From a virus: DNA of 46,630 bases. The position numbers and the translations under genes were made by a program. Numbering within the stretch: the first letter of the stretch is position 1; each line of letters opens with the position of its first letter. The notes under the pieces were generated by a model. That model made no database searches. It had not been told where the DNA came from and saw only the letters and a list, made by a program, of their open reading frames with translations. Shown here in pieces: positions 1 through 46,630 of this stretch. The stretch lies in IMG/VR virus record IMGVR_UViG_3300044627_003984, positions 1 to 46,630 of that record; one strand, given 5' to 3'.

Positions 1-406
1 ACTCAGGACTTAGGTAGCAGTCACAACCGTACGTGACATACCGGCAGTTGCAGGAAAAGTAGTTGGTGGTGCAGTTGCAGGAGAACGTAAACGACGTGGT
101 CGTGCTGGTTTGCTGGGATGTGACTGCCCACCAGTTACTGCTGTCAGTCACCCAAAAGGCCACGCCCGCGCCATTGCTGACCGAGGCACTTAGCGACACA
201 GCAGTGTTGCGCGTGTCAACGACCGCCATTGGGTACAACGATGGGGCAGCGCTACTGGAAGCCGCATTTGAGACAACATCGAACTGAGCAGATCCGAGTG
301 CTCTCCAGGGATCGCCGAGCGTATTGGCATTGGAACGGTTGAAGAGGTCGGTGAAGGTCAGGAAACCGCGTCGCACCGCGTTGGCGACGGATGCAGTGGA
401 CAGCAT
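1..406 (-). CDS. Cysteine-rich virion/tail protein, 3' end beyond window
   Basis: The reading frame opens with ATG at 406, overlapping the TAA of the preceding gene (TAATG), and stays open to base 1, so at least 135 codons are visible and the C-terminus is missing. The first ~100 residues look like a beta-rich appendage domain (FTDLFNRSNANTLGDPW, then WVTDSSNWWAVTSQQ), similar in style to laminin/jelly-roll-like phage minor tail domains. Then comes a cysteine-rich stretch with the repeated pattern SCNC-x4-YFSCNC followed by GCDCY, which suggests a disulfide- or metal-stabilised repeat. It lies at the distal end of the tail gene cluster, which fits an adhesin or tail-tip protein. Function is inferred from position and composition only. 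Confidence 0.7.
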   Translation of the reverse strand, partial: MLSTASVANAVRRGFLTFTDLFNRSNANTLGDPWRALGSAQFDVVSNAASSSAAPSLYPMAVVDTRNTAVSLSASVSNGAGVAFWVTDSSNWWAVTSQQTSTTTSFTFSCNCTTNYFSCNCRYVTYGCDCYLSPE

Positions 407-1056
407 TAGATTTCCGTCGTGTCCCCGAAGAGGACCCACTCGTCGGTTGACACTTTGATGAGTCCTGCCACGGCATACTGAGCCCTTGTCTTTGCACCTG
501 ACGGTGCCCGCAGGATCACGCCACTTGCGCCAGCCACAGTGACCTGACCCGCGCCTGTCTGCACGATGTCCACTCGCGTACCCACCGGAAGACTCAGTGA
601 AGCGTTGGTGGGGAGGGTGATCGTGATCGCCGCTGCCGCCGCGCAGAGGACTGTTGTACCCGTCAACTCAGCGGCAAGCGTGAACGACGCTGTGCGGCTG
701 GTAGTTGAGTTGGCTGGGTAGCGCCCACTGAATGACGCCGCAGTTACTGCGGCCGAGAAGGTGGCGCTGGTTCCTTCCAGCGCTCCCGTGAGAGTTCCTC
801 CGGAGGTGTTGAACTTGGAGACGGCATGACTGGCAAGACCAGCCTCAATGTTGGTGAGCCGCGCAGTCAAGGTTAGGTGTGACGTCGGCTGGCCAAACGC
901 CCCACTCCAGGTAGACACAAGGAGACCGGTGCCCAGAGCCCGCTCGACGGCGGTGACTTCGTCCTGGAGAAGGTTGACGTGGTCTGCGAGTACGGTGTCC
1001 ACAAGGTCCGTCTTGGACGCGTAGACACGTACGGAGTTGGGGAACAGCGCTGGCAT
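406..1056 (-). CDS. Tail appendage protein with a fibre-tip-like C-terminal domain
   Basis: 216 residues. The N-terminus (FPNSVRVYASKTDLVDTVLA, then DHVNLLQDEVTAVERALGTG) is a helical segment of the kind seen at the start of many phage minor tail proteins. The middle has short beta repeats (NTSGGTLTGALEG). The last ~70 residues (VGTRVDIVQTGAGQVTVAG ... TDEWVLFGD) resemble the C-terminal end of the long fibre protein at 21334-25011 (VGTQIHLLRVGAGGVNIAA ... NVWVLTGD), so the two proteins seem to share a trimeric tip module. It overlaps the next gene by 1 base (TAATG). Probably a short tail fibre or appendage; receptor unknown. Confidence 0.75.
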   Translation of the reverse strand: MPALFPNSVRVYASKTDLVDTVLADHVNLLQDEVTAVERALGTGLLVSTWSGAFGQPTSHLTLTARLTNIEAGLASHAVSKFNTSGGTLTGALEGTSATFSAAVTAASFSGRYPANSTTSRTASFTLAAELTGTTVLCAAAAAITITLPTNASLSLPVGTRVDIVQTGAGQVTVAGASGVILRAPSGAKTRAQYAVAGLIKVSTDEWVLFGDTTEI

Positions 1057-1085
1057 GAAGACCTCCTCGACCTATTGTCTGGGGC

Positions 1086-1319
1086 TCAGGAGTCCGCGTC
1101 AGCCGTAAAGGCGCCCTCCTGGAAAATCCACCCAGCGGCCAATTCAGGGGACTCGTCGGTGATCTCCACAATGCTGCTGGCTACAAGGATCGACCCGAAG
1201 TCTTCGGATACCCATGCGGTGTCGGCTACCCGATCACCTATGACAAAGGCGAACCGGCGCGATAACAGTGGCACAGGTGCCGCTCGCGCCTGCTTGCGAC
1301 GCTTCCTAAACAGCCTCAT
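1086..1319 (-). CDS. Small protein of unknown function in tail cluster
   Basis: 77 residues, not recognised. It begins with a very basic segment (MRLFRKRRKQARAAP) followed by a compact, acidic C-terminal half (DFGSILVASSIVEITDESPE). It overlaps the preceding zinc-ribbon gene by 14 bases and lies in an uninterrupted run of small tail genes, which supports it being real. No signal peptide or membrane segment is evident. Confidence 0.6.
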   Translation of the reverse strand: MRLFRKRRKQARAAPVPLLSRRFAFVIGDRVADTAWVSEDFGSILVASSIVEITDESPELAAGWIFQEGAFTADADS

Positions 1320-1530
1320 CGGTTCCCCACTTACCTATGGGGCATGCGGCGTTCGGCAAAGTCGTCTTGGCTGGCATGAAGCACCCACACTTCTTGCAGG
1401 TTTTGATTTGATGCTGGAAGTGTGGGCAGGACAGGCACTGAGCCATACGTCCATCTTTGACTTCTCGGGAGACCTTACCAACGTGTGGGTTCAGAAGATC
1501 CCAAGGCCTAGCGGGCTTGAGGGGTTCCAT
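1306..1530 (-). CDS. Small zinc-binding tail-cluster protein
   Basis: 74 residues with six cysteines and a histidine in the order CLSCPHF...TCKKCGCFMPAKTTL...CPIGKW. This arrangement (CxxC, then CxxCGC and a final CP-x-GKW) is a familiar zinc-ribbon-like miniprotein encoded among the structural genes of many large myoviruses. The zinc role is inferred from the cysteine spacing. The start is taken as the first ATG. It overlaps the next gene by 14 bases. Exact function is unknown; a structural or assembly role is likely from context. Confidence 0.75.
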   Translation of the reverse strand: MEPLKPARPWDLLNPHVGKVSREVKDGRMAQCLSCPHFQHQIKTCKKCGCFMPAKTTLPNAACPIGKWGTDEAV

Positions 1531-1554
1531 TTGCTGTCGCCATCTTTTGAGGGT

Positions 1555-1794
1555 CTACTCCGCCGCGGGAGGTGTGAATCCGTCTCCGTCGTAGGTGCTG
1601 CCCTTGGGAATAATCACGGTGTTGGAGATCTGGACGAACGTCGGATTGCTGGCGAACACGGCGGCAGTGCCTGCGTCCACATTGAATCGTTGTACAGCGA
1701 CACCCTCCACCACGGCCATGAATGCGTAGGGAGGAACATTTTCGGTGGTCTGGGTGGTGTCGAGATCGGGGATCTCGGGCATGTCAGCGGACAC
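1555..1794 (-). CDS. Small conserved phage structural-cluster protein
   Basis: 79 residues. The central part (PPYAFMAVVEGVAVQRFNVD, then AAVFASNPTFVQI) matches a recurring type of small protein in T4-like and actinophage tail regions, in which a VVxGVVVQ-type strand is followed by an AAxxxSNPTF motif. No known catalytic motif. It sits directly downstream of the baseplate spike gene, so a virion role is plausible, but this is inference. Confidence 0.65.
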   Translation of the reverse strand: MSADMPEIPDLDTTQTTENVPPYAFMAVVEGVAVQRFNVDAGTAAVFASNPTFVQISNTVIIPKGSTYDGDGFTPPAAE

Positions 1795-1870
1795 GCGTCC
1801 TCCTTGTGGCCGATAGAAGTGCTGTCACGATCGTCTCAAGTTCGGGGTTCGTAGTCAGCGCAAACGGTGT

Positions 1871-2239
1871 CTAGTGGGAGTGGCCGACGTTCGCCTTTCC
1901 GGACTGCAGCGCCGCGACCGCTACCTGAAGGGCCTGGATGGCCGCTTCGGCAGACTTGAGCCGGAAGAGGAGGTCTTTGGGGGATCCGAGGTCTGTGTTG
2001 CCTTCTCGGTACGTGCCTGTAGTCGATATCTTGCCCAGCCATACAGGGAAGTCCGTATCTCCGGACTCATATGTGATCCAGACCTGCTCCCCGGGCTTCG
2101 GGAGCACCAGATAGCCGCACGGAACGACCGGCCAGCACCAACCGGTTACGGCCTTCCCGGTCTTGGTGGGAATTCTTACCCGGAGCCGTCCCAACTTGTC
2201 TGGGTCGCGGTTGTCGTGGACGATGGCCCGCTCCAGCAT
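1871..2239 (-). CDS. Baseplate spike / OB-fold protein (gpV or gp5 N-terminal type)
   Basis: 122 residues. The N-terminal two thirds form an OB-fold typical of gp5/gpV/VgrG spikes: DPDKLGRLRVRIPT, then W-PVVPCGY and PKPGEQVWITYESGD-x-PVWLG. The C-terminal third is a short heptad-like helix (LFRLKSAEAAIQALQVAVAA) ending in VGHSH. The HxH at the very C-terminus recalls the iron-binding HxH at the tip of P2-type spikes, though here it follows a helix rather than a beta-helix. It overlaps the baseplate J gene by 1 base. It should sit at the centre of the baseplate and touch the cell envelope first. Confidence 0.85.
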   Translation of the reverse strand: MLERAIVHDNRDPDKLGRLRVRIPTKTGKAVTGWCWPVVPCGYLVLPKPGEQVWITYESGDTDFPVWLGKISTTGTYREGNTDLGSPKDLLFRLKSAEAAIQALQVAVAALQSGKANVGHSH

Positions 2240-3798
2240 TACGAGACGCCGCCCGTCAGGTTGATCACCAGGTTGCTGTCCGAGACCACCAAGATCTCGT
2301 CCTCCGCGGCCACTACGACGCTGACCTCTCCCGTGGCGGCTTGGATGGTGGTCAGCCTGGTCACCTGGACATCCGAGGCAACCGAACCCAGGGAGGAGAT
2401 CAGGCTGACCAGGTCCGAGGGGTAGACGCTGGCACCGAACGGGACCCGGTCGTAGGCCATTCGGGACAGGATTGTCTGCCGGATGAGGATATTAGCGTCC
2501 GACCGTCGAACGCTGTCCTCGACGACGACATCAAGGCTGATGTATGTGTCGACGTACACGGGAGGTACGACGGAGATCTGCGCACCCGCCAGCGATACCG
2601 ACTCCAGTGCAGACTGCACAGAAGTCTGTAGGTACGTCAGTTCAGTGGTAGCGGTCCAGTCCGTGCCTTCGAGCACGTACCCCGGCCTCAGTTCAATGTT
2701 GCCAAGTCCTCGGTAGGGTGCCACCGCCACCACAACAGTTGCCGGGGTCACCGACATCGCACTGGCCTTACCGCACCCGGGAACCAGAAGTGCCGAGTTC
2801 TGGTAGTCCTCCAAGGTAACGGCGCGCGCCGTGGCTCGGTATGTGAGTGCTGCGTTGTTGCGGATCTGCTCGGTGGACTCTTGATCCGTGCCACCGTAGG
2901 CCGCTGTGTCGTTGAATACCGTCAGGCTTCCTGCCAGGACAGCGACCTCACTATCGAGCAGACCCGGAATGGCGTCGATTCTGTTGATCTTTCCTGATCG
3001 GATGTTCCCGAGTGTCCCGTCCGTACGCCGGTACCGCGCAGATAGAGAGTGCCCGAAGGCCGGGATGAGCCCACTGACGCCATCTCCAAGGCGGATCTGA
3101 ACGGTACCGTCACCGACAGCCACCGGCTGAAAGACGCGCGCCTGCGGGCCGTGAAGTGCGAACTGATCGGTGCGGACCCACGGTATGTAATTGACGAGGT
3201 CATAGACGTAGACCTCTAGGGACTCCAGAACCAGGCGGTCGTCCTCAATGATGAATACCTGGCTGGGGGTACCGTCGGAGGTTCCCAGGTGAAGGCCAAA
3301 TCCGAATGTGCCGTCGTCGATGACTCCCTGAGTCGCCGTGACCGCAGCAATTTCCCCGGAGAGCACCTCGACGTCGTCATCGGTTTCGAATGCGACTGTG
3401 ATCAGGTTGTCACCGTCAAGGATGTCCCCACTAACGACAGTTCTCGCCGGAAGTTCGATGTCGACGTCCGACTCATTGGAGAACGTCACGGTCACCGAAC
3501 TGGACGTATACCCATCAGGAACGTAACCGAGGTCGCGCGCGAGGGCCACCACGCTGTCTCGACGCGTGGCGGTCGACAGCGTCGACTCGTTGGCCGCCCG
3601 GTCGATGTAATACGACAGAAGATCACCGAGGTACGCAAACTGCTCGACGAGTGCGACTCCAAAGTCAGCGGGGTCGTCGGCCGCCCAGTCAGGTATCTGC
3701 TGTTGCAGGCGCGCGATCAGATCGGTCCGGATGGACTCGTAGTCCCTGGATGTGTAGTCCACCTGAGGAGGGATAGATTCGGGGTAAGACGCGCTCAC
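2239..3798 (-). CDS. Baseplate J-like protein (T4 gp6 family)
   Basis: 519 residues. The N-terminus PPQVDYTSRDYESIRTDLIA and the block DFGVALVEQFAYLGDLLSYY followed by IDRAANESTLSTATRRDSV are hallmarks of the baseplate J/gp6 family, whose members dimerise to form the inner wedge ring of contractile baseplates. The middle part (TAYGGTDQESTEQIRNNA, then AVTLEDYQNSALLVPG) matches the conserved family core and the C-terminal region is beta-rich. It overlaps the gp25-like gene by 4 bases, the conserved gp25-gp6 order of contractile systems. Confidence 0.93.
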   Translation of the reverse strand: MSASYPESIPPQVDYTSRDYESIRTDLIARLQQQIPDWAADDPADFGVALVEQFAYLGDLLSYYIDRAANESTLSTATRRDSVVALARDLGYVPDGYTSSSVTVTFSNESDVDIELPARTVVSGDILDGDNLITVAFETDDDVEVLSGEIAAVTATQGVIDDGTFGFGLHLGTSDGTPSQVFIIEDDRLVLESLEVYVYDLVNYIPWVRTDQFALHGPQARVFQPVAVGDGTVQIRLGDGVSGLIPAFGHSLSARYRRTDGTLGNIRSGKINRIDAIPGLLDSEVAVLAGSLTVFNDTAAYGGTDQESTEQIRNNAALTYRATARAVTLEDYQNSALLVPGCGKASAMSVTPATVVVAVAPYRGLGNIELRPGYVLEGTDWTATTELTYLQTSVQSALESVSLAGAQISVVPPVYVDTYISLDVVVEDSVRRSDANILIRQTILSRMAYDRVPFGASVYPSDLVSLISSLGSVASDVQVTRLTTIQAATGEVSVVVAAEDEILVVSDSNLVINLTGGVS

Positions 3799-4178
3799 AG
3801 GTCCTCCCCGGGGATCTCCAGCACCAGAGTCTGCGGTGCACGGGCAGTCGAAACTCGCGTGTCGCGGTACGTGATCTCGATCTCGACGGTCCCGGACTCG
3901 GGGTCTTCCGTGAGAACGTCGAGCGCCTCGAAGGCTAGGCCGGGTAGTTCTTGGGCGAACGCGTTCACGGTGGCCGTCTCGATGTCATCGATCGCCTCGT
4001 CGTAGGCATCGAAGAGCGTGGCCGCGATCGTTGTCCCGAAGGTCGGCCGCATTAAGCGCTCACCGAGCGATGTCAGAAGCACTGATCGTACGCGATTCTG
4101 GTTGATCCGGTCGAGGTCTGTGGTAGACGCCACTCGACCGTATCCGTCTATACGGAACGGGAGGCTAATCGCGCGCAT
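3795..4178 (-). CDS. Baseplate wedge protein, gp25/W-like
   Basis: 127 residues. The sequence contains the family signature LLTSLGERLMRPTFGTTIAA, corresponding to the lysozyme-like-fold gp25 protein that links sheath and baseplate wedge in T4, P2 and type VI secretion systems. The C-terminal half predicts an alternating beta sheet (SGTVEIEITYRD). It is followed immediately by the baseplate J gene (4-base overlap), the usual pairing. Not a lysozyme despite the fold name; the role is structural and expected to help trigger sheath contraction. Confidence 0.92.
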   Translation of the reverse strand: MRAISLPFRIDGYGRVASTTDLDRINQNRVRSVLLTSLGERLMRPTFGTTIAATLFDAYDEAIDDIETATVNAFAQELPGLAFEALDVLTEDPESGTVEIEITYRDTRVSTARAPQTLVLEIPGEDL

Positions 4179-4214
4179 GGGGTCATTCTCCTGTGCTCGG
4201 GGGAGTGGGGAGGG

Positions 4215-5465
4215 TCATACTGCGACCCACCTGAAGGCATTGACGAGGTCGGAAGTCTTCCCCTCCACGGGGATCGTTTGATTGCGCTTCAACTGCGCGG
4301 ATCGCTCGCGCCCAAGCCTGGACCGGCCGCCTCTGTCTGTGGGCAGAGGGATCGTCCGTAGGTCCTGAGGCCTTCCTTCCGAAGAATCTGAGAGGCTGTC
4401 CGTGGCGACGACACAGGTGCACGTATAGGTCGACGCTTCCCCAACGGGGAATTCGTGAACGACCGACTTGGTGACCCACCAACCTGAAGTCATGGTGTTC
4501 TGGAGGTCCAGGTAGACGGGGGCGTACGGCTTCAGTAATGGAGTTCCGGCGCACACCAGATTCGCGTCTAGGGCCAGGAGTCCGTTCTCGGCCACTCCCT
4601 GGGCCAACTTCTTGGCCTCCATTCGAGTGTGGGCTACCTTTCCTTTGACCGTCCGCACGTTTCGCGATGTCACCTTGCGCCGCCTCTTGGTCGCTGACCC
4701 GGGCTTGGCGGACTCCACGGATTCGGCAGCCCCAACCGGGCTCAGCGAGTAGGCGGTGGCGGGATCCCCTGTGTAGAGACCGTTCTCGTTAGCGAGTCCG
4801 GCGGCCATCGTGAACGAGTCGACGCCCACGGTGTGCTTGAGGGCCCTGGCGTCTAGCCCCCCAAGACTCATCGCCGTGGCCACGGGTGCCGCGTTGTAGC
4901 CAGCCTCAACCAGGGTCGATATTGGGGCGCAATAGAGGTTGACACCGTCTACCCAAAGTCCGTACCCGAGGGGACCAGTCAACTTTAGGAGGAATTCCCA
5001 GTACGACTCACCGTTCATGGTGGTGGTTGGTCTGCGAAATGAACCTGGCTCCACAATTGGGTTCAGTCTGAACTGCTTAGCGACGTCGACCACGATGTCC
5101 GACACTGACTTGTTGATCCAGGTCCTCTGGGCCGTCAGCCGGAGCGCTTTGGACGCCCCTGCGACGATGAGGTCGAAGTCGTAGTAGGAGTCCCGCTTCA
5201 TGTGCGGCCGCACGTAGGAGACGTACCCGAAGAACTTACCGCGGGGACTGAACTGTGAGGACCATTCGATCTCCACCGGAGTCCCCGGGGCCAGTGTGGA
5301 CTTCCAGTTGACTAGACGGGAGCGAAATCGGACAGTCGCCAGGTCGTGCATTCGGGCAGACTGCTCAATACGAAGACCCCTTGCCGTGAGCGCACCGCTA
5401 TCGAAGGCCGCTTCCGGCAGAGTCACCCGAAACCGACCACGTTCGGTCAGGCCGCGTGTCTTCAC
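4215..5465 (-). CDS. Baseplate hub protein (gp27/gpD-like)
   Basis: 416 residues with the GTG start at 5465, which overlaps the TGA of the LysM-like gene (GTGA). A longer in-frame ORF back to 5540 would lie inside that gene and is unlikely. The sequence shows the hub pattern of paired beta domains (PGTPVEIEWSS-x-GKFFGYVSYVRP), a helical insertion (ISDIVVDVAKQF-type: SVSDIVVDVAKQFRLNP), and WEFLLKLTGPLGYGLWVDGV typical of gp27/gpD/VgrG hub cores. A basic region (SATKRRRKVTSRNVRT) lies near residue 260-275. It should form the trimeric hub that holds the spike (1871-2239). Confidence 0.82.
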   Translation of the reverse strand: MKTRGLTERGRFRVTLPEAAFDSGALTARGLRIEQSARMHDLATVRFRSRLVNWKSTLAPGTPVEIEWSSQFSPRGKFFGYVSYVRPHMKRDSYYDFDLIVAGASKALRLTAQRTWINKSVSDIVVDVAKQFRLNPIVEPGSFRRPTTTMNGESYWEFLLKLTGPLGYGLWVDGVNLYCAPISTLVEAGYNAAPVATAMSLGGLDARALKHTVGVDSFTMAAGLANENGLYTGDPATAYSLSPVGAAESVESAKPGSATKRRRKVTSRNVRTVKGKVAHTRMEAKKLAQGVAENGLLALDANLVCAGTPLLKPYAPVYLDLQNTMTSGWWVTKSVVHEFPVGEASTYTCTCVVATDSLSDSSEGRPQDLRTIPLPTDRGGRSRLGRERSAQLKRNQTIPVEGKTSDLVNAFRWVAV

Positions 5466-5740
5466 GGTAGATCCAGCCTGATACCGGGACGAAGGTCCAG
5501 TGGGTTGAGCACACTCCCATTGGTATCGAGCACGCGCCACCAGTTGCTCGGATCTCCGTACTCGCGCGCACCTAGGAGATCCAGCCTGTCACCAGCCCTC
5601 CAGTTGTAGCGTCGAGTGGGGATGTCCTGGTCGCTGAGGGCGTCCACCGGGCGCATTACTGAAAGCGTGCTGTTGGATCTACGCCTCGTCACGACGGGAA
5701 AAACCTCAGCGTCCTCGTATCGGCTGCCGACTACGATCAT
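5462..5740 (-). CDS. LysM-like baseplate/tail protein (gp53/gpX-like)
   Basis: 92 residues. The C-terminal half (TRRYNWRAGDRLDLLGAREY, then GDPSNWWRVLDTNGSVLNP and IRLDLP) matches the short LysM-like repeat of tail protein X and gp53-type wedge proteins: a Y-x-W-x-GDRLDxLA-like strand, a D-P-xx-WW turn and a final beta strand. In contractile injection systems this domain binds the tube initiator or peptidoglycan-facing baseplate. It lies between the tube-initiator candidate (5745-7277) and the hub, as expected. Confidence 0.8.
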   Translation of the reverse strand: MIVVGSRYEDAEVFPVVTRRRSNSTLSVMRPVDALSDQDIPTRRYNWRAGDRLDLLGAREYGDPSNWWRVLDTNGSVLNPLDLRPGIRLDLP

Positions 5741-5744
5741 AAGT

Positions 5745-7277
5745 TCACCCGTTTCCTGATTGTGAGTACTGAACCGAGTCCGGCATGCGCGTGAAGGTAA
5801 TGCTGACGGTCGTGAACATCGGGACCATGTCCTGCGTGAACGCGTTGTGCGTGTATTGCAGACCTGTCAGTCGACCGGTGTACCGCATGCCGCCGCCAAG
5901 GCTCAACATCATTGGGAGTCCGACAACCACTCCTAGGTCGGCTGTGGCCCCGCGCAGTTGGGTTACCCAGGGCCGACCAAGAGCAGTTCTGAACAGGAAC
6001 TCCAAGTCATAGCCCGTACCTCGCTTAAGAATTCCCTGCAGATCTTCCTGCGGTAGTTCCCGACCCGCGTAGAGGCTTCTCCACGATTTGACCGTATTGC
6101 TCCCGGTCTTCTTCAGCAGAGACATGTCCTCGATTCGGTTGAGGTACAGGTTGAAACTGACAGACGCGCCTTCCGCGGCCACTGGGTACGCTTTATCCTT
6201 ACCGGATAGCAGTAGTGCCGGGTCGAGCCCCTCGACAGGCATAGTTCCGAAACCAATTTCCGACGGGTTGTAGTGGAATCTGAATCCGTACTCAATTTTG
6301 GGGTCAAGTACTGAGGCGTCGGCATCCCAGGAGTCTGTCTTCTTGGGCTTGCCCTTTTTGTCGTACTGGGTCGTTACGGAACCGGTCCCTCCGGTGATCT
6401 TCCACTCGTTCTCGTTGATGATGTACTGACGGATGAGTCCTTTACGCATACGTCGCTGCCAGATGGTCCCGCTACCTAGAATGTCATTGCGACTAGTGGG
6501 TTCCGTGGGATCAAAGGCCCCATCCACGCTCACTCCAACGTACGCACCGGTTGCCGTGCTGATGAGTGGCGGGTTGGTGCGCAACTTGCGCTTCTTTGGC
6601 GGGCTGAATCCAACGTCCTTGTCTTCCTCTGTGGTCTCGTCATCCGTGGTCGACGTACCGTCTGGAGTCGTCTGGGCACCGCCTCCTGTGGAGGGGTTGT
6701 TGTCGTACCCAAACGGGTTGGTGGTGGGGAACGGGGTAGCCCCGCCAGGGCCTCTCCCAGGAGTTCCACTACCCGTGCCTCCACCAACACCCGTCCAGCC
6801 GAAGTCCTGAGGGGACACACCCCCGTTGGGTGACGTTCCTACGGGGTATCCGCTCCCTCTGATAGGCAAAGCGCGGGGGAGGCTGACGCCCAATGCCGGG
6901 ATTTTAGTTCCTGCCGGTATTGACTGAGTAGGCGTTGGTGGGCCAGCGGGCGTCGGGATTTCTCTGGCATCGCCAACGGCCCCCCAACCGTTAGTTCCCG
7001 GCGGGGCCATCGGGCCGGGGCTACTCCACCGGACTTCCCGGTAAAAGTACCTGAACTCGTACTGCCATCCACCCGCAGCATCTTTGAGGTAGACGTCATA
7101 GAAGATCTCGTACCAGATGCCCCAGGAGGGAATTGTACCCGTTTGTGGCAGCGTCACCTGCAAACGAAGCCCTGGTGCCACCTTTCCTGTCGGTCCGCTG
7201 GAGGCAAATCCAATACGAACACCTGTGGCTACGCGTCCTGATCCACCCGCGTCGCCCGTCTTGGGGTAACTGCTCAC
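5745..7277 (-). CDS. Baseplate tube-initiator-like protein with Gly/Pro-rich linker
   Basis: 510 residues in three parts: an N-terminal beta domain of ~110 residues, a disordered Gly/Pro/Thr-rich linker (about residues 110-235) ending in a basic patch (PPKKRKLR), and a C-terminal domain. The latter contains FHYNPSEIGFG near residue 335, the NP signature of contractile-injection tube-initiator proteins (Afp7/PVC7, gp48/gp54 functional class), followed by SFNLYLNRIEDM and a final TVSITFTRMPDS strand. It precedes the LysM-like gene, so here the tube-initiator and LysM parts, fused in Afp7, are separate genes. The long linker is unusual for the family. Confidence 0.75.
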   Translation of the reverse strand: MSSYPKTGDAGGSGRVATGVRIGFASSGPTGKVAPGLRLQVTLPQTGTIPSWGIWYEIFYDVYLKDAAGGWQYEFRYFYREVRWSSPGPMAPPGTNGWGAVGDAREIPTPAGPPTPTQSIPAGTKIPALGVSLPRALPIRGSGYPVGTSPNGGVSPQDFGWTGVGGGTGSGTPGRGPGGATPFPTTNPFGYDNNPSTGGGAQTTPDGTSTTDDETTEEDKDVGFSPPKKRKLRTNPPLISTATGAYVGVSVDGAFDPTEPTSRNDILGSGTIWQRRMRKGLIRQYIINENEWKITGGTGSVTTQYDKKGKPKKTDSWDADASVLDPKIEYGFRFHYNPSEIGFGTMPVEGLDPALLLSGKDKAYPVAAEGASVSFNLYLNRIEDMSLLKKTGSNTVKSWRSLYAGRELPQEDLQGILKRGTGYDLEFLFRTALGRPWVTQLRGATADLGVVVGLPMMLSLGGGMRYTGRLTGLQYTHNAFTQDMVPMFTTVSITFTRMPDSVQYSQSGNG

Positions 7278-7329
7278 GTCATCCCCCGTCGGCGTGGTCG
7301 ACTATTGACTCTAAAACTTGTCATATCGA

Positions 7330-7530
7330 CTAAGACCCCCTTGCGTTGGTCAAGTCTCCGGGGAACTCGTACAGGTAGTCGCTGGCGACATCGGTTCCAA
7401 GTTTGGCCGCGGAAGACGCGTCGGCGTTTGCGGCGGCGCGCCAGTACTCTGTGGACTCCTGGCGGTAGTGCACAACAGACGACGGACGCAACGGCCGCAG
7501 AAAAGACTTGTCGATCTCTGACGTGATCAC
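7330..7530 (-). CDS. Small protein between tape measure and baseplate genes
   Basis: 66 residues with a GTG start at 7530, two bases after the tape-measure stop. The sequence (SEIDKSFLRPLRPSSVVHYR, then STEYWRAAANADASSAAKLG and DYLYEFPGD) is mostly helical and has no recognised motif. Its fixed place between tape measure and tube initiator suggests a baseplate assembly role. The 50 bases that follow, up to the next gene, hold nothing recognisable. Confidence 0.6.
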   Translation of the reverse strand: MITSEIDKSFLRPLRPSSVVHYRQESTEYWRAAANADASSAAKLGTDVASDYLYEFPGDLTNARGS

Positions 7531-7532
7531 TG

Positions 7533-10500
7533 TCAGGCGCTCCTCACTGCTGTTGCCCAGTTGTCTTCTTCCATCAACTTCTTTACCCTTCGTGCGAAGC
7601 GTTCGGCCTCTTCATCGCTGGCGCGCTCGATCTTGAGGTTGATGTTGACGGTTTGCTGGCCACCGCTTCCGGGCCCTGAGGCACTTCGCATCATCTGTCG
7701 GAACTGCTCAGCGACTGTCGCAGGAAGAACCATTTCGCCTTCGTGCAGTTTGGCTACACCTTCGTGCGTTCGGTAGGCACCCTCGGAGTACCCGTGGACA
7801 TTGATCTTTTCGTAGGCGCTCAAGTACGTCGCGTCATTGCGTTCCGTGGCGGGGCCGTAGGTGTTTGCCCAGTTGCTGCTGCCCGGCCTGTCCCAAGTTG
7901 ACCAATCGATGTAAGAGAATCCTCGGCTTGTCGTTCCGGTGATTCCCCAGTCGGTCCATTTGGTGAAGTTGTTACTGAAGTTCCTCAGCATCTCGAAGTT
8001 GTTGTCCGGGTCGACCATGGTGCTCATGTCACCGTTGAATTGCGCTCTGACCTTTGCAAGATGTTGGCTGTTGATCTGGAACAGCCCGACGTCGTAGTAC
8101 CCTCCCCGCCAGTACTCCGAGCCTAGATTCATATCGTCAGGGATCTTTGGGTACTCGAAACGTCCTCGGGACATGGCCGCAATCAGGTTTGGGGTGCCTC
8201 CCGACTCGCGTCGCCCGATGGTCCACACGGTCTTCAGTTGGTCTCCCCGCAGCCCCTTCGCGACCAGGAAGTCGTAGAGCCACTTGTCTCCGGCTCCAGA
8301 TCCAGGGCTTGGGTGCGACGTGGTTGAGTTGCTGGAAGAGTTCCCTGTTGATTCCTCTTTGTCGCCAACTTGACTGGAGGAGACACCAGCAACGGCGCCC
8401 ATGATGCTGGCGGCCTTGAGACCAAACCAAGAGAATCCGCCACGACCGACTCCTAGGCCAGAAGCGCCTCCGCTGAAGGAAGAGAATCCATTGACTGTCG
8501 CGCGTCCTCCCCGCAGCCCCCCGAGAAGTGTCAGAATTCCCGCCGATCCGTTGGACCGCATCGTGCCTTCTGGAGTTTCAGCAACCGGCGTCGACGACGG
8601 CCCCGGACCGCTTTCCCCTGGAGTGTGCCCGCCAACGCCCCATGTCTTTGGATCACGGATCTCGAAGTGCATTTGGTCGGCAGCGCCCCCGGACCACTCG
8701 CCGCCCCACTCCAATTTTGAGAACCGCTGGAGGAGGGAGTTGACTGCGCTGAGTTCCTCCTTCGTCATGTTGGTAGTCCCAAGCGGGTACAGATCTGCTC
8801 GGAGGTCAATAGCAACTCCGGCTGAGTGGTTACTGATGCCACCTAGGGGACTTTCACGGAGTGAGTGCCCGCCCGACCATCCCTTGTTGAGGTCTGAGCG
8901 GCCCCCTCCTAGCGCGGGGTGTGCCTGCCAGGCGGCAGCGAGATCAGCAAGGTACTGGCCTATTCCGTCGGCTTCCCTGAGGGAGAGTCCTCCAGTTTCG
9001 ATACCAGGAGCGCCAGGAACTGAGTACTTCTTGAGGCTGGTGTCGCCGTAGTCCACGGCGGTCCATCCGTCCAGGGTGGCCTGTCCGGCAAGGCCACCTC
9101 CTGCGAAGTGCCGGGTTGGGCTTGCGAAGCCTGACCCGAAGTTGTGACCTACTGAGTTGAGCGCGTTCAGTCGATCGACGCCGATCGCCTGCGCCGCCCG
9201 CGCGTTGATGACGTACTCACCTCGCGACAGCATGGCCGGGATGCTGTCTGAGGTACTGGTACCGACCGCGGCAGATATGTCTCCGCCCGCGGAGAAGCCT
9301 AGGAGTGACTTGAGTCCACCGAACACGCCTCCTGAGAGGAAGCCCATGATCGGTGACAGTTCTCCTAGGCTGCTGAGGGTCTGAAACGCTCCCTTGAGGT
9401 TCATCATGAAGTCGATGAACATGTTTCCGCTGTCAACGACTGATGTGATGACGTCGTTCATCCTGACGGCCGTATAGGCCATAGAGCGGTAGCCTTCAAG
9501 GAGATCTTCGGTTGACGCATCAATGGCGTTGCCCCGGCTGCTCTGTAGGGCCATATTGGTGAGTCCGGGGTCGTTCTCCGGTGTGAGGCCCGCCCCGGTA
9601 GCCGCTCCCATGGCGCTGCGAGTACCGGGGGCCATCGGCATCTTGGCAGCCCCGCCACCGTAGTTGCCGAGGTCTGAGTAGTCCAGGCGATCGCCGTTCT
9701 GCTGGGCCTTCATCAGAAGTGCTTGGGTGATCTGCTCCCGCAGTTCGGGAACGTCACCGAAGTTCTTGTTAATGAATACCCCGAGCCAGCCACCGCGGAT
9801 ACTGGCCGCGACGCTCTCGTAGGGAATGGCACGGTTGGAACTGCCGTAGTGCCTGGACCAAATCTGATCAACAAGGGCACCCAGACCTCGGGCGTTGCCC
9901 GTCTGGAAGTCTGAGACGTAGATGTTGTACTTGGCCATCCGGCTTGCGATGCTTCCGGAGTTCATGCTGGCTTGAGCCACCGCTGCGGTGGCGTTGTCTT
10001 GGCCGAAGATCGCAGACGTCACGGCGGTCTCGCGCATGACACGGCTGAAGTTTCCAGTTCCCTGGCCCTGACCGGTCATCGTGAAGATGTTGGCGGCGGT
10101 CATCATCCCGAAGGGATCCGTCTGCATGTTCCCGAACAGCGCCTTGGAGTCCTTGTAGTAGTTCTGGTTGTAGCCGTTAGGGCCGAGGAATGAAGCCCGG
10201 AACTTCAATCGCTGTGCGACGTACGCGTCCTCGACCCCGGGGGTGACGTTGTAGGCGAACGTTGCAGCCGCCGCACCTGTTAGTGCCGCCGCCCGGGCCC
10301 ATCCGGGCAGGCCCGACCCGCCGCTCGACTCGGAGTACTGCGCGGTGTATTTGGACATTCCAGCACCAGGCGGGCCTCCTCCGGTTGCGGAAGAGGTGAC
10401 TCCGCCCAGTTGGGAACCAGGGCTCGGGGGAGGTGTGCTGAACGTGGGGGTCGGCGTGCCGTTGGCGGATCGCCCACCTTTACCGGGGCCTCCAGATACT

Positions 10501-10631
10501 GCCCCGACCGCCTTGGAATACGCCGTCGCGCCTTTGTCAATCTCCTTCTGGACCTTCTGGATGTCCTTGAGTTGGTTGAGGATCTTGGCAAGGTCTGCAG
10601 AGACATCACCTAGTGACTCCCGTAGTCCCAT
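7533..10631 (-). CDS. Tape measure protein with M15 peptidase and transglycosylase domains
   Basis: 1032 residues. The N-terminus is coiled coil (LAKILNQLKDIQKVQKEIDK) followed by a Gly/Pro-rich linker and a hydrophobic stretch near residue 115-130. Around residue 475 it has the tape-measure motif SRGEYVINARAAQAIG. Near residue 600-655 lies a peptidase M15 (VanY-like) domain with SNHSAGVAIDL (H-x6-D) and DQMHFEI, supplying the three expected zinc ligands. Near residue 805 begins a lysozyme-like transglycosylase domain with IGRRESGGTPNLIA (catalytic Glu) and YDVGLFQIN. The last third also has EGAYRTHEGVAKLHEGEMVL, a second tape-measure-type motif, and a charged C-terminus. It sets tail length and probably opens peptidoglycan as DNA enters. 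It follows the chaperone genes directly. Confidence 0.92.
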   Translation of the reverse strand: MGLRESLGDVSADLAKILNQLKDIQKVQKEIDKGATAYSKAVGAVSGGPGKGGRSANGTPTPTFSTPPPSPGSQLGGVTSSATGGGPPGAGMSKYTAQYSESSGGSGLPGWARAAALTGAAAATFAYNVTPGVEDAYVAQRLKFRASFLGPNGYNQNYYKDSKALFGNMQTDPFGMMTAANIFTMTGQGQGTGNFSRVMRETAVTSAIFGQDNATAAVAQASMNSGSIASRMAKYNIYVSDFQTGNARGLGALVDQIWSRHYGSSNRAIPYESVAASIRGGWLGVFINKNFGDVPELREQITQALLMKAQQNGDRLDYSDLGNYGGGAAKMPMAPGTRSAMGAATGAGLTPENDPGLTNMALQSSRGNAIDASTEDLLEGYRSMAYTAVRMNDVITSVVDSGNMFIDFMMNLKGAFQTLSSLGELSPIMGFLSGGVFGGLKSLLGFSAGGDISAAVGTSTSDSIPAMLSRGEYVINARAAQAIGVDRLNALNSVGHNFGSGFASPTRHFAGGGLAGQATLDGWTAVDYGDTSLKKYSVPGAPGIETGGLSLREADGIGQYLADLAAAWQAHPALGGGRSDLNKGWSGGHSLRESPLGGISNHSAGVAIDLRADLYPLGTTNMTKEELSAVNSLLQRFSKLEWGGEWSGGAADQMHFEIRDPKTWGVGGHTPGESGPGPSSTPVAETPEGTMRSNGSAGILTLLGGLRGGRATVNGFSSFSGGASGLGVGRGGFSWFGLKAASIMGAVAGVSSSQVGDKEESTGNSSSNSTTSHPSPGSGAGDKWLYDFLVAKGLRGDQLKTVWTIGRRESGGTPNLIAAMSRGRFEYPKIPDDMNLGSEYWRGGYYDVGLFQINSQHLAKVRAQFNGDMSTMVDPDNNFEMLRNFSNNFTKWTDWGITGTTSRGFSYIDWSTWDRPGSSNWANTYGPATERNDATYLSAYEKINVHGYSEGAYRTHEGVAKLHEGEMVLPATVAEQFRQMMRSASGPGSGGQQTVNINLKIERASDEEAERFARRVKKLMEEDNWATAVRSA

Positions 10632-10634
10632 TCC

Positions 10635-10799
10635 TCACCCCTCCCTTCTGGGGACTGCTGACGTGATGGCGTTGAATCTCTCTCTCGGAGTCAAATCGAG
10701 GATCTCGTTCCTCGTCCAACCCGGGTAGAGTTTCGACAGCGCCGTGATGACGGTGTGCAACTCTCTGTACTTCTTGGCCCTCGACTCGCTGCTAGAACT
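10635..10799 (-). CDS. Frameshifted C-terminal extension of the tail assembly chaperone
   Basis: A 54-codon frame (SSSSESRAKKYRELHTVITA ... YPGWTRNEILDLTPRERFNA ... RREG) ends in TGA at 10635-10637, five bases before the tape-measure ATG. It has no ATG or GTG start, and its only TTG is at codon 14. It lies in the +1 frame relative to the preceding gene, whose stop is at 10792-10794, and is closed upstream by a TAG at 10812-10814. Any ribosome must therefore shift within 10795-10811. A TTT codon (10803-10801) followed by C allows tRNA-Phe to slip +1 from TTT to TTC. The sequence looks clearly coding. This is the position of the frameshifted tail chaperone in most long-tailed phages. Coordinates give the segment read after the proposed shift. 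Confidence 0.65.
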   Translation of the reverse strand, partial: SSSSESRAKKYRELHTVITALSKLYPGWTRNEILDLTPRERFNAITSAVPRREG

Positions 10800-11607
10800 G
10801 AAACAGGGCCGCTAGCGACAGCGGAACCTCCAGTTCGGTCTCACACTCCGGACAGTTCTTGACGACATCTTGAAGTCGCGGGCCAGGAGTTCTCTTGGCG
10901 ATCTCCTCAGCCACCGTGCGACGGTCCTTGATGGACAGCGCCAGTACGTCGGCCTCACCCAGCACAGGTCGTCCATTGACTTCAATAACCGTGTTGGCCA
11001 GGAGAATCGTCGACAGTTCGGCGTACGTCTTGTTCCCGGCTTCCTGCAGCGCCTTTTGTGTGACGCCCGTGGGAAGGGTTGCCCGGATGACTCCAGCCTT
11101 GCCCTTGACCTCGAAGTAGACCTCAGATGGGTCGTCCAACTTCTTGACGGGGACGTCGTTGTCTACGTCGATGGTGATGTCCACTTCGGATTCGCAGCCG
11201 GGGCAGTACCGCGTGAGTCCGATCTCTGATCCGAAGGTGACGGAGAAGACCTTCAGGAGTGCAAAGTCGCGATCCCCAGAGAGCATCGCGTTGAGGAGTT
11301 CTTTGCTGCTCTCGGTGTCGCCCACACGGACGATCCCGCGTAAGAGGATGGCCTCGGAGATAGCGCTTGGGGTTTTGGCTCGGGAGATGATCTGCTCGTC
11401 GCGTCCCGTGAGTTCTCGAACCTCGATCTCAGTCTGAAGCGGTGAGCCGGGAATACTGAGTCCAGCGGGAAGTTCGAACACAGTTTCCGGGGGAACTACG
11501 ATCTCGTCGTTCTGGTCCTCGATCTCGTCGTCAACGGGCTCCGCGAGAACGGACTGGATCATTTCGTTGACGAGGTCAGGGTTCTCGTCGGCTTTGATGG
11601 TCGGCAC
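10792..11607 (-). CDS. Tail assembly chaperone / T4 gp26-like baseplate protein with two CxxC pairs
   Basis: 271 residues; GTG start at 11607 preceded by GGAGAAACA. The N-terminus is acidic and probably flexible. The core (EIEVRELTGRDEQIISRAKT, then LLRGIVRVGD and LTRYCPGCESEVDITIDVD) matches the T4-bulge/gp26-type phage protein seen upstream of tape measure genes in many myoviruses. CPGC (about residue 133) and CPEC (near the C-terminus) could bind one zinc. The gene ends at the tape-measure side with a likely +1 frameshift into a 54-residue extension (10635-10799), which is why a chaperone role is favoured over a virion role. Confidence 0.8.
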   Translation of the reverse strand: MPTIKADENPDLVNEMIQSVLAEPVDDEIEDQNDEIVVPPETVFELPAGLSIPGSPLQTEIEVRELTGRDEQIISRAKTPSAISEAILLRGIVRVGDTESSKELLNAMLSGDRDFALLKVFSVTFGSEIGLTRYCPGCESEVDITIDVDNDVPVKKLDDPSEVYFEVKGKAGVIRATLPTGVTQKALQEAGNKTYAELSTILLANTVIEVNGRPVLGEADVLALSIKDRRTVAEEIAKRTPGPRLQDVVKNCPECETELEVPLSLAALFQF

Positions 11608-11628
11608 TGTTTCTCCAAATGATTGTTG

Positions 11629-12282
11629 TTACGGGTTTCCGAAATTGGGTGCTGATAGGACTAGGCCGCGCTCGGTGACGCTGCCCCATTCCACGTCGAG
11701 GCCCTCATGCACAAGGGTCATGCGCTCGACCATGAGTGCGTTGTCGCCTGCATTCAGGTCTGAGTAGACGACGCTGGAGGGCCAGGCGTTGTACAGACGA
11801 AACCGCATGACGACCTTGTCGTCGTACGCGGCCTCAGCGCTACTGGATTCCGCCCGGAACCCGCCGCCGCCGTAGGGTACGGGTGTTTGTAGTACGGAGA
11901 TGTGTACGTCGGACCGGAAGAGAACTTTGTTTCCCGAACCGCGACCCTGGACAACTCTGAGTAGCATCCGCATCCAGTCCCAGTTCTGACGACTTCCGAT
12001 CAGCACTCCCCGGTCCAGTTGGATCGCAGAGAAGTCGACCTGGGTCGGCACCTGGTGCAGTGTCGTGTTGTAACCGCCCTCGCGGATAGAGACGACATTT
12101 ACGTTAAACGACAGACCGCTGACGCTGGTGAAGCCCATCATCCCGACAGGCTTCAACCAGGGCGTCGTCGTGCGGTCCGGCTGCTGAGGGTAAAAGTGCA
12201 CCAGGAACCGGTAGTTGCCGATGGGGTCAGTGGTCGTGGAGCGGAACGCTCCAGAACCACCTGCACGACCACTGACCGCCAT
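11629..12282 (-). CDS. Tail tube protein paralogue B (gp19-like)
   Basis: 217 residues, clearly homologous to the next gene upstream: both share DPI-NYRFLVHFYP-type starts, GFTSVSGL, REGxxNTT-x-QxP, RGVxxGSxQNWxWM-x-LxR and a C-terminal AWPSSVVYSDLNAGDNALMV followed by E-x-TxVHEGxDVxW. These are hallmarks of the gp19/TIGR02241-type tube family. Copy B carries an extra glycine-rich N-terminal stretch. It may form the specialised distal tube ring or the tube itself; sequence alone cannot say which copy is the main tube. Confidence 0.88.
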   Translation of the reverse strand: MAVSGRAGGSGAFRSTTTDPIGNYRFLVHFYPQQPDRTTTPWLKPVGMMGFTSVSGLSFNVNVVSIREGGYNTTLHQVPTQVDFSAIQLDRGVLIGSRQNWDWMRMLLRVVQGRGSGNKVLFRSDVHISVLQTPVPYGGGGFRAESSSAEAAYDDKVVMRFRLYNAWPSSVVYSDLNAGDNALMVERMTLVHEGLDVEWGSVTERGLVLSAPNFGNP

Positions 12283-12298
12283 CGATCTAGTTCCTTAC

Positions 12299-12943
12299 CT
12301 AGTTTCCTACGGGCGTGAACCCGCCGTCCTCGGAGACTCTTGCCCAGGCGACATCGAATCCCTCATGCACGACCGTCAACTGCTCCACGATGAGAGCGTT
12401 GTCACCGGCGTTCAGATCCGAGTACGCCACAGAAGTGGGCCACGCGTTGAAGATCGTGAAACGCATAGCGACCTTCTCGTCGGTTACAGACGCGTCGTTG
12501 GCATTGACGGCGGAACCGGCTTGGTAGCCCTGAGTCTTGGACGCGTACCGAACGGGGTGCGCCAGGACATCGATCTGCACGTTGAACCGGAACGACGTCT
12601 TGGCACTGAGTGCTCCCTGGGCGCTGTTGTCGTTTACCCGGAAGAGCATTTCCATCCACTGCCAGTTCTGCTTGCTTCCCAGAACGACACCGCGCTGGAA
12701 GGTGATCGGAGAAAACGTGGTCTGGCCCGGGATCTGCCGAACCGTGGTGTTGTGATGACCCTCGCGGTACGGAATCGACTCGGTGGAGATGTTAAGTCCG
12801 GACACGGATGTGAACCCGATCTTGGGGTCGGGCTGCATTTGCCCGGTCTTTTCGGTCCCTAGCGGGAAGAACGTGGCGAGGAACCGAAAGTTGCGGATCG
12901 GATCAGTGGCGAGACGACCGCGCTCGTACGTTGATGCTGCCAT
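12299..12943 (-). CDS. Tail tube protein paralogue A (gp19-like)
   Basis: 214 residues. The conserved tube elements are DPIRNFRFLATFFPLG, GFTSVSGLNISTESIPYREG, RQIPGQTTFSPITFQRGVVL and AWPTSVAYSDLNAGDNALIV followed by EQLTVVHEGFDVAW. It follows the sheath gene by 15 bases, the usual sheath-tube order, which makes this copy the more likely major tube subunit. Tubes of this family assemble as stacked hexamers inside the sheath. Confidence 0.9.
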   Translation of the reverse strand: MAASTYERGRLATDPIRNFRFLATFFPLGTEKTGQMQPDPKIGFTSVSGLNISTESIPYREGHHNTTVRQIPGQTTFSPITFQRGVVLGSKQNWQWMEMLFRVNDNSAQGALSAKTSFRFNVQIDVLAHPVRYASKTQGYQAGSAVNANDASVTDEKVAMRFTIFNAWPTSVAYSDLNAGDNALIVEQLTVVHEGFDVAWARVSEDGGFTPVGN

Positions 12944-12958
12944 GGTTACCTATTCCTT

Positions 12959-14440
12959 TCAGGCGATCGTTCGCTGGGTCAACTTGATCTTGATGAACTC
13001 AGCCGGGTACTGCAGAGCGACCCCGACCTCGACGTTGACGACACCGCTGGCGATATCGGTGGCGTTGTTGTTCTCGGCGTCGACCTTGATGAAGTAGGCC
13101 TCCGACGGAGAGTTGCCGCGCAGTCCGCCATCGGTGAAGAACCCACGGAGGAAGTTGTCCAGGACCGTCGAGATCTCGCGCCAAAGGTCCGGGGTGTTGT
13201 TGCGGAAGATGGCGAATGCCAAAGCGGCTTCCATCTCTTTACTGAGGAAGTCCACTGTGCGGCGGATGTTGATGTACCGCGTGGACCGGCTCTGGTCCAT
13301 CGTCCTCGCGCCCATAACCACGGGACCGGCACCGGGCATCACCCGAAGGGCATTGACCGGATTGAGATCGTTGTTAAGTGCGTCCAACTCCTCGTTGGAG
13401 AGGCTCTTCTCCAAGGCCACAACACCGGGGATGGTGGCCTGGATCCCTGCGGGCGCCCGGAAGACTCCCTGTGTGGCATCGGTGCCAAGAATGACACCGG
13501 CCACCGCACCGGACGGCGAGACCTTGAGGATGGAGTTCTGCGACGCGGATGTGGTGTCCGCAATCCAGACCTGTGGGTAGTAGACGCCCAGACGGTCACT
13601 GTTGACCAGGGAGTCCGCGTAGGTAACGGCCTGCGCGGCGGTCAAACTGGGTGCTGTATCGGCCACCACGAAGGACTTGGTGTCCTGAGCGAACTCGACC
13701 AGGCTCTCGATGGTGTTGGAGTCGGTGACACCGGGGCAGAAGACTACGAAGGAACGCTCGGTCTCCTTGAGGCGGTTCAGAGCGGTCGAGTAAGAATACG
13801 TACCGGTCGTGCCGTCGCCGCCGCCCGAGAGCGTCAGGGTCGGCAGGTTGGCCGGGAGTACCACGGTGGTGTCGGAACCCCAGGCGACGTTGATGAACTG
13901 AGAGCGGACGTTGATGATGTCGGTGACCTCGGTGTTGCCGTGGGTGCCGACGGGAAGGTTGGTGAACGTCTCCAGAAGGACATCGTCGGTGACGTCGTTG
14001 GCGACACCGGCCTCCTGAAGAACCGCGACGTCGTACAGTCCGCGCGGGTTGATCGTGACGCGGACCCGCAGGCTGTTTCCGTAGGATCCGGACGACTTGG
14101 CCGTGAAGTTGAGGTAGACCTCATCAGCAGTGCTACCGGCGTCGCTGCCGTCACCGAGGATCGCGGCCGATGCGGTTGTGGCGTCGGAGCGGATCAGTCG
14201 GTTGACGAACAGTTCGCGACCACCAGCACGGAAAAACATGTTGGCTGCAAACGTTGCCGGGAAGGAACGGTTCAGGGGACCGAAGACCTTCGAGAACTGG
14301 TACCACGACGTCACCGCAGTCGGTGCCGTGGGGCCAGACGGCAAGATGGCGAGCATGGCGCCGGTGGCTGCAGCAGGGGACTCCGTTGCCACCGGAACCG
14401 CAAGGGTCGTCTCCGTGATGGAGACTCCGGGTCGAGACAT
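12959..14440 (-). CDS. Contractile tail sheath protein
   Basis: 493 residues. The N-terminus MSRPGVSITETTLAVPVATE is the typical sheath start (RPGVYxxE), followed by FGPLNRSFPATFAANMFFRA and GGRELFVNRL. The C-terminal domain includes NPVNALRVMPGAGPVVMGAR, RYINIRRTVDFLSKEMEAAL and a final VGVALQYPAEFIKIKLTQ strand, the most conserved part of phage sheaths, which interlocks neighbouring subunits. It proves a contractile tail. It is the first gene after the tail-completion genes and is followed by the tube genes. Confidence 0.96.
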   Translation of the reverse strand: MSRPGVSITETTLAVPVATESPAAATGAMLAILPSGPTAPTAVTSWYQFSKVFGPLNRSFPATFAANMFFRAGGRELFVNRLIRSDATTASAAILGDGSDAGSTADEVYLNFTAKSSGSYGNSLRVRVTINPRGLYDVAVLQEAGVANDVTDDVLLETFTNLPVGTHGNTEVTDIINVRSQFINVAWGSDTTVVLPANLPTLTLSGGGDGTTGTYSYSTALNRLKETERSFVVFCPGVTDSNTIESLVEFAQDTKSFVVADTAPSLTAAQAVTYADSLVNSDRLGVYYPQVWIADTTSASQNSILKVSPSGAVAGVILGTDATQGVFRAPAGIQATIPGVVALEKSLSNEELDALNNDLNPVNALRVMPGAGPVVMGARTMDQSRSTRYINIRRTVDFLSKEMEAALAFAIFRNNTPDLWREISTVLDNFLRGFFTDGGLRGNSPSEAYFIKVDAENNNATDIASGVVNVEVGVALQYPAEFIKIKLTQRTIA

Positions 14441-14460
14441 AACTTCTCCTTATCCTTTGG

Positions 14461-15129
14461 TCATGGGGTTCCGGCTAGTGCGGTCACCGATGCTCTGATG
14501 TGCTCGTAGCGGATCGGTGTTGGTCCATCTGGTGTTGGGCTTTGGGGTCCGGTGACGTTGACTTCCCGGACGCGCTGGTACACATCGAGATCGAACGGAG
14601 ACGCGATCTCAGACGAGACCCGTACCGTGAAGGCGTTCATGAACATCCGCTTTCCGGCTTCGGTTGTGTCCCTCTTGACGACATTGAGCAGGTCCAGACG
14701 CCGCACCGTGGTGTTCGGCACGTTGTTCACGATCCGCTCGGTGACCTCCAGGAACCCGAACCTCACAGGAAGACGGCCGCCCAGCATCTGCTCCAGGATC
14801 TGCCTGTCGTGACGTGGCTGTCGGGCGAAGGTGGTCACCTGGTAGTCGAGGTTGATGGGCGTTGGGTACCAGGTGTCCCATCCCTCGTCTGCAGACAGGT
14901 CGTCGGGCTTGAGGTACCACGGAGCGGACTTACCAGACATCACGCGTTCGGTGGCCTCGGACATATCGATGAGGTCGACGGTGACGAAAGGGAAGGACTG
15001 CGCCCGGATCTCAGGGTCTGGTTGCCCGAACCACACCCCGACCGGACGAATAGGGTTCTTGGAGTCGGAGACGGTCATACCTGTCAGTCGGTCCCGTAGG
15101 GCCTCGTCCTCGCTGATAATGAAGGTCAC
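14461..15129 (-). CDS. Tail completion/terminator candidate
   Basis: 222 residues with a GTG start at 15129 that overlaps the previous stop (GTGA). The sequence (DSKNPIRPVGVWFGQPDPEI, then FPFVTVDLIDMSEATERVMS and INLDYQVTTFARQPRHDRQI) resembles the tail-terminator or neck proteins that lie just upstream of sheath genes: strands around FPFVTVDLID and YQVTTFAR, and an RQILEQMLGG helix. It is expected to cap the tube and sheath at the neck. Family assignment is by position and secondary-structure pattern rather than a unique motif. Confidence 0.7.
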   Translation of the reverse strand: MTFIISEDEALRDRLTGMTVSDSKNPIRPVGVWFGQPDPEIRAQSFPFVTVDLIDMSEATERVMSGKSAPWYLKPDDLSADEGWDTWYPTPINLDYQVTTFARQPRHDRQILEQMLGGRLPVRFGFLEVTERIVNNVPNTTVRRLDLLNVVKRDTTEAGKRMFMNAFTVRVSSEIASPFDLDVYQRVREVNVTGPQSPTPDGPTPIRYEHIRASVTALAGTP

Positions 15130-15428
15130 AGGAAGTCACCTACCGAATCGTGGATAGCACTGACGATTTCCGCGTCGATGACCTGGCGACGGTTCTTGAA
15201 CTGCCGTACCGCCGGTGATGGTCGGTCTTCCATGCCGCCGTACTCAGCGGCCACGGCCGACTCGCTGCCGACGACGTCCATTTCGGTGCCATCAGCGGTC
15301 ACCAGTAGGGACGCCACAGCGTCCGCGGGCCACGCTGCCTGTGCCGCGTTGTACTGGAGTAGAGCCGTCAGTCGCGGGGAGGCATTAGAGGCCGCAGACT
15401 CCACAGCGTCCAGGGCCTTGTCGATCAA
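15126..15428 (-). CDS. Small neck-region protein (start TTG 15428 or ATG 15470)
   Basis: With a TTG start at 15428 overlapping the previous TGA (TTGA) the protein is 100 residues; an upstream in-frame ATG at 15470 would give 114 but lies inside the preceding gene. The N-terminal half is helical (LIDKALDAVESAASNASPRL, then LLQYNAAQAAWPADA), with a PSPAVRQFKNRRQVIDAEIV segment near the end. Not recognised. It sits between a small membrane-like protein and the tail terminator candidate, which suggests a head-tail joining role. Confidence 0.6.
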   Translation of the reverse strand: MIDKALDAVESAASNASPRLTALLQYNAAQAAWPADAVASLLVTADGTEMDVVGSESAVAAEYGGMEDRPSPAVRQFKNRRQVIDAEIVSAIHDSVGDFL

Positions 15429-15616
15429 CGCTGCTTCTTCCCCCGCGTGGCCGCCGAGACTATTCCCCATCCGGCCAGGAAGGCAGTGATGGTGGCGGCT
15501 GCGGTTGCTGGTCCGCTGGTGGTCTTGGCGGGTCCGAAGACACCCTTGAGGAATTCAACTCGCTCTTGCGACGAGTCGAAATCGGCTACACGCTCGTACC
15601 AAGGCTTCCAGGCCAT
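15425..15616 (-). CDS. Small neck-region protein with one hydrophobic segment
   Basis: 63 residues from the ATG at 15616, preceded by GGAG at six bases; an in-frame GTG at 15631 is less likely. Sequence begins MAWKPWYERVADFDSSQERV followed by EFLKGVFG, a type of small protein seen among head-tail genes of actinophages. The second half has a hydrophobic run (AAATITAFLAGWGIVSAA) and a basic tail (RGKKQR), so it may be membrane-associated. Function unknown. The 113 bases before it, back to 15730, contain no convincing gene. Confidence 0.65.
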   Translation of the reverse strand: MAWKPWYERVADFDSSQERVEFLKGVFGPAKTTSGPATAAATITAFLAGWGIVSAATRGKKQR

Positions 15617-15729
15617 AGCAGACTCCAGCACTACCGCAGCAGGGTGACGTTTATCGGCCCCGCATGGACCGCGTCAAGTCCACGGTACGAACAGGAGTCA
15701 GCCGCGTCAGGGCTAACTTCGCTGTGATA

Positions 15730-16314
15730 TCAGGGGTACGAAACGACGCCGCCGTCGTAGATGGTCTCGGTACCCGGAGGCTGATTCACGGGCCCTGCGT
15801 CCCAGCCCTCGGGGTCCGGAACCCCCATAGTGTCGTTGACCATCTCCTCGGGCTTGACCTGAGTGGACTCCACTAGAACTCCCATGTACTCGAAGCCGAT
15901 CTGCCCTCTCGGGAAGATTCGGTTGGGGGTGAAGATCGAGTCCCGGTACCCGATGCGGTCGACCAGGTGCTCGTCAGGGTGCGTCTCAAGGCTGGGAATG
16001 ATCCGGACCATATCGTCGAAGTTGATCACAATGCGCAGGGTGTCGACCGTGTAGAAGCCGCGATCGTTCTGGAATAGGTTCGCCTGGTAGATCTCGGCGT
16101 TCACGACGGGAACCCGGAAAGGCTTCCTCCAAACGCGACCCACCGACGGGGAGCCCACGTCGTAGACCGGGTCCGTCCCAGACTCTTCCAGGTCGTAGAT
16201 GTACCAGTCGACCTGTTGGCCCACAGGCCTCTGCAGGTCACGGGAAATGCCACGTCGAATGGACTTGACCTCAAACTCGGCGTCGAACCGGCCCAAGCCG
16301 TGTGATCCGCGCAT
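15730..16314 (-). CDS. Neck / head-tail connector candidate
   Basis: 194 residues. Contains GRFDAEFEVKSIRRGISRDL, a VDWYIYDLEESGTDPVYDVG segment (a wording common in phage neck or head-completion proteins), GRVWRKPFRVPVVNAEIYQA, and a beta-rich middle (FYTVDTLRIVINFDDMVRII). It is the first structural gene after the appendage cassette and starts the run leading to the sheath, so it most likely joins head and tail. Function is inferred. Confidence 0.7.
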   Translation of the reverse strand: MRGSHGLGRFDAEFEVKSIRRGISRDLQRPVGQQVDWYIYDLEESGTDPVYDVGSPSVGRVWRKPFRVPVVNAEIYQANLFQNDRGFYTVDTLRIVINFDDMVRIIPSLETHPDEHLVDRIGYRDSIFTPNRIFPRGQIGFEYMGVLVESTQVKPEEMVNDTMGVPDPEGWDAGPVNQPPGTETIYDGGVVSYP

Positions 16315-16324
16315 GCGAGGCCTC

Positions 16325-16891
16325 CTATTCCGCCCACCAGTGTCGCACGCGAGGGTGCTCTTCCTCAGGGGGAAGATCGTTCCAGAACGTCCTAACTGTG
16401 ACCCTCAGGCCAGACTTAACGGAGGAGGTCTTGTGTAGGTACGGGATAGTTGACGGAAAGAACACGGTGCTGGGTGCTGTGGGTCGGTATTCAATACTGA
16501 GCCTAGGAAAGAAGAGAGACCCCCCTTCGTAGGACCCCGGATTGAGATACGAGACGGACGACGCAATGCGGTAGCGATCCCACTTCTGGTCGTAATGTTC
16601 CAAGATGACGCTTCCAGAGGACCCGCGCACAAGGAGCAACTCCTCGCGTTGTGTAAGGCGGCATCCAGCGAAGTCTCCGTAGTCCCGCGACAGTGTGGTT
16701 AGGTACTCGTCGTAGGCGTCCAGAACGTCTGCCCTTTCTGGTGGTGCTGCGGACAGATTGACGGCTTGGCTCGCGATTCCCTTGGGCTCTGCTGCGAGGT
16801 GCGCCATACCCAACAGGTCCTCAACGAGACTCGTAGGAATCTCATACTCGGCAACTCCGGGGAAGATCTGGTGTCGCCCAGACGCACTCAA
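16325..16891 (-). CDS. 2-oxoglutarate/Fe(II)-dependent oxygenase
   Basis: 188 residues from a TTG at 16891 that overlaps the previous stop (TTGA) and is preceded by GAAGG. The double-stranded beta-helix core is clear: H99-Y-D101 (EHYDQKWDRYRIASSVSYLN), then a GGSLFFP strand, the distal H153 (PYLHKT) and an arginine about ten residues later (SGLRVTVRTFW) that would bind 2-oxoglutarate. This is the prolyl-4-hydroxylase-like layout, so hydroxylation of a protein or small molecule is likely; the substrate is unknown. It closes a block of six overlapping genes downstream of the fibre genes. Complete catalytic residues suggest an active enzyme. Confidence 0.85.
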   Translation of the reverse strand: MSASGRHQIFPGVAEYEIPTSLVEDLLGMAHLAAEPKGIASQAVNLSAAPPERADVLDAYDEYLTTLSRDYGDFAGCRLTQREELLLVRGSSGSVILEHYDQKWDRYRIASSVSYLNPGSYEGGSLFFPRLSIEYRPTAPSTVFFPSTIPYLHKTSSVKSGLRVTVRTFWNDLPPEEEHPRVRHWWAE

Positions 16892-17619
16892 CGGAACACC
16901 TTCTGTTGGCGGTGCTGGTGCTGGTACCCCTGCTCCCACTCTGTTTTAAACACCTGGTCTCGGATCAGCAACTCTTCCTGATCCTCAACAAACACCTCGG
17001 ACGTCCAAGACTGTCGTAAGAACGGAACGACACGCGCGATGGGGGTTCCAGAGGCAATAGTCCCATCGAAGGTCTCCCGCAACAGAAACGCTATGTTGGT
17101 TGGGGACCGCCAGGAGTCGGAATCGACAATGGCGCTGAAAGTACGGAACATGTCCACACCAAAGCCTTCTGGGTGCGTGATCAGCACGCTAACCCCCCTT
17201 GGGGTGTGGATAGTCCATGGGTTAATCCACTTGTACGCGCAGTTCGTGTCGAAGCCGGGCGGCACTGGGTACCTACCCAACTGCTCCCTGTCGAAAGTCC
17301 CAACCGCGCTGAGTACCCGCCGGGGCGCGGATGTAACAAATACGCGACCGCCAGACGCTCTACGAAAGTTCACGTCTACAGGCAGCCTCAGGATGTAGCC
17401 AGACATCAACGAATCTCGCGTAGGGGAGCAGCGCTTCACAGTTGGGGCAGATCCTCGGCCCTCTGTTCCATAGACAGCGGTTTCCCTCAGCCAGTTGGGT
17501 GCCATGGTGGCGGCGGCTGCGGGATGTGGTGCGTTATCGAAGTACCACTGATCGATAGCCCCAAAGCGCACCAGACCTACCGGTTTGTCCTCAGGGGAGG
17601 GGGACGTAGTGCTGCTCAT
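16888..17619 (-). CDS. Beta-rich cassette protein, DUF6065-like paralogue 1
   Basis: 243 residues from the ATG at 17619; the longer frame to 17655 would overlap the previous gene further. It shares with 18250-18975 and 18972-19715 a common plan: an NWLRE/PAWxRE motif near the N-terminus, a cysteine followed by a short helix and SGYxLxxPVDV, then PRGVSVLITHPEGFG (consensus TPPGYSxxITHP), a VDSDSW (consensus DTDxW) motif and GTIASGTPIARVVPFLRQSW (consensus GxIxxGTPxxxVxPFxRexW). This pattern resembles DUF6065-type proteins found in phages; I predict a jelly-roll or cupin-like fold. Molecular function unknown. N-terminus is the most divergent part. Confidence 0.7.
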   Translation of the reverse strand: MSSTTSPSPEDKPVGLVRFGAIDQWYFDNAPHPAAAATMAPNWLRETAVYGTEGRGSAPTVKRCSPTRDSLMSGYILRLPVDVNFRRASGGRVFVTSAPRRVLSAVGTFDREQLGRYPVPPGFDTNCAYKWINPWTIHTPRGVSVLITHPEGFGVDMFRTFSAIVDSDSWRSPTNIAFLLRETFDGTIASGTPIARVVPFLRQSWTSEVFVEDQEELLIRDQVFKTEWEQGYQHQHRQQKVFR

Positions 17620-18274
17620 TCTGTTTGTCCAAGGCTCTGAGCGGCGACACGTCATATGCGACCGTTATGCGGGGGCCTCCCCACGACCAGTCGCCCATGG
17701 CGTGCGGCCACTTGCTCTCTCCGAGGATTGCTCGGTTGTTTCTGTTTTCCACTACGACGATATCTCCGTCAATGTTGTAGTGAGTCTGGGAAGGCTCGGC
17801 GGTCACCGCGTAGTACCCGTGAAACTGCGGCGCCCCCAGTGGTGAGTGTATGTGCCAGTCCAACTTTCCGGAATGTGCGTAATTGACGTTGAACCAACCC
17901 TGGACCATGAACCGCTGAGATCGGAAGTTCAACTCGTAGTAGTCGCACGCCTCACGCGTCATCTCTCCGATAGCCAACAGCAGGTCATATACGTTTGATT
18001 CATGGAACTGGAACACGTTGTAGTCTCGCCAGGCAACCGTGGAAAGGGACCCTGAGTCTTCCCACAGGCGCTTTCCGGATTCGGCTCCCGGGGTTGGACG
18101 CCCAAGAGCGACTTCACTGTCCTGGGCCTCAAGGAGTCGGTACTTGGCGAGTAGAAAATCACTGAGGAACTGCGTATTAAGATCCAGGTCTCTAGTGAAG
18201 TGCTTGAACGGTTTGCTTGTCCGCGTGGGCAGCAGGGACCGTCGTCCGGTCAGCGGTACTTTTTGCTGTTCCAC
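17591..18274 (-). CDS. 2OG-Fe(II) oxygenase-like protein
   Basis: 227 residues; GTG start at 18274. A long helical N-terminal half is followed by a core reading WFNVNYAHSGKLDWHIHSPL, FHGYYAVTAEPSQTHYNIDG, a WPHAMGDW segment and GGPRITVAYDVSP. This order (N-x-H, HxH, G-YYxV, distal H, R-I-x-x-x-Y-D) matches the phage and bacterial 2OG-Fe(II) oxygenase group of the TIGR02466/2OG-FeII_Oxy_5 type. A canonical HxD pair is not visible, so metal binding may use HxH or be altered. It sits between paralogues 1 and 2 of the cassette and overlaps both. Enzymatic activity is less certain than for 16325-16891. Confidence 0.72.
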   Translation of the reverse strand: MEQQKVPLTGRRSLLPTRTSKPFKHFTRDLDLNTQFLSDFLLAKYRLLEAQDSEVALGRPTPGAESGKRLWEDSGSLSTVAWRDYNVFQFHESNVYDLLLAIGEMTREACDYYELNFRSQRFMVQGWFNVNYAHSGKLDWHIHSPLGAPQFHGYYAVTAEPSQTHYNIDGDIVVVENRNNRAILGESKWPHAMGDWSWGGPRITVAYDVSPLRALDKQNEQHYVPLP

Positions 18275-18975
18275 ACGTTCTCCTTGTAGTAGCCGTAGAT
18301 CTTGGTCCTCTTCTTCTCTAGGAGCATGGCCCCGCTCTCAGCCAACGCATGGTTGGTTTCCAACTTCCAGTCTTCCCGTTTAAACGGGAGCACTGTGAAC
18401 ATAGGGGTACCTGAGGGGATTGTCCCCTCAAAGTCCTTGCGCAGAAAGAATGTGATGGCGTTGGGAGCCCACCATTGGTCAGTGTCTTGGACTCCGCTGT
18501 AGGTGATGAACGGAAGGTCATACCGGTTGAGTGGGTGCGTTATCAGACTCGAATACCCCGGAGGTGTTTTGAAGGCCCAGCGCATGTCCCAGATGTAGTG
18601 GGTGGGCCAGCAGCCAGCAGGTACTGGAACCTCGATGTAGCCCCGGGTTTCAATGGGGCGGACGATGGGGTCCTGCCAAGAGATGTGCGGTCCGTCGTCG
18701 TCCACGGCAACATCAATGTCTATAGGAGTGACGTAGTGATAACCGGTCGTCAGGGCGTCTAGAAACGGGGCGCAGTGCTTGAAACTCAGGTTGGCGGAGT
18801 CACGACCGTTCCTATTGCTGACCCCTAAGTCTCGCCTGTCATTCGATGTATGGAACAGGTACGCGTCTCGGTACCAGGCAGGTACCGACTCATAGGCCGG
18901 GCGCGGGGGTAGCGTGATGTCGCGGTACTGGTTGTTCGCGTACGTCTCGATGTGTAGAACTTCGTCCCCGCTCAT
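18250..18975 (-). CDS. Beta-rich cassette protein, DUF6065-like paralogue 2
   Basis: 241 residues; ATG at 18975 overlaps the previous TGA (ATGA). Key shared motifs: VPAWYRDAYLF, FKHCAPFLDALTTGYHYVTP then IDIDVAVDDDGPHISWQ, FKTPPGYSSLITHPLNRYDL, QDTDQWWAPNAITFFLRKDF and EGTIPSGTPMFTVLPFKRED. The order and spacing equal those of paralogue 3 next to it. No classical catalytic residues were identified. The tight overlaps imply co-translation with the oxygenase-like proteins on either side of paralogue 1. Confidence 0.75.
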   Translation of the reverse strand: MSGDEVLHIETYANNQYRDITLPPRPAYESVPAWYRDAYLFHTSNDRRDLGVSNRNGRDSANLSFKHCAPFLDALTTGYHYVTPIDIDVAVDDDGPHISWQDPIVRPIETRGYIEVPVPAGCWPTHYIWDMRWAFKTPPGYSSLITHPLNRYDLPFITYSGVQDTDQWWAPNAITFFLRKDFEGTIPSGTPMFTVLPFKREDWKLETNHALAESGAMLLEKKRTKIYGYYKENVWNSKKYR

Positions 18976-19715
18976 CGGTACTCCTTTCTCGACCAGAAGT
19001 TGCTCCGGTATCCGCCTGTGAATACCGACCTAATCCGAGAAGCCTGTCCGTCAATTAGGTCTGCGTCGTACTCTCCATGAATCGCGCTGCTCCAGGCCTC
19101 CCGAGCAAAGGGGACCACGACCGCTAACGGCGTGCCTTGCTTGATGACTCCTTGGACGCCGCGTCGCATGAGCAACGAGTACGCCCCATCCGGGGCGTAC
19201 TGATCGGTGTCCATGACCGCGGGGAGGACCTGCCAAGGGACATCGATTGAGTACGGAGGGTGCGTGATCATGACGCTGTAGCCGGGTGGGGTCAGGTATC
19301 CCCACAGCGGGTGAATGCGGAAGAGGTCCTCGCAGTATTGTGCCCGGTCAAACGGCAACTCCGATACTTGCTGCCTGTCGTGAAGGCTGACGACCTTCCA
19401 AGACACGTTGCCCTTGGGCAACTGCCATCGAATCCGGTCTCCGGTGGTGTCAATCGAGATATCGACGGGTACCTTAAGTAGGTATCCGGTACTCAGTGCG
19501 TCGAGAACCGACGGGCACTTCTTGATGGTTTGATTGCCTTTACCGCCCTCGATCTTCATCGAGCCGCCCGCGTAGACGTCCTGTTCTCGCCACCATGCGG
19601 GGATGTTCTTGGACAGAGGCTCCGGCTTTGGGGCATACGTAGGGACACCGGGGGCCACCGGGAAGAACTGAATGATTTTGGACGGCTTACTCGAAGTAAA
19701 CCTAGTACTCAGCAT
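18972..19715 (-). CDS. Beta-rich cassette protein, DUF6065-like paralogue 3
   Basis: 247 residues. Motifs: KIIQFFPVAPGVPTYAPKPE, NIPAWWREQDVY, IKKCPSVLDALSTGYLLKVP then VDISIDTTGDRIRWQ, YLTPPGYSVMITHPPYSIDV, VMDTDQYAPDGAYSLLMRRG and GVIKQGTPLAVVVPFAREAW. These match the DUF6065-like pattern best of the set. The ATG at 19715 overlaps the previous gene by 14 bases. Expected to be cytoplasmic or virion-associated; there is no signal peptide. Function unknown. Confidence 0.75.
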   Translation of the reverse strand: MLSTRFTSSKPSKIIQFFPVAPGVPTYAPKPEPLSKNIPAWWREQDVYAGGSMKIEGGKGNQTIKKCPSVLDALSTGYLLKVPVDISIDTTGDRIRWQLPKGNVSWKVVSLHDRQQVSELPFDRAQYCEDLFRIHPLWGYLTPPGYSVMITHPPYSIDVPWQVLPAVMDTDQYAPDGAYSLLMRRGVQGVIKQGTPLAVVVPFAREAWSSAIHGEYDADLIDGQASRIRSVFTGGYRSNFWSRKEYR

Positions 19716-20454
19716 GGTCTGCGTTCTCGATTCTCGTTGGGGTTACGCGTAGTAGAGCGATTGGTGTGCCTCGCTTTATGACAACTGGATCATCTTCAGC
19801 ACCCCGCTTCAGGAGGAACGGGAGGCCGAGAGGACCTGAAGGTGAGTGCGGCCAGGTGAGACGTGCATCTAACGTCCTGAAAGGGAGAGAGTTGTCGTCA
19901 ACTGGGCTACGCACAACGACATCGCAATCGACAGTGGGGCTCCAGTAGATGAGCCACCGGTAGTGTGCGTCGAAATACCGATCGACTGGGAAGTCTCTCC
20001 TGTATCTGACTCCAGTAACGCGTCCTGCGGGCTGGAGCACTGTTCGTGATACAAGGTCCGCGGACTCCGTCCATTCGGTTCCTACGTCGCTGGGAATTCT
20101 TCGTGGTCGGATGAAGACATCGGCAAACAGCCGGACTTCGTACTCACCCCCGGCACTAGGCTCTGGCGCCCAACTGATTTCAGATACGACTCGGTTGTGC
20201 GGCCAAAACTCGTCTCCCCGAGCAAGGGCCTGACGTTGTAGGTCTTCATGAATCTTTCGCTGCCAAGCCTGTTCCTGGCTGAGGTGAGGGCTGACTGGAA
20301 GTTCCCCGCGGACGGCGGTTGGTTGTTGAAACTCGTTGTCGTTGGCCGACATTCTCTTGGACGGACGACCCAGCATGCGCTCACTTGTCTGCGGGAAAAT
20401 CGAGCGACGCCGAGTTTCCCCTCCAGGGTCGATTCGTTGGTGATCTGCAGTCAT
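19702..20454 (-). CDS. Divergent fourth member of the cassette family
   Basis: 250 residues from the ATG at 20454; a longer frame to 20502 would overlap the Hint gene. The C-terminal half keeps weak features of the three neighbours (LTWPHSPSGPLGLPFLLKRG, then VIKRGTPIALLRVTPTR, compare GTPxxxVxPF), and the central part is beta-rich (YEVRLFADVFIRPRRIPSDV). The N-terminal third is polar and charged. Probably a diverged paralogue with a longer N-terminus; the relation is an inference from the GTP-x-A-L motif and position. Confidence 0.65.
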   Translation of the reverse strand: MTADHQRIDPGGETRRRSIFPQTSERMLGRPSKRMSANDNEFQQPTAVRGELPVSPHLSQEQAWQRKIHEDLQRQALARGDEFWPHNRVVSEISWAPEPSAGGEYEVRLFADVFIRPRRIPSDVGTEWTESADLVSRTVLQPAGRVTGVRYRRDFPVDRYFDAHYRWLIYWSPTVDCDVVVRSPVDDNSLPFRTLDARLTWPHSPSGPLGLPFLLKRGAEDDPVVIKRGTPIALLRVTPTRIENADHAEY

Positions 20455-20471
20455 GGCGAACGACTCGTTAC

Positions 20472-21305
20472 CTATGCGTCTTCGGGACCTATGCCGTTCC
20501 ACGTCAGCATGTGTTCGGTGAAAAAGAGGTCGTACGGTTCACAGCGAAGTGAGATCACCTCGGTACCTGACGTGAGCGGGACCGACTCGTAAGTGAGGAT
20601 GGGTTCCCAGTCATTCACGGAACCGTCGTAGACGAGATCGGAAGGCTCCAACGAGTCAGCGCGAGTCAGGGTGTAGACATCATTCCTTCTTACAAGAATG
20701 TAGTGACTCGGAGAGAACAGATCGCCATTGACGATATAGAGTTCGTCGACCGTAGACCTTGCGATGCTGGTGACTTCAGTCTCAACAAGTCCTAGGGACG
20801 TGAACGAATCGGACTCCCAGGCGAGGGATCCGGACATCGCGGCTAGAAGCGCAGCGTCAGCGTCCGTGCCGAGTTCTTCGATGTTGAGTGAATAGAGACG
20901 GTCGCCTACCTGGACGTCCTCGGCTCGGACGAGCCCCTCGGGCGTACGGACCATGGTGTCGGGGGCTACTGAGTAGTCGTGGTTGAACGAAAAGCCGAAG
21001 CCACCGTAGAAGCCGAAGCCACCGTAGAAGCCGAAGCCACCGTAGAAGCCGAAGCCAGGGTACACATAGTTCCAACGGCTGATCCCGACGGCCGACCCTC
21101 GCAGAACCACCGCTCCAGACGCGACTCCTTGGCTGATGACCTGCGTATCTATGCCGCTGTTGCTGGTGTTTGAGGTGGTCTCGCTACCCAGACTCAGACC
21201 GACGTTGGTCAGGGCCGTGATCGCGTTCGCACGGGTCTGTCCGACAATGTTGGGGACCGTGGTTTTGCGCGGTCCGCCGCGGTCAAGGTTGCGTGATGTC
21301 GACAA
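20472..21305 (-). CDS. PASTA - GFGFYG repeat - Hint domain protein
   Basis: 277 residues; TTG start at 21305 preceded by AGGAG at six bases. Residues ~15-77 form a PASTA domain (VPNIVGQTRANAITALTNVG). Residues 84-105 are 3.7 tandem GFGFYG units encoded by an 18-bp repeat. From Ser112 a Hint (hedgehog/intein) fold follows: S112-V-A-P-D-T117-MVRTPEG, VQVGDRLYS (GD at 134-135), block-B-like S198-P-S-H201, and a final block CEPYDLFFTEHMLTWN with Asn270. Ser112 has the spacing of an intein first residue to Thr. The residue before Asn270 is Trp instead of His, and only seven residues follow, so splicing is unlikely but N-terminal cleavage or ester formation is possible. It sits between the fibre genes and the oxygenase cassette. 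Confidence 0.8.
   Translation of the reverse strand: MSTSRNLDRGGPRKTTVPNIVGQTRANAITALTNVGLSLGSETTSNTSNSGIDTQVISQGVASGAVVLRGSAVGISRWNYVYPGFGFYGGFGFYGGFGFYGGFGFSFNHDYSVAPDTMVRTPEGLVRAEDVQVGDRLYSLNIEELGTDADAALLAAMSGSLAWESDSFTSLGLVETEVTSIARSTVDELYIVNGDLFSPSHYILVRRNDVYTLTRADSLEPSDLVYDGSVNDWEPILTYESVPLTSGTEVISLRCEPYDLFFTEHMLTWNGIGPEDA
20993..21057 (-). repeat. 18-bp tandem repeat encoding GFGFYG
   Basis: About 3.7 near-perfect copies of an 18-base unit (plus-strand form GAAGCCGAAGCCACCGTA) lie inside the PASTA-Hint gene and encode GFGFYG in frame. The perfect DNA identity between copies suggests recent expansion or contraction by slippage. Confidence 0.9.
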
Positions 21306-21333
21306 CTTCTTCTCCTACTGGTTGCGAGATCTA

Positions 21334-24300
21334 TTACGACAGGTCACCGGTCAGGACCCACACGTTGGCGGCCCGCTTCGTGAGCGTAGCCCCGGACCAC
21401 TGCGCGCGAAGGTTCAAACCTGGCGTCGCATTGATGGTCACACCGCCAGCGGCGGCAATGTTGACGCCACCGGCACCCACCCGCAGGAGGTGGATCTGAG
21501 TACCCACCTTGAAGTTGACGGTAGCGTCTGCTGCAACCGTGAACGTAAGCGCGGAACCGCTGTTCATCTCAATCATTCGTCCGGCGTCGCTCAGAACAAA
21601 CTGATACGAAGCCGTCTTCTGGTCAATCACCACGGGGGCGTCCAGAACGTTACCGGCCGCCAGCGTGATGCCACCACCGGTCACTGACAAGCCGCCCGAA
21701 GAGATCGTGACAGTGGTGAGCGTCGGGGAGGTGCCGAACACCAGGGCCCCGCTGCCCGTCTCGTCCGAGATCACTCCGGCCAGTTGGGCGGATGTGGTGG
21801 CCGCGAACTGATTGAGCCCGCTGGTGGTCAGGCCGAGGCCGGTCGTGGCGTGAACGTGGTCCGCTCGGGCGTACCGGAGCGACGTGCCCACGGCAGCGGT
21901 GCCGAGTGCCGCGGGGGTTGCCGCCGAGGCCTGGCCCACAACAAACGCCGTGGTTGCCAACTGGGTGGTGTTGGTGTCTGCAGCGGCGGTTGGTGCTGCA
22001 GGAATACCCGTCAGGGTGGGCGATGCGATCGGTGCCTTCGCTGCAAGATCCGAAACCAGGCCCGTGATCGCGCTCTGCGCAAGTGCGATGTTCGTGCTGG
22101 AGACGCTCGTCACACGACCCTTGGCGTCAACTGTGATGGCCGGTACCGCAGTAGCGGAGCCGTACACTCCAGCAGTCACTCCAGAATTGGCAAGTGTCAG
22201 AGTGATGCCAGTCGTTCCCGAACCGGTGGCGTCACCAGAGACAGAGATACTCTGGTTGGCCGTCAGGTACGTATTTGTGTCTAGGGACCACGTATCGGCG
22301 GCCGTCTTCCGTAGGATGCCGCTGGTACCTGCGAGGGCCGCGATGGCCGTGAGGTCGGCATCCAGAGGCTGCTTACCGGCCAGCGAATTCGTGAGTGTGG
22401 TCGCAAACGACGCATCATCGTTGATCGCGTCCGCGAGTTCGCTGAGGGTATTCAGGGCCGCGGGAGCGGCACCGATGAGGTCGCTGACGGCCCCAGTGAC
22501 GAATGCTGTGGTGGCCACCTGAGTGGTGTTGGTGCCCGCGGTAGCAGTGGGCGCGGTCGGAGTACCAGTCAACTCCGGAGACGCAAGCGACGCCTTACCC
22601 GCAAGAGCCGATGCCAGGCCAGTGACCTGCGACTGCGTGATCGCGATATCTACCGACGACGCTGCCGTCACGCGACCCTTGCTGTCCACGGTGACCTGAG
22701 CCACCGAGTCGGCATCACCGTAGGTTCCCGAGTTTACGCCGCTGTTGGCTAGGGTGGCCGTGATGCTGGTGGCACCGGATCCGGTGATATCACCGCTCAG
22801 GGTCACTGTCTGGTTCCCGGTGAGGTACGTAGACGTGTCCAGCGACCATGTGTTGGCGGCCGTCTTCTTTAGCAGACCGCTGTTCGCCGAGATCCCGGCG
22901 ATCGCGGTCAGGTCGCCATCGAGAGGCTGCTTTCCGCTGAGTGCCGTCTGCACCGTGGTGTGGAAGGACGGGTCATCGTTGATGGCCGCGGCCAGTTCGT
23001 CAAGGGTGTCAAGGCCAGACGGCGCTGAACCCCTGAGGCTGCTGATACTGGCATCGGTGTACGTGTTGGCAGCGCTTTCGGCGGCGTCGGCTTTGGAAGT
23101 TGCATCGGCAGCGGCGGTGGCTACTGCAGCACTTTCGGCAGCGTCCGCGTAGCCCTGAAGTGCGTTCGTGGCTGTAGCGATCTCTGCGTCAGTGTACCCG
23201 TTTGCAGCACTCTCGGCGGCGTCTGCCTTGGACTGAGCCCCGGCCGTGGTTTCAAGGAGCGACGTGTTCGCAATGCCGTGCACGTTGGTGGTGCTGGCGT
23301 TGTGGTTGCTCAAGGCCGTTCCAGCGCCATTCGCGGCGTTGGTAATCTGAGTGTTAAGGTTGGACATAGTGCTGTCGACGGCGCTGTTGATGGTGTTGTT
23401 TAGTACGACAACTTCCGCATCCGTGTAGTTGTTTGCTGCGGTTACTGCGTCGGTCTCCGCCTGATCCGCGTAGTCTTCAAGGTCACTTACTGCAGCCGCG
23501 AGATCACTTGCAGCCGTGCTGGCGACCGACGAAATCTGGCCCGCCACGGAAGTGGAGAACTCCGGGTCGTCATTGATCGCGGCTGCCAACTCGTTGAGGG
23601 TGTTCAGGAGTGACGGCGCGGCGTCGACGAGGCCAGAAACTGCCGCGTCCGCGTACGCCTTGGCGTCCACCTCAGCCTGATCGGCGTAGGCTTCAAGGGC
23701 AGCCGTCGCGGTAACAATCTCCGCATCGGTGTAGGCGTTCGCAGTGTTCACGGCGTCGATCTCAACCTGGTCGGCGTAAGCCTCAGCGGCCTCTCGCTGC
23801 CCGAACGCATAGGTCTGAGCAGCACTCAGTGCGTCTGCCTCAGCCTGATCGGCGTACGCCTCAAGAGCCGTCGTGGCTGCAGAGACTTCGGCGTCCGTGT
23901 AGGCGTTCGCTGCCGTGACGGCAGCACCTTCGGCAGCGTCCGTGTACGCCTCTAGAGCGTCCACTGCGTTAGCGAGCGTGCTATCCGTGTACGTCTGCGC
24001 GGCTGATGTGGCCGCTGACTGCGCTGCGTTCGCCTTGGTTGTGGCGTCAGTGGAGGCCGCAGATATGGCGGCCGCCTGCGCTGCGTTCGCCTTCGATGTC
24101 GCATCGGACGCTGCGGTCGATACGGCTGCGGCCTCTGCTGCGTTTGCCTTCGACGTAGCGTCTGCTGCGGCAGTAGAGATGGCAGCCGCTTGGGCAGCAT
24201 TGGCCTTGGATGTGGCATCGGTCGCAGAGGTGGCTACAGCGGCGGCCTGGGCAGCGTCCGCCTTGGAGATGGCGTCTGCTGCAGCGGTTGATACGGCCGC

Positions 24301-25011
24301 GGCCTGGGCTGCACTGGCCTTGGATGTCGCATCTGCAGCGGCAGTAGCGACTGCGTCTGCCTCGGCCTGGTCTGCGTAATCTTCAAGATTGGCCACTGCG
24401 GTGGCGATATTCGTGGCGACGGTAGCCGCAAAGTTTTCGTCGTCGTTGATCGCAGCCGCAAGTTCGTTGAGAGTGTTAAGGGCTCCCGGTGCTGCCTGGA
24501 TCAGGTCAGCGACCTGGGTGTCGGTGTACGCGTTTGCGGCAGCCTGAGCGGCGTTTGCTTTCGATGTCGCGTCGGCTGACGCGGTAGATACAGCCGCAGC
24601 CTGGGCAGAGTTAGCCTTAGACTGCGCTCCGGACTGAGTCTCCAGAAGAGCGGTGTTTGCAATGCCGTGGACATTCGTGGTTGCTGAAGTATGCGTGTTG
24701 AAGTTGCTGCTCAGCGTGACGACGGATGAGAAAAACGCTGGGTCATCATTGATTGCGTCTGCCAGTTCCCCAAGGCTGTTAAGGACCGACGGGGCGTCCC
24801 CGAGAATCCCAGCCACTGCTGCGTTCACAGCGGAGGTCACGTCCTCTGGCCGAGCGTTTGCGTACAGGAGCGTCGTCCATGCCGTGAGACCGTCACCCAC
24901 CTTAAACTTGCGAGTATCGAGTTCGATGCCGATCTCGCCCTGAGCCAGGATGGGATTCGCTGCGGTCCATGCAGCCGCGAGTCCTCGACGAATCTGAATC
25001 TGAACAGCCAT
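21334..25011 (-). CDS. Long tail fibre protein with alanine-rich helical repeats
   Basis: 1225 residues. The N-terminal ~60 residues (QIQIRRGLAAAWTAANPILA, then QGEIGIELDTRKFKVGDGLT) are the attachment module common to phage fibres (RRGTAAxWTxxNPxLAxGExGxExDTxxFKxGDG). Much of the protein is Ala-rich predicted coiled coil: about six 19-residue repeats near A-DATSKANAAQAAAVSTA, many YADQAEADA-type units, and five copies of a LNTLNELAAAINDDPxF motif. The C-terminal part holds two copies of a TAIAxxxGxxGxLRKTAADT / TVDxKGRVTxxSS module, a HVHATTGL motif and a tip domain similar to that of 406-1056. Likely a trimeric receptor-binding fibre; no endosialidase or lyase motif was seen. Confidence 0.88.
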   Translation of the reverse strand: MAVQIQIRRGLAAAWTAANPILAQGEIGIELDTRKFKVGDGLTAWTTLLYANARPEDVTSAVNAAVAGILGDAPSVLNSLGELADAINDDPAFFSSVVTLSSNFNTHTSATTNVHGIANTALLETQSGAQSKANSAQAAAVSTASADATSKANAAQAAANAYTDTQVADLIQAAPGALNTLNELAAAINDDENFAATVATNIATAVANLEDYADQAEADAVATAAADATSKASAAQAAAVSTAAADAISKADAAQAAAVATSATDATSKANAAQAAAISTAAADATSKANAAEAAAVSTAASDATSKANAAQAAAISAASTDATTKANAAQSAATSAAQTYTDSTLANAVDALEAYTDAAEGAAVTAANAYTDAEVSAATTALEAYADQAEADALSAAQTYAFGQREAAEAYADQVEIDAVNTANAYTDAEIVTATAALEAYADQAEVDAKAYADAAVSGLVDAAPSLLNTLNELAAAINDDPEFSTSVAGQISSVASTAASDLAAAVSDLEDYADQAETDAVTAANNYTDAEVVVLNNTINSAVDSTMSNLNTQITNAANGAGTALSNHNASTTNVHGIANTSLLETTAGAQSKADAAESAANGYTDAEIATATNALQGYADAAESAAVATAAADATSKADAAESAANTYTDASISSLRGSAPSGLDTLDELAAAINDDPSFHTTVQTALSGKQPLDGDLTAIAGISANSGLLKKTAANTWSLDTSTYLTGNQTVTLSGDITGSGATSITATLANSGVNSGTYGDADSVAQVTVDSKGRVTAASSVDIAITQSQVTGLASALAGKASLASPELTGTPTAPTATAGTNTTQVATTAFVTGAVSDLIGAAPAALNTLSELADAINDDASFATTLTNSLAGKQPLDADLTAIAALAGTSGILRKTAADTWSLDTNTYLTANQSISVSGDATGSGTTGITLTLANSGVTAGVYGSATAVPAITVDAKGRVTSVSSTNIALAQSAITGLVSDLAAKAPIASPTLTGIPAAPTAAADTNTTQLATTAFVVGQASAATPAALGTAAVGTSLRYARADHVHATTGLGLTTSGLNQFAATTSAQLAGVISDETGSGALVFGTSPTLTTVTISSGGLSVTGGGITLAAGNVLDAPVVIDQKTASYQFVLSDAGRMIEMNSGSALTFTVAADATVNFKVGTQIHLLRVGAGGVNIAAAGGVTINATPGLNLRAQWSGATLTKRAANVWVLTGDLS
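23990..24365 (-). repeat. 57-bp tandem repeats coding 19-residue alanine-rich units
   Basis: About six tandem 57-base units inside the long fibre gene encode variants of ADATSKANAAQAAAVSTA plus one residue. Protein identity is high but codons vary between copies, so the repeat is old or kept by selection at protein level. One further similar unit lies near 24540-24620. Confidence 0.8.
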
Positions 25012-25016
25012 GGTGG

Positions 25017-25469
25017 TTACACTCCTCCGGCATCGACGACGACGGTGTGCTCTGACGTGGTGTCGCCGCCGCTCATTGTCTTGGCAAACGTAAACTGCTG
25101 GTTGGACGAACCTCCGTCGACGTTCGGGAAGTTGGTCGTTGTGGATCCGCCGTCAAAGGAAACGGCGCTGACGCTGTACGGCGAGTCACCCGAGTACGAG
25201 ACGGTCTGTTCTTGGATGTATAGGAATCCGTTGCGGAAGGCGATCTCCCCACCATCTAGCGATTCGGTTAGGCGCAGAAGGTCACTGTCGTTGAAGTCGT
25301 CGGAGGTATTTGTGCCTCCGCCGCCACCGGACACGGTGTTCCAGGTGGCACCGTCGAATACCCGGAGGGAGTGCGTAGAGATGTCATAGTAGAGGTCGCC
25401 AGCGTGCTCGCCGATGGGCTCGGAGCCCACCGCGAGTACGTTGAGAGGTACGTACGATCTCTTGGACAA
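25017..25469 (-). CDS. Small fibre-associated protein
   Basis: 150 residues; TTG start at 25469 with GGGAAG upstream. The N-terminus (YVPLNVLAVGSEPIGEHAGD, then LYYDISTHSLRVFDGATWNT) is shared in pattern with the N-terminus of the 25486-26808 fibre (GHVYYNTQSDTLFVYDGATW), a module common at fibre attachment ends. A glycine-rich linker and a beta-rich C-terminus follow (FTFAKTMSGGDTTSEHTVVV). Probably a short fibre or adaptor of the long fibre encoded five bases downstream. Confidence 0.75.
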   Translation of the reverse strand: MSKRSYVPLNVLAVGSEPIGEHAGDLYYDISTHSLRVFDGATWNTVSGGGGGTNTSDDFNDSDLLRLTESLDGGEIAFRNGFLYIQEQTVSYSGDSPYSVSAVSFDGGSTTTNFPNVDGGSSNQQFTFAKTMSGGDTTSEHTVVVDAGGV

Positions 25470-25485
25470 CTATGACTTCCCAGTT

Positions 25486-26808
25486 CTAGCCAACGACCAC
25501 GGCGCGGAAGGTGCCCGATGCGTGGAACGTGAGGGTTACGGTGTTGGCGTCGGTGCGGACGATGTCGCACTCAACCTCAGCGAACGTGGAGGCGTCGTAG
25601 ACCTGGACGGTCACGTCTCGGTTGCCCAGGCTGTGCGTCAGGGTCTGGGTGACAGGTCCTGTCGTAACCGTGGCTGTGAAGTCCGAGAAGATCTTCTTGT
25701 AGGCCACGACAGTGGTGTCGACTGCCACCGCATCGGCGCTGACCGTGAGGCCGGTGCCGACGACGAGGTCGAGGCGGTTCCCGTCCTTGGTGAGTCCGTC
25801 CCCAGCGGTGATCTGACCGGCGCCCGAGAACTGGACGAAGTCGAGTTCGGTGGTGTCGAGGGTCACAGCGCCGTCGCTGACCAGGACCCATCCGGAGTCG
25901 GCGTTGACGGTGCCTTCCTCGACGAACGTGAACATTCCGGGTCCGACGTTGGTACTGCTGTTAGCGTCAGCGGAACGCGACCACGCACCCGCGGCTACGA
26001 CGTAGATACCGTTATCCGCGGGATCGAACTGATCCTTGACGAGGACGCGGTTTCCAGCCGAAAGAATGACGCCGTCGATCGTCTGGGCACCGCTCAAGGT
26101 GATGGGGTCACCAGTAGTGGCAGCCCGAACGGACAACTTGACGTCGAGGCCCTGGCTGACTGAGTCAACGTAGCCCTTGGTGGCGGCGTCGGTGTCCGCC
26201 TGTGGCTCCGCGAGGTTGGTGATTCGGTTGTCGTTGGCATCGATGTCGGTGTTGGCGGCTGTGGTAAAGGACTGCAGGGTCTTGTCGTCAACGTAGGACT
26301 TAGTGCTGGCGTCCTGCGGGTTAGTCGGCTCGCCAAGAGAGATGATTTTGAACCCGGAGATGTCCAGGTCGCCGTTGGCCGCTGAGAGGTCGCCGAGTGA
26401 GATGCCCGAGTGCTCGTCCGGACCATGTGCGTGCTTGTGGTCCGATCGGGCGTAATTGGTCGAGGTGCCGTCGACGTTGGTCCCGGTGTTATCGAGGGCA
26501 ACCGGAGTACCGAAGTTGCTGACCTGGTCCCAGGACGACCCGTTGTCGTAGTACAGGACCTTGGTATCAGTAGCAAAAAAGAAGCGACCAATCGAACCCG
26601 CAGCGGGCCGCGACGCGATCGCCGAGGCCACGATCTTTCCTACGGGCTGCCAGGTGGCGCCGTCGTAGACAAAGAGGGTGTCCGACTGCGTGTTGTAGTA
26701 GACGTGGCCCTCGCCCCTAGGCGTCGGAGCCGAAGCAAGATTCTGGAACTTGACGTTCTGGATCTCAAGACCATTGAGATCGATGGGCGTGTAGTACTTA
26801 CGGGCCAT
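25486..26808 (-). CDS. Tail fibre protein
   Basis: 440 residues; ATG at 26808 with AGGAG upstream. The N-terminal module (EGHVYYNTQSDTLFVYDGAT) is followed by a HKHAHGPDEHSG histidine-rich segment, two SYVDD/GYVDS repeats (TNPQDASTKSYVDD, ADTDAATKGYVDS) typical of T4-like short fibres, a VLVKDQFDPADNGIYVVAAG then WSRSADANSS block and a beta-sandwich C-terminus (TLTHSLGNRDVTVQVYDAST). This architecture is widespread in fibres of cyanophages and actinophages. Expected to be virion-exposed and trimeric. Confidence 0.85.
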   Translation of the reverse strand: MARKYYTPIDLNGLEIQNVKFQNLASAPTPRGEGHVYYNTQSDTLFVYDGATWQPVGKIVASAIASRPAAGSIGRFFFATDTKVLYYDNGSSWDQVSNFGTPVALDNTGTNVDGTSTNYARSDHKHAHGPDEHSGISLGDLSAANGDLDISGFKIISLGEPTNPQDASTKSYVDDKTLQSFTTAANTDIDANDNRITNLAEPQADTDAATKGYVDSVSQGLDVKLSVRAATTGDPITLSGAQTIDGVILSAGNRVLVKDQFDPADNGIYVVAAGAWSRSADANSSTNVGPGMFTFVEEGTVNADSGWVLVSDGAVTLDTTELDFVQFSGAGQITAGDGLTKDGNRLDLVVGTGLTVSADAVAVDTTVVAYKKIFSDFTATVTTGPVTQTLTHSLGNRDVTVQVYDASTFAEVECDIVRTDANTVTLTFHASGTFRAVVVG

Positions 26809-26820
26809 AAGTCAACTCTC

Positions 26821-27099
26821 CTAAGACAGGTACGCGTTTCCGCTGAAAGGTGCCGAGAAAATGACCCGTAGTCGGTACTTGGAGAGATGCTCAATCTCTC
26901 CTTCTGCGATTGACCCCGACGAATCCATTGTCGTGACATTGGGGTAGAAGCCGAGATTGTGCTCGATGTCCCAAGTATTGCTCGAAATTCCTTGGACGTG
27001 GTGGTAAGCGTATGCGGCGGGCAAAGTATTTGCCTCGACGACCGCAATCGTTACGATTTGCTCTTGCTCAACTGTGATGGGGATGCTCTCTTCGGACAA
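26821..27099 (-). CDS. Small appendage protein with fibre C-terminal-like domain
   Basis: 92 residues; TTG start at 27099 overlapping the upstream gene region (TAGTTG) with GAGGAG just before, so the start is well supported. The sequence (YAYHHVQGISSNTWDIEHNL, then GFYPNVTTMDSSGSIAEGEI) corresponds to the small beta-sandwich domain (W-IxHNLGxxPNVxxxDxxG) found at the C-terminus of many phage fibre and tail proteins; here it stands alone. Likely a virion appendage subunit. Confidence 0.8.
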   Translation of the reverse strand: MSEESIPITVEQEQIVTIAVVEANTLPAAYAYHHVQGISSNTWDIEHNLGFYPNVTTMDSSGSIAEGEIEHLSKYRLRVIFSAPFSGNAYLS

Positions 27100-28218
27100 C
27101 TAGACTCCTCCTCGCCAACTCACGGAGTACTGTTCCCAACCGGTCGGTGAGAAGTTGCCCTGCGGCGCCTGCTCCCGAGTGACCTGCCGCTTGCAGAAGA
27201 CCGTGCCCGAGATGTACGTCTTGACGTTCTCGGAGTCATTGTTGGCGGTCAACTGAACGTCCCAGTACGCCCGCAGTGGCAGCCTCTTGGTCTGATCCGG
27301 GGTCAGTGACAGGCGAATCTTGCCCTGCGCGGCGTCTTCGATGCTGGTCTCGAACTGTGCCGCGTACACGGCCGACTCTGGGTACAGGCGGATCTGCGCC
27401 AGCGGGGTGAATCCGGTGACGTCGATCGAGAAGTCGAGCACGACACTGTAGGAGTCCCCCTGCGTAAGTACGATGTCGTACCGTCCGGATGCCTCCCCAA
27501 CGGGTGTCGTTCCGTATGTAGGAATAGGCAGGAAGAGCCGCTGTGGCTTGGATCGGTCGTCGACCTCCTGCGGCATGTACACGGGAACGTACCTGTTCGT
27601 CATGCGGCTGATCCTGCGGAAGGTGAGGACCTCGATCCGCTCGATGCCGATGTTGAGGGCCTTGCAGAGCGTCTCGTACTGCTGCCTACGCTCGACGATC
27701 ATTTCCATGATCTGGCGATACCGCTCAGACCGGGGAATACCAACCCCGTCCGGGGTGGAGATATCGATGTCGAACGCGGCGTCGGTGGCCAACGTATAAA
27801 GGGCCTGCACCGTACTCAGCAGCGTCAGTGGGTACTCTTCAACGGCCGGAAGGTTGGCCAAGGTCAGCACTCGGCCGAACTGGTCCTGCCTGTTATGTAC
27901 GTGCTGCTGAACGGATGTGTCTATGTACCCATCGATTTCGGAGTCTGTAAAGAATCGGTAGTAGGTCCCCTGGACGGTAATCTCAGCACCCTCGGCGGGA
28001 GGGCTGTCCAGTGTGAGCACACCGCTGTGCTCCTCGACCTCGGTGTCGTCGGAGACGTCCACACCGTTGACGAATACCTGTACTGAGGCCCCGTTCAGCG
28101 GAGAGTACGGCATTTCGTATCTCTGCAGACCCGCCGAACGGGCGCCCCAGACGAAGGACTTAGGGGGGTCGTTGAGTTCGGTTCTCACGCGAGAACGCAG
28201 TGCGTCAACCGTTGCCAC
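27100..28218 (-). CDS. Head-tail adaptor / neck candidate
   Basis: 372 residues from the GTG at 28218, which has GGAGG four bases upstream; an in-frame GTG at 28233 lies before that site and is less likely. The N-terminus (VATVDALRSRVRTELNDPPK) is helical and is followed by a small beta domain (VQVFVNGVDVSDDTEVEEHS), a DSEIDGYIDTSVQQHVHNRQ helix and a long helical middle (RYRQIMEMIVERRQQYETLC). The C-terminal part is beta-rich. Position between the major capsid genes and the fibres favours a head-completion role. No specific family motif was identified. Confidence 0.65.
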   Translation of the reverse strand: MATVDALRSRVRTELNDPPKSFVWGARSAGLQRYEMPYSPLNGASVQVFVNGVDVSDDTEVEEHSGVLTLDSPPAEGAEITVQGTYYRFFTDSEIDGYIDTSVQQHVHNRQDQFGRVLTLANLPAVEEYPLTLLSTVQALYTLATDAAFDIDISTPDGVGIPRSERYRQIMEMIVERRQQYETLCKALNIGIERIEVLTFRRISRMTNRYVPVYMPQEVDDRSKPQRLFLPIPTYGTTPVGEASGRYDIVLTQGDSYSVVLDFSIDVTGFTPLAQIRLYPESAVYAAQFETSIEDAAQGKIRLSLTPDQTKRLPLRAYWDVQLTANNDSENVKTYISGTVFCKRQVTREQAPQGNFSPTGWEQYSVSWRGGV

Positions 28219-28281
28219 AAGACCTCCTCGCACCCAGTACCTATAGTGAGGAACTGGGGCGCGGTTGTCTCCCTATAAGAA

Positions 28282-28653
28282 CTACGCGGTGTAGAGGTAA
28301 CCCAGGTCTTCGAGATGATCGGCGAGATCAGTGGGGACCTTGTACTTCACACCGGCCTGAAACGAGTAGTCGTTTCCGTAGCCCCAGGTCATCATTTCGA
28401 TGTCGGCGACCAGGCGCACGATTCGGGTGTTGTCCGCGAGATCGACGTCGCCGACCTCCACGATCTCGTCCACGACCGTCGTGGGCGCGTCCACCTTTGG
28501 GTCGCGCACCTCGTTCTTGATTGCCACAGCCTCTGCCGCAGCAATTGTGGACAACTCTTCCTGACGAGCCGCCAACTCGTCAGCGTTCTTCTTGATGGCC
28601 CGAGAGCGTGCCACGCCTGTGGCATCGGTGGGCTTGGGACGGGAAATGGCCAC
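28282..28653 (-). CDS. Small head-region protein
   Basis: 123 residues; GTG at 28653. A basic helical N-terminal half (ARSRAIKKNADELAARQEEL) precedes a C-terminal domain (LVADIEMMTWGYGNDYSFQA, then GVKYKVPTDLADHLEDLGYL) of a type common in actinophage head regions, where similar small proteins follow the capsid gene. It could be a capsid decoration or head completion protein. It is separated from the capsid gene by a strong hairpin. Confidence 0.65.
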   Translation of the reverse strand: MAISRPKPTDATGVARSRAIKKNADELAARQEELSTIAAAEAVAIKNEVRDPKVDAPTTVVDEIVEVGDVDLADNTRIVRLVADIEMMTWGYGNDYSFQAGVKYKVPTDLADHLEDLGYLYTA

Positions 28654-28684
28654 GGTGATTCATTCTCCTTGTTCGTAGGTCGAA

Positions 28685-28721
28685 GGGGACGGGAGCAGCC
28701 TTGTGAGCCGCTCCCGCCCCC
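28685..28721 (-). terminator. Strong hairpin after the major capsid gene
   Basis: In the minus-strand transcript a 12-base-pair stem (28685-28696 with 28710-28721, including one G-U pair) encloses a 13-base loop, directly after the capsid stop. No U-run follows, so it may act as a partial terminator, a processing site or an mRNA 3' stabiliser that keeps capsid expression above that of downstream genes. The rest of the 85-base gap holds the ribosome site of the next gene. Confidence 0.6.
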
Positions 28722-28738
28722 GATAGTGCTGTTTGAAA

Positions 28739-29770
28739 CTAGTTGGTGAGGACCTTGTTGATAGCGATGTCGGTGATGATGCCCTGACCCCAGATGCCGT
28801 ACCACGCAATGGCGTGCTCGCGGCCGAAGTCAAGAACGCCGCCGTCGCGCAACTCAACCGGGAGGCTGATGGCGTGACCGAAAGCGTTGTCACCGATCAT
28901 GATCGCCTCGTAGACGTTCGAACCCGCGGTAGCGGTATTGTCAAACGTCGACTCCCACGGAGCCCTGCCGCCCTTGGCGAGGCCGTTGCGGACCTGCGTC
29001 GTCTCAATGAACACGACGTCGTAGAGACGGCCGATCTCACCGAGCATGAAGTTGCCGGGGGCGGCGTACTTCGTGACCTCGATGAACTCGGGAACGTCGC
29101 GCAGACGACGTGACTGGTGCGGGTGCACGAAGCAGACGTAGGTCTCGCCCAGACGCGGGATGTTTCGGGAGGCCAGGGTCTCGACCGAGTCCTTGACAGC
29201 CGCGGTCGTGAGGTAGAAGTCACCCGAGACACCGGTGACACCGGCCTTGGTGCCGACCGTACCTGCGTTGTACCAGTCGTTGACGCCCGAGACGCCGGAG
29301 CGGTCGTAGCCATAGATCTGGCTTGTGGCGCCACCGAGGGTGTCACGCGACTGGTTGTCGAGGTACTGCGCCATGTTGCGACCGAGGAGACGCGAGGCCG
29401 AGGCCATGACGTCGTCGAAGGACGCGTTGAGCAGCAACTCCGAGACAGCAACGGCGTAGCCGTGCTCGGCGACGGTGATCTGGATCTGCTCCGCCGTGAG
29501 GGCGCGCGTGGTCATACGCACACCTTCAGTCAGCGGAGTGTTCTCCGGCTGAAGGTTGATGTAGCGCAGGAAGTTGATCTGCAGACCGGGCGCAACTCCG
29601 AGTTCCGTCTTCTTCACGGCAAACTGCTCGAAGCGCAGAATGGGCATGGCCTGGAAGAGGATTTCCTTCGACCAGATGACCTGGATGGCCTGCGTCAACT
29701 GGCTGTTGGTGCCAGAGTACGCGGTGGGGGCAGCGGCAAGATTGCCGGTGCCGGTAAGAGCGCTAGCCAT
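28739..29770 (-). CDS. Major capsid protein, N4-gp56 family type
   Basis: 343 residues. The sequence follows the N4-gp56-like HK97-fold capsid pattern: YSGTNSQLTQAIQVIWSKEI, LFQAMPILRFEQFAVKKTEL, TPLTEGVRMTTRALTAEQIQ, ITVAEHGYAVAVSELLL, then YVCFVHPHQSRRLRDVPEFI and a C-terminal AIAWYGIWGQGIITD strand. Length fits the family. No large N-terminal delta domain is visible, in keeping with a separate scaffold gene just upstream. It is followed by a strong hairpin. Confidence 0.93.
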   Translation of the reverse strand: MASALTGTGNLAAAPTAYSGTNSQLTQAIQVIWSKEILFQAMPILRFEQFAVKKTELGVAPGLQINFLRYINLQPENTPLTEGVRMTTRALTAEQIQITVAEHGYAVAVSELLLNASFDDVMASASRLLGRNMAQYLDNQSRDTLGGATSQIYGYDRSGVSGVNDWYNAGTVGTKAGVTGVSGDFYLTTAAVKDSVETLASRNIPRLGETYVCFVHPHQSRRLRDVPEFIEVTKYAAPGNFMLGEIGRLYDVVFIETTQVRNGLAKGGRAPWESTFDNTATAGSNVYEAIMIGDNAFGHAISLPVELRDGGVLDFGREHAIAWYGIWGQGIITDIAINKVLTN

Positions 29771-29808
29771 TCGCTAGTCCTTTCGTAAACGATGGTTTGG
29801 GAATTGAA

Positions 29809-30600
29809 CTAGCCGAACAGTCCACGTCCTCGGCTGGAAGCGCTATCACCAAGCAGCCTTTGTCGGTTCTTCATGTAGTCGGCCATCGACATTCCCCGAA
29901 TGTCATCGGGGGTATACATACGGTTGTCCGGGTCGGTATCCAGTGGTCCGGCTGCAGGTGCCGTCACGCGGCTACCTGCCATGTCTCGGCGAGCAGACTG
30001 CATGGCCTGCTGCGCCGATTCCAGGATACGCTCAGAGCGCTCCCGAAGACTGTTAATGCTTGCGTCAATCTCCTCAAGTGAGGATCCGTCAACCAAGTCC
30101 AGAAGTTCGGGGATGATCGCATCCCGCTCCTGCTCGACGCGCTGCTGACGGTACGACTGCAGTTCCTGGAATCGCTTCTCGGTTTCAAGAAGCGCGAACG
30201 CGCGCTCGCGCTCCAGCCTTTCGGCCTCCAACTGCGCAGTGAACTCCTGCTCCTTCTTAGAGAGAAGGTCGCGGACCTCCATCTCCTCCTCAGCCTTGCG
30301 GCGAGCCTCGGCCTCAGCCTGGGCAACTGCGGAGGCCTCCTCGACCTCGCGCTGCTCCTTTTCGCGCTTAAGGGCGGAAATCTCTTCCTTCATGCGCTCC
30401 AACTGTGGGTAAACCTTCGACTTCTCCTGTTCGCGGACGCGTGCAAGATCCTCGGCGGTGAAAACCTCGAACTCAGGGGAGTTTGTGGTGGGAGCAACTG
30501 TCTCGACCACCACGGCACTTGCGGTATTGACGGCAGTGGGCTCCGGCGCGTTGCCAACAGCCTCCGTAGCACCGTCTTGGAACGTCTGGTCTACTGACAT
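29809..30600 (-). CDS. Head scaffolding protein
   Basis: 263 residues from the ATG at 30600, with AAAGGA upstream; a longer frame to 30651 is less likely. After a flexible N-terminus the middle (about residues 55-200) is a long, highly charged coiled coil (RVREQEKSKVYPQLERMKEE, then LERERAFALLETEKRFQELQ), followed by a basic, arginine-rich tail with the motif DPDNRMYTPDDIRGMSMADY. This arrangement, directly between portal and capsid genes, is typical of internal scaffolds that are lost or cleaved during head maturation. No protease domain was seen in it or nearby. Confidence 0.85.
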   Translation of the reverse strand: MSVDQTFQDGATEAVGNAPEPTAVNTASAVVVETVAPTTNSPEFEVFTAEDLARVREQEKSKVYPQLERMKEEISALKREKEQREVEEASAVAQAEAEARRKAEEEMEVRDLLSKKEQEFTAQLEAERLERERAFALLETEKRFQELQSYRQQRVEQERDAIIPELLDLVDGSSLEEIDASINSLRERSERILESAQQAMQSARRDMAGSRVTAPAAGPLDTDPDNRMYTPDDIRGMSMADYMKNRQRLLGDSASSRGRGLFG

Positions 30601-30729
30601 ATTAGTAACATCCTTTGGCTTGTCGTCCGTGTGCCCGTAGGCGTGACTCAACTGATTGCACGACGTACGTGCACTTAGGTACAGACAACATCAGGCGAAA
30701 TGTGTTGTCTCGGTAAAGTGTCGGAGGAT
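30601..30729 (-). other. Intergenic region with two hairpins upstream of scaffold gene
   Basis: The 129 bases between portal and scaffold genes hold two inverted repeats: TGCACG-n5-CGTGCA at 30657-30673 and AGACAACA-n12-TGTTGTCT at 30683-30710. In a region where genes otherwise touch or overlap this is unusual, and the repeats may be a regulatory, processing or protein-binding element for the head gene block. No convincing promoter boxes were seen. Confidence 0.5.
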
Positions 30730-32448
30730 TTAGGAGTCAGGGTCAGTGGCGCGGTGCTGGGGGATCTTGGTCCCGTAGGTGTCCACCACCAACTGCTCGC
30801 GGATCTGCTGCTCACCAACCAACTCGCCGAGGGTGCTGGAGTCCGGCATTCCGTCTGCGGGAACCCCGTCGCCGATGACGTTTCCGTCTCCAGTCATCAT
30901 GGGATCCAAAGGAGTTGCCATCCCGTCAGGCCCGGGCATCATGCCCGTAAGGTCCATGATCTGCTTACTGAGTTCAGTCTTCAGTAGAGTCAAAGAGGCC
31001 TCGGCTTTTGCATCTTCCATGAGTTCAGAACGAATCTCGGCCAACTTCTCCTCAGGGAACTCCTCGCCGAGGGTCCTCAGCGCGCCTTCCTTACTTTCCA
31101 GACCCATGCCCATCTTCATGGAGACCTCATTGAGGACAACCAGTTGGTCCAGCGGCAGCGGCGGCGGGAAATGCGTGAAGGTCGTATACGTGATCGGATC
31201 CTGTGGGTTCAGCACGTCCAACTGAGTGGGCTTAATCGGCCCGTTACGGGTCGGGTCGTAGACGAGCAGTTCCGGCTCTTTGATTGCAATCGTGAGCAGA
31301 ACCAGTTCGTTGATCTTCTGTACTCCGGTCCCATACTGGGCTGTCTTCTGGGAGTACCGGTTCATGAGTGGCTGGTACTGGATGGAGAGCGCTACACCGG
31401 AAGTGTTTGAGATCGGCTGCACCTGGCCCAGAGCAGTCTCCGGGATACCCATGATTTCGTGCATCGAACGCTTGAGCACCTCCAGGTACTCAAGGGCTCC
31501 CTTTACCCCGTTCCCGCCGCCCTCCAGGTTGAAGACCTGTGAGTCCTTGGGAAGGCCACCCCACACCTTCTTGGGGCCCTTCTCCAACTGCGATGCCTTG
31601 GCACCCACGATGACGGTTACGGGAGCAGCGTGGTAGTTGATGATGTCGGCGACATCGGTAGCGATCTCGTTGTACTGCCGATTGATAGCGATGATGTCGT
31701 GGGCGTCTGATAGCCCCCACGGAGATCCTGACACCGGAATGTTTGGGATATGGACGACCGGAATAGTCCCCAGGGGGTTAGGTCGGGAGTCGATCAACTC
31801 GTCGTTGATGTACTCCTCGATGGAGTCGTCGGTAAGGATTTCGGTGTACGTGAAGACCTGACGAGTTCCCTCAAGGCTCGTTCCCCAGTACCGGTACTTC
31901 AATTTGAAACGGAGCAGTCGATCTCGGTCGTGAGGATGGAACTCCGGAAAGCAGAACGACGCATTGAGCGGAAGAATCCTGACGCGGCCGGGATGGCGAC
32001 GACCTGCGGAGTCCACCCACGGTTCTTCGTAGGCGACCTTGACGAAGCAGTCTCCAGATACGGCGCCCTGCTGGCCCATCTCCAGAAGGATCTTCTCTTT
32101 GTCATTGTCTTGCTGCCAGACCCGCTCAAGGATGTCGGGAATGAGAGCCTCAGTCGCCTTGGGAGACCGGAAGGAAATGCCGCGACCGAACGTGAACCGG
32201 TTGAGGTAGTCGACCATGGTGCGGTAGTAGTTCAAGACCACCTGAGGCTCACCGGCCTCACGCTTGTACGCGTAGTGATGGCCCAGGTACATCGCCCAGT
32301 TCAGCGAGTAGCGATTCAGGCGTGGGCCGTGTACCTCGAATTCCTCGTCAGCCAGTTCGACGAGTCCCAGGGGACTGATCGAGATCGTGAGGTCAGACGA
32401 TGCCGCCCGGTACGAGGGAGGTGAGAAATCTACAGTGCCGAGCGCCAC
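30730..32448 (-). CDS. Portal protein
   Basis: 572 residues. It has the portal signature of an N-terminal wing (NYYRTMVDYLNRFTFGRGIS), a central stem region (PWGLSDAHDIIAINRQYNEI, then ATDVADIINYHAAPVTVIVG) and a crown segment (RSMHEIMGIPETALGQVQPI, SNTSGVALSIQYQPL) common to SPP1/phi29-class portals of contractile actinophages. The C-terminal ~110 residues are helical and then acidic and methionine-rich. It forms the dodecameric DNA gate at one vertex. It precedes the scaffold gene. Confidence 0.92.
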   Translation of the reverse strand: MALGTVDFSPPSYRAASSDLTISISPLGLVELADEEFEVHGPRLNRYSLNWAMYLGHHYAYKREAGEPQVVLNYYRTMVDYLNRFTFGRGISFRSPKATEALIPDILERVWQQDNDKEKILLEMGQQGAVSGDCFVKVAYEEPWVDSAGRRHPGRVRILPLNASFCFPEFHPHDRDRLLRFKLKYRYWGTSLEGTRQVFTYTEILTDDSIEEYINDELIDSRPNPLGTIPVVHIPNIPVSGSPWGLSDAHDIIAINRQYNEIATDVADIINYHAAPVTVIVGAKASQLEKGPKKVWGGLPKDSQVFNLEGGGNGVKGALEYLEVLKRSMHEIMGIPETALGQVQPISNTSGVALSIQYQPLMNRYSQKTAQYGTGVQKINELVLLTIAIKEPELLVYDPTRNGPIKPTQLDVLNPQDPITYTTFTHFPPPLPLDQLVVLNEVSMKMGMGLESKEGALRTLGEEFPEEKLAEIRSELMEDAKAEASLTLLKTELSKQIMDLTGMMPGPDGMATPLDPMMTGDGNVIGDGVPADGMPDSSTLGELVGEQQIREQLVVDTYGTKIPQHRATDPDS

Positions 32449-32487
32449 GTAGACTCCTTCTCACTCAAGACCGTCTGGTGCGCGAAG

Positions 32488-32724
32488 TCAGTCATCGTCG
32501 TCCTTGCGGGAAGTCTTCTTCGCGGTTTTGTTGCGGTCGCTGGCATCTTTGGCACGCTTCTTGGCGGCGGTCACCGACTTCGCGTCGGCGAACTGCCCTC
32601 CGTGATGGACGTACTGCTGATGTACCCAGCGCCCGGCCGGGATAGAAGGCCATTTGCGGAACTTGCCCTTCGCCTGAATGACAAGGCTGTTCCACAGACG
32701 CTGGTTAAGGGGAACCTGTGACAT
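32488..32724 (-). CDS. Small DUF5872-like basic protein
   Basis: 78 residues. The motif GKFRKWPSIPAGRWVHQQYV followed by HHGGQF resembles the DUF5872 pattern (xPSxxASxWVxKxYxxxGGxY) found in phage and algal-virus proteins. The C-terminus is rich in lysine, alanine and aspartate (AKKRAKDASDRNKTAKKTSR, then KDDDD), suggesting a disordered or nucleic-acid-binding tail. Function unknown; it sits between terminase-side genes and the portal. Confidence 0.7.
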   Translation of the reverse strand: MSQVPLNQRLWNSLVIQAKGKFRKWPSIPAGRWVHQQYVHHGGQFADAKSVTAAKKRAKDASDRNKTAKKTSRKDDDD

Positions 32725-32794
32725 CAGCAGTACCTCGCATCGACTGTTCCGTAATCTTCTCGGAACCTATCCCGATTGCGGTGCTGTGTAAGCG

Positions 32795-33202
32795 CTAGTC
32801 CTCGACGACCGTCGGATTCAGACGGTTGTACCGACCACCGCTCCGGATGTCCATCTCGAAGCGAAGTTCGCCCGCATTGGTGAACGCGCCATGAGCGAAG
32901 TTTCCGAGGAAGGTCGGTGCCTCGATCCAGGCCGCCGATCCGACGTGGGCACGCTGGGCCATCGTCTCTTCGGGGTACTTCTCGAAGACGTTTGCGTTGC
33001 GGTTGGGGCGACCCGGGGCAGAGATGTAGCCCTGCATCGCGCCCTTGGCGAACTCCGTGGGGACGTCGGTATCGGTGCCGACGCCCTCCTGGAAGCGCAG
33101 CGGCCCGCGCTCGCCGGGAGCACCCGGGGAGAACTTGCGGTCGTACATCTGCGGCGCGCGCTCCGGGAACATGGGGGCCGGGCCGATGGTGGGAACGGAC
33201 AT
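32795..33202 (-). CDS. Conserved-looking protein of head gene block
   Basis: 135 residues; ATG at 33202 preceded by AGGAG. It is rich in proline, glycine and aromatic residues with little predicted helix (IGPAPMFPERAPQMYDRKFS, then GYISAPGRPNRNANVFEKYP). The C-terminal half (RAHVGSAAWIEAPTFLGNFA) may be a small beta domain. Not recognised. The location between terminase and portal suggests a virion component. Confidence 0.6.
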   Translation of the reverse strand: MSVPTIGPAPMFPERAPQMYDRKFSPGAPGERGPLRFQEGVGTDTDVPTEFAKGAMQGYISAPGRPNRNANVFEKYPEETMAQRAHVGSAAWIEAPTFLGNFAHGAFTNAGELRFEMDIRSGGRYNRLNPTVVED

Positions 33203-33232
33203 TCAGACTCCTAAGGTTGAGGTACCTCAGTC

Positions 33233-33589
33233 CTAATGCTGAGGCCTCTCGGGCGAGATGTCAGGATGAACGGCGTCCTCAACTTCTTTGGTCAGGACCC
33301 GCAGTTGCTGGATCTCCATTCGGAGTTCCTTGACGATCAGGTGTAGATCGCGGTTCTCATTACGGAGGGCCTCGATCTCTTGTCGGGCCTCTTCGAGTTC
33401 CTTACGAACCTCCGTAAGGACGTCCGCAATCGCGTCCACGGCCGCACCGGCGCTGTTGACGACGTTGGAGTGCACGTCTGACTTCTGCTTTGGGCGGGTC
33501 GTGAAGTAAGTGGCTAGCGCAGCAATGGGTGCTGCTAGCAGTCCTACCGCGGCAACAAGGAGCGACGTATCCACAGTAATGGTTTCCAT
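33233..33589 (-). CDS. Membrane-anchored coiled-coil protein
   Basis: 118 residues: one N-terminal transmembrane helix (LLVAAVGLLAAPIAALATYF), a short basic turn, then a coiled coil (TEVRKELEEARQEIEALRNE, then LIVKELRMEIQQLRVLTKEV). This N-in or N-out bitopic layout is seen in phage spanin-like or holin-partner proteins of actinophages. It directly follows a holin-like gene. It may regulate lysis timing, but a direct role is not shown. Confidence 0.65.
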   Translation of the reverse strand: METITVDTSLLVAAVGLLAAPIAALATYFTTRPKQKSDVHSNVVNSAGAAVDAIADVLTEVRKELEEARQEIEALRNENRDLHLIVKELRMEIQQLRVLTKEVEDAVHPDISPERPQH

Positions 33590-33609
33590 GGCGGGTACCT
33601 GAGGATCGA

Positions 33610-33828
33610 CTAGTCGGCGTTAATGCCGAAGCGAGGGTCCTTAGGGTCGAGTGCCGAGATGATGATCGGAAGAACTGAGGCGATTCCTGCGGAGACCCAT
33701 GTGCGAAGGTCCGTGGCGTCCACCGAGAAGACGTCTGCGCCGTCTGCGAGAAACAGACCCAAAACGACAGCGAGGAAGACCTTGGCATATGACCAGGCCA
33801 TCCGGGCCCAAGGGGAATCAAGACTCAT
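33610..33828 (-). CDS. Holin-like small membrane protein
   Basis: 72 residues; ATG at 33828 with an AGGAGG upstream. It has two hydrophobic segments (YAKVFLAVVLGLFLADG and GIASVLPIIISALDP) joined by a polar loop, and an N-terminus starting MSLDSPWARMAWSY. This is the size and topology of actinophage two-helix holins (compare phage r1t / DUF-type holins with a LADG-like turn). It is separated from the endolysin by about 5 kb, so a holin role is probable but unproven. Confidence 0.65.
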   Translation of the reverse strand: MSLDSPWARMAWSYAKVFLAVVLGLFLADGADVFSVDATDLRTWVSAGIASVLPIIISALDPKDPRFGINAD

Positions 33829-33888
33829 GCGAACCTCCTGTCGGTTCCTCTATTGTCGGAGAGGTGCTACCGATGCGTCACTGCAAAC

Positions 33889-35448
33889 TCACGCAAAGAA
33901 CGGGTTCTCCGAAACCTCTACGTTGGGAAGAGTCAGATCTGCAGTCAGGCTGCACGCAATGGCCAGTGAGTCCACGAAGTCGTCGTGTGCGTGTGCCTCG
34001 TCGGGGGCAGCCACCAACATGTTGGGACCTTTGAAGTTGACCTCAGCATCCGTCATCTGTTGGTAGAACCTCTTCCATGCGCGAAGGCGACGTGTCTTCG
34101 CGTGCGAAGGCCAGCCCACAAGGCGCCGCTGCATGAGTGCCTGAAGGTGTTTCCAACGTTTCGACTGCTCGCTGGGGCTTGACGTGAGAGAGATGACCTC
34201 GGCCCGCGGAAGAAGAATCTTTAGTCGCTGCGCGACCGCGTCGCCGACTCCGTTCGCGTCTACACCCACAGCCAGAATGTCGTAGTTGGATAGGAAGTTC
34301 GTGATTTGGAAGTACTGATCCTCCCAGTCATCTCCCTGTATCTCTAGCCAGTTAAGAACTCGGTGGTCGAAGTACCCAAACTCATCAGGGCGATCCCAGT
34401 CAACCCAGACAACGGTTACGACCGTTGAGTCGGTCTTGCGAGCCGGGTCGATACCGACGACGACCGGGGACCTGAACCATGACTTCACGGTCTCCTGAGA
34501 GGTATCCCCGAGGTCATCCATGAGACTGGATGTGACGAACATGCCGCGTTCGAGAAGCCACTTGCAGTTGTAGGACATTTGGAACTCGTCTGAGTCCTCA
34601 CCGATGCGGAGCATCTCCTTGCGGATGAACTTGGCGTAGTTCTCGTTGTACTTTGAGACGTCTCGCCAGTTCCATTCGAAGTGGTTCTGCCGCGCAGCCC
34701 TTCCAGTTTGACGGCGGCGGTTGAGTTGAATGGACCGGTAGAAGTTGTTCTTCGACGTGGTTGGTGTACCTGTTTTGACGAAAGTACCGGCGTAGTACGC
34801 CAGCATGGGCGCGATGGACTTGACGACCACGAAGTCGTCGGCTTCCTGACACTCGTCGACCACCACCAGGTGGAAGGACTTTGACTCGATCTTGGCCCGA
34901 GGGTTCGCGGTCATCATCGTGAGGGTCGAGCCCGACTTCTTGAGGCGGATCGACTTGGTGACCCCGGGTACGCGCCCCGTTTCGTCATCGATCTCCGGAT
35001 CACCCAGGATCTCCAAGGCTCTCTCGGAGGTCAGTCGCGTCACGGTACGGCCGAAGAGTGTCTCGGCCTGCCCCTCGGTTGGCGCGAAAAGGCCCACCCA
35101 GAATCCGTCCTTGAACTTGCCGAGAAGGTCCGGGTAGATCTGTGCCAGACGGGGCAGCAAGACCATGAGCGTGGCCACAGTGTTGGCGATGGTCTCGGAC
35201 TTGCCGGACTGGCGGGCTGCGAGACCGGTGATCTCTTCTCCGTCCCCGATGATGACGGACTCGATGATGCGCCGGGAGAGTGGTTCTTGATAGGGGTGTA
35301 GAGAGTGCCCGACCAGGACCTCCATGAACTGCATCGTTCGATCGACCAGTTGGTCAACGAAGTCCTTGGACAGTTCGTCTAGAGCCTCCTCAGAGGACTC
35401 CTGGTCCAGGGTCTCTTCGAGGGCTTCGTCTTCGAGGTCGTTTGTCAT
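33889..35448 (-). CDS. Terminase large subunit
   Basis: 519 residues from the ATG at 35448; an in-frame ATG at 35496 would add 16. The ATPase domain has a Walker A-like ARQSGKSETIANTVATLM near residue 79 and Walker B FHLVVVDECQEADDF near residue 197. The RNase H-like nuclease domain has VVGIDPARKTDSTVVTVVWV, ILAVGVDANGVGDAVAQRL and AHAHDDFVDSLAIAC, supplying the conserved acidic residues. An acidic N-terminal extension (EDEALEETLDQESSEEALDE) precedes the ATPase domain. It drives DNA packaging through the portal. No separate small terminase was recognised, though 35520-35792 is a candidate from its position. Confidence 0.93.
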   Translation of the reverse strand: MTNDLEDEALEETLDQESSEEALDELSKDFVDQLVDRTMQFMEVLVGHSLHPYQEPLSRRIIESVIIGDGEEITGLAARQSGKSETIANTVATLMVLLPRLAQIYPDLLGKFKDGFWVGLFAPTEGQAETLFGRTVTRLTSERALEILGDPEIDDETGRVPGVTKSIRLKKSGSTLTMMTANPRAKIESKSFHLVVVDECQEADDFVVVKSIAPMLAYYAGTFVKTGTPTTSKNNFYRSIQLNRRRQTGRAARQNHFEWNWRDVSKYNENYAKFIRKEMLRIGEDSDEFQMSYNCKWLLERGMFVTSSLMDDLGDTSQETVKSWFRSPVVVGIDPARKTDSTVVTVVWVDWDRPDEFGYFDHRVLNWLEIQGDDWEDQYFQITNFLSNYDILAVGVDANGVGDAVAQRLKILLPRAEVISLTSSPSEQSKRWKHLQALMQRRLVGWPSHAKTRRLRAWKRFYQQMTDAEVNFKGPNMLVAAPDEAHAHDDFVDSLAIACSLTADLTLPNVEVSENPFFA

Positions 35449-35519
35449 ATCCGTCCGGATGGTGGTCGAGGTGAAGGCCCTCCTAGCCTTCGCCATCCGG
35501 GCGGGACTGTCAGTACAAA

Positions 35520-35792
35520 CTACCGGCCTAGCGCGCCGTACACCTGGCTGTGGGCGACTCCGTAGACCTTGGAAATCGAAACCGGGCTGAGATGTCCAAC
35601 CTTGTTGAGGACCCGCCACTCATCGGTTCGGGACTCGGTAGGCGTGGCCACCGGCTCTTCCATGCACCACGACGAGCAGTAGACTTTGTTTCGGAGCGCT
35701 ACCAGCCCGTCTGTCCAACCGATGGTCCTGCGGCAAGAGGCGCATCTGACGCCTAGCGGTTGCGGGGCCCGATTCGGCTTGGCGGTACCCAC
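35520..35792 (-). CDS. Zinc-ribbon and helix-turn-helix-like small protein upstream of terminase
   Basis: 90 residues from the GTG at 35792 that overlaps the previous stop (TAGTG). A CASC...CSSWC cysteine set forms a probable zinc ribbon, and the C-terminal ~35 residues (RTDEWRVLNKVGHLSPVSIS, then KVYGVAHSQVYGALGR) look like a helix-turn-helix. The place just upstream of the large terminase and the DNA-binding look make it a candidate small terminase or DNA recognition factor; this is inference. A longer frame to 35870 would lie inside the neighbouring gene. Confidence 0.6.
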   Translation of the reverse strand: MGTAKPNRAPQPLGVRCASCRRTIGWTDGLVALRNKVYCSSWCMEEPVATPTESRTDEWRVLNKVGHLSPVSISKVYGVAHSQVYGALGR

Positions 35793-36022
35793 TACAGCCC
35801 CTCGCTTCGGGCGATATCCGTGAGCCCGTTGATGAGCGAGAAGATGGTGTCGGAGTTGAGAGGAAACCAATATCCGCGTCCGTACTCATCAAGGCTGGGG
35901 ATGTAATCACGAAGTTCGATCACGCGTACGCCTTCCACCTCCACGATACGGACCCGGCACTCCAGATCTGTCGCTTTCGCGATCGTTTGAACAACCCGGG
36001 CCGATGCTGGATTCTTTGCCAT
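35792..36022 (-). CDS. Small protein of unknown function
   Basis: 76 residues from the ATG at 36022 (an in-frame GTG lies one codon earlier), with GGAAG upstream. It is a compact alpha-beta protein (ECRVRIVEVEGVRVIELRDY, then WFPLNSDTIFSLINGLTDIA). No family recognised. It is the first gene after a ~480-base gap and is translationally coupled to the zinc-ribbon gene. Confidence 0.65.
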   Translation of the reverse strand: MAKNPASARVVQTIAKATDLECRVRIVEVEGVRVIELRDYIPSLDEYGRGYWFPLNSDTIFSLINGLTDIARSEGL

Positions 36023-36503
36023 CACATGCTTCCGTCTCGTAGTCGGTATGTTGCTGTTGTGACGAATGCAGACTACCTCACCGCGGGTTCATAGTACAAC
36101 ACCCCTCGCGGGGTACTGACGGGGCCACACTGAGTACCCACCCGTTTACCCAGCCGCCTACGAGAATTCATGACCGCTTATTCTCACTCGTCAGTCTTGC
36201 TGCCGGTCAAGTAGTAGGTTCTGCGGACAGTCTTCACCCACCATCGTTTCGGGGGAAACACATGTCGATGCTTTGTTCTTTCAGCCCGCTGGACCGTGGG
36301 TACGACACCACGGGTACTGACAGCGACGGCAATGTCCACTTTGCCATTGAGGCTACGTCGTGCGTGACGCCTGATCAAAGGACATTCATTCAGGTGGACT
36401 GCTTATGCGGTAGAAGCGGCGCCGACGAGGCCCTACACAACGAGACGCAGGCCGTCACGACGGTACGCGTCTGGCGAACTGCACACCGGGGCATATTGCC
36501 CGA
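36023..36503. other. Longest gene-poor gap of the window
   Basis: No minus-strand gene is convincing here. The stretch holds a hairpin ACCCC-TCGC-GGGGT at 36101-36114, a weak minus-strand ORF (36184-36378, TTG start, 64 codons, basic) and a plus-strand ORF (36262-36507) that is better supported. A 32-codon minus-strand frame (about 36072-36170) is also open. This is the likeliest place for a promoter or other control element of the head gene block, but no clear -35/-10 pair was seen. Confidence 0.5.
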
Positions 36504-36507
36504 TTAG
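36262..36507 (+). CDS. Possible plus-strand gene, 81 residues
   Basis: This is the only plus-strand frame that looks like a gene by itself. It has GGGGG six bases before the ATG, GC-rich third codon positions, and little competition from a minus-strand frame with similar quality. The product (MSMLCSFSPLDRGYDTTGTD, then GNVHFAIEATSCVTPDQRTF and VDCLCGRSGADEALHN) has four cysteines and no recognised family. It ends overlapping the 3' end of the gene at 36504-36734. It remains uncertain because every other gene is on the minus strand. Confidence 0.35.
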   Translation: MSMLCSFSPLDRGYDTTGTDSDGNVHFAIEATSCVTPDQRTFIQVDCLCGRSGADEALHNETQAVTTVRVWRTAHRGILPD

Positions 36508-36734
36508 CCTCGGCGGCGCGCCAGTTCTGTGGTCGCGGCCAGCAAGACCTGGGCGGCGGTGTGGGCATCTTTCAAGAAGACGTCTTGGGGGTCGCGTAGG
36601 TACGCCGTGAGGCTGCGCCCGGCGGCGTACAGGGCCTGGTCAGACCAGGCCACGATGTCCTCCTGGGTCATCTTGGAAACCCTGCGGTGCACCTTCTCGG
36701 GAATCTCCGCCTCAAGAGCCTTACGCCTGAACAT
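36504..36734 (-). CDS. Small helical protein
   Basis: 76 residues, mostly helical and rich in alanine and arginine (EIPEKVHRRVSKMTQEDIVA, then AYLRDPQDVFLKDAHTAAQV). No recognised domain. It overlaps the upstream gene by 14 bases, which supports translation as part of the same transcript. Confidence 0.65.
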   Translation of the reverse strand: MFRRKALEAEIPEKVHRRVSKMTQEDIVAWSDQALYAAGRSLTAYLRDPQDVFLKDAHTAAQVLLAATTELARRRG

Positions 36735-36972
36735 CTATCTCTCTCCATCCAATGGCGCCCCGCAGGGCGGTCTCTTCGTCCTGCTGCTCGGTCCAGCGAC
36801 CCAACACCACGGCCCGCGTGGACAGCGGGACCCGGAAGACCAAGGACGCCCCGGCTCTGTACGGGTACTCGATCTCTGTGGTCTGCCCGCGGTCTACTAG
36901 TGGGAACCTGCGAGTGGGATACCGCATTCCGTGGACGAAGGTCTTCTTTCCGATGTCGTGAACCTCGGGCAC
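36721..36972 (-). CDS. Small protein of unknown function
   Basis: 83 residues with beta character (KKTFVHGMRYPTRRFPLVDR, then EYPYRAGASLVFRVPLSTRA and VLGRWTEQQDE). It shares the stop/start base with the KTSC gene (36972). No membrane segment or known motif. Reality is supported by tight packing between two overlapping genes. Confidence 0.65.
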   Translation of the reverse strand: MPEVHDIGKKTFVHGMRYPTRRFPLVDRGQTTEIEYPYRAGASLVFRVPLSTRAVVLGRWTEQQDEETALRGAIGWREIDVQA

Positions 36973-37781
36973 TACTTCCTGGCCTTTCTGGGCTTCTTGC
37001 TCTTGGTGGGGTTGATGCGGGCCGCGCTACGGTCTGTCTGTCCGGTCAGTTGTCCGTCGTAGACCCACTGCCCGGTCCTGGCGATCCGGTAGAGGCCCTC
37101 GCGGGCCGCCATGCTGGCGCTCGCCATACTGGCGGTGCCTCGGGGCTTGGCGTCCAGCACCGCGAAAATGTAGCGGCCCTTCGAGTGGTTGACCTTGAAG
37201 GACGCCCATTCGCCCTCGGAGACGTCGTAGTAGTTGTAGAACGTTCCGTCTCGGAAAACCACAGTCAAGACTTTGCGGGAGCCGTCGTAGCCTGCGGCAA
37301 CGGTGCGGGGCCTCTCCGGGTTGATGCTTGACGTTGGGATGAGCGTGATCGGCGCCGGTTCACGACCCGACCCAGAAACGACGGGCCCTCCGGTGGGTTG
37401 GCCAGTGTCCGGATCAATTACCGTCGTGGCGAGGTTCGCGTAGTTATAGCCGGACTGGTCGTAGTCGAAGTACTCGTCCCAGGTGCCGCCCGTGGTGTCG
37501 GAGTCTCCGAACGCGCCCTGCGCGGTCTTGAACTCTGCGGTCTGCGCCGCGACCGGCAGACCAGCGAAGGGGGACACCACACGGGTGCGGTCCATCAGTG
37601 ACGCCGCGGCGACAGCATCGTCTACCGTCATGGCGTAGCCGCCACGGCCGCTGGCGATTCTCTTGGGCACTGCTGTGGGGTCCAACCGTGCCTCGTAGTT
37701 ACGGCGGATGGACATCTCCTGAGCCGACGGCAGCCGCACTGAGTTCTTGCGACTGACCCCGTCGGGGTTCACGCGAGCCAT
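36972..37781 (-). CDS. KTSC domain protein
   Basis: 269 residues from the ATG at 37781, which overlaps the previous TGA (TGATG); the longer frame to 37853 would run inside that gene. The C-terminal half contains a KTSC domain (RTVAAGYDGSRKVLTVVFRD, then GTFYNYYDVSEGEWASFKVN and HSKGRYIFAVLDAKPRG). KTSC domains are small beta domains often carried by phage and lysyl-tRNA synthetase-associated proteins; the function is unclear. The N-terminal half is polar and repetitive in Gly/Thr, and the C-terminus is very basic (PTKSKKPRKARK). Possibly binds nucleic acid or a protein partner. Confidence 0.78.
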   Translation of the reverse strand: MARVNPDGVSRKNSVRLPSAQEMSIRRNYEARLDPTAVPKRIASGRGGYAMTVDDAVAAASLMDRTRVVSPFAGLPVAAQTAEFKTAQGAFGDSDTTGGTWDEYFDYDQSGYNYANLATTVIDPDTGQPTGGPVVSGSGREPAPITLIPTSSINPERPRTVAAGYDGSRKVLTVVFRDGTFYNYYDVSEGEWASFKVNHSKGRYIFAVLDAKPRGTASMASASMAAREGLYRIARTGQWVYDGQLTGQTDRSAARINPTKSKKPRKARK

Positions 37782-38032
37782 CAGGTTTCCTCGCCGGGGC
37801 AGTGGTGTGATGCGGCCTCGGTGTCCTCGATAACGGATCCGCAGGAGGTGCACCGCAGGTACGTCGGAACGCGGTAGCCGTTCTGCGCGGTGGCTCGGGG
37901 GTCAGGGTCGTTGGGCTCCACGGGCTCCACAGGATTGGGGGCCATGACCTCGCTGGGCCAGGGACCTCTCGGCTGATGGGCCGTAGTGGGAATGGCGTGC
38001 CCCTGAACCGCTGGCCGCCGAATGACTCGCAC
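37781..38032 (-). CDS. Small zinc-finger protein
   Basis: 83 residues; GTG at 38032. A proline-rich N-terminal half (NPVEPVEPNDPDPRATAQN) precedes a single zinc-binding motif CTSCGSVIEDTEAASHHC (C2HC). Stop overlaps the KTSC start. Likely a DNA- or protein-binding miniprotein; function unknown. Confidence 0.7.
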   Translation of the reverse strand: MRVIRRPAVQGHAIPTTAHQPRGPWPSEVMAPNPVEPVEPNDPDPRATAQNGYRVPTYLRCTSCGSVIEDTEAASHHCPGEET

Positions 38033-38037
38033 GACGC

Positions 38038-38328
38038 CTACTCTTCGGTGCTGTCTGCCTCAGGCTCGTCTTGAACCTCCGGCTCCGGCTGCGATGCTTC
38101 CTCGGCCGCGGCCTCGACCTCCTTGGGAGCAGACCGACGGCGGCGAGGCTTCAGGCTGGACAGGGCCGCGTCACGCTTCTCGGCGAAAGCCTCGGTGGTG
38201 GGCAGTGACCCCGCCTTGGCGGCCTGCTTGAGGAACGAGGGCAGGTGCGCGCTGCAGTATGGCGTGGGCGCAAGTGGCTTCGGGTCGTAAATGTAGACCG
38301 CGGGGGAATCGCAGTTGGCGCAGTTCAT
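38038..38328 (-). CDS. Small zinc-finger protein with acidic tail
   Basis: 96 residues. The N-terminus MNCANCDSPAVYIYDPKPLA followed by PTPYCSAHLPSFL is a C-x2-C...C-x2-H zinc site. The middle is basic (LSSLKPRRRRSAP) and the tail very acidic (QPEPEVQDEPEADSTEE). This actinophage-type layout is common, with no assigned function. The start overlaps a 16-codon frame (MKIRPEVRWRDRGGSR) whose TGA crosses the ATG (ATGA), a possible leader peptide. Confidence 0.7.
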   Translation of the reverse strand: MNCANCDSPAVYIYDPKPLAPTPYCSAHLPSFLKQAAKAGSLPTTEAFAEKRDAALSSLKPRRRRSAPKEVEAAAEEASQPEPEVQDEPEADSTEE

Positions 38329-38452
38329 CGAGAACCTCCTCTGTCACGCCAACGTACTTCAGGACGGATTTTCATAGTGGCTATACGCGTCGCGATCGTT
38401 GGTGGTCTACGGCGTGGAAAGACCTTCCAACGGCGACTGGCGGCCAACAGTG
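38329..38452. other. Short intergenic region with leader peptide and hairpin
   Basis: These ~124 bases carry a hairpin (TGGAA-n5-TTCCA at 38415-38429) and, close to the next gene, a 16-codon minus-strand frame beginning about 38375 that ends across the start of the zinc-finger gene. They could form a short regulatory leader. No clear promoter was seen. Confidence 0.4.
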
Positions 38453-38617
38453 TCAGTCTTCACGCTTTGAACGGTTGATGGCATTCCTAGTCTTGGTAGA
38501 ACGGTCCCTGTCACGCTTGGTTCGGCGGTCTCCGAACTTCTGCACCTTCTGGTTCAGTTGATAGACCCCAGGGGCCCCTTTACCGAACTCGAAGTCAGGA
38601 CGGCTGGCTTTGCCCAT
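38453..38617 (-). CDS. Small basic protein, 54 residues
   Basis: MGKASRPDFEFGKGAPGVYQ followed by a strongly basic C-terminus (RRTKRDRDRSTKTRNAINRS). It is shorter than usual ORF cut-offs but reads as real coding sequence. It overlaps the 3' end of the DUF3263 gene by 23 bases. A nucleic-acid-binding role is plausible from charge only. Confidence 0.6.
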   Translation of the reverse strand: MGKASRPDFEFGKGAPGVYQLNQKVQKFGDRRTKRDRDRSTKTRNAINRSKRED

Positions 38618-38912
38618 CACGTCTCCGCACGCTGGATCGGGTCGTCATGCTGGGGCTGGACTCGATGTTCGACCGAGAACGACGCACGACCTCGGGGGCG
38701 TACGCCACGGCCTCCGGGTGGTCGAGGAGACCCACCAGTTTGGTGTAGTAACTGGTAGCGCTCAGCCCCAACTCGGTGCGGATGGCCTCGTCGCGGTGCC
38801 CGACCTTGGTCCAGGACTGTCGACCGAAGTCCAAGATGCTCTTCTCGTAGTCCGTCAGAGGTGGCCGGGAGGATCGGTCTGCGGAGTCTTCGAAGTCTCC
38901 GCGGTTTCTCAT
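38595..38912 (-). CDS. DUF3263-like protein
   Basis: 105 residues. The central segment LTDYEKSILDFGRQSWTKVG followed by HRDEAIRTELGLSATSYYTK and VVRRSRS matches DUF3263 (LTDxExxILxFExxWW...AIRxxFxxSxTRYYQxLNxLL), a small helix-turn-helix-like family nearly restricted to Actinobacteria and their phages. It is thus a useful host marker. It may regulate transcription; the WW pair of the family is SW here. It overlaps the endolysin gene by 4 bases (ATGA). Confidence 0.85.
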   Translation of the reverse strand: MRNRGDFEDSADRSSRPPLTDYEKSILDFGRQSWTKVGHRDEAIRTELGLSATSYYTKLVGLLDHPEAVAYAPEVVRRSRSNIESSPSMTTRSSVRRRDGQSQPS

Positions 38913-39844
38913 GGCTTGACCTTGCCGAACATCCGCCGCTGCGTGTTTTCGGAGAAGGCTCCGTGCGCGTTCTTCCAGCCCTGCCCCCGCTGGAACATCC
39001 TGACAGCGTCCTCCGGGTATCCCTGATCACCCGCGGGCAGAACGTCCTTGTTGTAGAAGCCGAGGTCGTGCAGGCGGCATGTCACGCGCCAGGCAGCCTT
39101 GTTCTTGAGGCCCTCCAGGCGGGCCTTCTCGACCGCGCTCTGGGTTGGTACGGTGCCGTCCCAGATCTCGTCGGACTTGAGGAATTTCTTTGTCGTGGCC
39201 CTCCAGTAGGGCGCGTTGTAGTTCTGGACCGCGCTGCTTCCTGGGTACTCACGCCAGGCACCGTCAAGGGTGTCGTTCTTTCGACCCACGCAGGGGCTGG
39301 GACCCGTGGGGTTCCAGCCATGACACCCGTCGGTGTAGCACTTGTGAGTGCCGATGGCCTTGTCTACGTCCCAACCACAGAGATCAGCCAGTGCAGCGAG
39401 CGTCCTCCCCGTGTTCTCGATCTGGTAGTCCGTCAGAGAATCCGTACGGACACCCTTGTCGTCGATCTCGATCCCGAACAGCCGAGTCTGACCAAGGAAT
39501 CCACGCGATGGGATTCCGAGTGCGGGGACTGGGCCGCCGTCGCCACAGTGGTAGGCGCTACCGGCGCTAAGGAGGTACGTCTCTCCCGGAGCCTTGCCGA
39601 CAAGAAGATTGCAGACCGGCTTGTCGTACGCAGTGACCGCCCAGTAGAGAACACCGTTGATGTTGCCAGGACGGGAATTGGGATTGGCTGTGTGATGAAC
39701 GACGGCGCCGGTCAAGCCGGGAGAGCCATCAGGACCTGACCACGGACGACCGATGGTGTCCCATGCTTTGTAGGTCTGAAGATCAACGCCGTAGTCACGG
39801 AGCGCGGCCAGCATCTGTGACGGGCTTGGATTCAGTGTGCTCAT
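38909..39844 (-). CDS. Endolysin, N-acetylmuramoyl-L-alanine amidase
   Basis: 311 residues. An amidase_2 (PGRP-like) domain fills about residues 40-190: VVHHTANPNS gives the first zinc ligand (H50 or H51), LFGIEIDDKG the conserved glutamate strand, and IGTHKCYTDGCHGWNPTGPS the second histidine near residue 165 with the DP-type cysteine loop. The C-terminal ~100 residues (VTCRLHDLGFYNKDVLPAGD, then YPEDAVRMFQRGQGWKNAHG) look like a peptidoglycan-binding domain. It should cleave the sugar-peptide bond at lysis. No signal peptide, so it needs a holin. Confidence 0.92.
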   Translation of the reverse strand: MSTLNPSPSQMLAALRDYGVDLQTYKAWDTIGRPWSGPDGSPGLTGAVVHHTANPNSRPGNINGVLYWAVTAYDKPVCNLLVGKAPGETYLLSAGSAYHCGDGGPVPALGIPSRGFLGQTRLFGIEIDDKGVRTDSLTDYQIENTGRTLAALADLCGWDVDKAIGTHKCYTDGCHGWNPTGPSPCVGRKNDTLDGAWREYPGSSAVQNYNAPYWRATTKKFLKSDEIWDGTVPTQSAVEKARLEGLKNKAAWRVTCRLHDLGFYNKDVLPAGDQGYPEDAVRMFQRGQGWKNAHGAFSENTQRRMFGKVKP

Positions 39845-40143
39845 GCGCTTGCTCCGCTGTCGGCGTCCCGCACGTCCTGTGGATCTGGGTCGGCGACGAC
39901 TGTGTCGGCTGTGAAGGCGCCCCTGAGGACGTTCCAGCCTCCGTGTGTAGTGAGTTGCTCGTTGGACATGACGTCAGCGAGGTCTTGTCCACCACCGGAT
40001 CCCAACATCCGCTTGGTTGTGGGTGTGGCTTTCCGAGTTTTCGGATCTACCGGCATCAGGGCACCTCCGGGTGATGTCTCCCTACTCAGGGTGCCGTACG
40101 TTTGAAGACCCGTCCCAGCAAAGTTCGTGCTGTACTCCCACAA
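39841..40143 (-). CDS. Small protein upstream of endolysin
   Basis: 100 residues; not recognised. N-terminal part is Gly/Thr-rich (YSTNFAGTGLQTYGTLSRET), the middle basic (PVDPKTRKATPTTKRMLGSG), then helical (DLADVMSNEQLTTHGGWNVL). It overlaps the endolysin start by 4 bases, so its expression is tied to lysis. Confidence 0.6.
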   Translation of the reverse strand: MWEYSTNFAGTGLQTYGTLSRETSPGGALMPVDPKTRKATPTTKRMLGSGGGQDLADVMSNEQLTTHGGWNVLRGAFTADTVVADPDPQDVRDADSGASA

Positions 40144-40162
40144 GCGCAGTCCTTCTTGGCGC

Positions 40163-40453
40163 TCACCACTTCACCTTGTTGGCCCAGTAGGCCGCGCTCA
40201 TCTTGCCCTTAGCGATGTTGTCGGCATGGCGAGCCTTGAACGACTCGCGGCGGTTTCGGTAGGACTCTGACTCACCGTCCTTCTTCGGAGATCCCTTAGT
40301 GCCCTGCTCTCCGAAACGGATCAACTTGACCTGGTCGCCTTCCTTGGCGACTACGGCGTGAGACTTCGTCGGATGGTCGGGGGTCTTGACTGGCTTGTTG
40401 TAGCCCGATGCGCCGATCTTTGTCAGTCGGGGGTCCTTCTTAGATTCCGCCAT
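40163..40453 (-). CDS. Conserved small phage protein
   Basis: 96 residues from the ATG at 40453 that overlaps the HNH gene stop (TGATG). The C-terminal block KGSPKKDGESESYRNRRESF followed by KARHADNIAKGKMSAAYWAN and KVKW is a strongly conserved pattern in many phage genomes, usually next to packaging or HNH genes. The protein is basic and charged. No established biochemical function that I can name with certainty. Confidence 0.75.
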   Translation of the reverse strand: MAESKKDPRLTKIGASGYNKPVKTPDHPTKSHAVVAKEGDQVKLIRFGEQGTKGSPKKDGESESYRNRRESFKARHADNIAKGKMSAAYWANKVKW

Positions 40454-40740
40454 CACTTGGCCCTTCGCTTGTTCTCCTTGCCGATGTTCTCTTTACGAGA
40501 TACCGCCCGGAGATTCTTGTTTGAGTCGTTGTTCTTGTTGTTGTCCTTATGGTCGACGTGTGTCGATTTCGGCAAGTTCTTGCCGGTTTTGGACTCGTAA
40601 TCGGCTCTGGCCTTGTTGGTAGACGTAGTAGAGCCGTCTGATTTCCTAATCACGTATATCTTGCGGCCGTCATTCTGCTTTGAACCCTTGTACGGTCCGT
40701 AGACCTTGGAGCCGTCGGCACGCTTCTTGGGCTCAGGCAT
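40453..40740 (-). CDS. HNH endonuclease-like protein
   Basis: 95 residues from the ATG at 40740; the longer frame to 40845 would overlap the 46-residue gene. The N-terminal half has a small beta domain (KVYGPYKGSKQNDGRKIYVI). The HNH core is THVDHKDNNKNNDSNKNLRA: HVDHKDxN then N-x-NL, in the order of the HNH zinc/metal motif (H...N...N). No group I intron or inserted gene is visible around it, so a free-standing homing or packaging-related nuclease are both possible. It overlaps the next gene by 3-4 bases. Confidence 0.8.
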   Translation of the reverse strand: MPEPKKRADGSKVYGPYKGSKQNDGRKIYVIRKSDGSTTSTNKARADYESKTGKNLPKSTHVDHKDNNKNNDSNKNLRAVSRKENIGKENKRRAK

Positions 40741-40873
40741 ATCCCCACCAGTGCTGGCCGGGATTCTCGTACGTGAAGATCGACGGGCCGGTCTGGTTGA
40801 GAGACCTGGCGCGGTGTCGCGAGATGGGCACAGTGCCCGTAGCACCGAAGAATTCGAACTCGCTGCGTCGCAT
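40733..40873 (-). CDS. Small protein, 46 residues
   Basis: MRRSEFEFFGATGTVPISRH followed by RARSLNQTGPSIFTYENPGQ and HWWGYA. Its TGA overlaps the HNH start by 8 bases. It starts two bases after the previous stop. Short but well placed in a gapless run; function unknown. Found by reading, below usual length cut-offs. Confidence 0.55.
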   Translation of the reverse strand: MRRSEFEFFGATGTVPISRHRARSLNQTGPSIFTYENPGQHWWGYA

Positions 40874-40874
40874 C

Positions 40875-41441
40875 TCAGGCCTTCGGCGCCTTCGGGGCAC
40901 GGGGCTTTTTGGCCCCCTGTGCAGGTGCCGCCTTCTTAGCCGCTGCCCGCTTGGCCGGGGCAGTTGACCCCGAGACCGACGTCGGAGAGGCTGAGACGGG
41001 CTTGCTGGGGCCGCTGCTTCCGGCCGCGTGGTCGTAGTTCTCTCGCGTCAACTTCGCGTCGAGCCTCTTGCTCGATCGTGCCTGCTTACCGCGCTCGCGC
41101 TCCATGCGGACTTCGTGTTCGCGATCGGCGGACCTGTTGCTCATCTCGAAGGTTCGCTGTGCCAGACGCTGCTGGCCTTCACCCTCAAACTTCCTGTCCT
41201 GCATCGACCGCTCATGATCGAACCGATTCTGGTCACGATTGGCGTTTTCGAATGCCTGGGCATGGAAGAGTTCCATGTTGTAGGCGTGCTGCTGAGCGGA
41301 ACGCTCCACAGCGCTGGAATGCTCGGTGTTGATGCGGACCTGCTCCCGACGGCGGTCATCCATACCGTCGAACAACTTCCGCAGGGGCTTGACGAGATCG
41401 AAGCCGCCGTTGCTGTAACCGCCGCCTAATGCACCAGACAT
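40875..41441 (-). CDS. Coiled-coil charged protein with Lys/Ala-rich tail
   Basis: 188 residues from the ATG at 41441, which has AGGAGG six bases upstream; an upstream frame to 41459 contains that site. After a Gly-rich start, residues ~20-130 are a long charged coiled coil (GMDDRRREQVRINTEHSSAV, then RSMQDRKFEGEGQQRLAQRT and EHEVRMERERGKQARSSKRL). The tail is disordered and rich in Ala, Lys and Pro (KRAAAKKAAPAQGAKKPRAP), like histone H1-type nucleoid or virion-internal proteins. Function unknown. Confidence 0.7.
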   Translation of the reverse strand: MSGALGGGYSNGGFDLVKPLRKLFDGMDDRRREQVRINTEHSSAVERSAQQHAYNMELFHAQAFENANRDQNRFDHERSMQDRKFEGEGQQRLAQRTFEMSNRSADREHEVRMERERGKQARSSKRLDAKLTRENYDHAAGSSGPSKPVSASPTSVSGSTAPAKRAAAKKAAPAQGAKKPRAPKAPKA

Positions 41442-41482
41442 GGAACCTCCTGCAACCATGGTGGCTGCAGAAGGGCCCCACG

Positions 41483-41611
41483 TCAGGCCTTACGTACCGG
41501 GGGCAACTGGATCTCCAGCATGTTCTCGTACAGGGTCACATACGGGGCAAGCACGTACCCGCTGCTGGTCAGCCGCAGCGCGTAGAATGTGAAGGACCAG
41601 CCTACAGACAC
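41483..41611 (-). CDS. Small protein, 42 residues
   Basis: GTG at 41611, overlapping the 3' end of the transglycosylase gene. Sequence VGWSFTFYALRLTSSGYVLA followed by PYVTLYENMLEIQLPPVRKA is free of stops and looks ordered and partly hydrophobic. No family. The ~40 bases after it hold the ribosome site of the next gene. Confidence 0.5.
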   Translation of the reverse strand: MSVGWSFTFYALRLTSSGYVLAPYVTLYENMLEIQLPPVRKA

Positions 41612-42129
41612 TTCTTGGGGAACTGCGCGTAGTATCGTTCAAAGGGAATGACGATCCAGTTCTGGTGATGCCAACTCGACCATCCTCCGTACGCCGAGAA
41701 GTCGTACGACACCTGTCCCTTATGGACTCGAAGGCCCCAGGGCTGCCAGTTCATATCGCGGACCATCTTGCGCATGGCGGTGAAACTCTGAACCGGGTCG
41801 TAGATGTTGTCGGGCCAGTACTTGGTCCCGCTCCAGGATGGCGAATTTAGTTGGACTATCCCGAGGTCCGGATACGTGTTCTCGTTCGGGTTTCCATTGG
41901 ACTCTCTTTGCGCAATCGCCCACGCTACGCGAACTGAGGCGCCCTTGATTCCGGCCTCACGGATCCAGGCGACCACTTGGTCCTTGCAGCGGTTCTTCTC
42001 GGTCTTCTTGCGTTCGTTCTCCTTTACGGTCTCCTGGATCTGCAGTACTTGTGCCTTTGGGGCCTCTACTGCGGGTGCCGAATACAGGGAGGAGGCAGCA
42101 ATGACCGCCGCAACAAGGGATGACAGCAA
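41602..42129 (-). CDS. Secreted lysozyme-like transglycosylase
   Basis: 175 residues from a TTG at 42129 with GAAAGG upstream; a longer frame to 42246 runs through the 44-residue gene next to it. The start gives a signal-type N-terminus (LSSLVAAVIAASSLYSAPAV), followed by a charged helix (QIQETVKENERKKTEKNRCK). The core VRVAWAIAQRESNGNPNENT has the catalytic glutamate of the lysozyme-like SLT fold, followed by YPDLGIVQLNSPSW and a Trp-rich end (YGGWSSWHHQNWIVIPFERY). It may loosen peptidoglycan at infection or lysis and could be exported without a holin. Confidence 0.78.
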   Translation of the reverse strand: MLSSLVAAVIAASSLYSAPAVEAPKAQVLQIQETVKENERKKTEKNRCKDQVVAWIREAGIKGASVRVAWAIAQRESNGNPNENTYPDLGIVQLNSPSWSGTKYWPDNIYDPVQSFTAMRKMVRDMNWQPWGLRVHKGQVSYDFSAYGGWSSWHHQNWIVIPFERYYAQFPKKCL

Positions 42130-42175
42130 GGAATCGCCTTTCGTAGGGGGCAGGACAGGGGCCTCGATCGGGGGG

Positions 42176-42310
42176 TCAGAACTCGTCGTCGCCCCAGTCG
42201 ATGTCCTCGTAGTCGCGGAGGATGAACAGCGCGAGGGTTCCCACACACCAGCCGACGACTGCTCCCGTGACGGCGAGGATCCCCATACCCACGAAGGCCC
42301 ATGGACTCAT
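42176..42310 (-). CDS. Small one-helix membrane protein
   Basis: 44 residues: MSPWAFVGMGILAVTGAVVG followed by WCVGTLALFILRDYEDIDWG and DDEF. One or two hydrophobic helices with an acidic C-terminal tail. Next to the transglycosylase, so a holin or lysis accessory role is possible. Below usual ORF length cut-offs. Confidence 0.6.
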   Translation of the reverse strand: MSPWAFVGMGILAVTGAVVGWCVGTLALFILRDYEDIDWGDDEF

Positions 42311-42368
42311 CCCGACAGTGTACTAGAAACTGCGGGTCAAACAGACGGACCGGCGTGTCCGTTTACGT

Positions 42369-42506
42369 TTACAGGTAGCGCGAGAAGATCGCGTCAATCT
42401 CGTCGCGATGCGACGGCGACATGGCACGCGAGCGCTGGAAGTCCCATTCCTCTCTAAGGGAGCGATAGCGGGACTTGGCACGGAATCTATTGAGGATGCT
42501 TCGCAT
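42369..42506 (-). CDS. Small basic protein, 45 residues
   Basis: MRSILNRFRAKSRYRSLREE followed by WDFQRSRAMSPSHRDEIDAI and FSRYL. Amphipathic, positively charged helix-rich peptide. It lies between the lysis genes and the tRNA. No recognised family; coding quality looks good. The 58-base gap to the next gene shows nothing special. Confidence 0.55.
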   Translation of the reverse strand: MRSILNRFRAKSRYRSLREEWDFQRSRAMSPSHRDEIDAIFSRYL

Positions 42507-42586
42507 ACATCGAGGGTGTCACTCCACCACACGCAGCGTCACCTGAAGGTCTGTGAGGTCTCCCACTAGTTCCGCTTCCCCGGTTG

Positions 42587-42659
42587 CTGACGTGGAAGGA
42601 CTCGAACCTTCAACCGTCCGGTTAACAGCCGGATACTCTGCCAGTTGAGTTACACGCCA
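42587..42659 (-). tRNA. tRNA-Asn (anticodon GTT)
   Basis: A complete cloverleaf can be folded by eye on the minus strand: acceptor stem TGGCGTG with CACGTCA (one G-T pair), D-arm, anticodon stem TCCGG/CCGGA with loop CTGTTAA (anticodon GTT), and a T-arm GAAGG-TTCGAGT-CCTTC. The discriminator base is G and the following bases are CAA, so the CCA end is not encoded. This is the only tRNA seen in the window. Confidence 0.92.
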
Positions 42660-42713
42660 TCAGTCGTCGTCTGACCAGTCTCCATACAGGATGGTCCAGA
42701 TGTCATCGTCCAT
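42660..42713 (-). CDS. Possible 17-codon mini-ORF
   Basis: MDDDIWTILYGDWSDDD, ending one base before the tRNA 5' end. It is very short and acidic, so it may be only the natural composition of a leader; listed because it fills the whole gap between the membrane peptide gene and the tRNA. Confidence 0.2.
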   Translation of the reverse strand: MDDDIWTILYGDWSDDD

Positions 42714-42717
42714 GGAC

Positions 42718-42846
42718 TCACGGTAACGACTTCTTCTCCCGTGCGAGGGCTCTACTCCAGGTCCATCGCAGGACGATCTGCGTCCCGTAGAAGACAACCG
42801 CAAAGACCACCAGGTAGGCCGCAATGATCACGTTTGCGCGGCCCAC
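42718..42846 (-). CDS. Small one-helix membrane protein
   Basis: About 42 residues from a GTG at 42846 (a GTG at 42831 is also possible; the start is uncertain). VIIAAYLVVFAVVFYGTQIV is one transmembrane helix followed by a positive tail (LRWTWSRALAREKKSLP). The longer in-frame stretch to 42948 covers two hairpins and is probably not coding. A small phage membrane peptide; lysis or superinfection roles are possible. Confidence 0.5.
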   Translation of the reverse strand: MGRANVIIAAYLVVFAVVFYGTQIVLRWTWSRALAREKKSLP

Positions 42847-42972
42847 CCGGTGGTCCCTGGGTAGCGGGTTAGATAAACGAACTCTCGGTAGACGTGAGAG
42901 GCCCGAAGGGCCGCTCGCGAAGTTCCGCCGCACGCCGTAAGGCGACAATGGAGCCGTTTAAGACTGTGTTGA
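42847..42972 (-). terminator. Hairpin pair between PASTA and membrane peptide genes
   Basis: Downstream of the PASTA gene the minus-strand transcript can form two hairpins: CGCC-TTAC-GGCG (42944-42933) and GGCCC-TTC-GGGCC (42912-42900). No U-run follows. They may be a terminator-like or processing element at the end of the PASTA gene. Nothing else recognised in this gap. Confidence 0.45.
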
Positions 42973-43383
42973 CTACGGGGTGTGCGCGAACCTGACCAGG
43001 GCCACGACCTTGCTGTTGTAGCCGCCGCTGGGGTTGATGACCGTTCCGGCCGCCGGGGTCTGGGTCTTGATCGTGCCGTTGTTGCCAGCGGTGGCACCGG
43101 CAGCGTTGTTGGCAGTCGTGACCGCACCCTTGGTGAGTCCAGCAGCCGTCAGTGCTGTCGTCGCTGCGGCCTCGGTCATGCCGACCACGTTGGGAACCGT
43201 GATGTCGTCCCAGGTGCCGGTGTTGTTGTTCACGAAGCCGGGGTAGCCGCTCCAACCGGAGGACACGATGTTGTGGTTATCGAGGTCCGGGTCAAGGGGC
43301 GTCACTCGGTCGTCGTTGGGCTGCATGGGCATGTTGCCCCACACGTAATCGACGGCGACGTTACCTGCGTCATCACGGGCCAT
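42973..43383 (-). CDS. PASTA domain protein
   Basis: 136 residues. After an N-terminal part that reads like a small structural protein (VAVDYVWGNMPMQPNDDRVT then SSGWSGYPGFVNNNTG), residues ~62-130 form one PASTA domain (VPNVVGMTEAAATTALTAAG, then IKTQTPAAGTVINPSGG). PASTA domains bind peptidoglycan or muropeptides in bacterial kinases. It shares this domain with the Hint protein at 20472-21305. Probably a virion or secreted cell-wall-binding protein; no signal peptide is visible. Confidence 0.8.
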   Translation of the reverse strand: MARDDAGNVAVDYVWGNMPMQPNDDRVTPLDPDLDNHNIVSSGWSGYPGFVNNNTGTWDDITVPNVVGMTEAAATTALTAAGLTKGAVTTANNAAGATAGNNGTIKTQTPAAGTVINPSGGYNSKVVALVRFAHTP

Positions 43384-43394
43384 TGTCTGTCTCC

Positions 43395-43601
43395 TCAGTT
43401 CGGCTTGCTTTCATGATCGACAATGGGCGCCTCGATGTCAGTGTCAAGTGACCACGTCTCTAGTAGGACACTGTTCTTGGCGACTAGTGCATCCATGTGC
43501 CGCCTTGCGTGATGGCCGCAGAGGTAGATGTTCTTGCCCGAGGACAGCGTGACCTCGAACTGCGACATCGCCGGGCAGCCGTCGCAGCGTTCCTTGTTCA
43601 T
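43395..43601 (-). CDS. Small zinc protein, DUF7455-like
   Basis: 68 residues with CDGCPAMSQFEVTLSSGKNI followed by YLCGHHARRHMDALVAKNSV. The C-x2-C...C-x-HH pattern and the V-LxSGxxxxLCxHHxxxH layout match the actinobacterial DUF7455-type zinc proteins. Function unknown; frequent in actinophage genomes, which supports the host inference. Confidence 0.75.
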   Translation of the reverse strand: MNKERCDGCPAMSQFEVTLSSGKNIYLCGHHARRHMDALVAKNSVLLETWSLDTDIEAPIVDHESKPN

Positions 43602-43611
43602 TATGTGGAAG

Positions 43612-44442
43612 TCACCTCAGCCCCCGCCAGCGGATGGGCTGGTAGGCCTCCTGGTTGACCCAGCCCTCTTCACCTGTACCGAAGATCTTCTGATCGAGGG
43701 TGGGCTGGTACTCGGTGTGTCTCATGATCCGGGTAGGTACCTTCTGGCGGCGAAGTTCAAGGACCGTCTCCCGGGCGGAGGTCCCATCGAGATCTCCAAG
43801 GCTGTCCCTAAAGACGGTTGCCCTCTTCACCTGGCTGAGGGGAATCGGCCCTCCGTGGACCTGGACCTCGCGGTACTCCTCGTCCGGATGGTGATCTCCA
43901 TAACGGTGGTAGATGCTGAGGTCGTCGACGTCATCTTTGGTGTAGTTGCGCTCGTCGTAGGAGCCCGTCCAGGAGTCGAAGTTGTTCAGCGAGTCGCCGG
44001 GAGTGGTGGTCACTCGCCGGTCTCCAGTGTGGAGATCAAAGGTCACATCTCCGTACACGCTCGGATGTTCGCTGGACTTGCTGCGCAGACTTCCGTAAAT
44101 GGGTCGCTCCTCATGGGGAGCGTCCCGGGGGATGTCGAACAGGCCTGCTTCCACGCCACGGCGGTTGCGTTCGTAGGCTCCGCCCATTCCGCCGTACAGG
44201 GTGGCGCCGGGGGCGAAGCCGTTCATGATGTGACCGCTGTGGGACACCCGACGAGCGCCGATGTGCGGCATGCTCACGGAGACTTCCTGGTCCTCAGCGG
44301 GGCCTGCGGACCGGGCCTGCGCACGCTGGGATCCGGCCCGCATCATCTGGCCCGCGTAGCGGTCGAAGTCTGCCCCCAGAGACGGCTGCTTCCATTGCCC
44401 GAACTGCGACGAACTGCCGTGCGAGTACCGCTCTTCGTTCAT
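43612..44442 (-). CDS. DUF3626-like protein
   Basis: 276 residues from the ATG at 44442; a longer frame to 44640 would overlap the sulfotransferase gene. The central block EERPIYGSLRSKSSEHPSVY followed by GDVTFDLHTGDRRVTTTPGD and S fits the DUF3626-type signature (ERPxYGxL...YGxVxxxL...R-T-GDS) found in actinophages, next to an N-terminal MPHIGARRVSHSG segment. Some members of this group are thought to share the ADP-ribosyltransferase fold, which would make it a host-takeover candidate; the catalytic residues are not confirmed here. C-terminal ~100 residues are mixed alpha-beta (QVKRATVFRDSLGDLDGTSA). Confidence 0.72.
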   Translation of the reverse strand: MNEERYSHGSSSQFGQWKQPSLGADFDRYAGQMMRAGSQRAQARSAGPAEDQEVSVSMPHIGARRVSHSGHIMNGFAPGATLYGGMGGAYERNRRGVEAGLFDIPRDAPHEERPIYGSLRSKSSEHPSVYGDVTFDLHTGDRRVTTTPGDSLNNFDSWTGSYDERNYTKDDVDDLSIYHRYGDHHPDEEYREVQVHGGPIPLSQVKRATVFRDSLGDLDGTSARETVLELRRQKVPTRIMRHTEYQPTLDQKIFGTGEEGWVNQEAYQPIRWRGLR

Positions 44443-44480
44443 GACTACTATGGTGCAGGTTGTAGTTACAGATGAACTGC

Positions 44481-45074
44481 CTAAGTGGGCGGCGTGCACC
44501 CGCAGTCGCGCTGCAGTGCGCCCTTGAATGCTTCGTGGGCTTCGTGAAGTGCCGTTAGGATGTCTTTGTCTCTCCAGAGATCTTTTGGGACCTGGATCGG
44601 CGATAACGACGGTGTTGTGTCGCTGCGCAACTCCCCCCAACGAACCACGAAGACGCGGCCTGTCAGCGGCAATCGCCTACCGACGTCGTCGAGTGCTTCC
44701 TGCGGGCCCTGGATAAGGTTCGTGAAGTCCACAAATGTCCACTCTGCTTGCGTCTGTGCACGCAGGAGAGACCGGTAGTGTCGTAGGTATCCGGCAACTT
44801 CGTCTTCTGCGTGACTCGTAGTTCCCTGAAACCGGAGGAAACTCTCTGCGGCCTCACGGGGACATCTCACCGGGGACAGCACGCGAATACCGCTGCCCGC
44901 GCAGGTCTGTACATTCTGAATAGAATGCTTGATTTCAGTACCGTCCGGTAGGACGTTTCCGGGCTCGATGACCCGCGTCTCGTCGGGATACCTGAGCCTG
45001 ATTGCCGACGCCAAGAATATGTTTCCGCAACGGGGTGGCCCCATCACGACGACGGAGGTGCTACCGGATGACAT
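44481..45074 (-). CDS. Sulfotransferase-like P-loop protein
   Basis: 197 residues. The N-terminus SVVVMGPPRCGNIFLASAIR carries the 5'-phosphosulfate-binding loop typical of sulfotransferases (xPPRxGxxxL) at about residues 10-20, followed by strands around IRVLSPVRCPREAAESFLRF (compare the RdP/PxxxxxS 3'-phosphate loop) and a VFVVRWGEL strand. The family transfers sulfate from PAPS to sugars or other acceptors. Short compared with the usual ~250-300 residues. Next to a methyltransferase and a small ORF, so a role in modifying a small molecule or glycan is possible. Not firmly proven. Confidence 0.65.
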   Translation of the reverse strand: MSSGSTSVVVMGPPRCGNIFLASAIRLRYPDETRVIEPGNVLPDGTEIKHSIQNVQTCAGSGIRVLSPVRCPREAAESFLRFQGTTSHAEDEVAGYLRHYRSLLRAQTQAEWTFVDFTNLIQGPQEALDDVGRRLPLTGRVFVVRWGELRSDTTPSLSPIQVPKDLWRDKDILTALHEAHEAFKGALQRDCGCTPPT

Positions 45075-45198
45075 TCCTGGTCATCTCGGGATTCAGTGTC
45101 TCGATGGGTTCGTGCTCTGTGCTTTCTTTGTCGAACGCGAGGAGCGCGCTCGACATGGCCCGCATCAGGGCGGCCAAGAACCCCTCGTTGTGGCTCAC
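45061..45198 (-). CDS. Small protein, 45 residues
   Basis: GTG at 45198 overlaps the methyltransferase stop (GTGA), and the 3' end overlaps the sulfotransferase-like start by 14 bases. The sequence (SHNEGFLAALMRAMSSALLA, then EHEPIETLNPEMTRNVIR) is helical. The double overlap makes it likely to be translated. Function unknown. Confidence 0.6.
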   Translation of the reverse strand: MSHNEGFLAALMRAMSSALLAFDKESTEHEPIETLNPEMTRNVIR

Positions 45199-46205
45199 GG
45201 AGTCATCTCCACGTCGTCTGGCTTGACGAGAATCGCTACCTCTGCTCCGTCCTTAGGACGCTTGTAGTGTCCCGACCAGTTTCCCGGGAGATAGTCCCCG
45301 ACGAGAAGTAGTCCGGAGTCACGAATCATGCGATCCAGTGCCTGCCGCGTGTACGCGACGGACCCGGACCGGAGCCTGGCGTCATCGACGTAGCATCCCT
45401 CGGAGTGCTCAATCTCAAAAGTCATCGGCTGATGCTTGGTGCGCTTTGGCCAGATGTACTGCTGTTCGTGAACTCTGCGAAGTTCGCGCGCCGATGCGAT
45501 TACGTCATCCGAGTACACAAAGACAGAGGCGTACACCAGTCCCCCAGGCCGCAGAACTCTAAAGATCTCGCGCAAGTAGTGAGATACCTCGTCCTCAAAC
45601 AGGTGCGTAAAGACTGAGTAAACAATCACTTTGTCAATACTTGAGTCTTCGCACGGGATTGCAAAATCAGTCGTCTTCTTGCTTCCAAGAGGGTTGTACA
45701 ATTCGTGGTAGGCGTCAAAGTGCGCAAACTTGAATCGGGGGTCGCTCTTTGTCAAGTTCTTGGTGCACCACGCAATGGAGTCCTGCATGACGTCGATACC
45801 CAGGTACGAGTAAACCTGACGAGGACTCATCAGTTGGATTGCGTCTTTACCGATTCCGCAACCGATCTCCAAGACGTCGTGGGACTCGCTGAGTGATAGG
45901 AATCTCTTGTAGTTGGCAACATGAGATCTACCGGCTGACTCGAAGCCGCCAAAATCGGTTCCCGTGAGAAACAGCAGGTGGCCCGGCATTCGGTAACCCC
46001 TGAAATCGTACGACTTCCACGTTCGTGGAATCCTCAAGGTATCTCCGGACTCCAGCCTCACGTTTACCTGGCCATCAAAAGTGACGGCGCAGGCCACAGT
46101 CTCATCCACCACCTCAAGGTGATCGCCGTCCCGGAACTCGAAGTCCCGGTACTCCTCCAGCGGGACTGAGGCAACAACGGCACCGTCACGAATTACGAGT
46201 ATCAC
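45195..46205 (-). CDS. Class I SAM-dependent methyltransferase with N-terminal beta domain
   Basis: 336 residues from the GTG at 46205, which overlaps the previous TGA (GTGA). An N-terminal ~95 residues of beta character (VASVPLEEYRDFEFRDGDHL) precede a Rossmann methyltransferase: motif I VLEIGCGIGKDAIQLM near residue 113, motif II YLGIDVMQDSIAW, then IDKVIVYSVFTHL and REIFRVLRPGGLVYASVFVY. This is the methyltransf_11/25 group that usually methylates small molecules or sugars, not DNA (no DPPY/NPPY or target-recognition domain). It stands in the same operon as a sulfotransferase-like protein. Confidence 0.85.
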   Translation of the reverse strand: MILVIRDGAVVASVPLEEYRDFEFRDGDHLEVVDETVACAVTFDGQVNVRLESGDTLRIPRTWKSYDFRGYRMPGHLLFLTGTDFGGFESAGRSHVANYKRFLSLSESHDVLEIGCGIGKDAIQLMSPRQVYSYLGIDVMQDSIAWCTKNLTKSDPRFKFAHFDAYHELYNPLGSKKTTDFAIPCEDSSIDKVIVYSVFTHLFEDEVSHYLREIFRVLRPGGLVYASVFVYSDDVIASARELRRVHEQQYIWPKRTKHQPMTFEIEHSEGCYVDDARLRSGSVAYTRQALDRMIRDSGLLLVGDYLPGNWSGHYKRPKDGAEVAILVKPDDVEMTP

Positions 46206-46630
46206 GACTTCCAGACCTTGCCCTCTGGAAAAGCCTTCGCAGGGTGGTAGTACTCGTCCCACATCTCGCCCTTACTGGGAAGACGTCGACCCGGGAAGCG
46301 GGGGCTGTTGTCGCTGCTGCGACCGCTCTTCTTTCGGTACATCGTCACCGGAACGTGCGAAACGCCTTCCAGTGCGGCAGCGGCCAGGCGGTGGTTCCCT
46401 TCCCCTACGAAGGCATTGCCATCGCCCTTGACGTCCTGGTCGACGATCAGGGGATCGACGATTCCCTTACCGGAGCGGATGTCTTCGCGAATCTTGTTGA
46501 CGGTGTCCATCGAGCGGATGTTGTTGCCGCGCATCCCTAGCAGGTACTTGGTCTCCACGAAACCGACGTGCTGTGGCCTGATATTCGAGTAGACGGAACC
46601 GGCCTCGGGGTTGAGGAGGTTGGGATGAAC
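46202..46630 (-). CDS. ParB/Srx-like protein, 5' end beyond window
   Basis: The frame is open from the right window edge to 46202, giving at least 142 residues; the N-terminus is missing (the GTG at 46558 is probably internal). A ParB-like core is clear: VNKIREDIRSGKGIVDPLIV followed by DGNAFVGEGNHRLAAAALEG and VSHVPVTMYRKK (GEGNHRLAAA is the ParB box II type). The C-terminal part is basic with LPSKGEMWDEYYHPAKAFPE. ParB-fold proteins in phages act as nucleases, NTPases or DNA-binding regulators; which is unknown. It is co-translated with the methyltransferase. Confidence 0.75.
   Translation of the reverse strand, partial: VHPNLLNPEAGSVYSNIRPQHVGFVETKYLLGMRGNNIRSMDTVNKIREDIRSGKGIVDPLIVDQDVKGDGNAFVGEGNHRLAAAALEGVSHVPVTMYRKKSGRSSDNSPRFPGRRLPSKGEMWDEYYHPAKAFPEGKVWKS

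Follow-up and report, generated by a model that had tools for sequence, protein, structure and literature searches.

Gene arrangement at the end of a myovirus contig

The window analysed here is a complete IMG/VR record of 46,630 bases, at one end of which four genes follow one another closely on the minus strand. The most upstream (46202..46630) encodes the C-terminal 142 aa of a ParB/Srx-like protein, its frame open at the contig end and its 5' part missing. It is followed by a class I SAM-dependent methyltransferase of 336 aa (MT; 45195..46205; GTG start; Pfam Methyltransf_11), a mini-ORF of 45 aa (45061..45198; GTG start) and a sulfotransferase-like P-loop protein of 197 aa (ST; 44481..45074; ATG start), so named from the motifs and profile tests given below. 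An earlier note on this DNA described four genes overlapping by 4 to 14 bases, with GTGA at two junctions, and this is confirmed: the ParB/MT and MT/mini-ORF junctions are each a GTGA with an overlap of 4 bases, and the mini-ORF and ST overlap by 14. There are no internal stops in any of the four genes. The mini-ORF has GC fractions of 0.54/0.39/0.85 at the three codon positions, a coding-type composition, and found no significant family match in Pfam, PHROGs or further profile searches.

The run extends beyond 44481-46630, as the next gene (43612..44442, minus strand, ATG start, 276 aa) starts 38 bases past the ST stop. Its product has weak DUF3626-like motifs: R-P-x-Y-G-x-L, a T-rich G-D-S stretch and Y-x-E-x-Q-V-H-G occur in DUF3626 order, and its DUF3626 profile score of 23.0 is tied with that of an unrelated window protein. 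Further along the same strand lie genes for a DUF7455 protein (43395..43601; Pfam 6.4e-14; in 15 of 81 related loci) and a PASTA-domain protein (42973..43383; Pfam 1.3e-9; in 46 of the 81). Short overlaps are frequent in this contig, so overlap alone is little evidence of joint function: among 45 adjacent minus-strand pairs, an overlap of 4 bases is possible in nine and one of 1-20 bases in 11, as counted with a crude gene model that missed the ST gene. Third-position GC is 0.662 in both MT and ST. We considered a recent foreign origin by base composition and rejected it, as the two genes, though low (7th and 8th of 47), do not stand out from the rest.

Minus-strand genes elsewhere in the window include those for baseplate, tail sheath, major capsid, portal and large terminase; there are also an SLT transglycosylase-type gene (41602-42246) and an Amidase_2 endolysin-type gene (38909-39844). 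The terminase is 52% identical to those of the Streptomyces phages BRock, GiJojo, LuckySocke, Alone3 and pSt2308, and up to 83% identical to those of environmental contigs that do not belong to this phage. The contig is a myovirus fragment and a distant relative of Streptomyces phage BRock (PMC7453282). Because the five Streptomyces phage genomes are 112-116 kb in size, the record most likely represents under half of the genome.

Window positions 43000-46502 (query bases 129-3631) recur with 100% identity in a second contig, IMGVR_UViG_3300042344_000292, so the four-gene arrangement did not arise by misassembly in a single sample. Over 10,019 bases the two are 99.92% identical, with 8 differences, and this contig offers no variation for testing selection. 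A third, 3300042521_001898, differs from window positions 26384-43798 at 37 of 17,415 positions. The differences among these three are strain variation within the same phage.

Distribution in related phages

The earlier note read the four genes as one coupled unit that may be auxiliary metabolic or anti-defence; that they form a functional unit is not supported by the related phages. By tblastn, ST, the mini-ORF and MT were found in none of the 81 related loci, many of which are fragments, and ParB had a match in one (L052), where it is placed elsewhere; the gene at 43612 matches the same phage only. ST and MT were likewise absent (0/50 each) from records searched whole, most of them fragments, and an empty result of this kind carries little weight unless a positive control goes with it; these are 48 of the 79 IMG/VR loci L008-L086, picked mainly on length, and two INPHARED phages. 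Twenty-five related loci extend at least 3 kb upstream of their PASTA match. Judged from these sequence comparisons, shared genes give way to unshared ones near 43600, and the PASTA gene, which lies upstream of the terminase and is the nearest gene to be broadly shared, may mark the edge between the two. The lack of MT and ST matches in related loci leaves a conserved unit unsupported, and we rejected that idea on the 50 whole records and the 81 loci, many of them fragments. The earlier note had named random neighbours in related phages as grounds for refutation; the result comes close to that outcome, again with many loci being fragments.

The one ParB match (35% by tblastn, E 1e-4) is in L052, a related contig whose major capsid protein is 89% identical to that of the window. 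The protein in question (L052:2820-3434; 204 aa) is 28% identical to our fragment, and its gene is found downstream of PASTA, without MT or ST beside it; the slots upstream of PASTA are occupied by other genes. The ParB/Srx fold has the order strand-helix-strand-strand-helix-strand. The element order in a model of the window fragment, made with the L052 protein, fits this, but at a pLDDT of 41, and a Foldseek search with that model gave no match at E <=0.001, a sulfiredoxin complex appearing at rank 43 with E 4.7. Several ParB-like PHROG families match the fragment; the best of all its PHROG matches, at 2.2e-5, covers that stretch too and is to a family of DNA methyltransferases. The earlier note's ParB fold is plausible by these PHROG matches (up to 2.2e-5), but the match to Pfam ParB_N (PF02195; E 0.059, 13.9 bits) is below the cut-off of 26.3. 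We consider it likely that the window gene has this fold.

Scans of viral contigs for MT relatives returned mostly generic methyltransferases. When the MT family alignment was used as the query, 80 loci came up, of which 79 were new; in these 79 there was no match to ST, the mini-ORF, ParB or the gene at 43612, and none of their 1325 ORFs fits the sulfotransferase motifs. The nearest viral relative (L153) is a methyltransferase among apparent virion genes, as judged by eye. One candidate near such a relative (L159:6999) was rejected: this 260-aa ORF, downstream of the methyltransferase, contains the P-loop-like stretch GGPRNGSW, but a different part of it matches the profile, probably by chance.

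A serious possibility, if one that we would not bet on, is that these are unrelated cargo genes, acquired separately in a variable stretch and tiled in ordinary phage manner, with a common transcript and no common pathway. The 4-base overlaps that nine of the 45 pairs in this contig allow agree with this, as do the lack of MT and ST matches in the 81 related loci, the single ParB match, alone and elsewhere, and the lack of any ST-type motif near MT relatives in the 79 viral loci. It sits less easily with the tailoring type of both MT and ST, and their near-equal third-position GC fits common acquisition, weakly.

The sulfotransferase-like protein and the methyltransferase

Sulfotransferases bind the 5'-phosphosulfate of their cofactor through a P-loop of G-x-P-R/K-S-G-T type, which is visible in the members that we fetched too, and the 3'-phosphate through a motif R-x-P-x-D/E-x-x-x-S that follows a hydrophobic strand. 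ST has VVVMGPPRCGNIFL near its start and RVLSPVRCPREAAES some 40 residues on, and its motifs GPPRCGNIFL and RCPREAAES follow each other as the two cofactor sites do in sulfotransferases. The glycine, proline, arginine and second glycine of the P-loop are retained in GPPRCGN, with CGN where sulfotransferases have SGT. The second motif agrees with the 3'-phosphate site, its inner spacing retained, and aligns with the R-x-P of a sulfotransferase profile in both local and global mode. A two-motif pattern, composed with ST in view, occurs in 12 of 1724 ORFs of at least 120 aa, namely 8 copies of the ST gene and 4 fetched sulfotransferases, the scanned loci including sulfotransferases that had been fetched deliberately.

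The profile was built from an 11-member sulfotransferase alignment, from which one of ten fetched loci (L096) was left out because a wrong frame had been picked for it. In local mode, ST scored 28.7 against a maximum of 20.9 in the 23 other window proteins and lay above 20 shuffles; one of 100 further shuffles and one of 295 control ORFs, by eye a ClpX-like P-loop ATPase, reached its score. In global mode, it scored 23.6 against maxima of 17.7 for 100 shuffles and 18.5 for the 295 control ORFs, which were drawn from 23 loci and have non-genes among them. Plain pairwise comparison gives weak scores (z 0.6 to 3.8). No curated family matches ST, and Pfam, PHROGs and NCBIfam yielded no sulfotransferase model for it; as it reaches no curated cut-off, we leave it outside the sulfotransferase families, though it resembles a member. 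The Sulfotransfer_3 model had no match in 17 related records, and this Pfam model also misses ST itself. Searches by tblastn found no ST relatives beyond the same phage in INPHARED (E 0.01), plasmids, the 398 genomes described below or GTDB contigs; at E 10, INPHARED gave two chance-level matches.

These results support the earlier note's sulfotransferase-like reading of the 197-aa protein, in that two ordered motifs and the profile test point the same way, and a sulfotransferase-type fold is, on this sequence evidence, a good deal likelier than not. With CGN in place of SGT in its P-loop, ST may or may not be active. The note had also named the lack of a PAPS-binding fold at 44481-45074 as grounds for refutation; the AlphaFold2 model of ST, at a pLDDT of 33, is too poor to show a fold. 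ST could instead be a P-loop enzyme of another sort (kinase- or GTPase-like) or have a fold of its own, with the sulfotransferase motifs coincidental. That no curated model matches it, that a ClpX-like control outscores it in local mode, that its P-loop is altered and that structure prediction failed (pLDDT 33 for a single-sequence AlphaFold2 model) all speak for such an enzyme. We nevertheless think it unlikely, though worth keeping in mind, as ST has no Walker A lysine, combines a P-loop arginine with R-x-P-x-E-x-x-x-S at sulfotransferase spacing and ranks top of all in global profile mode.

Residues 111-225 of MT match Methyltransf_11/25 well above the Pfam cut-offs (for Methyltransf_11, 3.3e-14 and 53.7 bits against a cut-off of 21.2), and it has the SAM-binding core. 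A family search covered 398 genomes from the phylum to which a Woeseiaceae MAG belongs; 25 of them gave matches at E 1e-6, the best at 1.3e-29. Ten matches of at least 84 bits, in 8 of the 398 genomes, are set off from the rest, the next best reaching 48 bits. When six of these are aligned with MT, the seven sequences have in common the motifs of the core and, towards the C terminus, G-x-W. Among the nine bacterial neighbourhoods examined (L144-L152), that of the L145 relative has a family-2 glycosyltransferase upstream and a family-4 glycosyltransferase directly downstream, with another glycosyltransferase further on and an HlyD protein nearby, all recognised by Pfam. Five others (L144, L146, L147, L148 and L152), probably not independent of one another, resemble it by eye; one glycosyltransferase in L148 is confirmed by Pfam, and glycosyltransferases on both sides are so confirmed in L145 only. 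The remaining three (L149, L150 and L151) have no evident glycosyltransferase by eye.

Because a bacterial relative sits between glycosyltransferases, a glycan-type acceptor for MT is supported, if not proven. A profile search of the PDB placed phosphomethylethanolamine N-methyltransferase first, which counts against regarding a sugar acceptor as settled; further matches include 3bus (listed as a methyltransferase), MitM, the D-glucose O-methyltransferase 6uv6 and others, a mixed set of N-, O- and other methyltransferases. The earlier note's small-molecule-type SAM methyltransferase agrees with all of this, from the Methyltransf_11 match over cut-off and the bacterial family to the position of the L145 relative between glycosyltransferases.

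The methyltransferase core also bears on the note's suggestion of an anti-defence role, for which we found no evidence. Such a unit would act on nucleic acid or host proteins in anti-defence or host takeover, through a ParB-like protein, a target-masking methyltransferase and further modifying enzymes; the ParB-like PHROG matches, the resemblance of MT core residues 95-250 to the PADLOC mad2 model (8.1e-15) and the DUF3626-like motifs in the gene behind ST are what it can draw on, but the mad2 match is a generic one to the methyltransferase core alone (profile 279-424 of 492) and PADLOC gave no other, a closer member of the MT family lies in a glycan-type neighbourhood, and a window protein with no such kinship reaches the same DUF3626 score, so that we consider it improbable.

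A proposed lineage-specific accessory stretch and its known counterparts

The reading that we prefer, with a probability of about 0.4 for the whole of it, is a lineage-specific accessory stretch that holds a glycan-type methyltransferase and a sulfotransferase-like protein, with ParB independent of them. The stretch would lie at one end of a fragment of a contractile-tailed phage, upstream of the packaging genes, and we regard it as accessory because ST, the mini-ORF and MT were found in 0/81 related loci. The run of genes would be co-transcribed. MT would methylate a sugar or similar small acceptor, and ST, as a minimal sulfotransferase-like P-loop protein, may bind a PAPS-type donor and sulfate the acceptor of MT or a neighbouring one, most likely a glycan of the host surface or attached to the virion. 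The ParB-like gene would be an independent phage gene, upstream by chance. A bolder version, in which methylation and sulfation are two steps in the tailoring of a virion glycan or of the host surface during infection, ST founds a family that present models do not cover and the mini-ORF encodes a partner subunit, strikes us as distinctly improbable.

As matters stand, this is cargo specific to one lineage; two of its enzyme types can be recognised, and comparison with related phages gives no support for a joint function. If ST works beside a glycan-type MT, phage-made sulfated and methylated glycans become a testable role. The function of phage sulfotransferases is described as unclear (PMC10580990), and a sulfotransferase has been reported previously as an auxiliary gene (PMC8290583); the papers that our search on phage sulfotransferases listed include none on this MT/ST gene pair.

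Set against known systems, the window shares with BRock, Alone3 and pSt2308 the order terminase, portal, scaffold, major capsid and sheath. Alone3 and pSt2308, both searched whole, differ from it in having a tRNA-rich stretch upstream of the terminase and no MT or ST match. The ParB-like fragment has weak PHROG matches to phage ParB/Srx-fold proteins and a G-x-H-R-x-A-A-A motif in common with L052, but unlike those proteins it is truncated and under the Pfam cut-off. MT is 24-31% identical to bacterial Methyltransf_11/25 proteins in glycosyltransferase/type I secretion clusters, and differs from these relatives in an N-terminal stretch of its own of ~85 residues and in having no glycosyltransferase recognised alongside it. 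ST is shorter than a phage sulfotransferase (197 against 281 aa), has CGN for SGT, matches no Sulfotransfer model and is without detectable pairwise relatives. It nonetheless resembles the Sulfotransfer_3-type proteins of Synechococcus phage S-SCSM1 and OM43 phages in having similar cofactor-site motifs. Cyanophage S-SCSM1 is also the only parallel that we have seen to the pairing of the two enzymes: within 4 kb of its genome (L101:3992-7966), a gene annotated as a sulfotransferase lies three genes away from one for a class I SAM methyltransferase.
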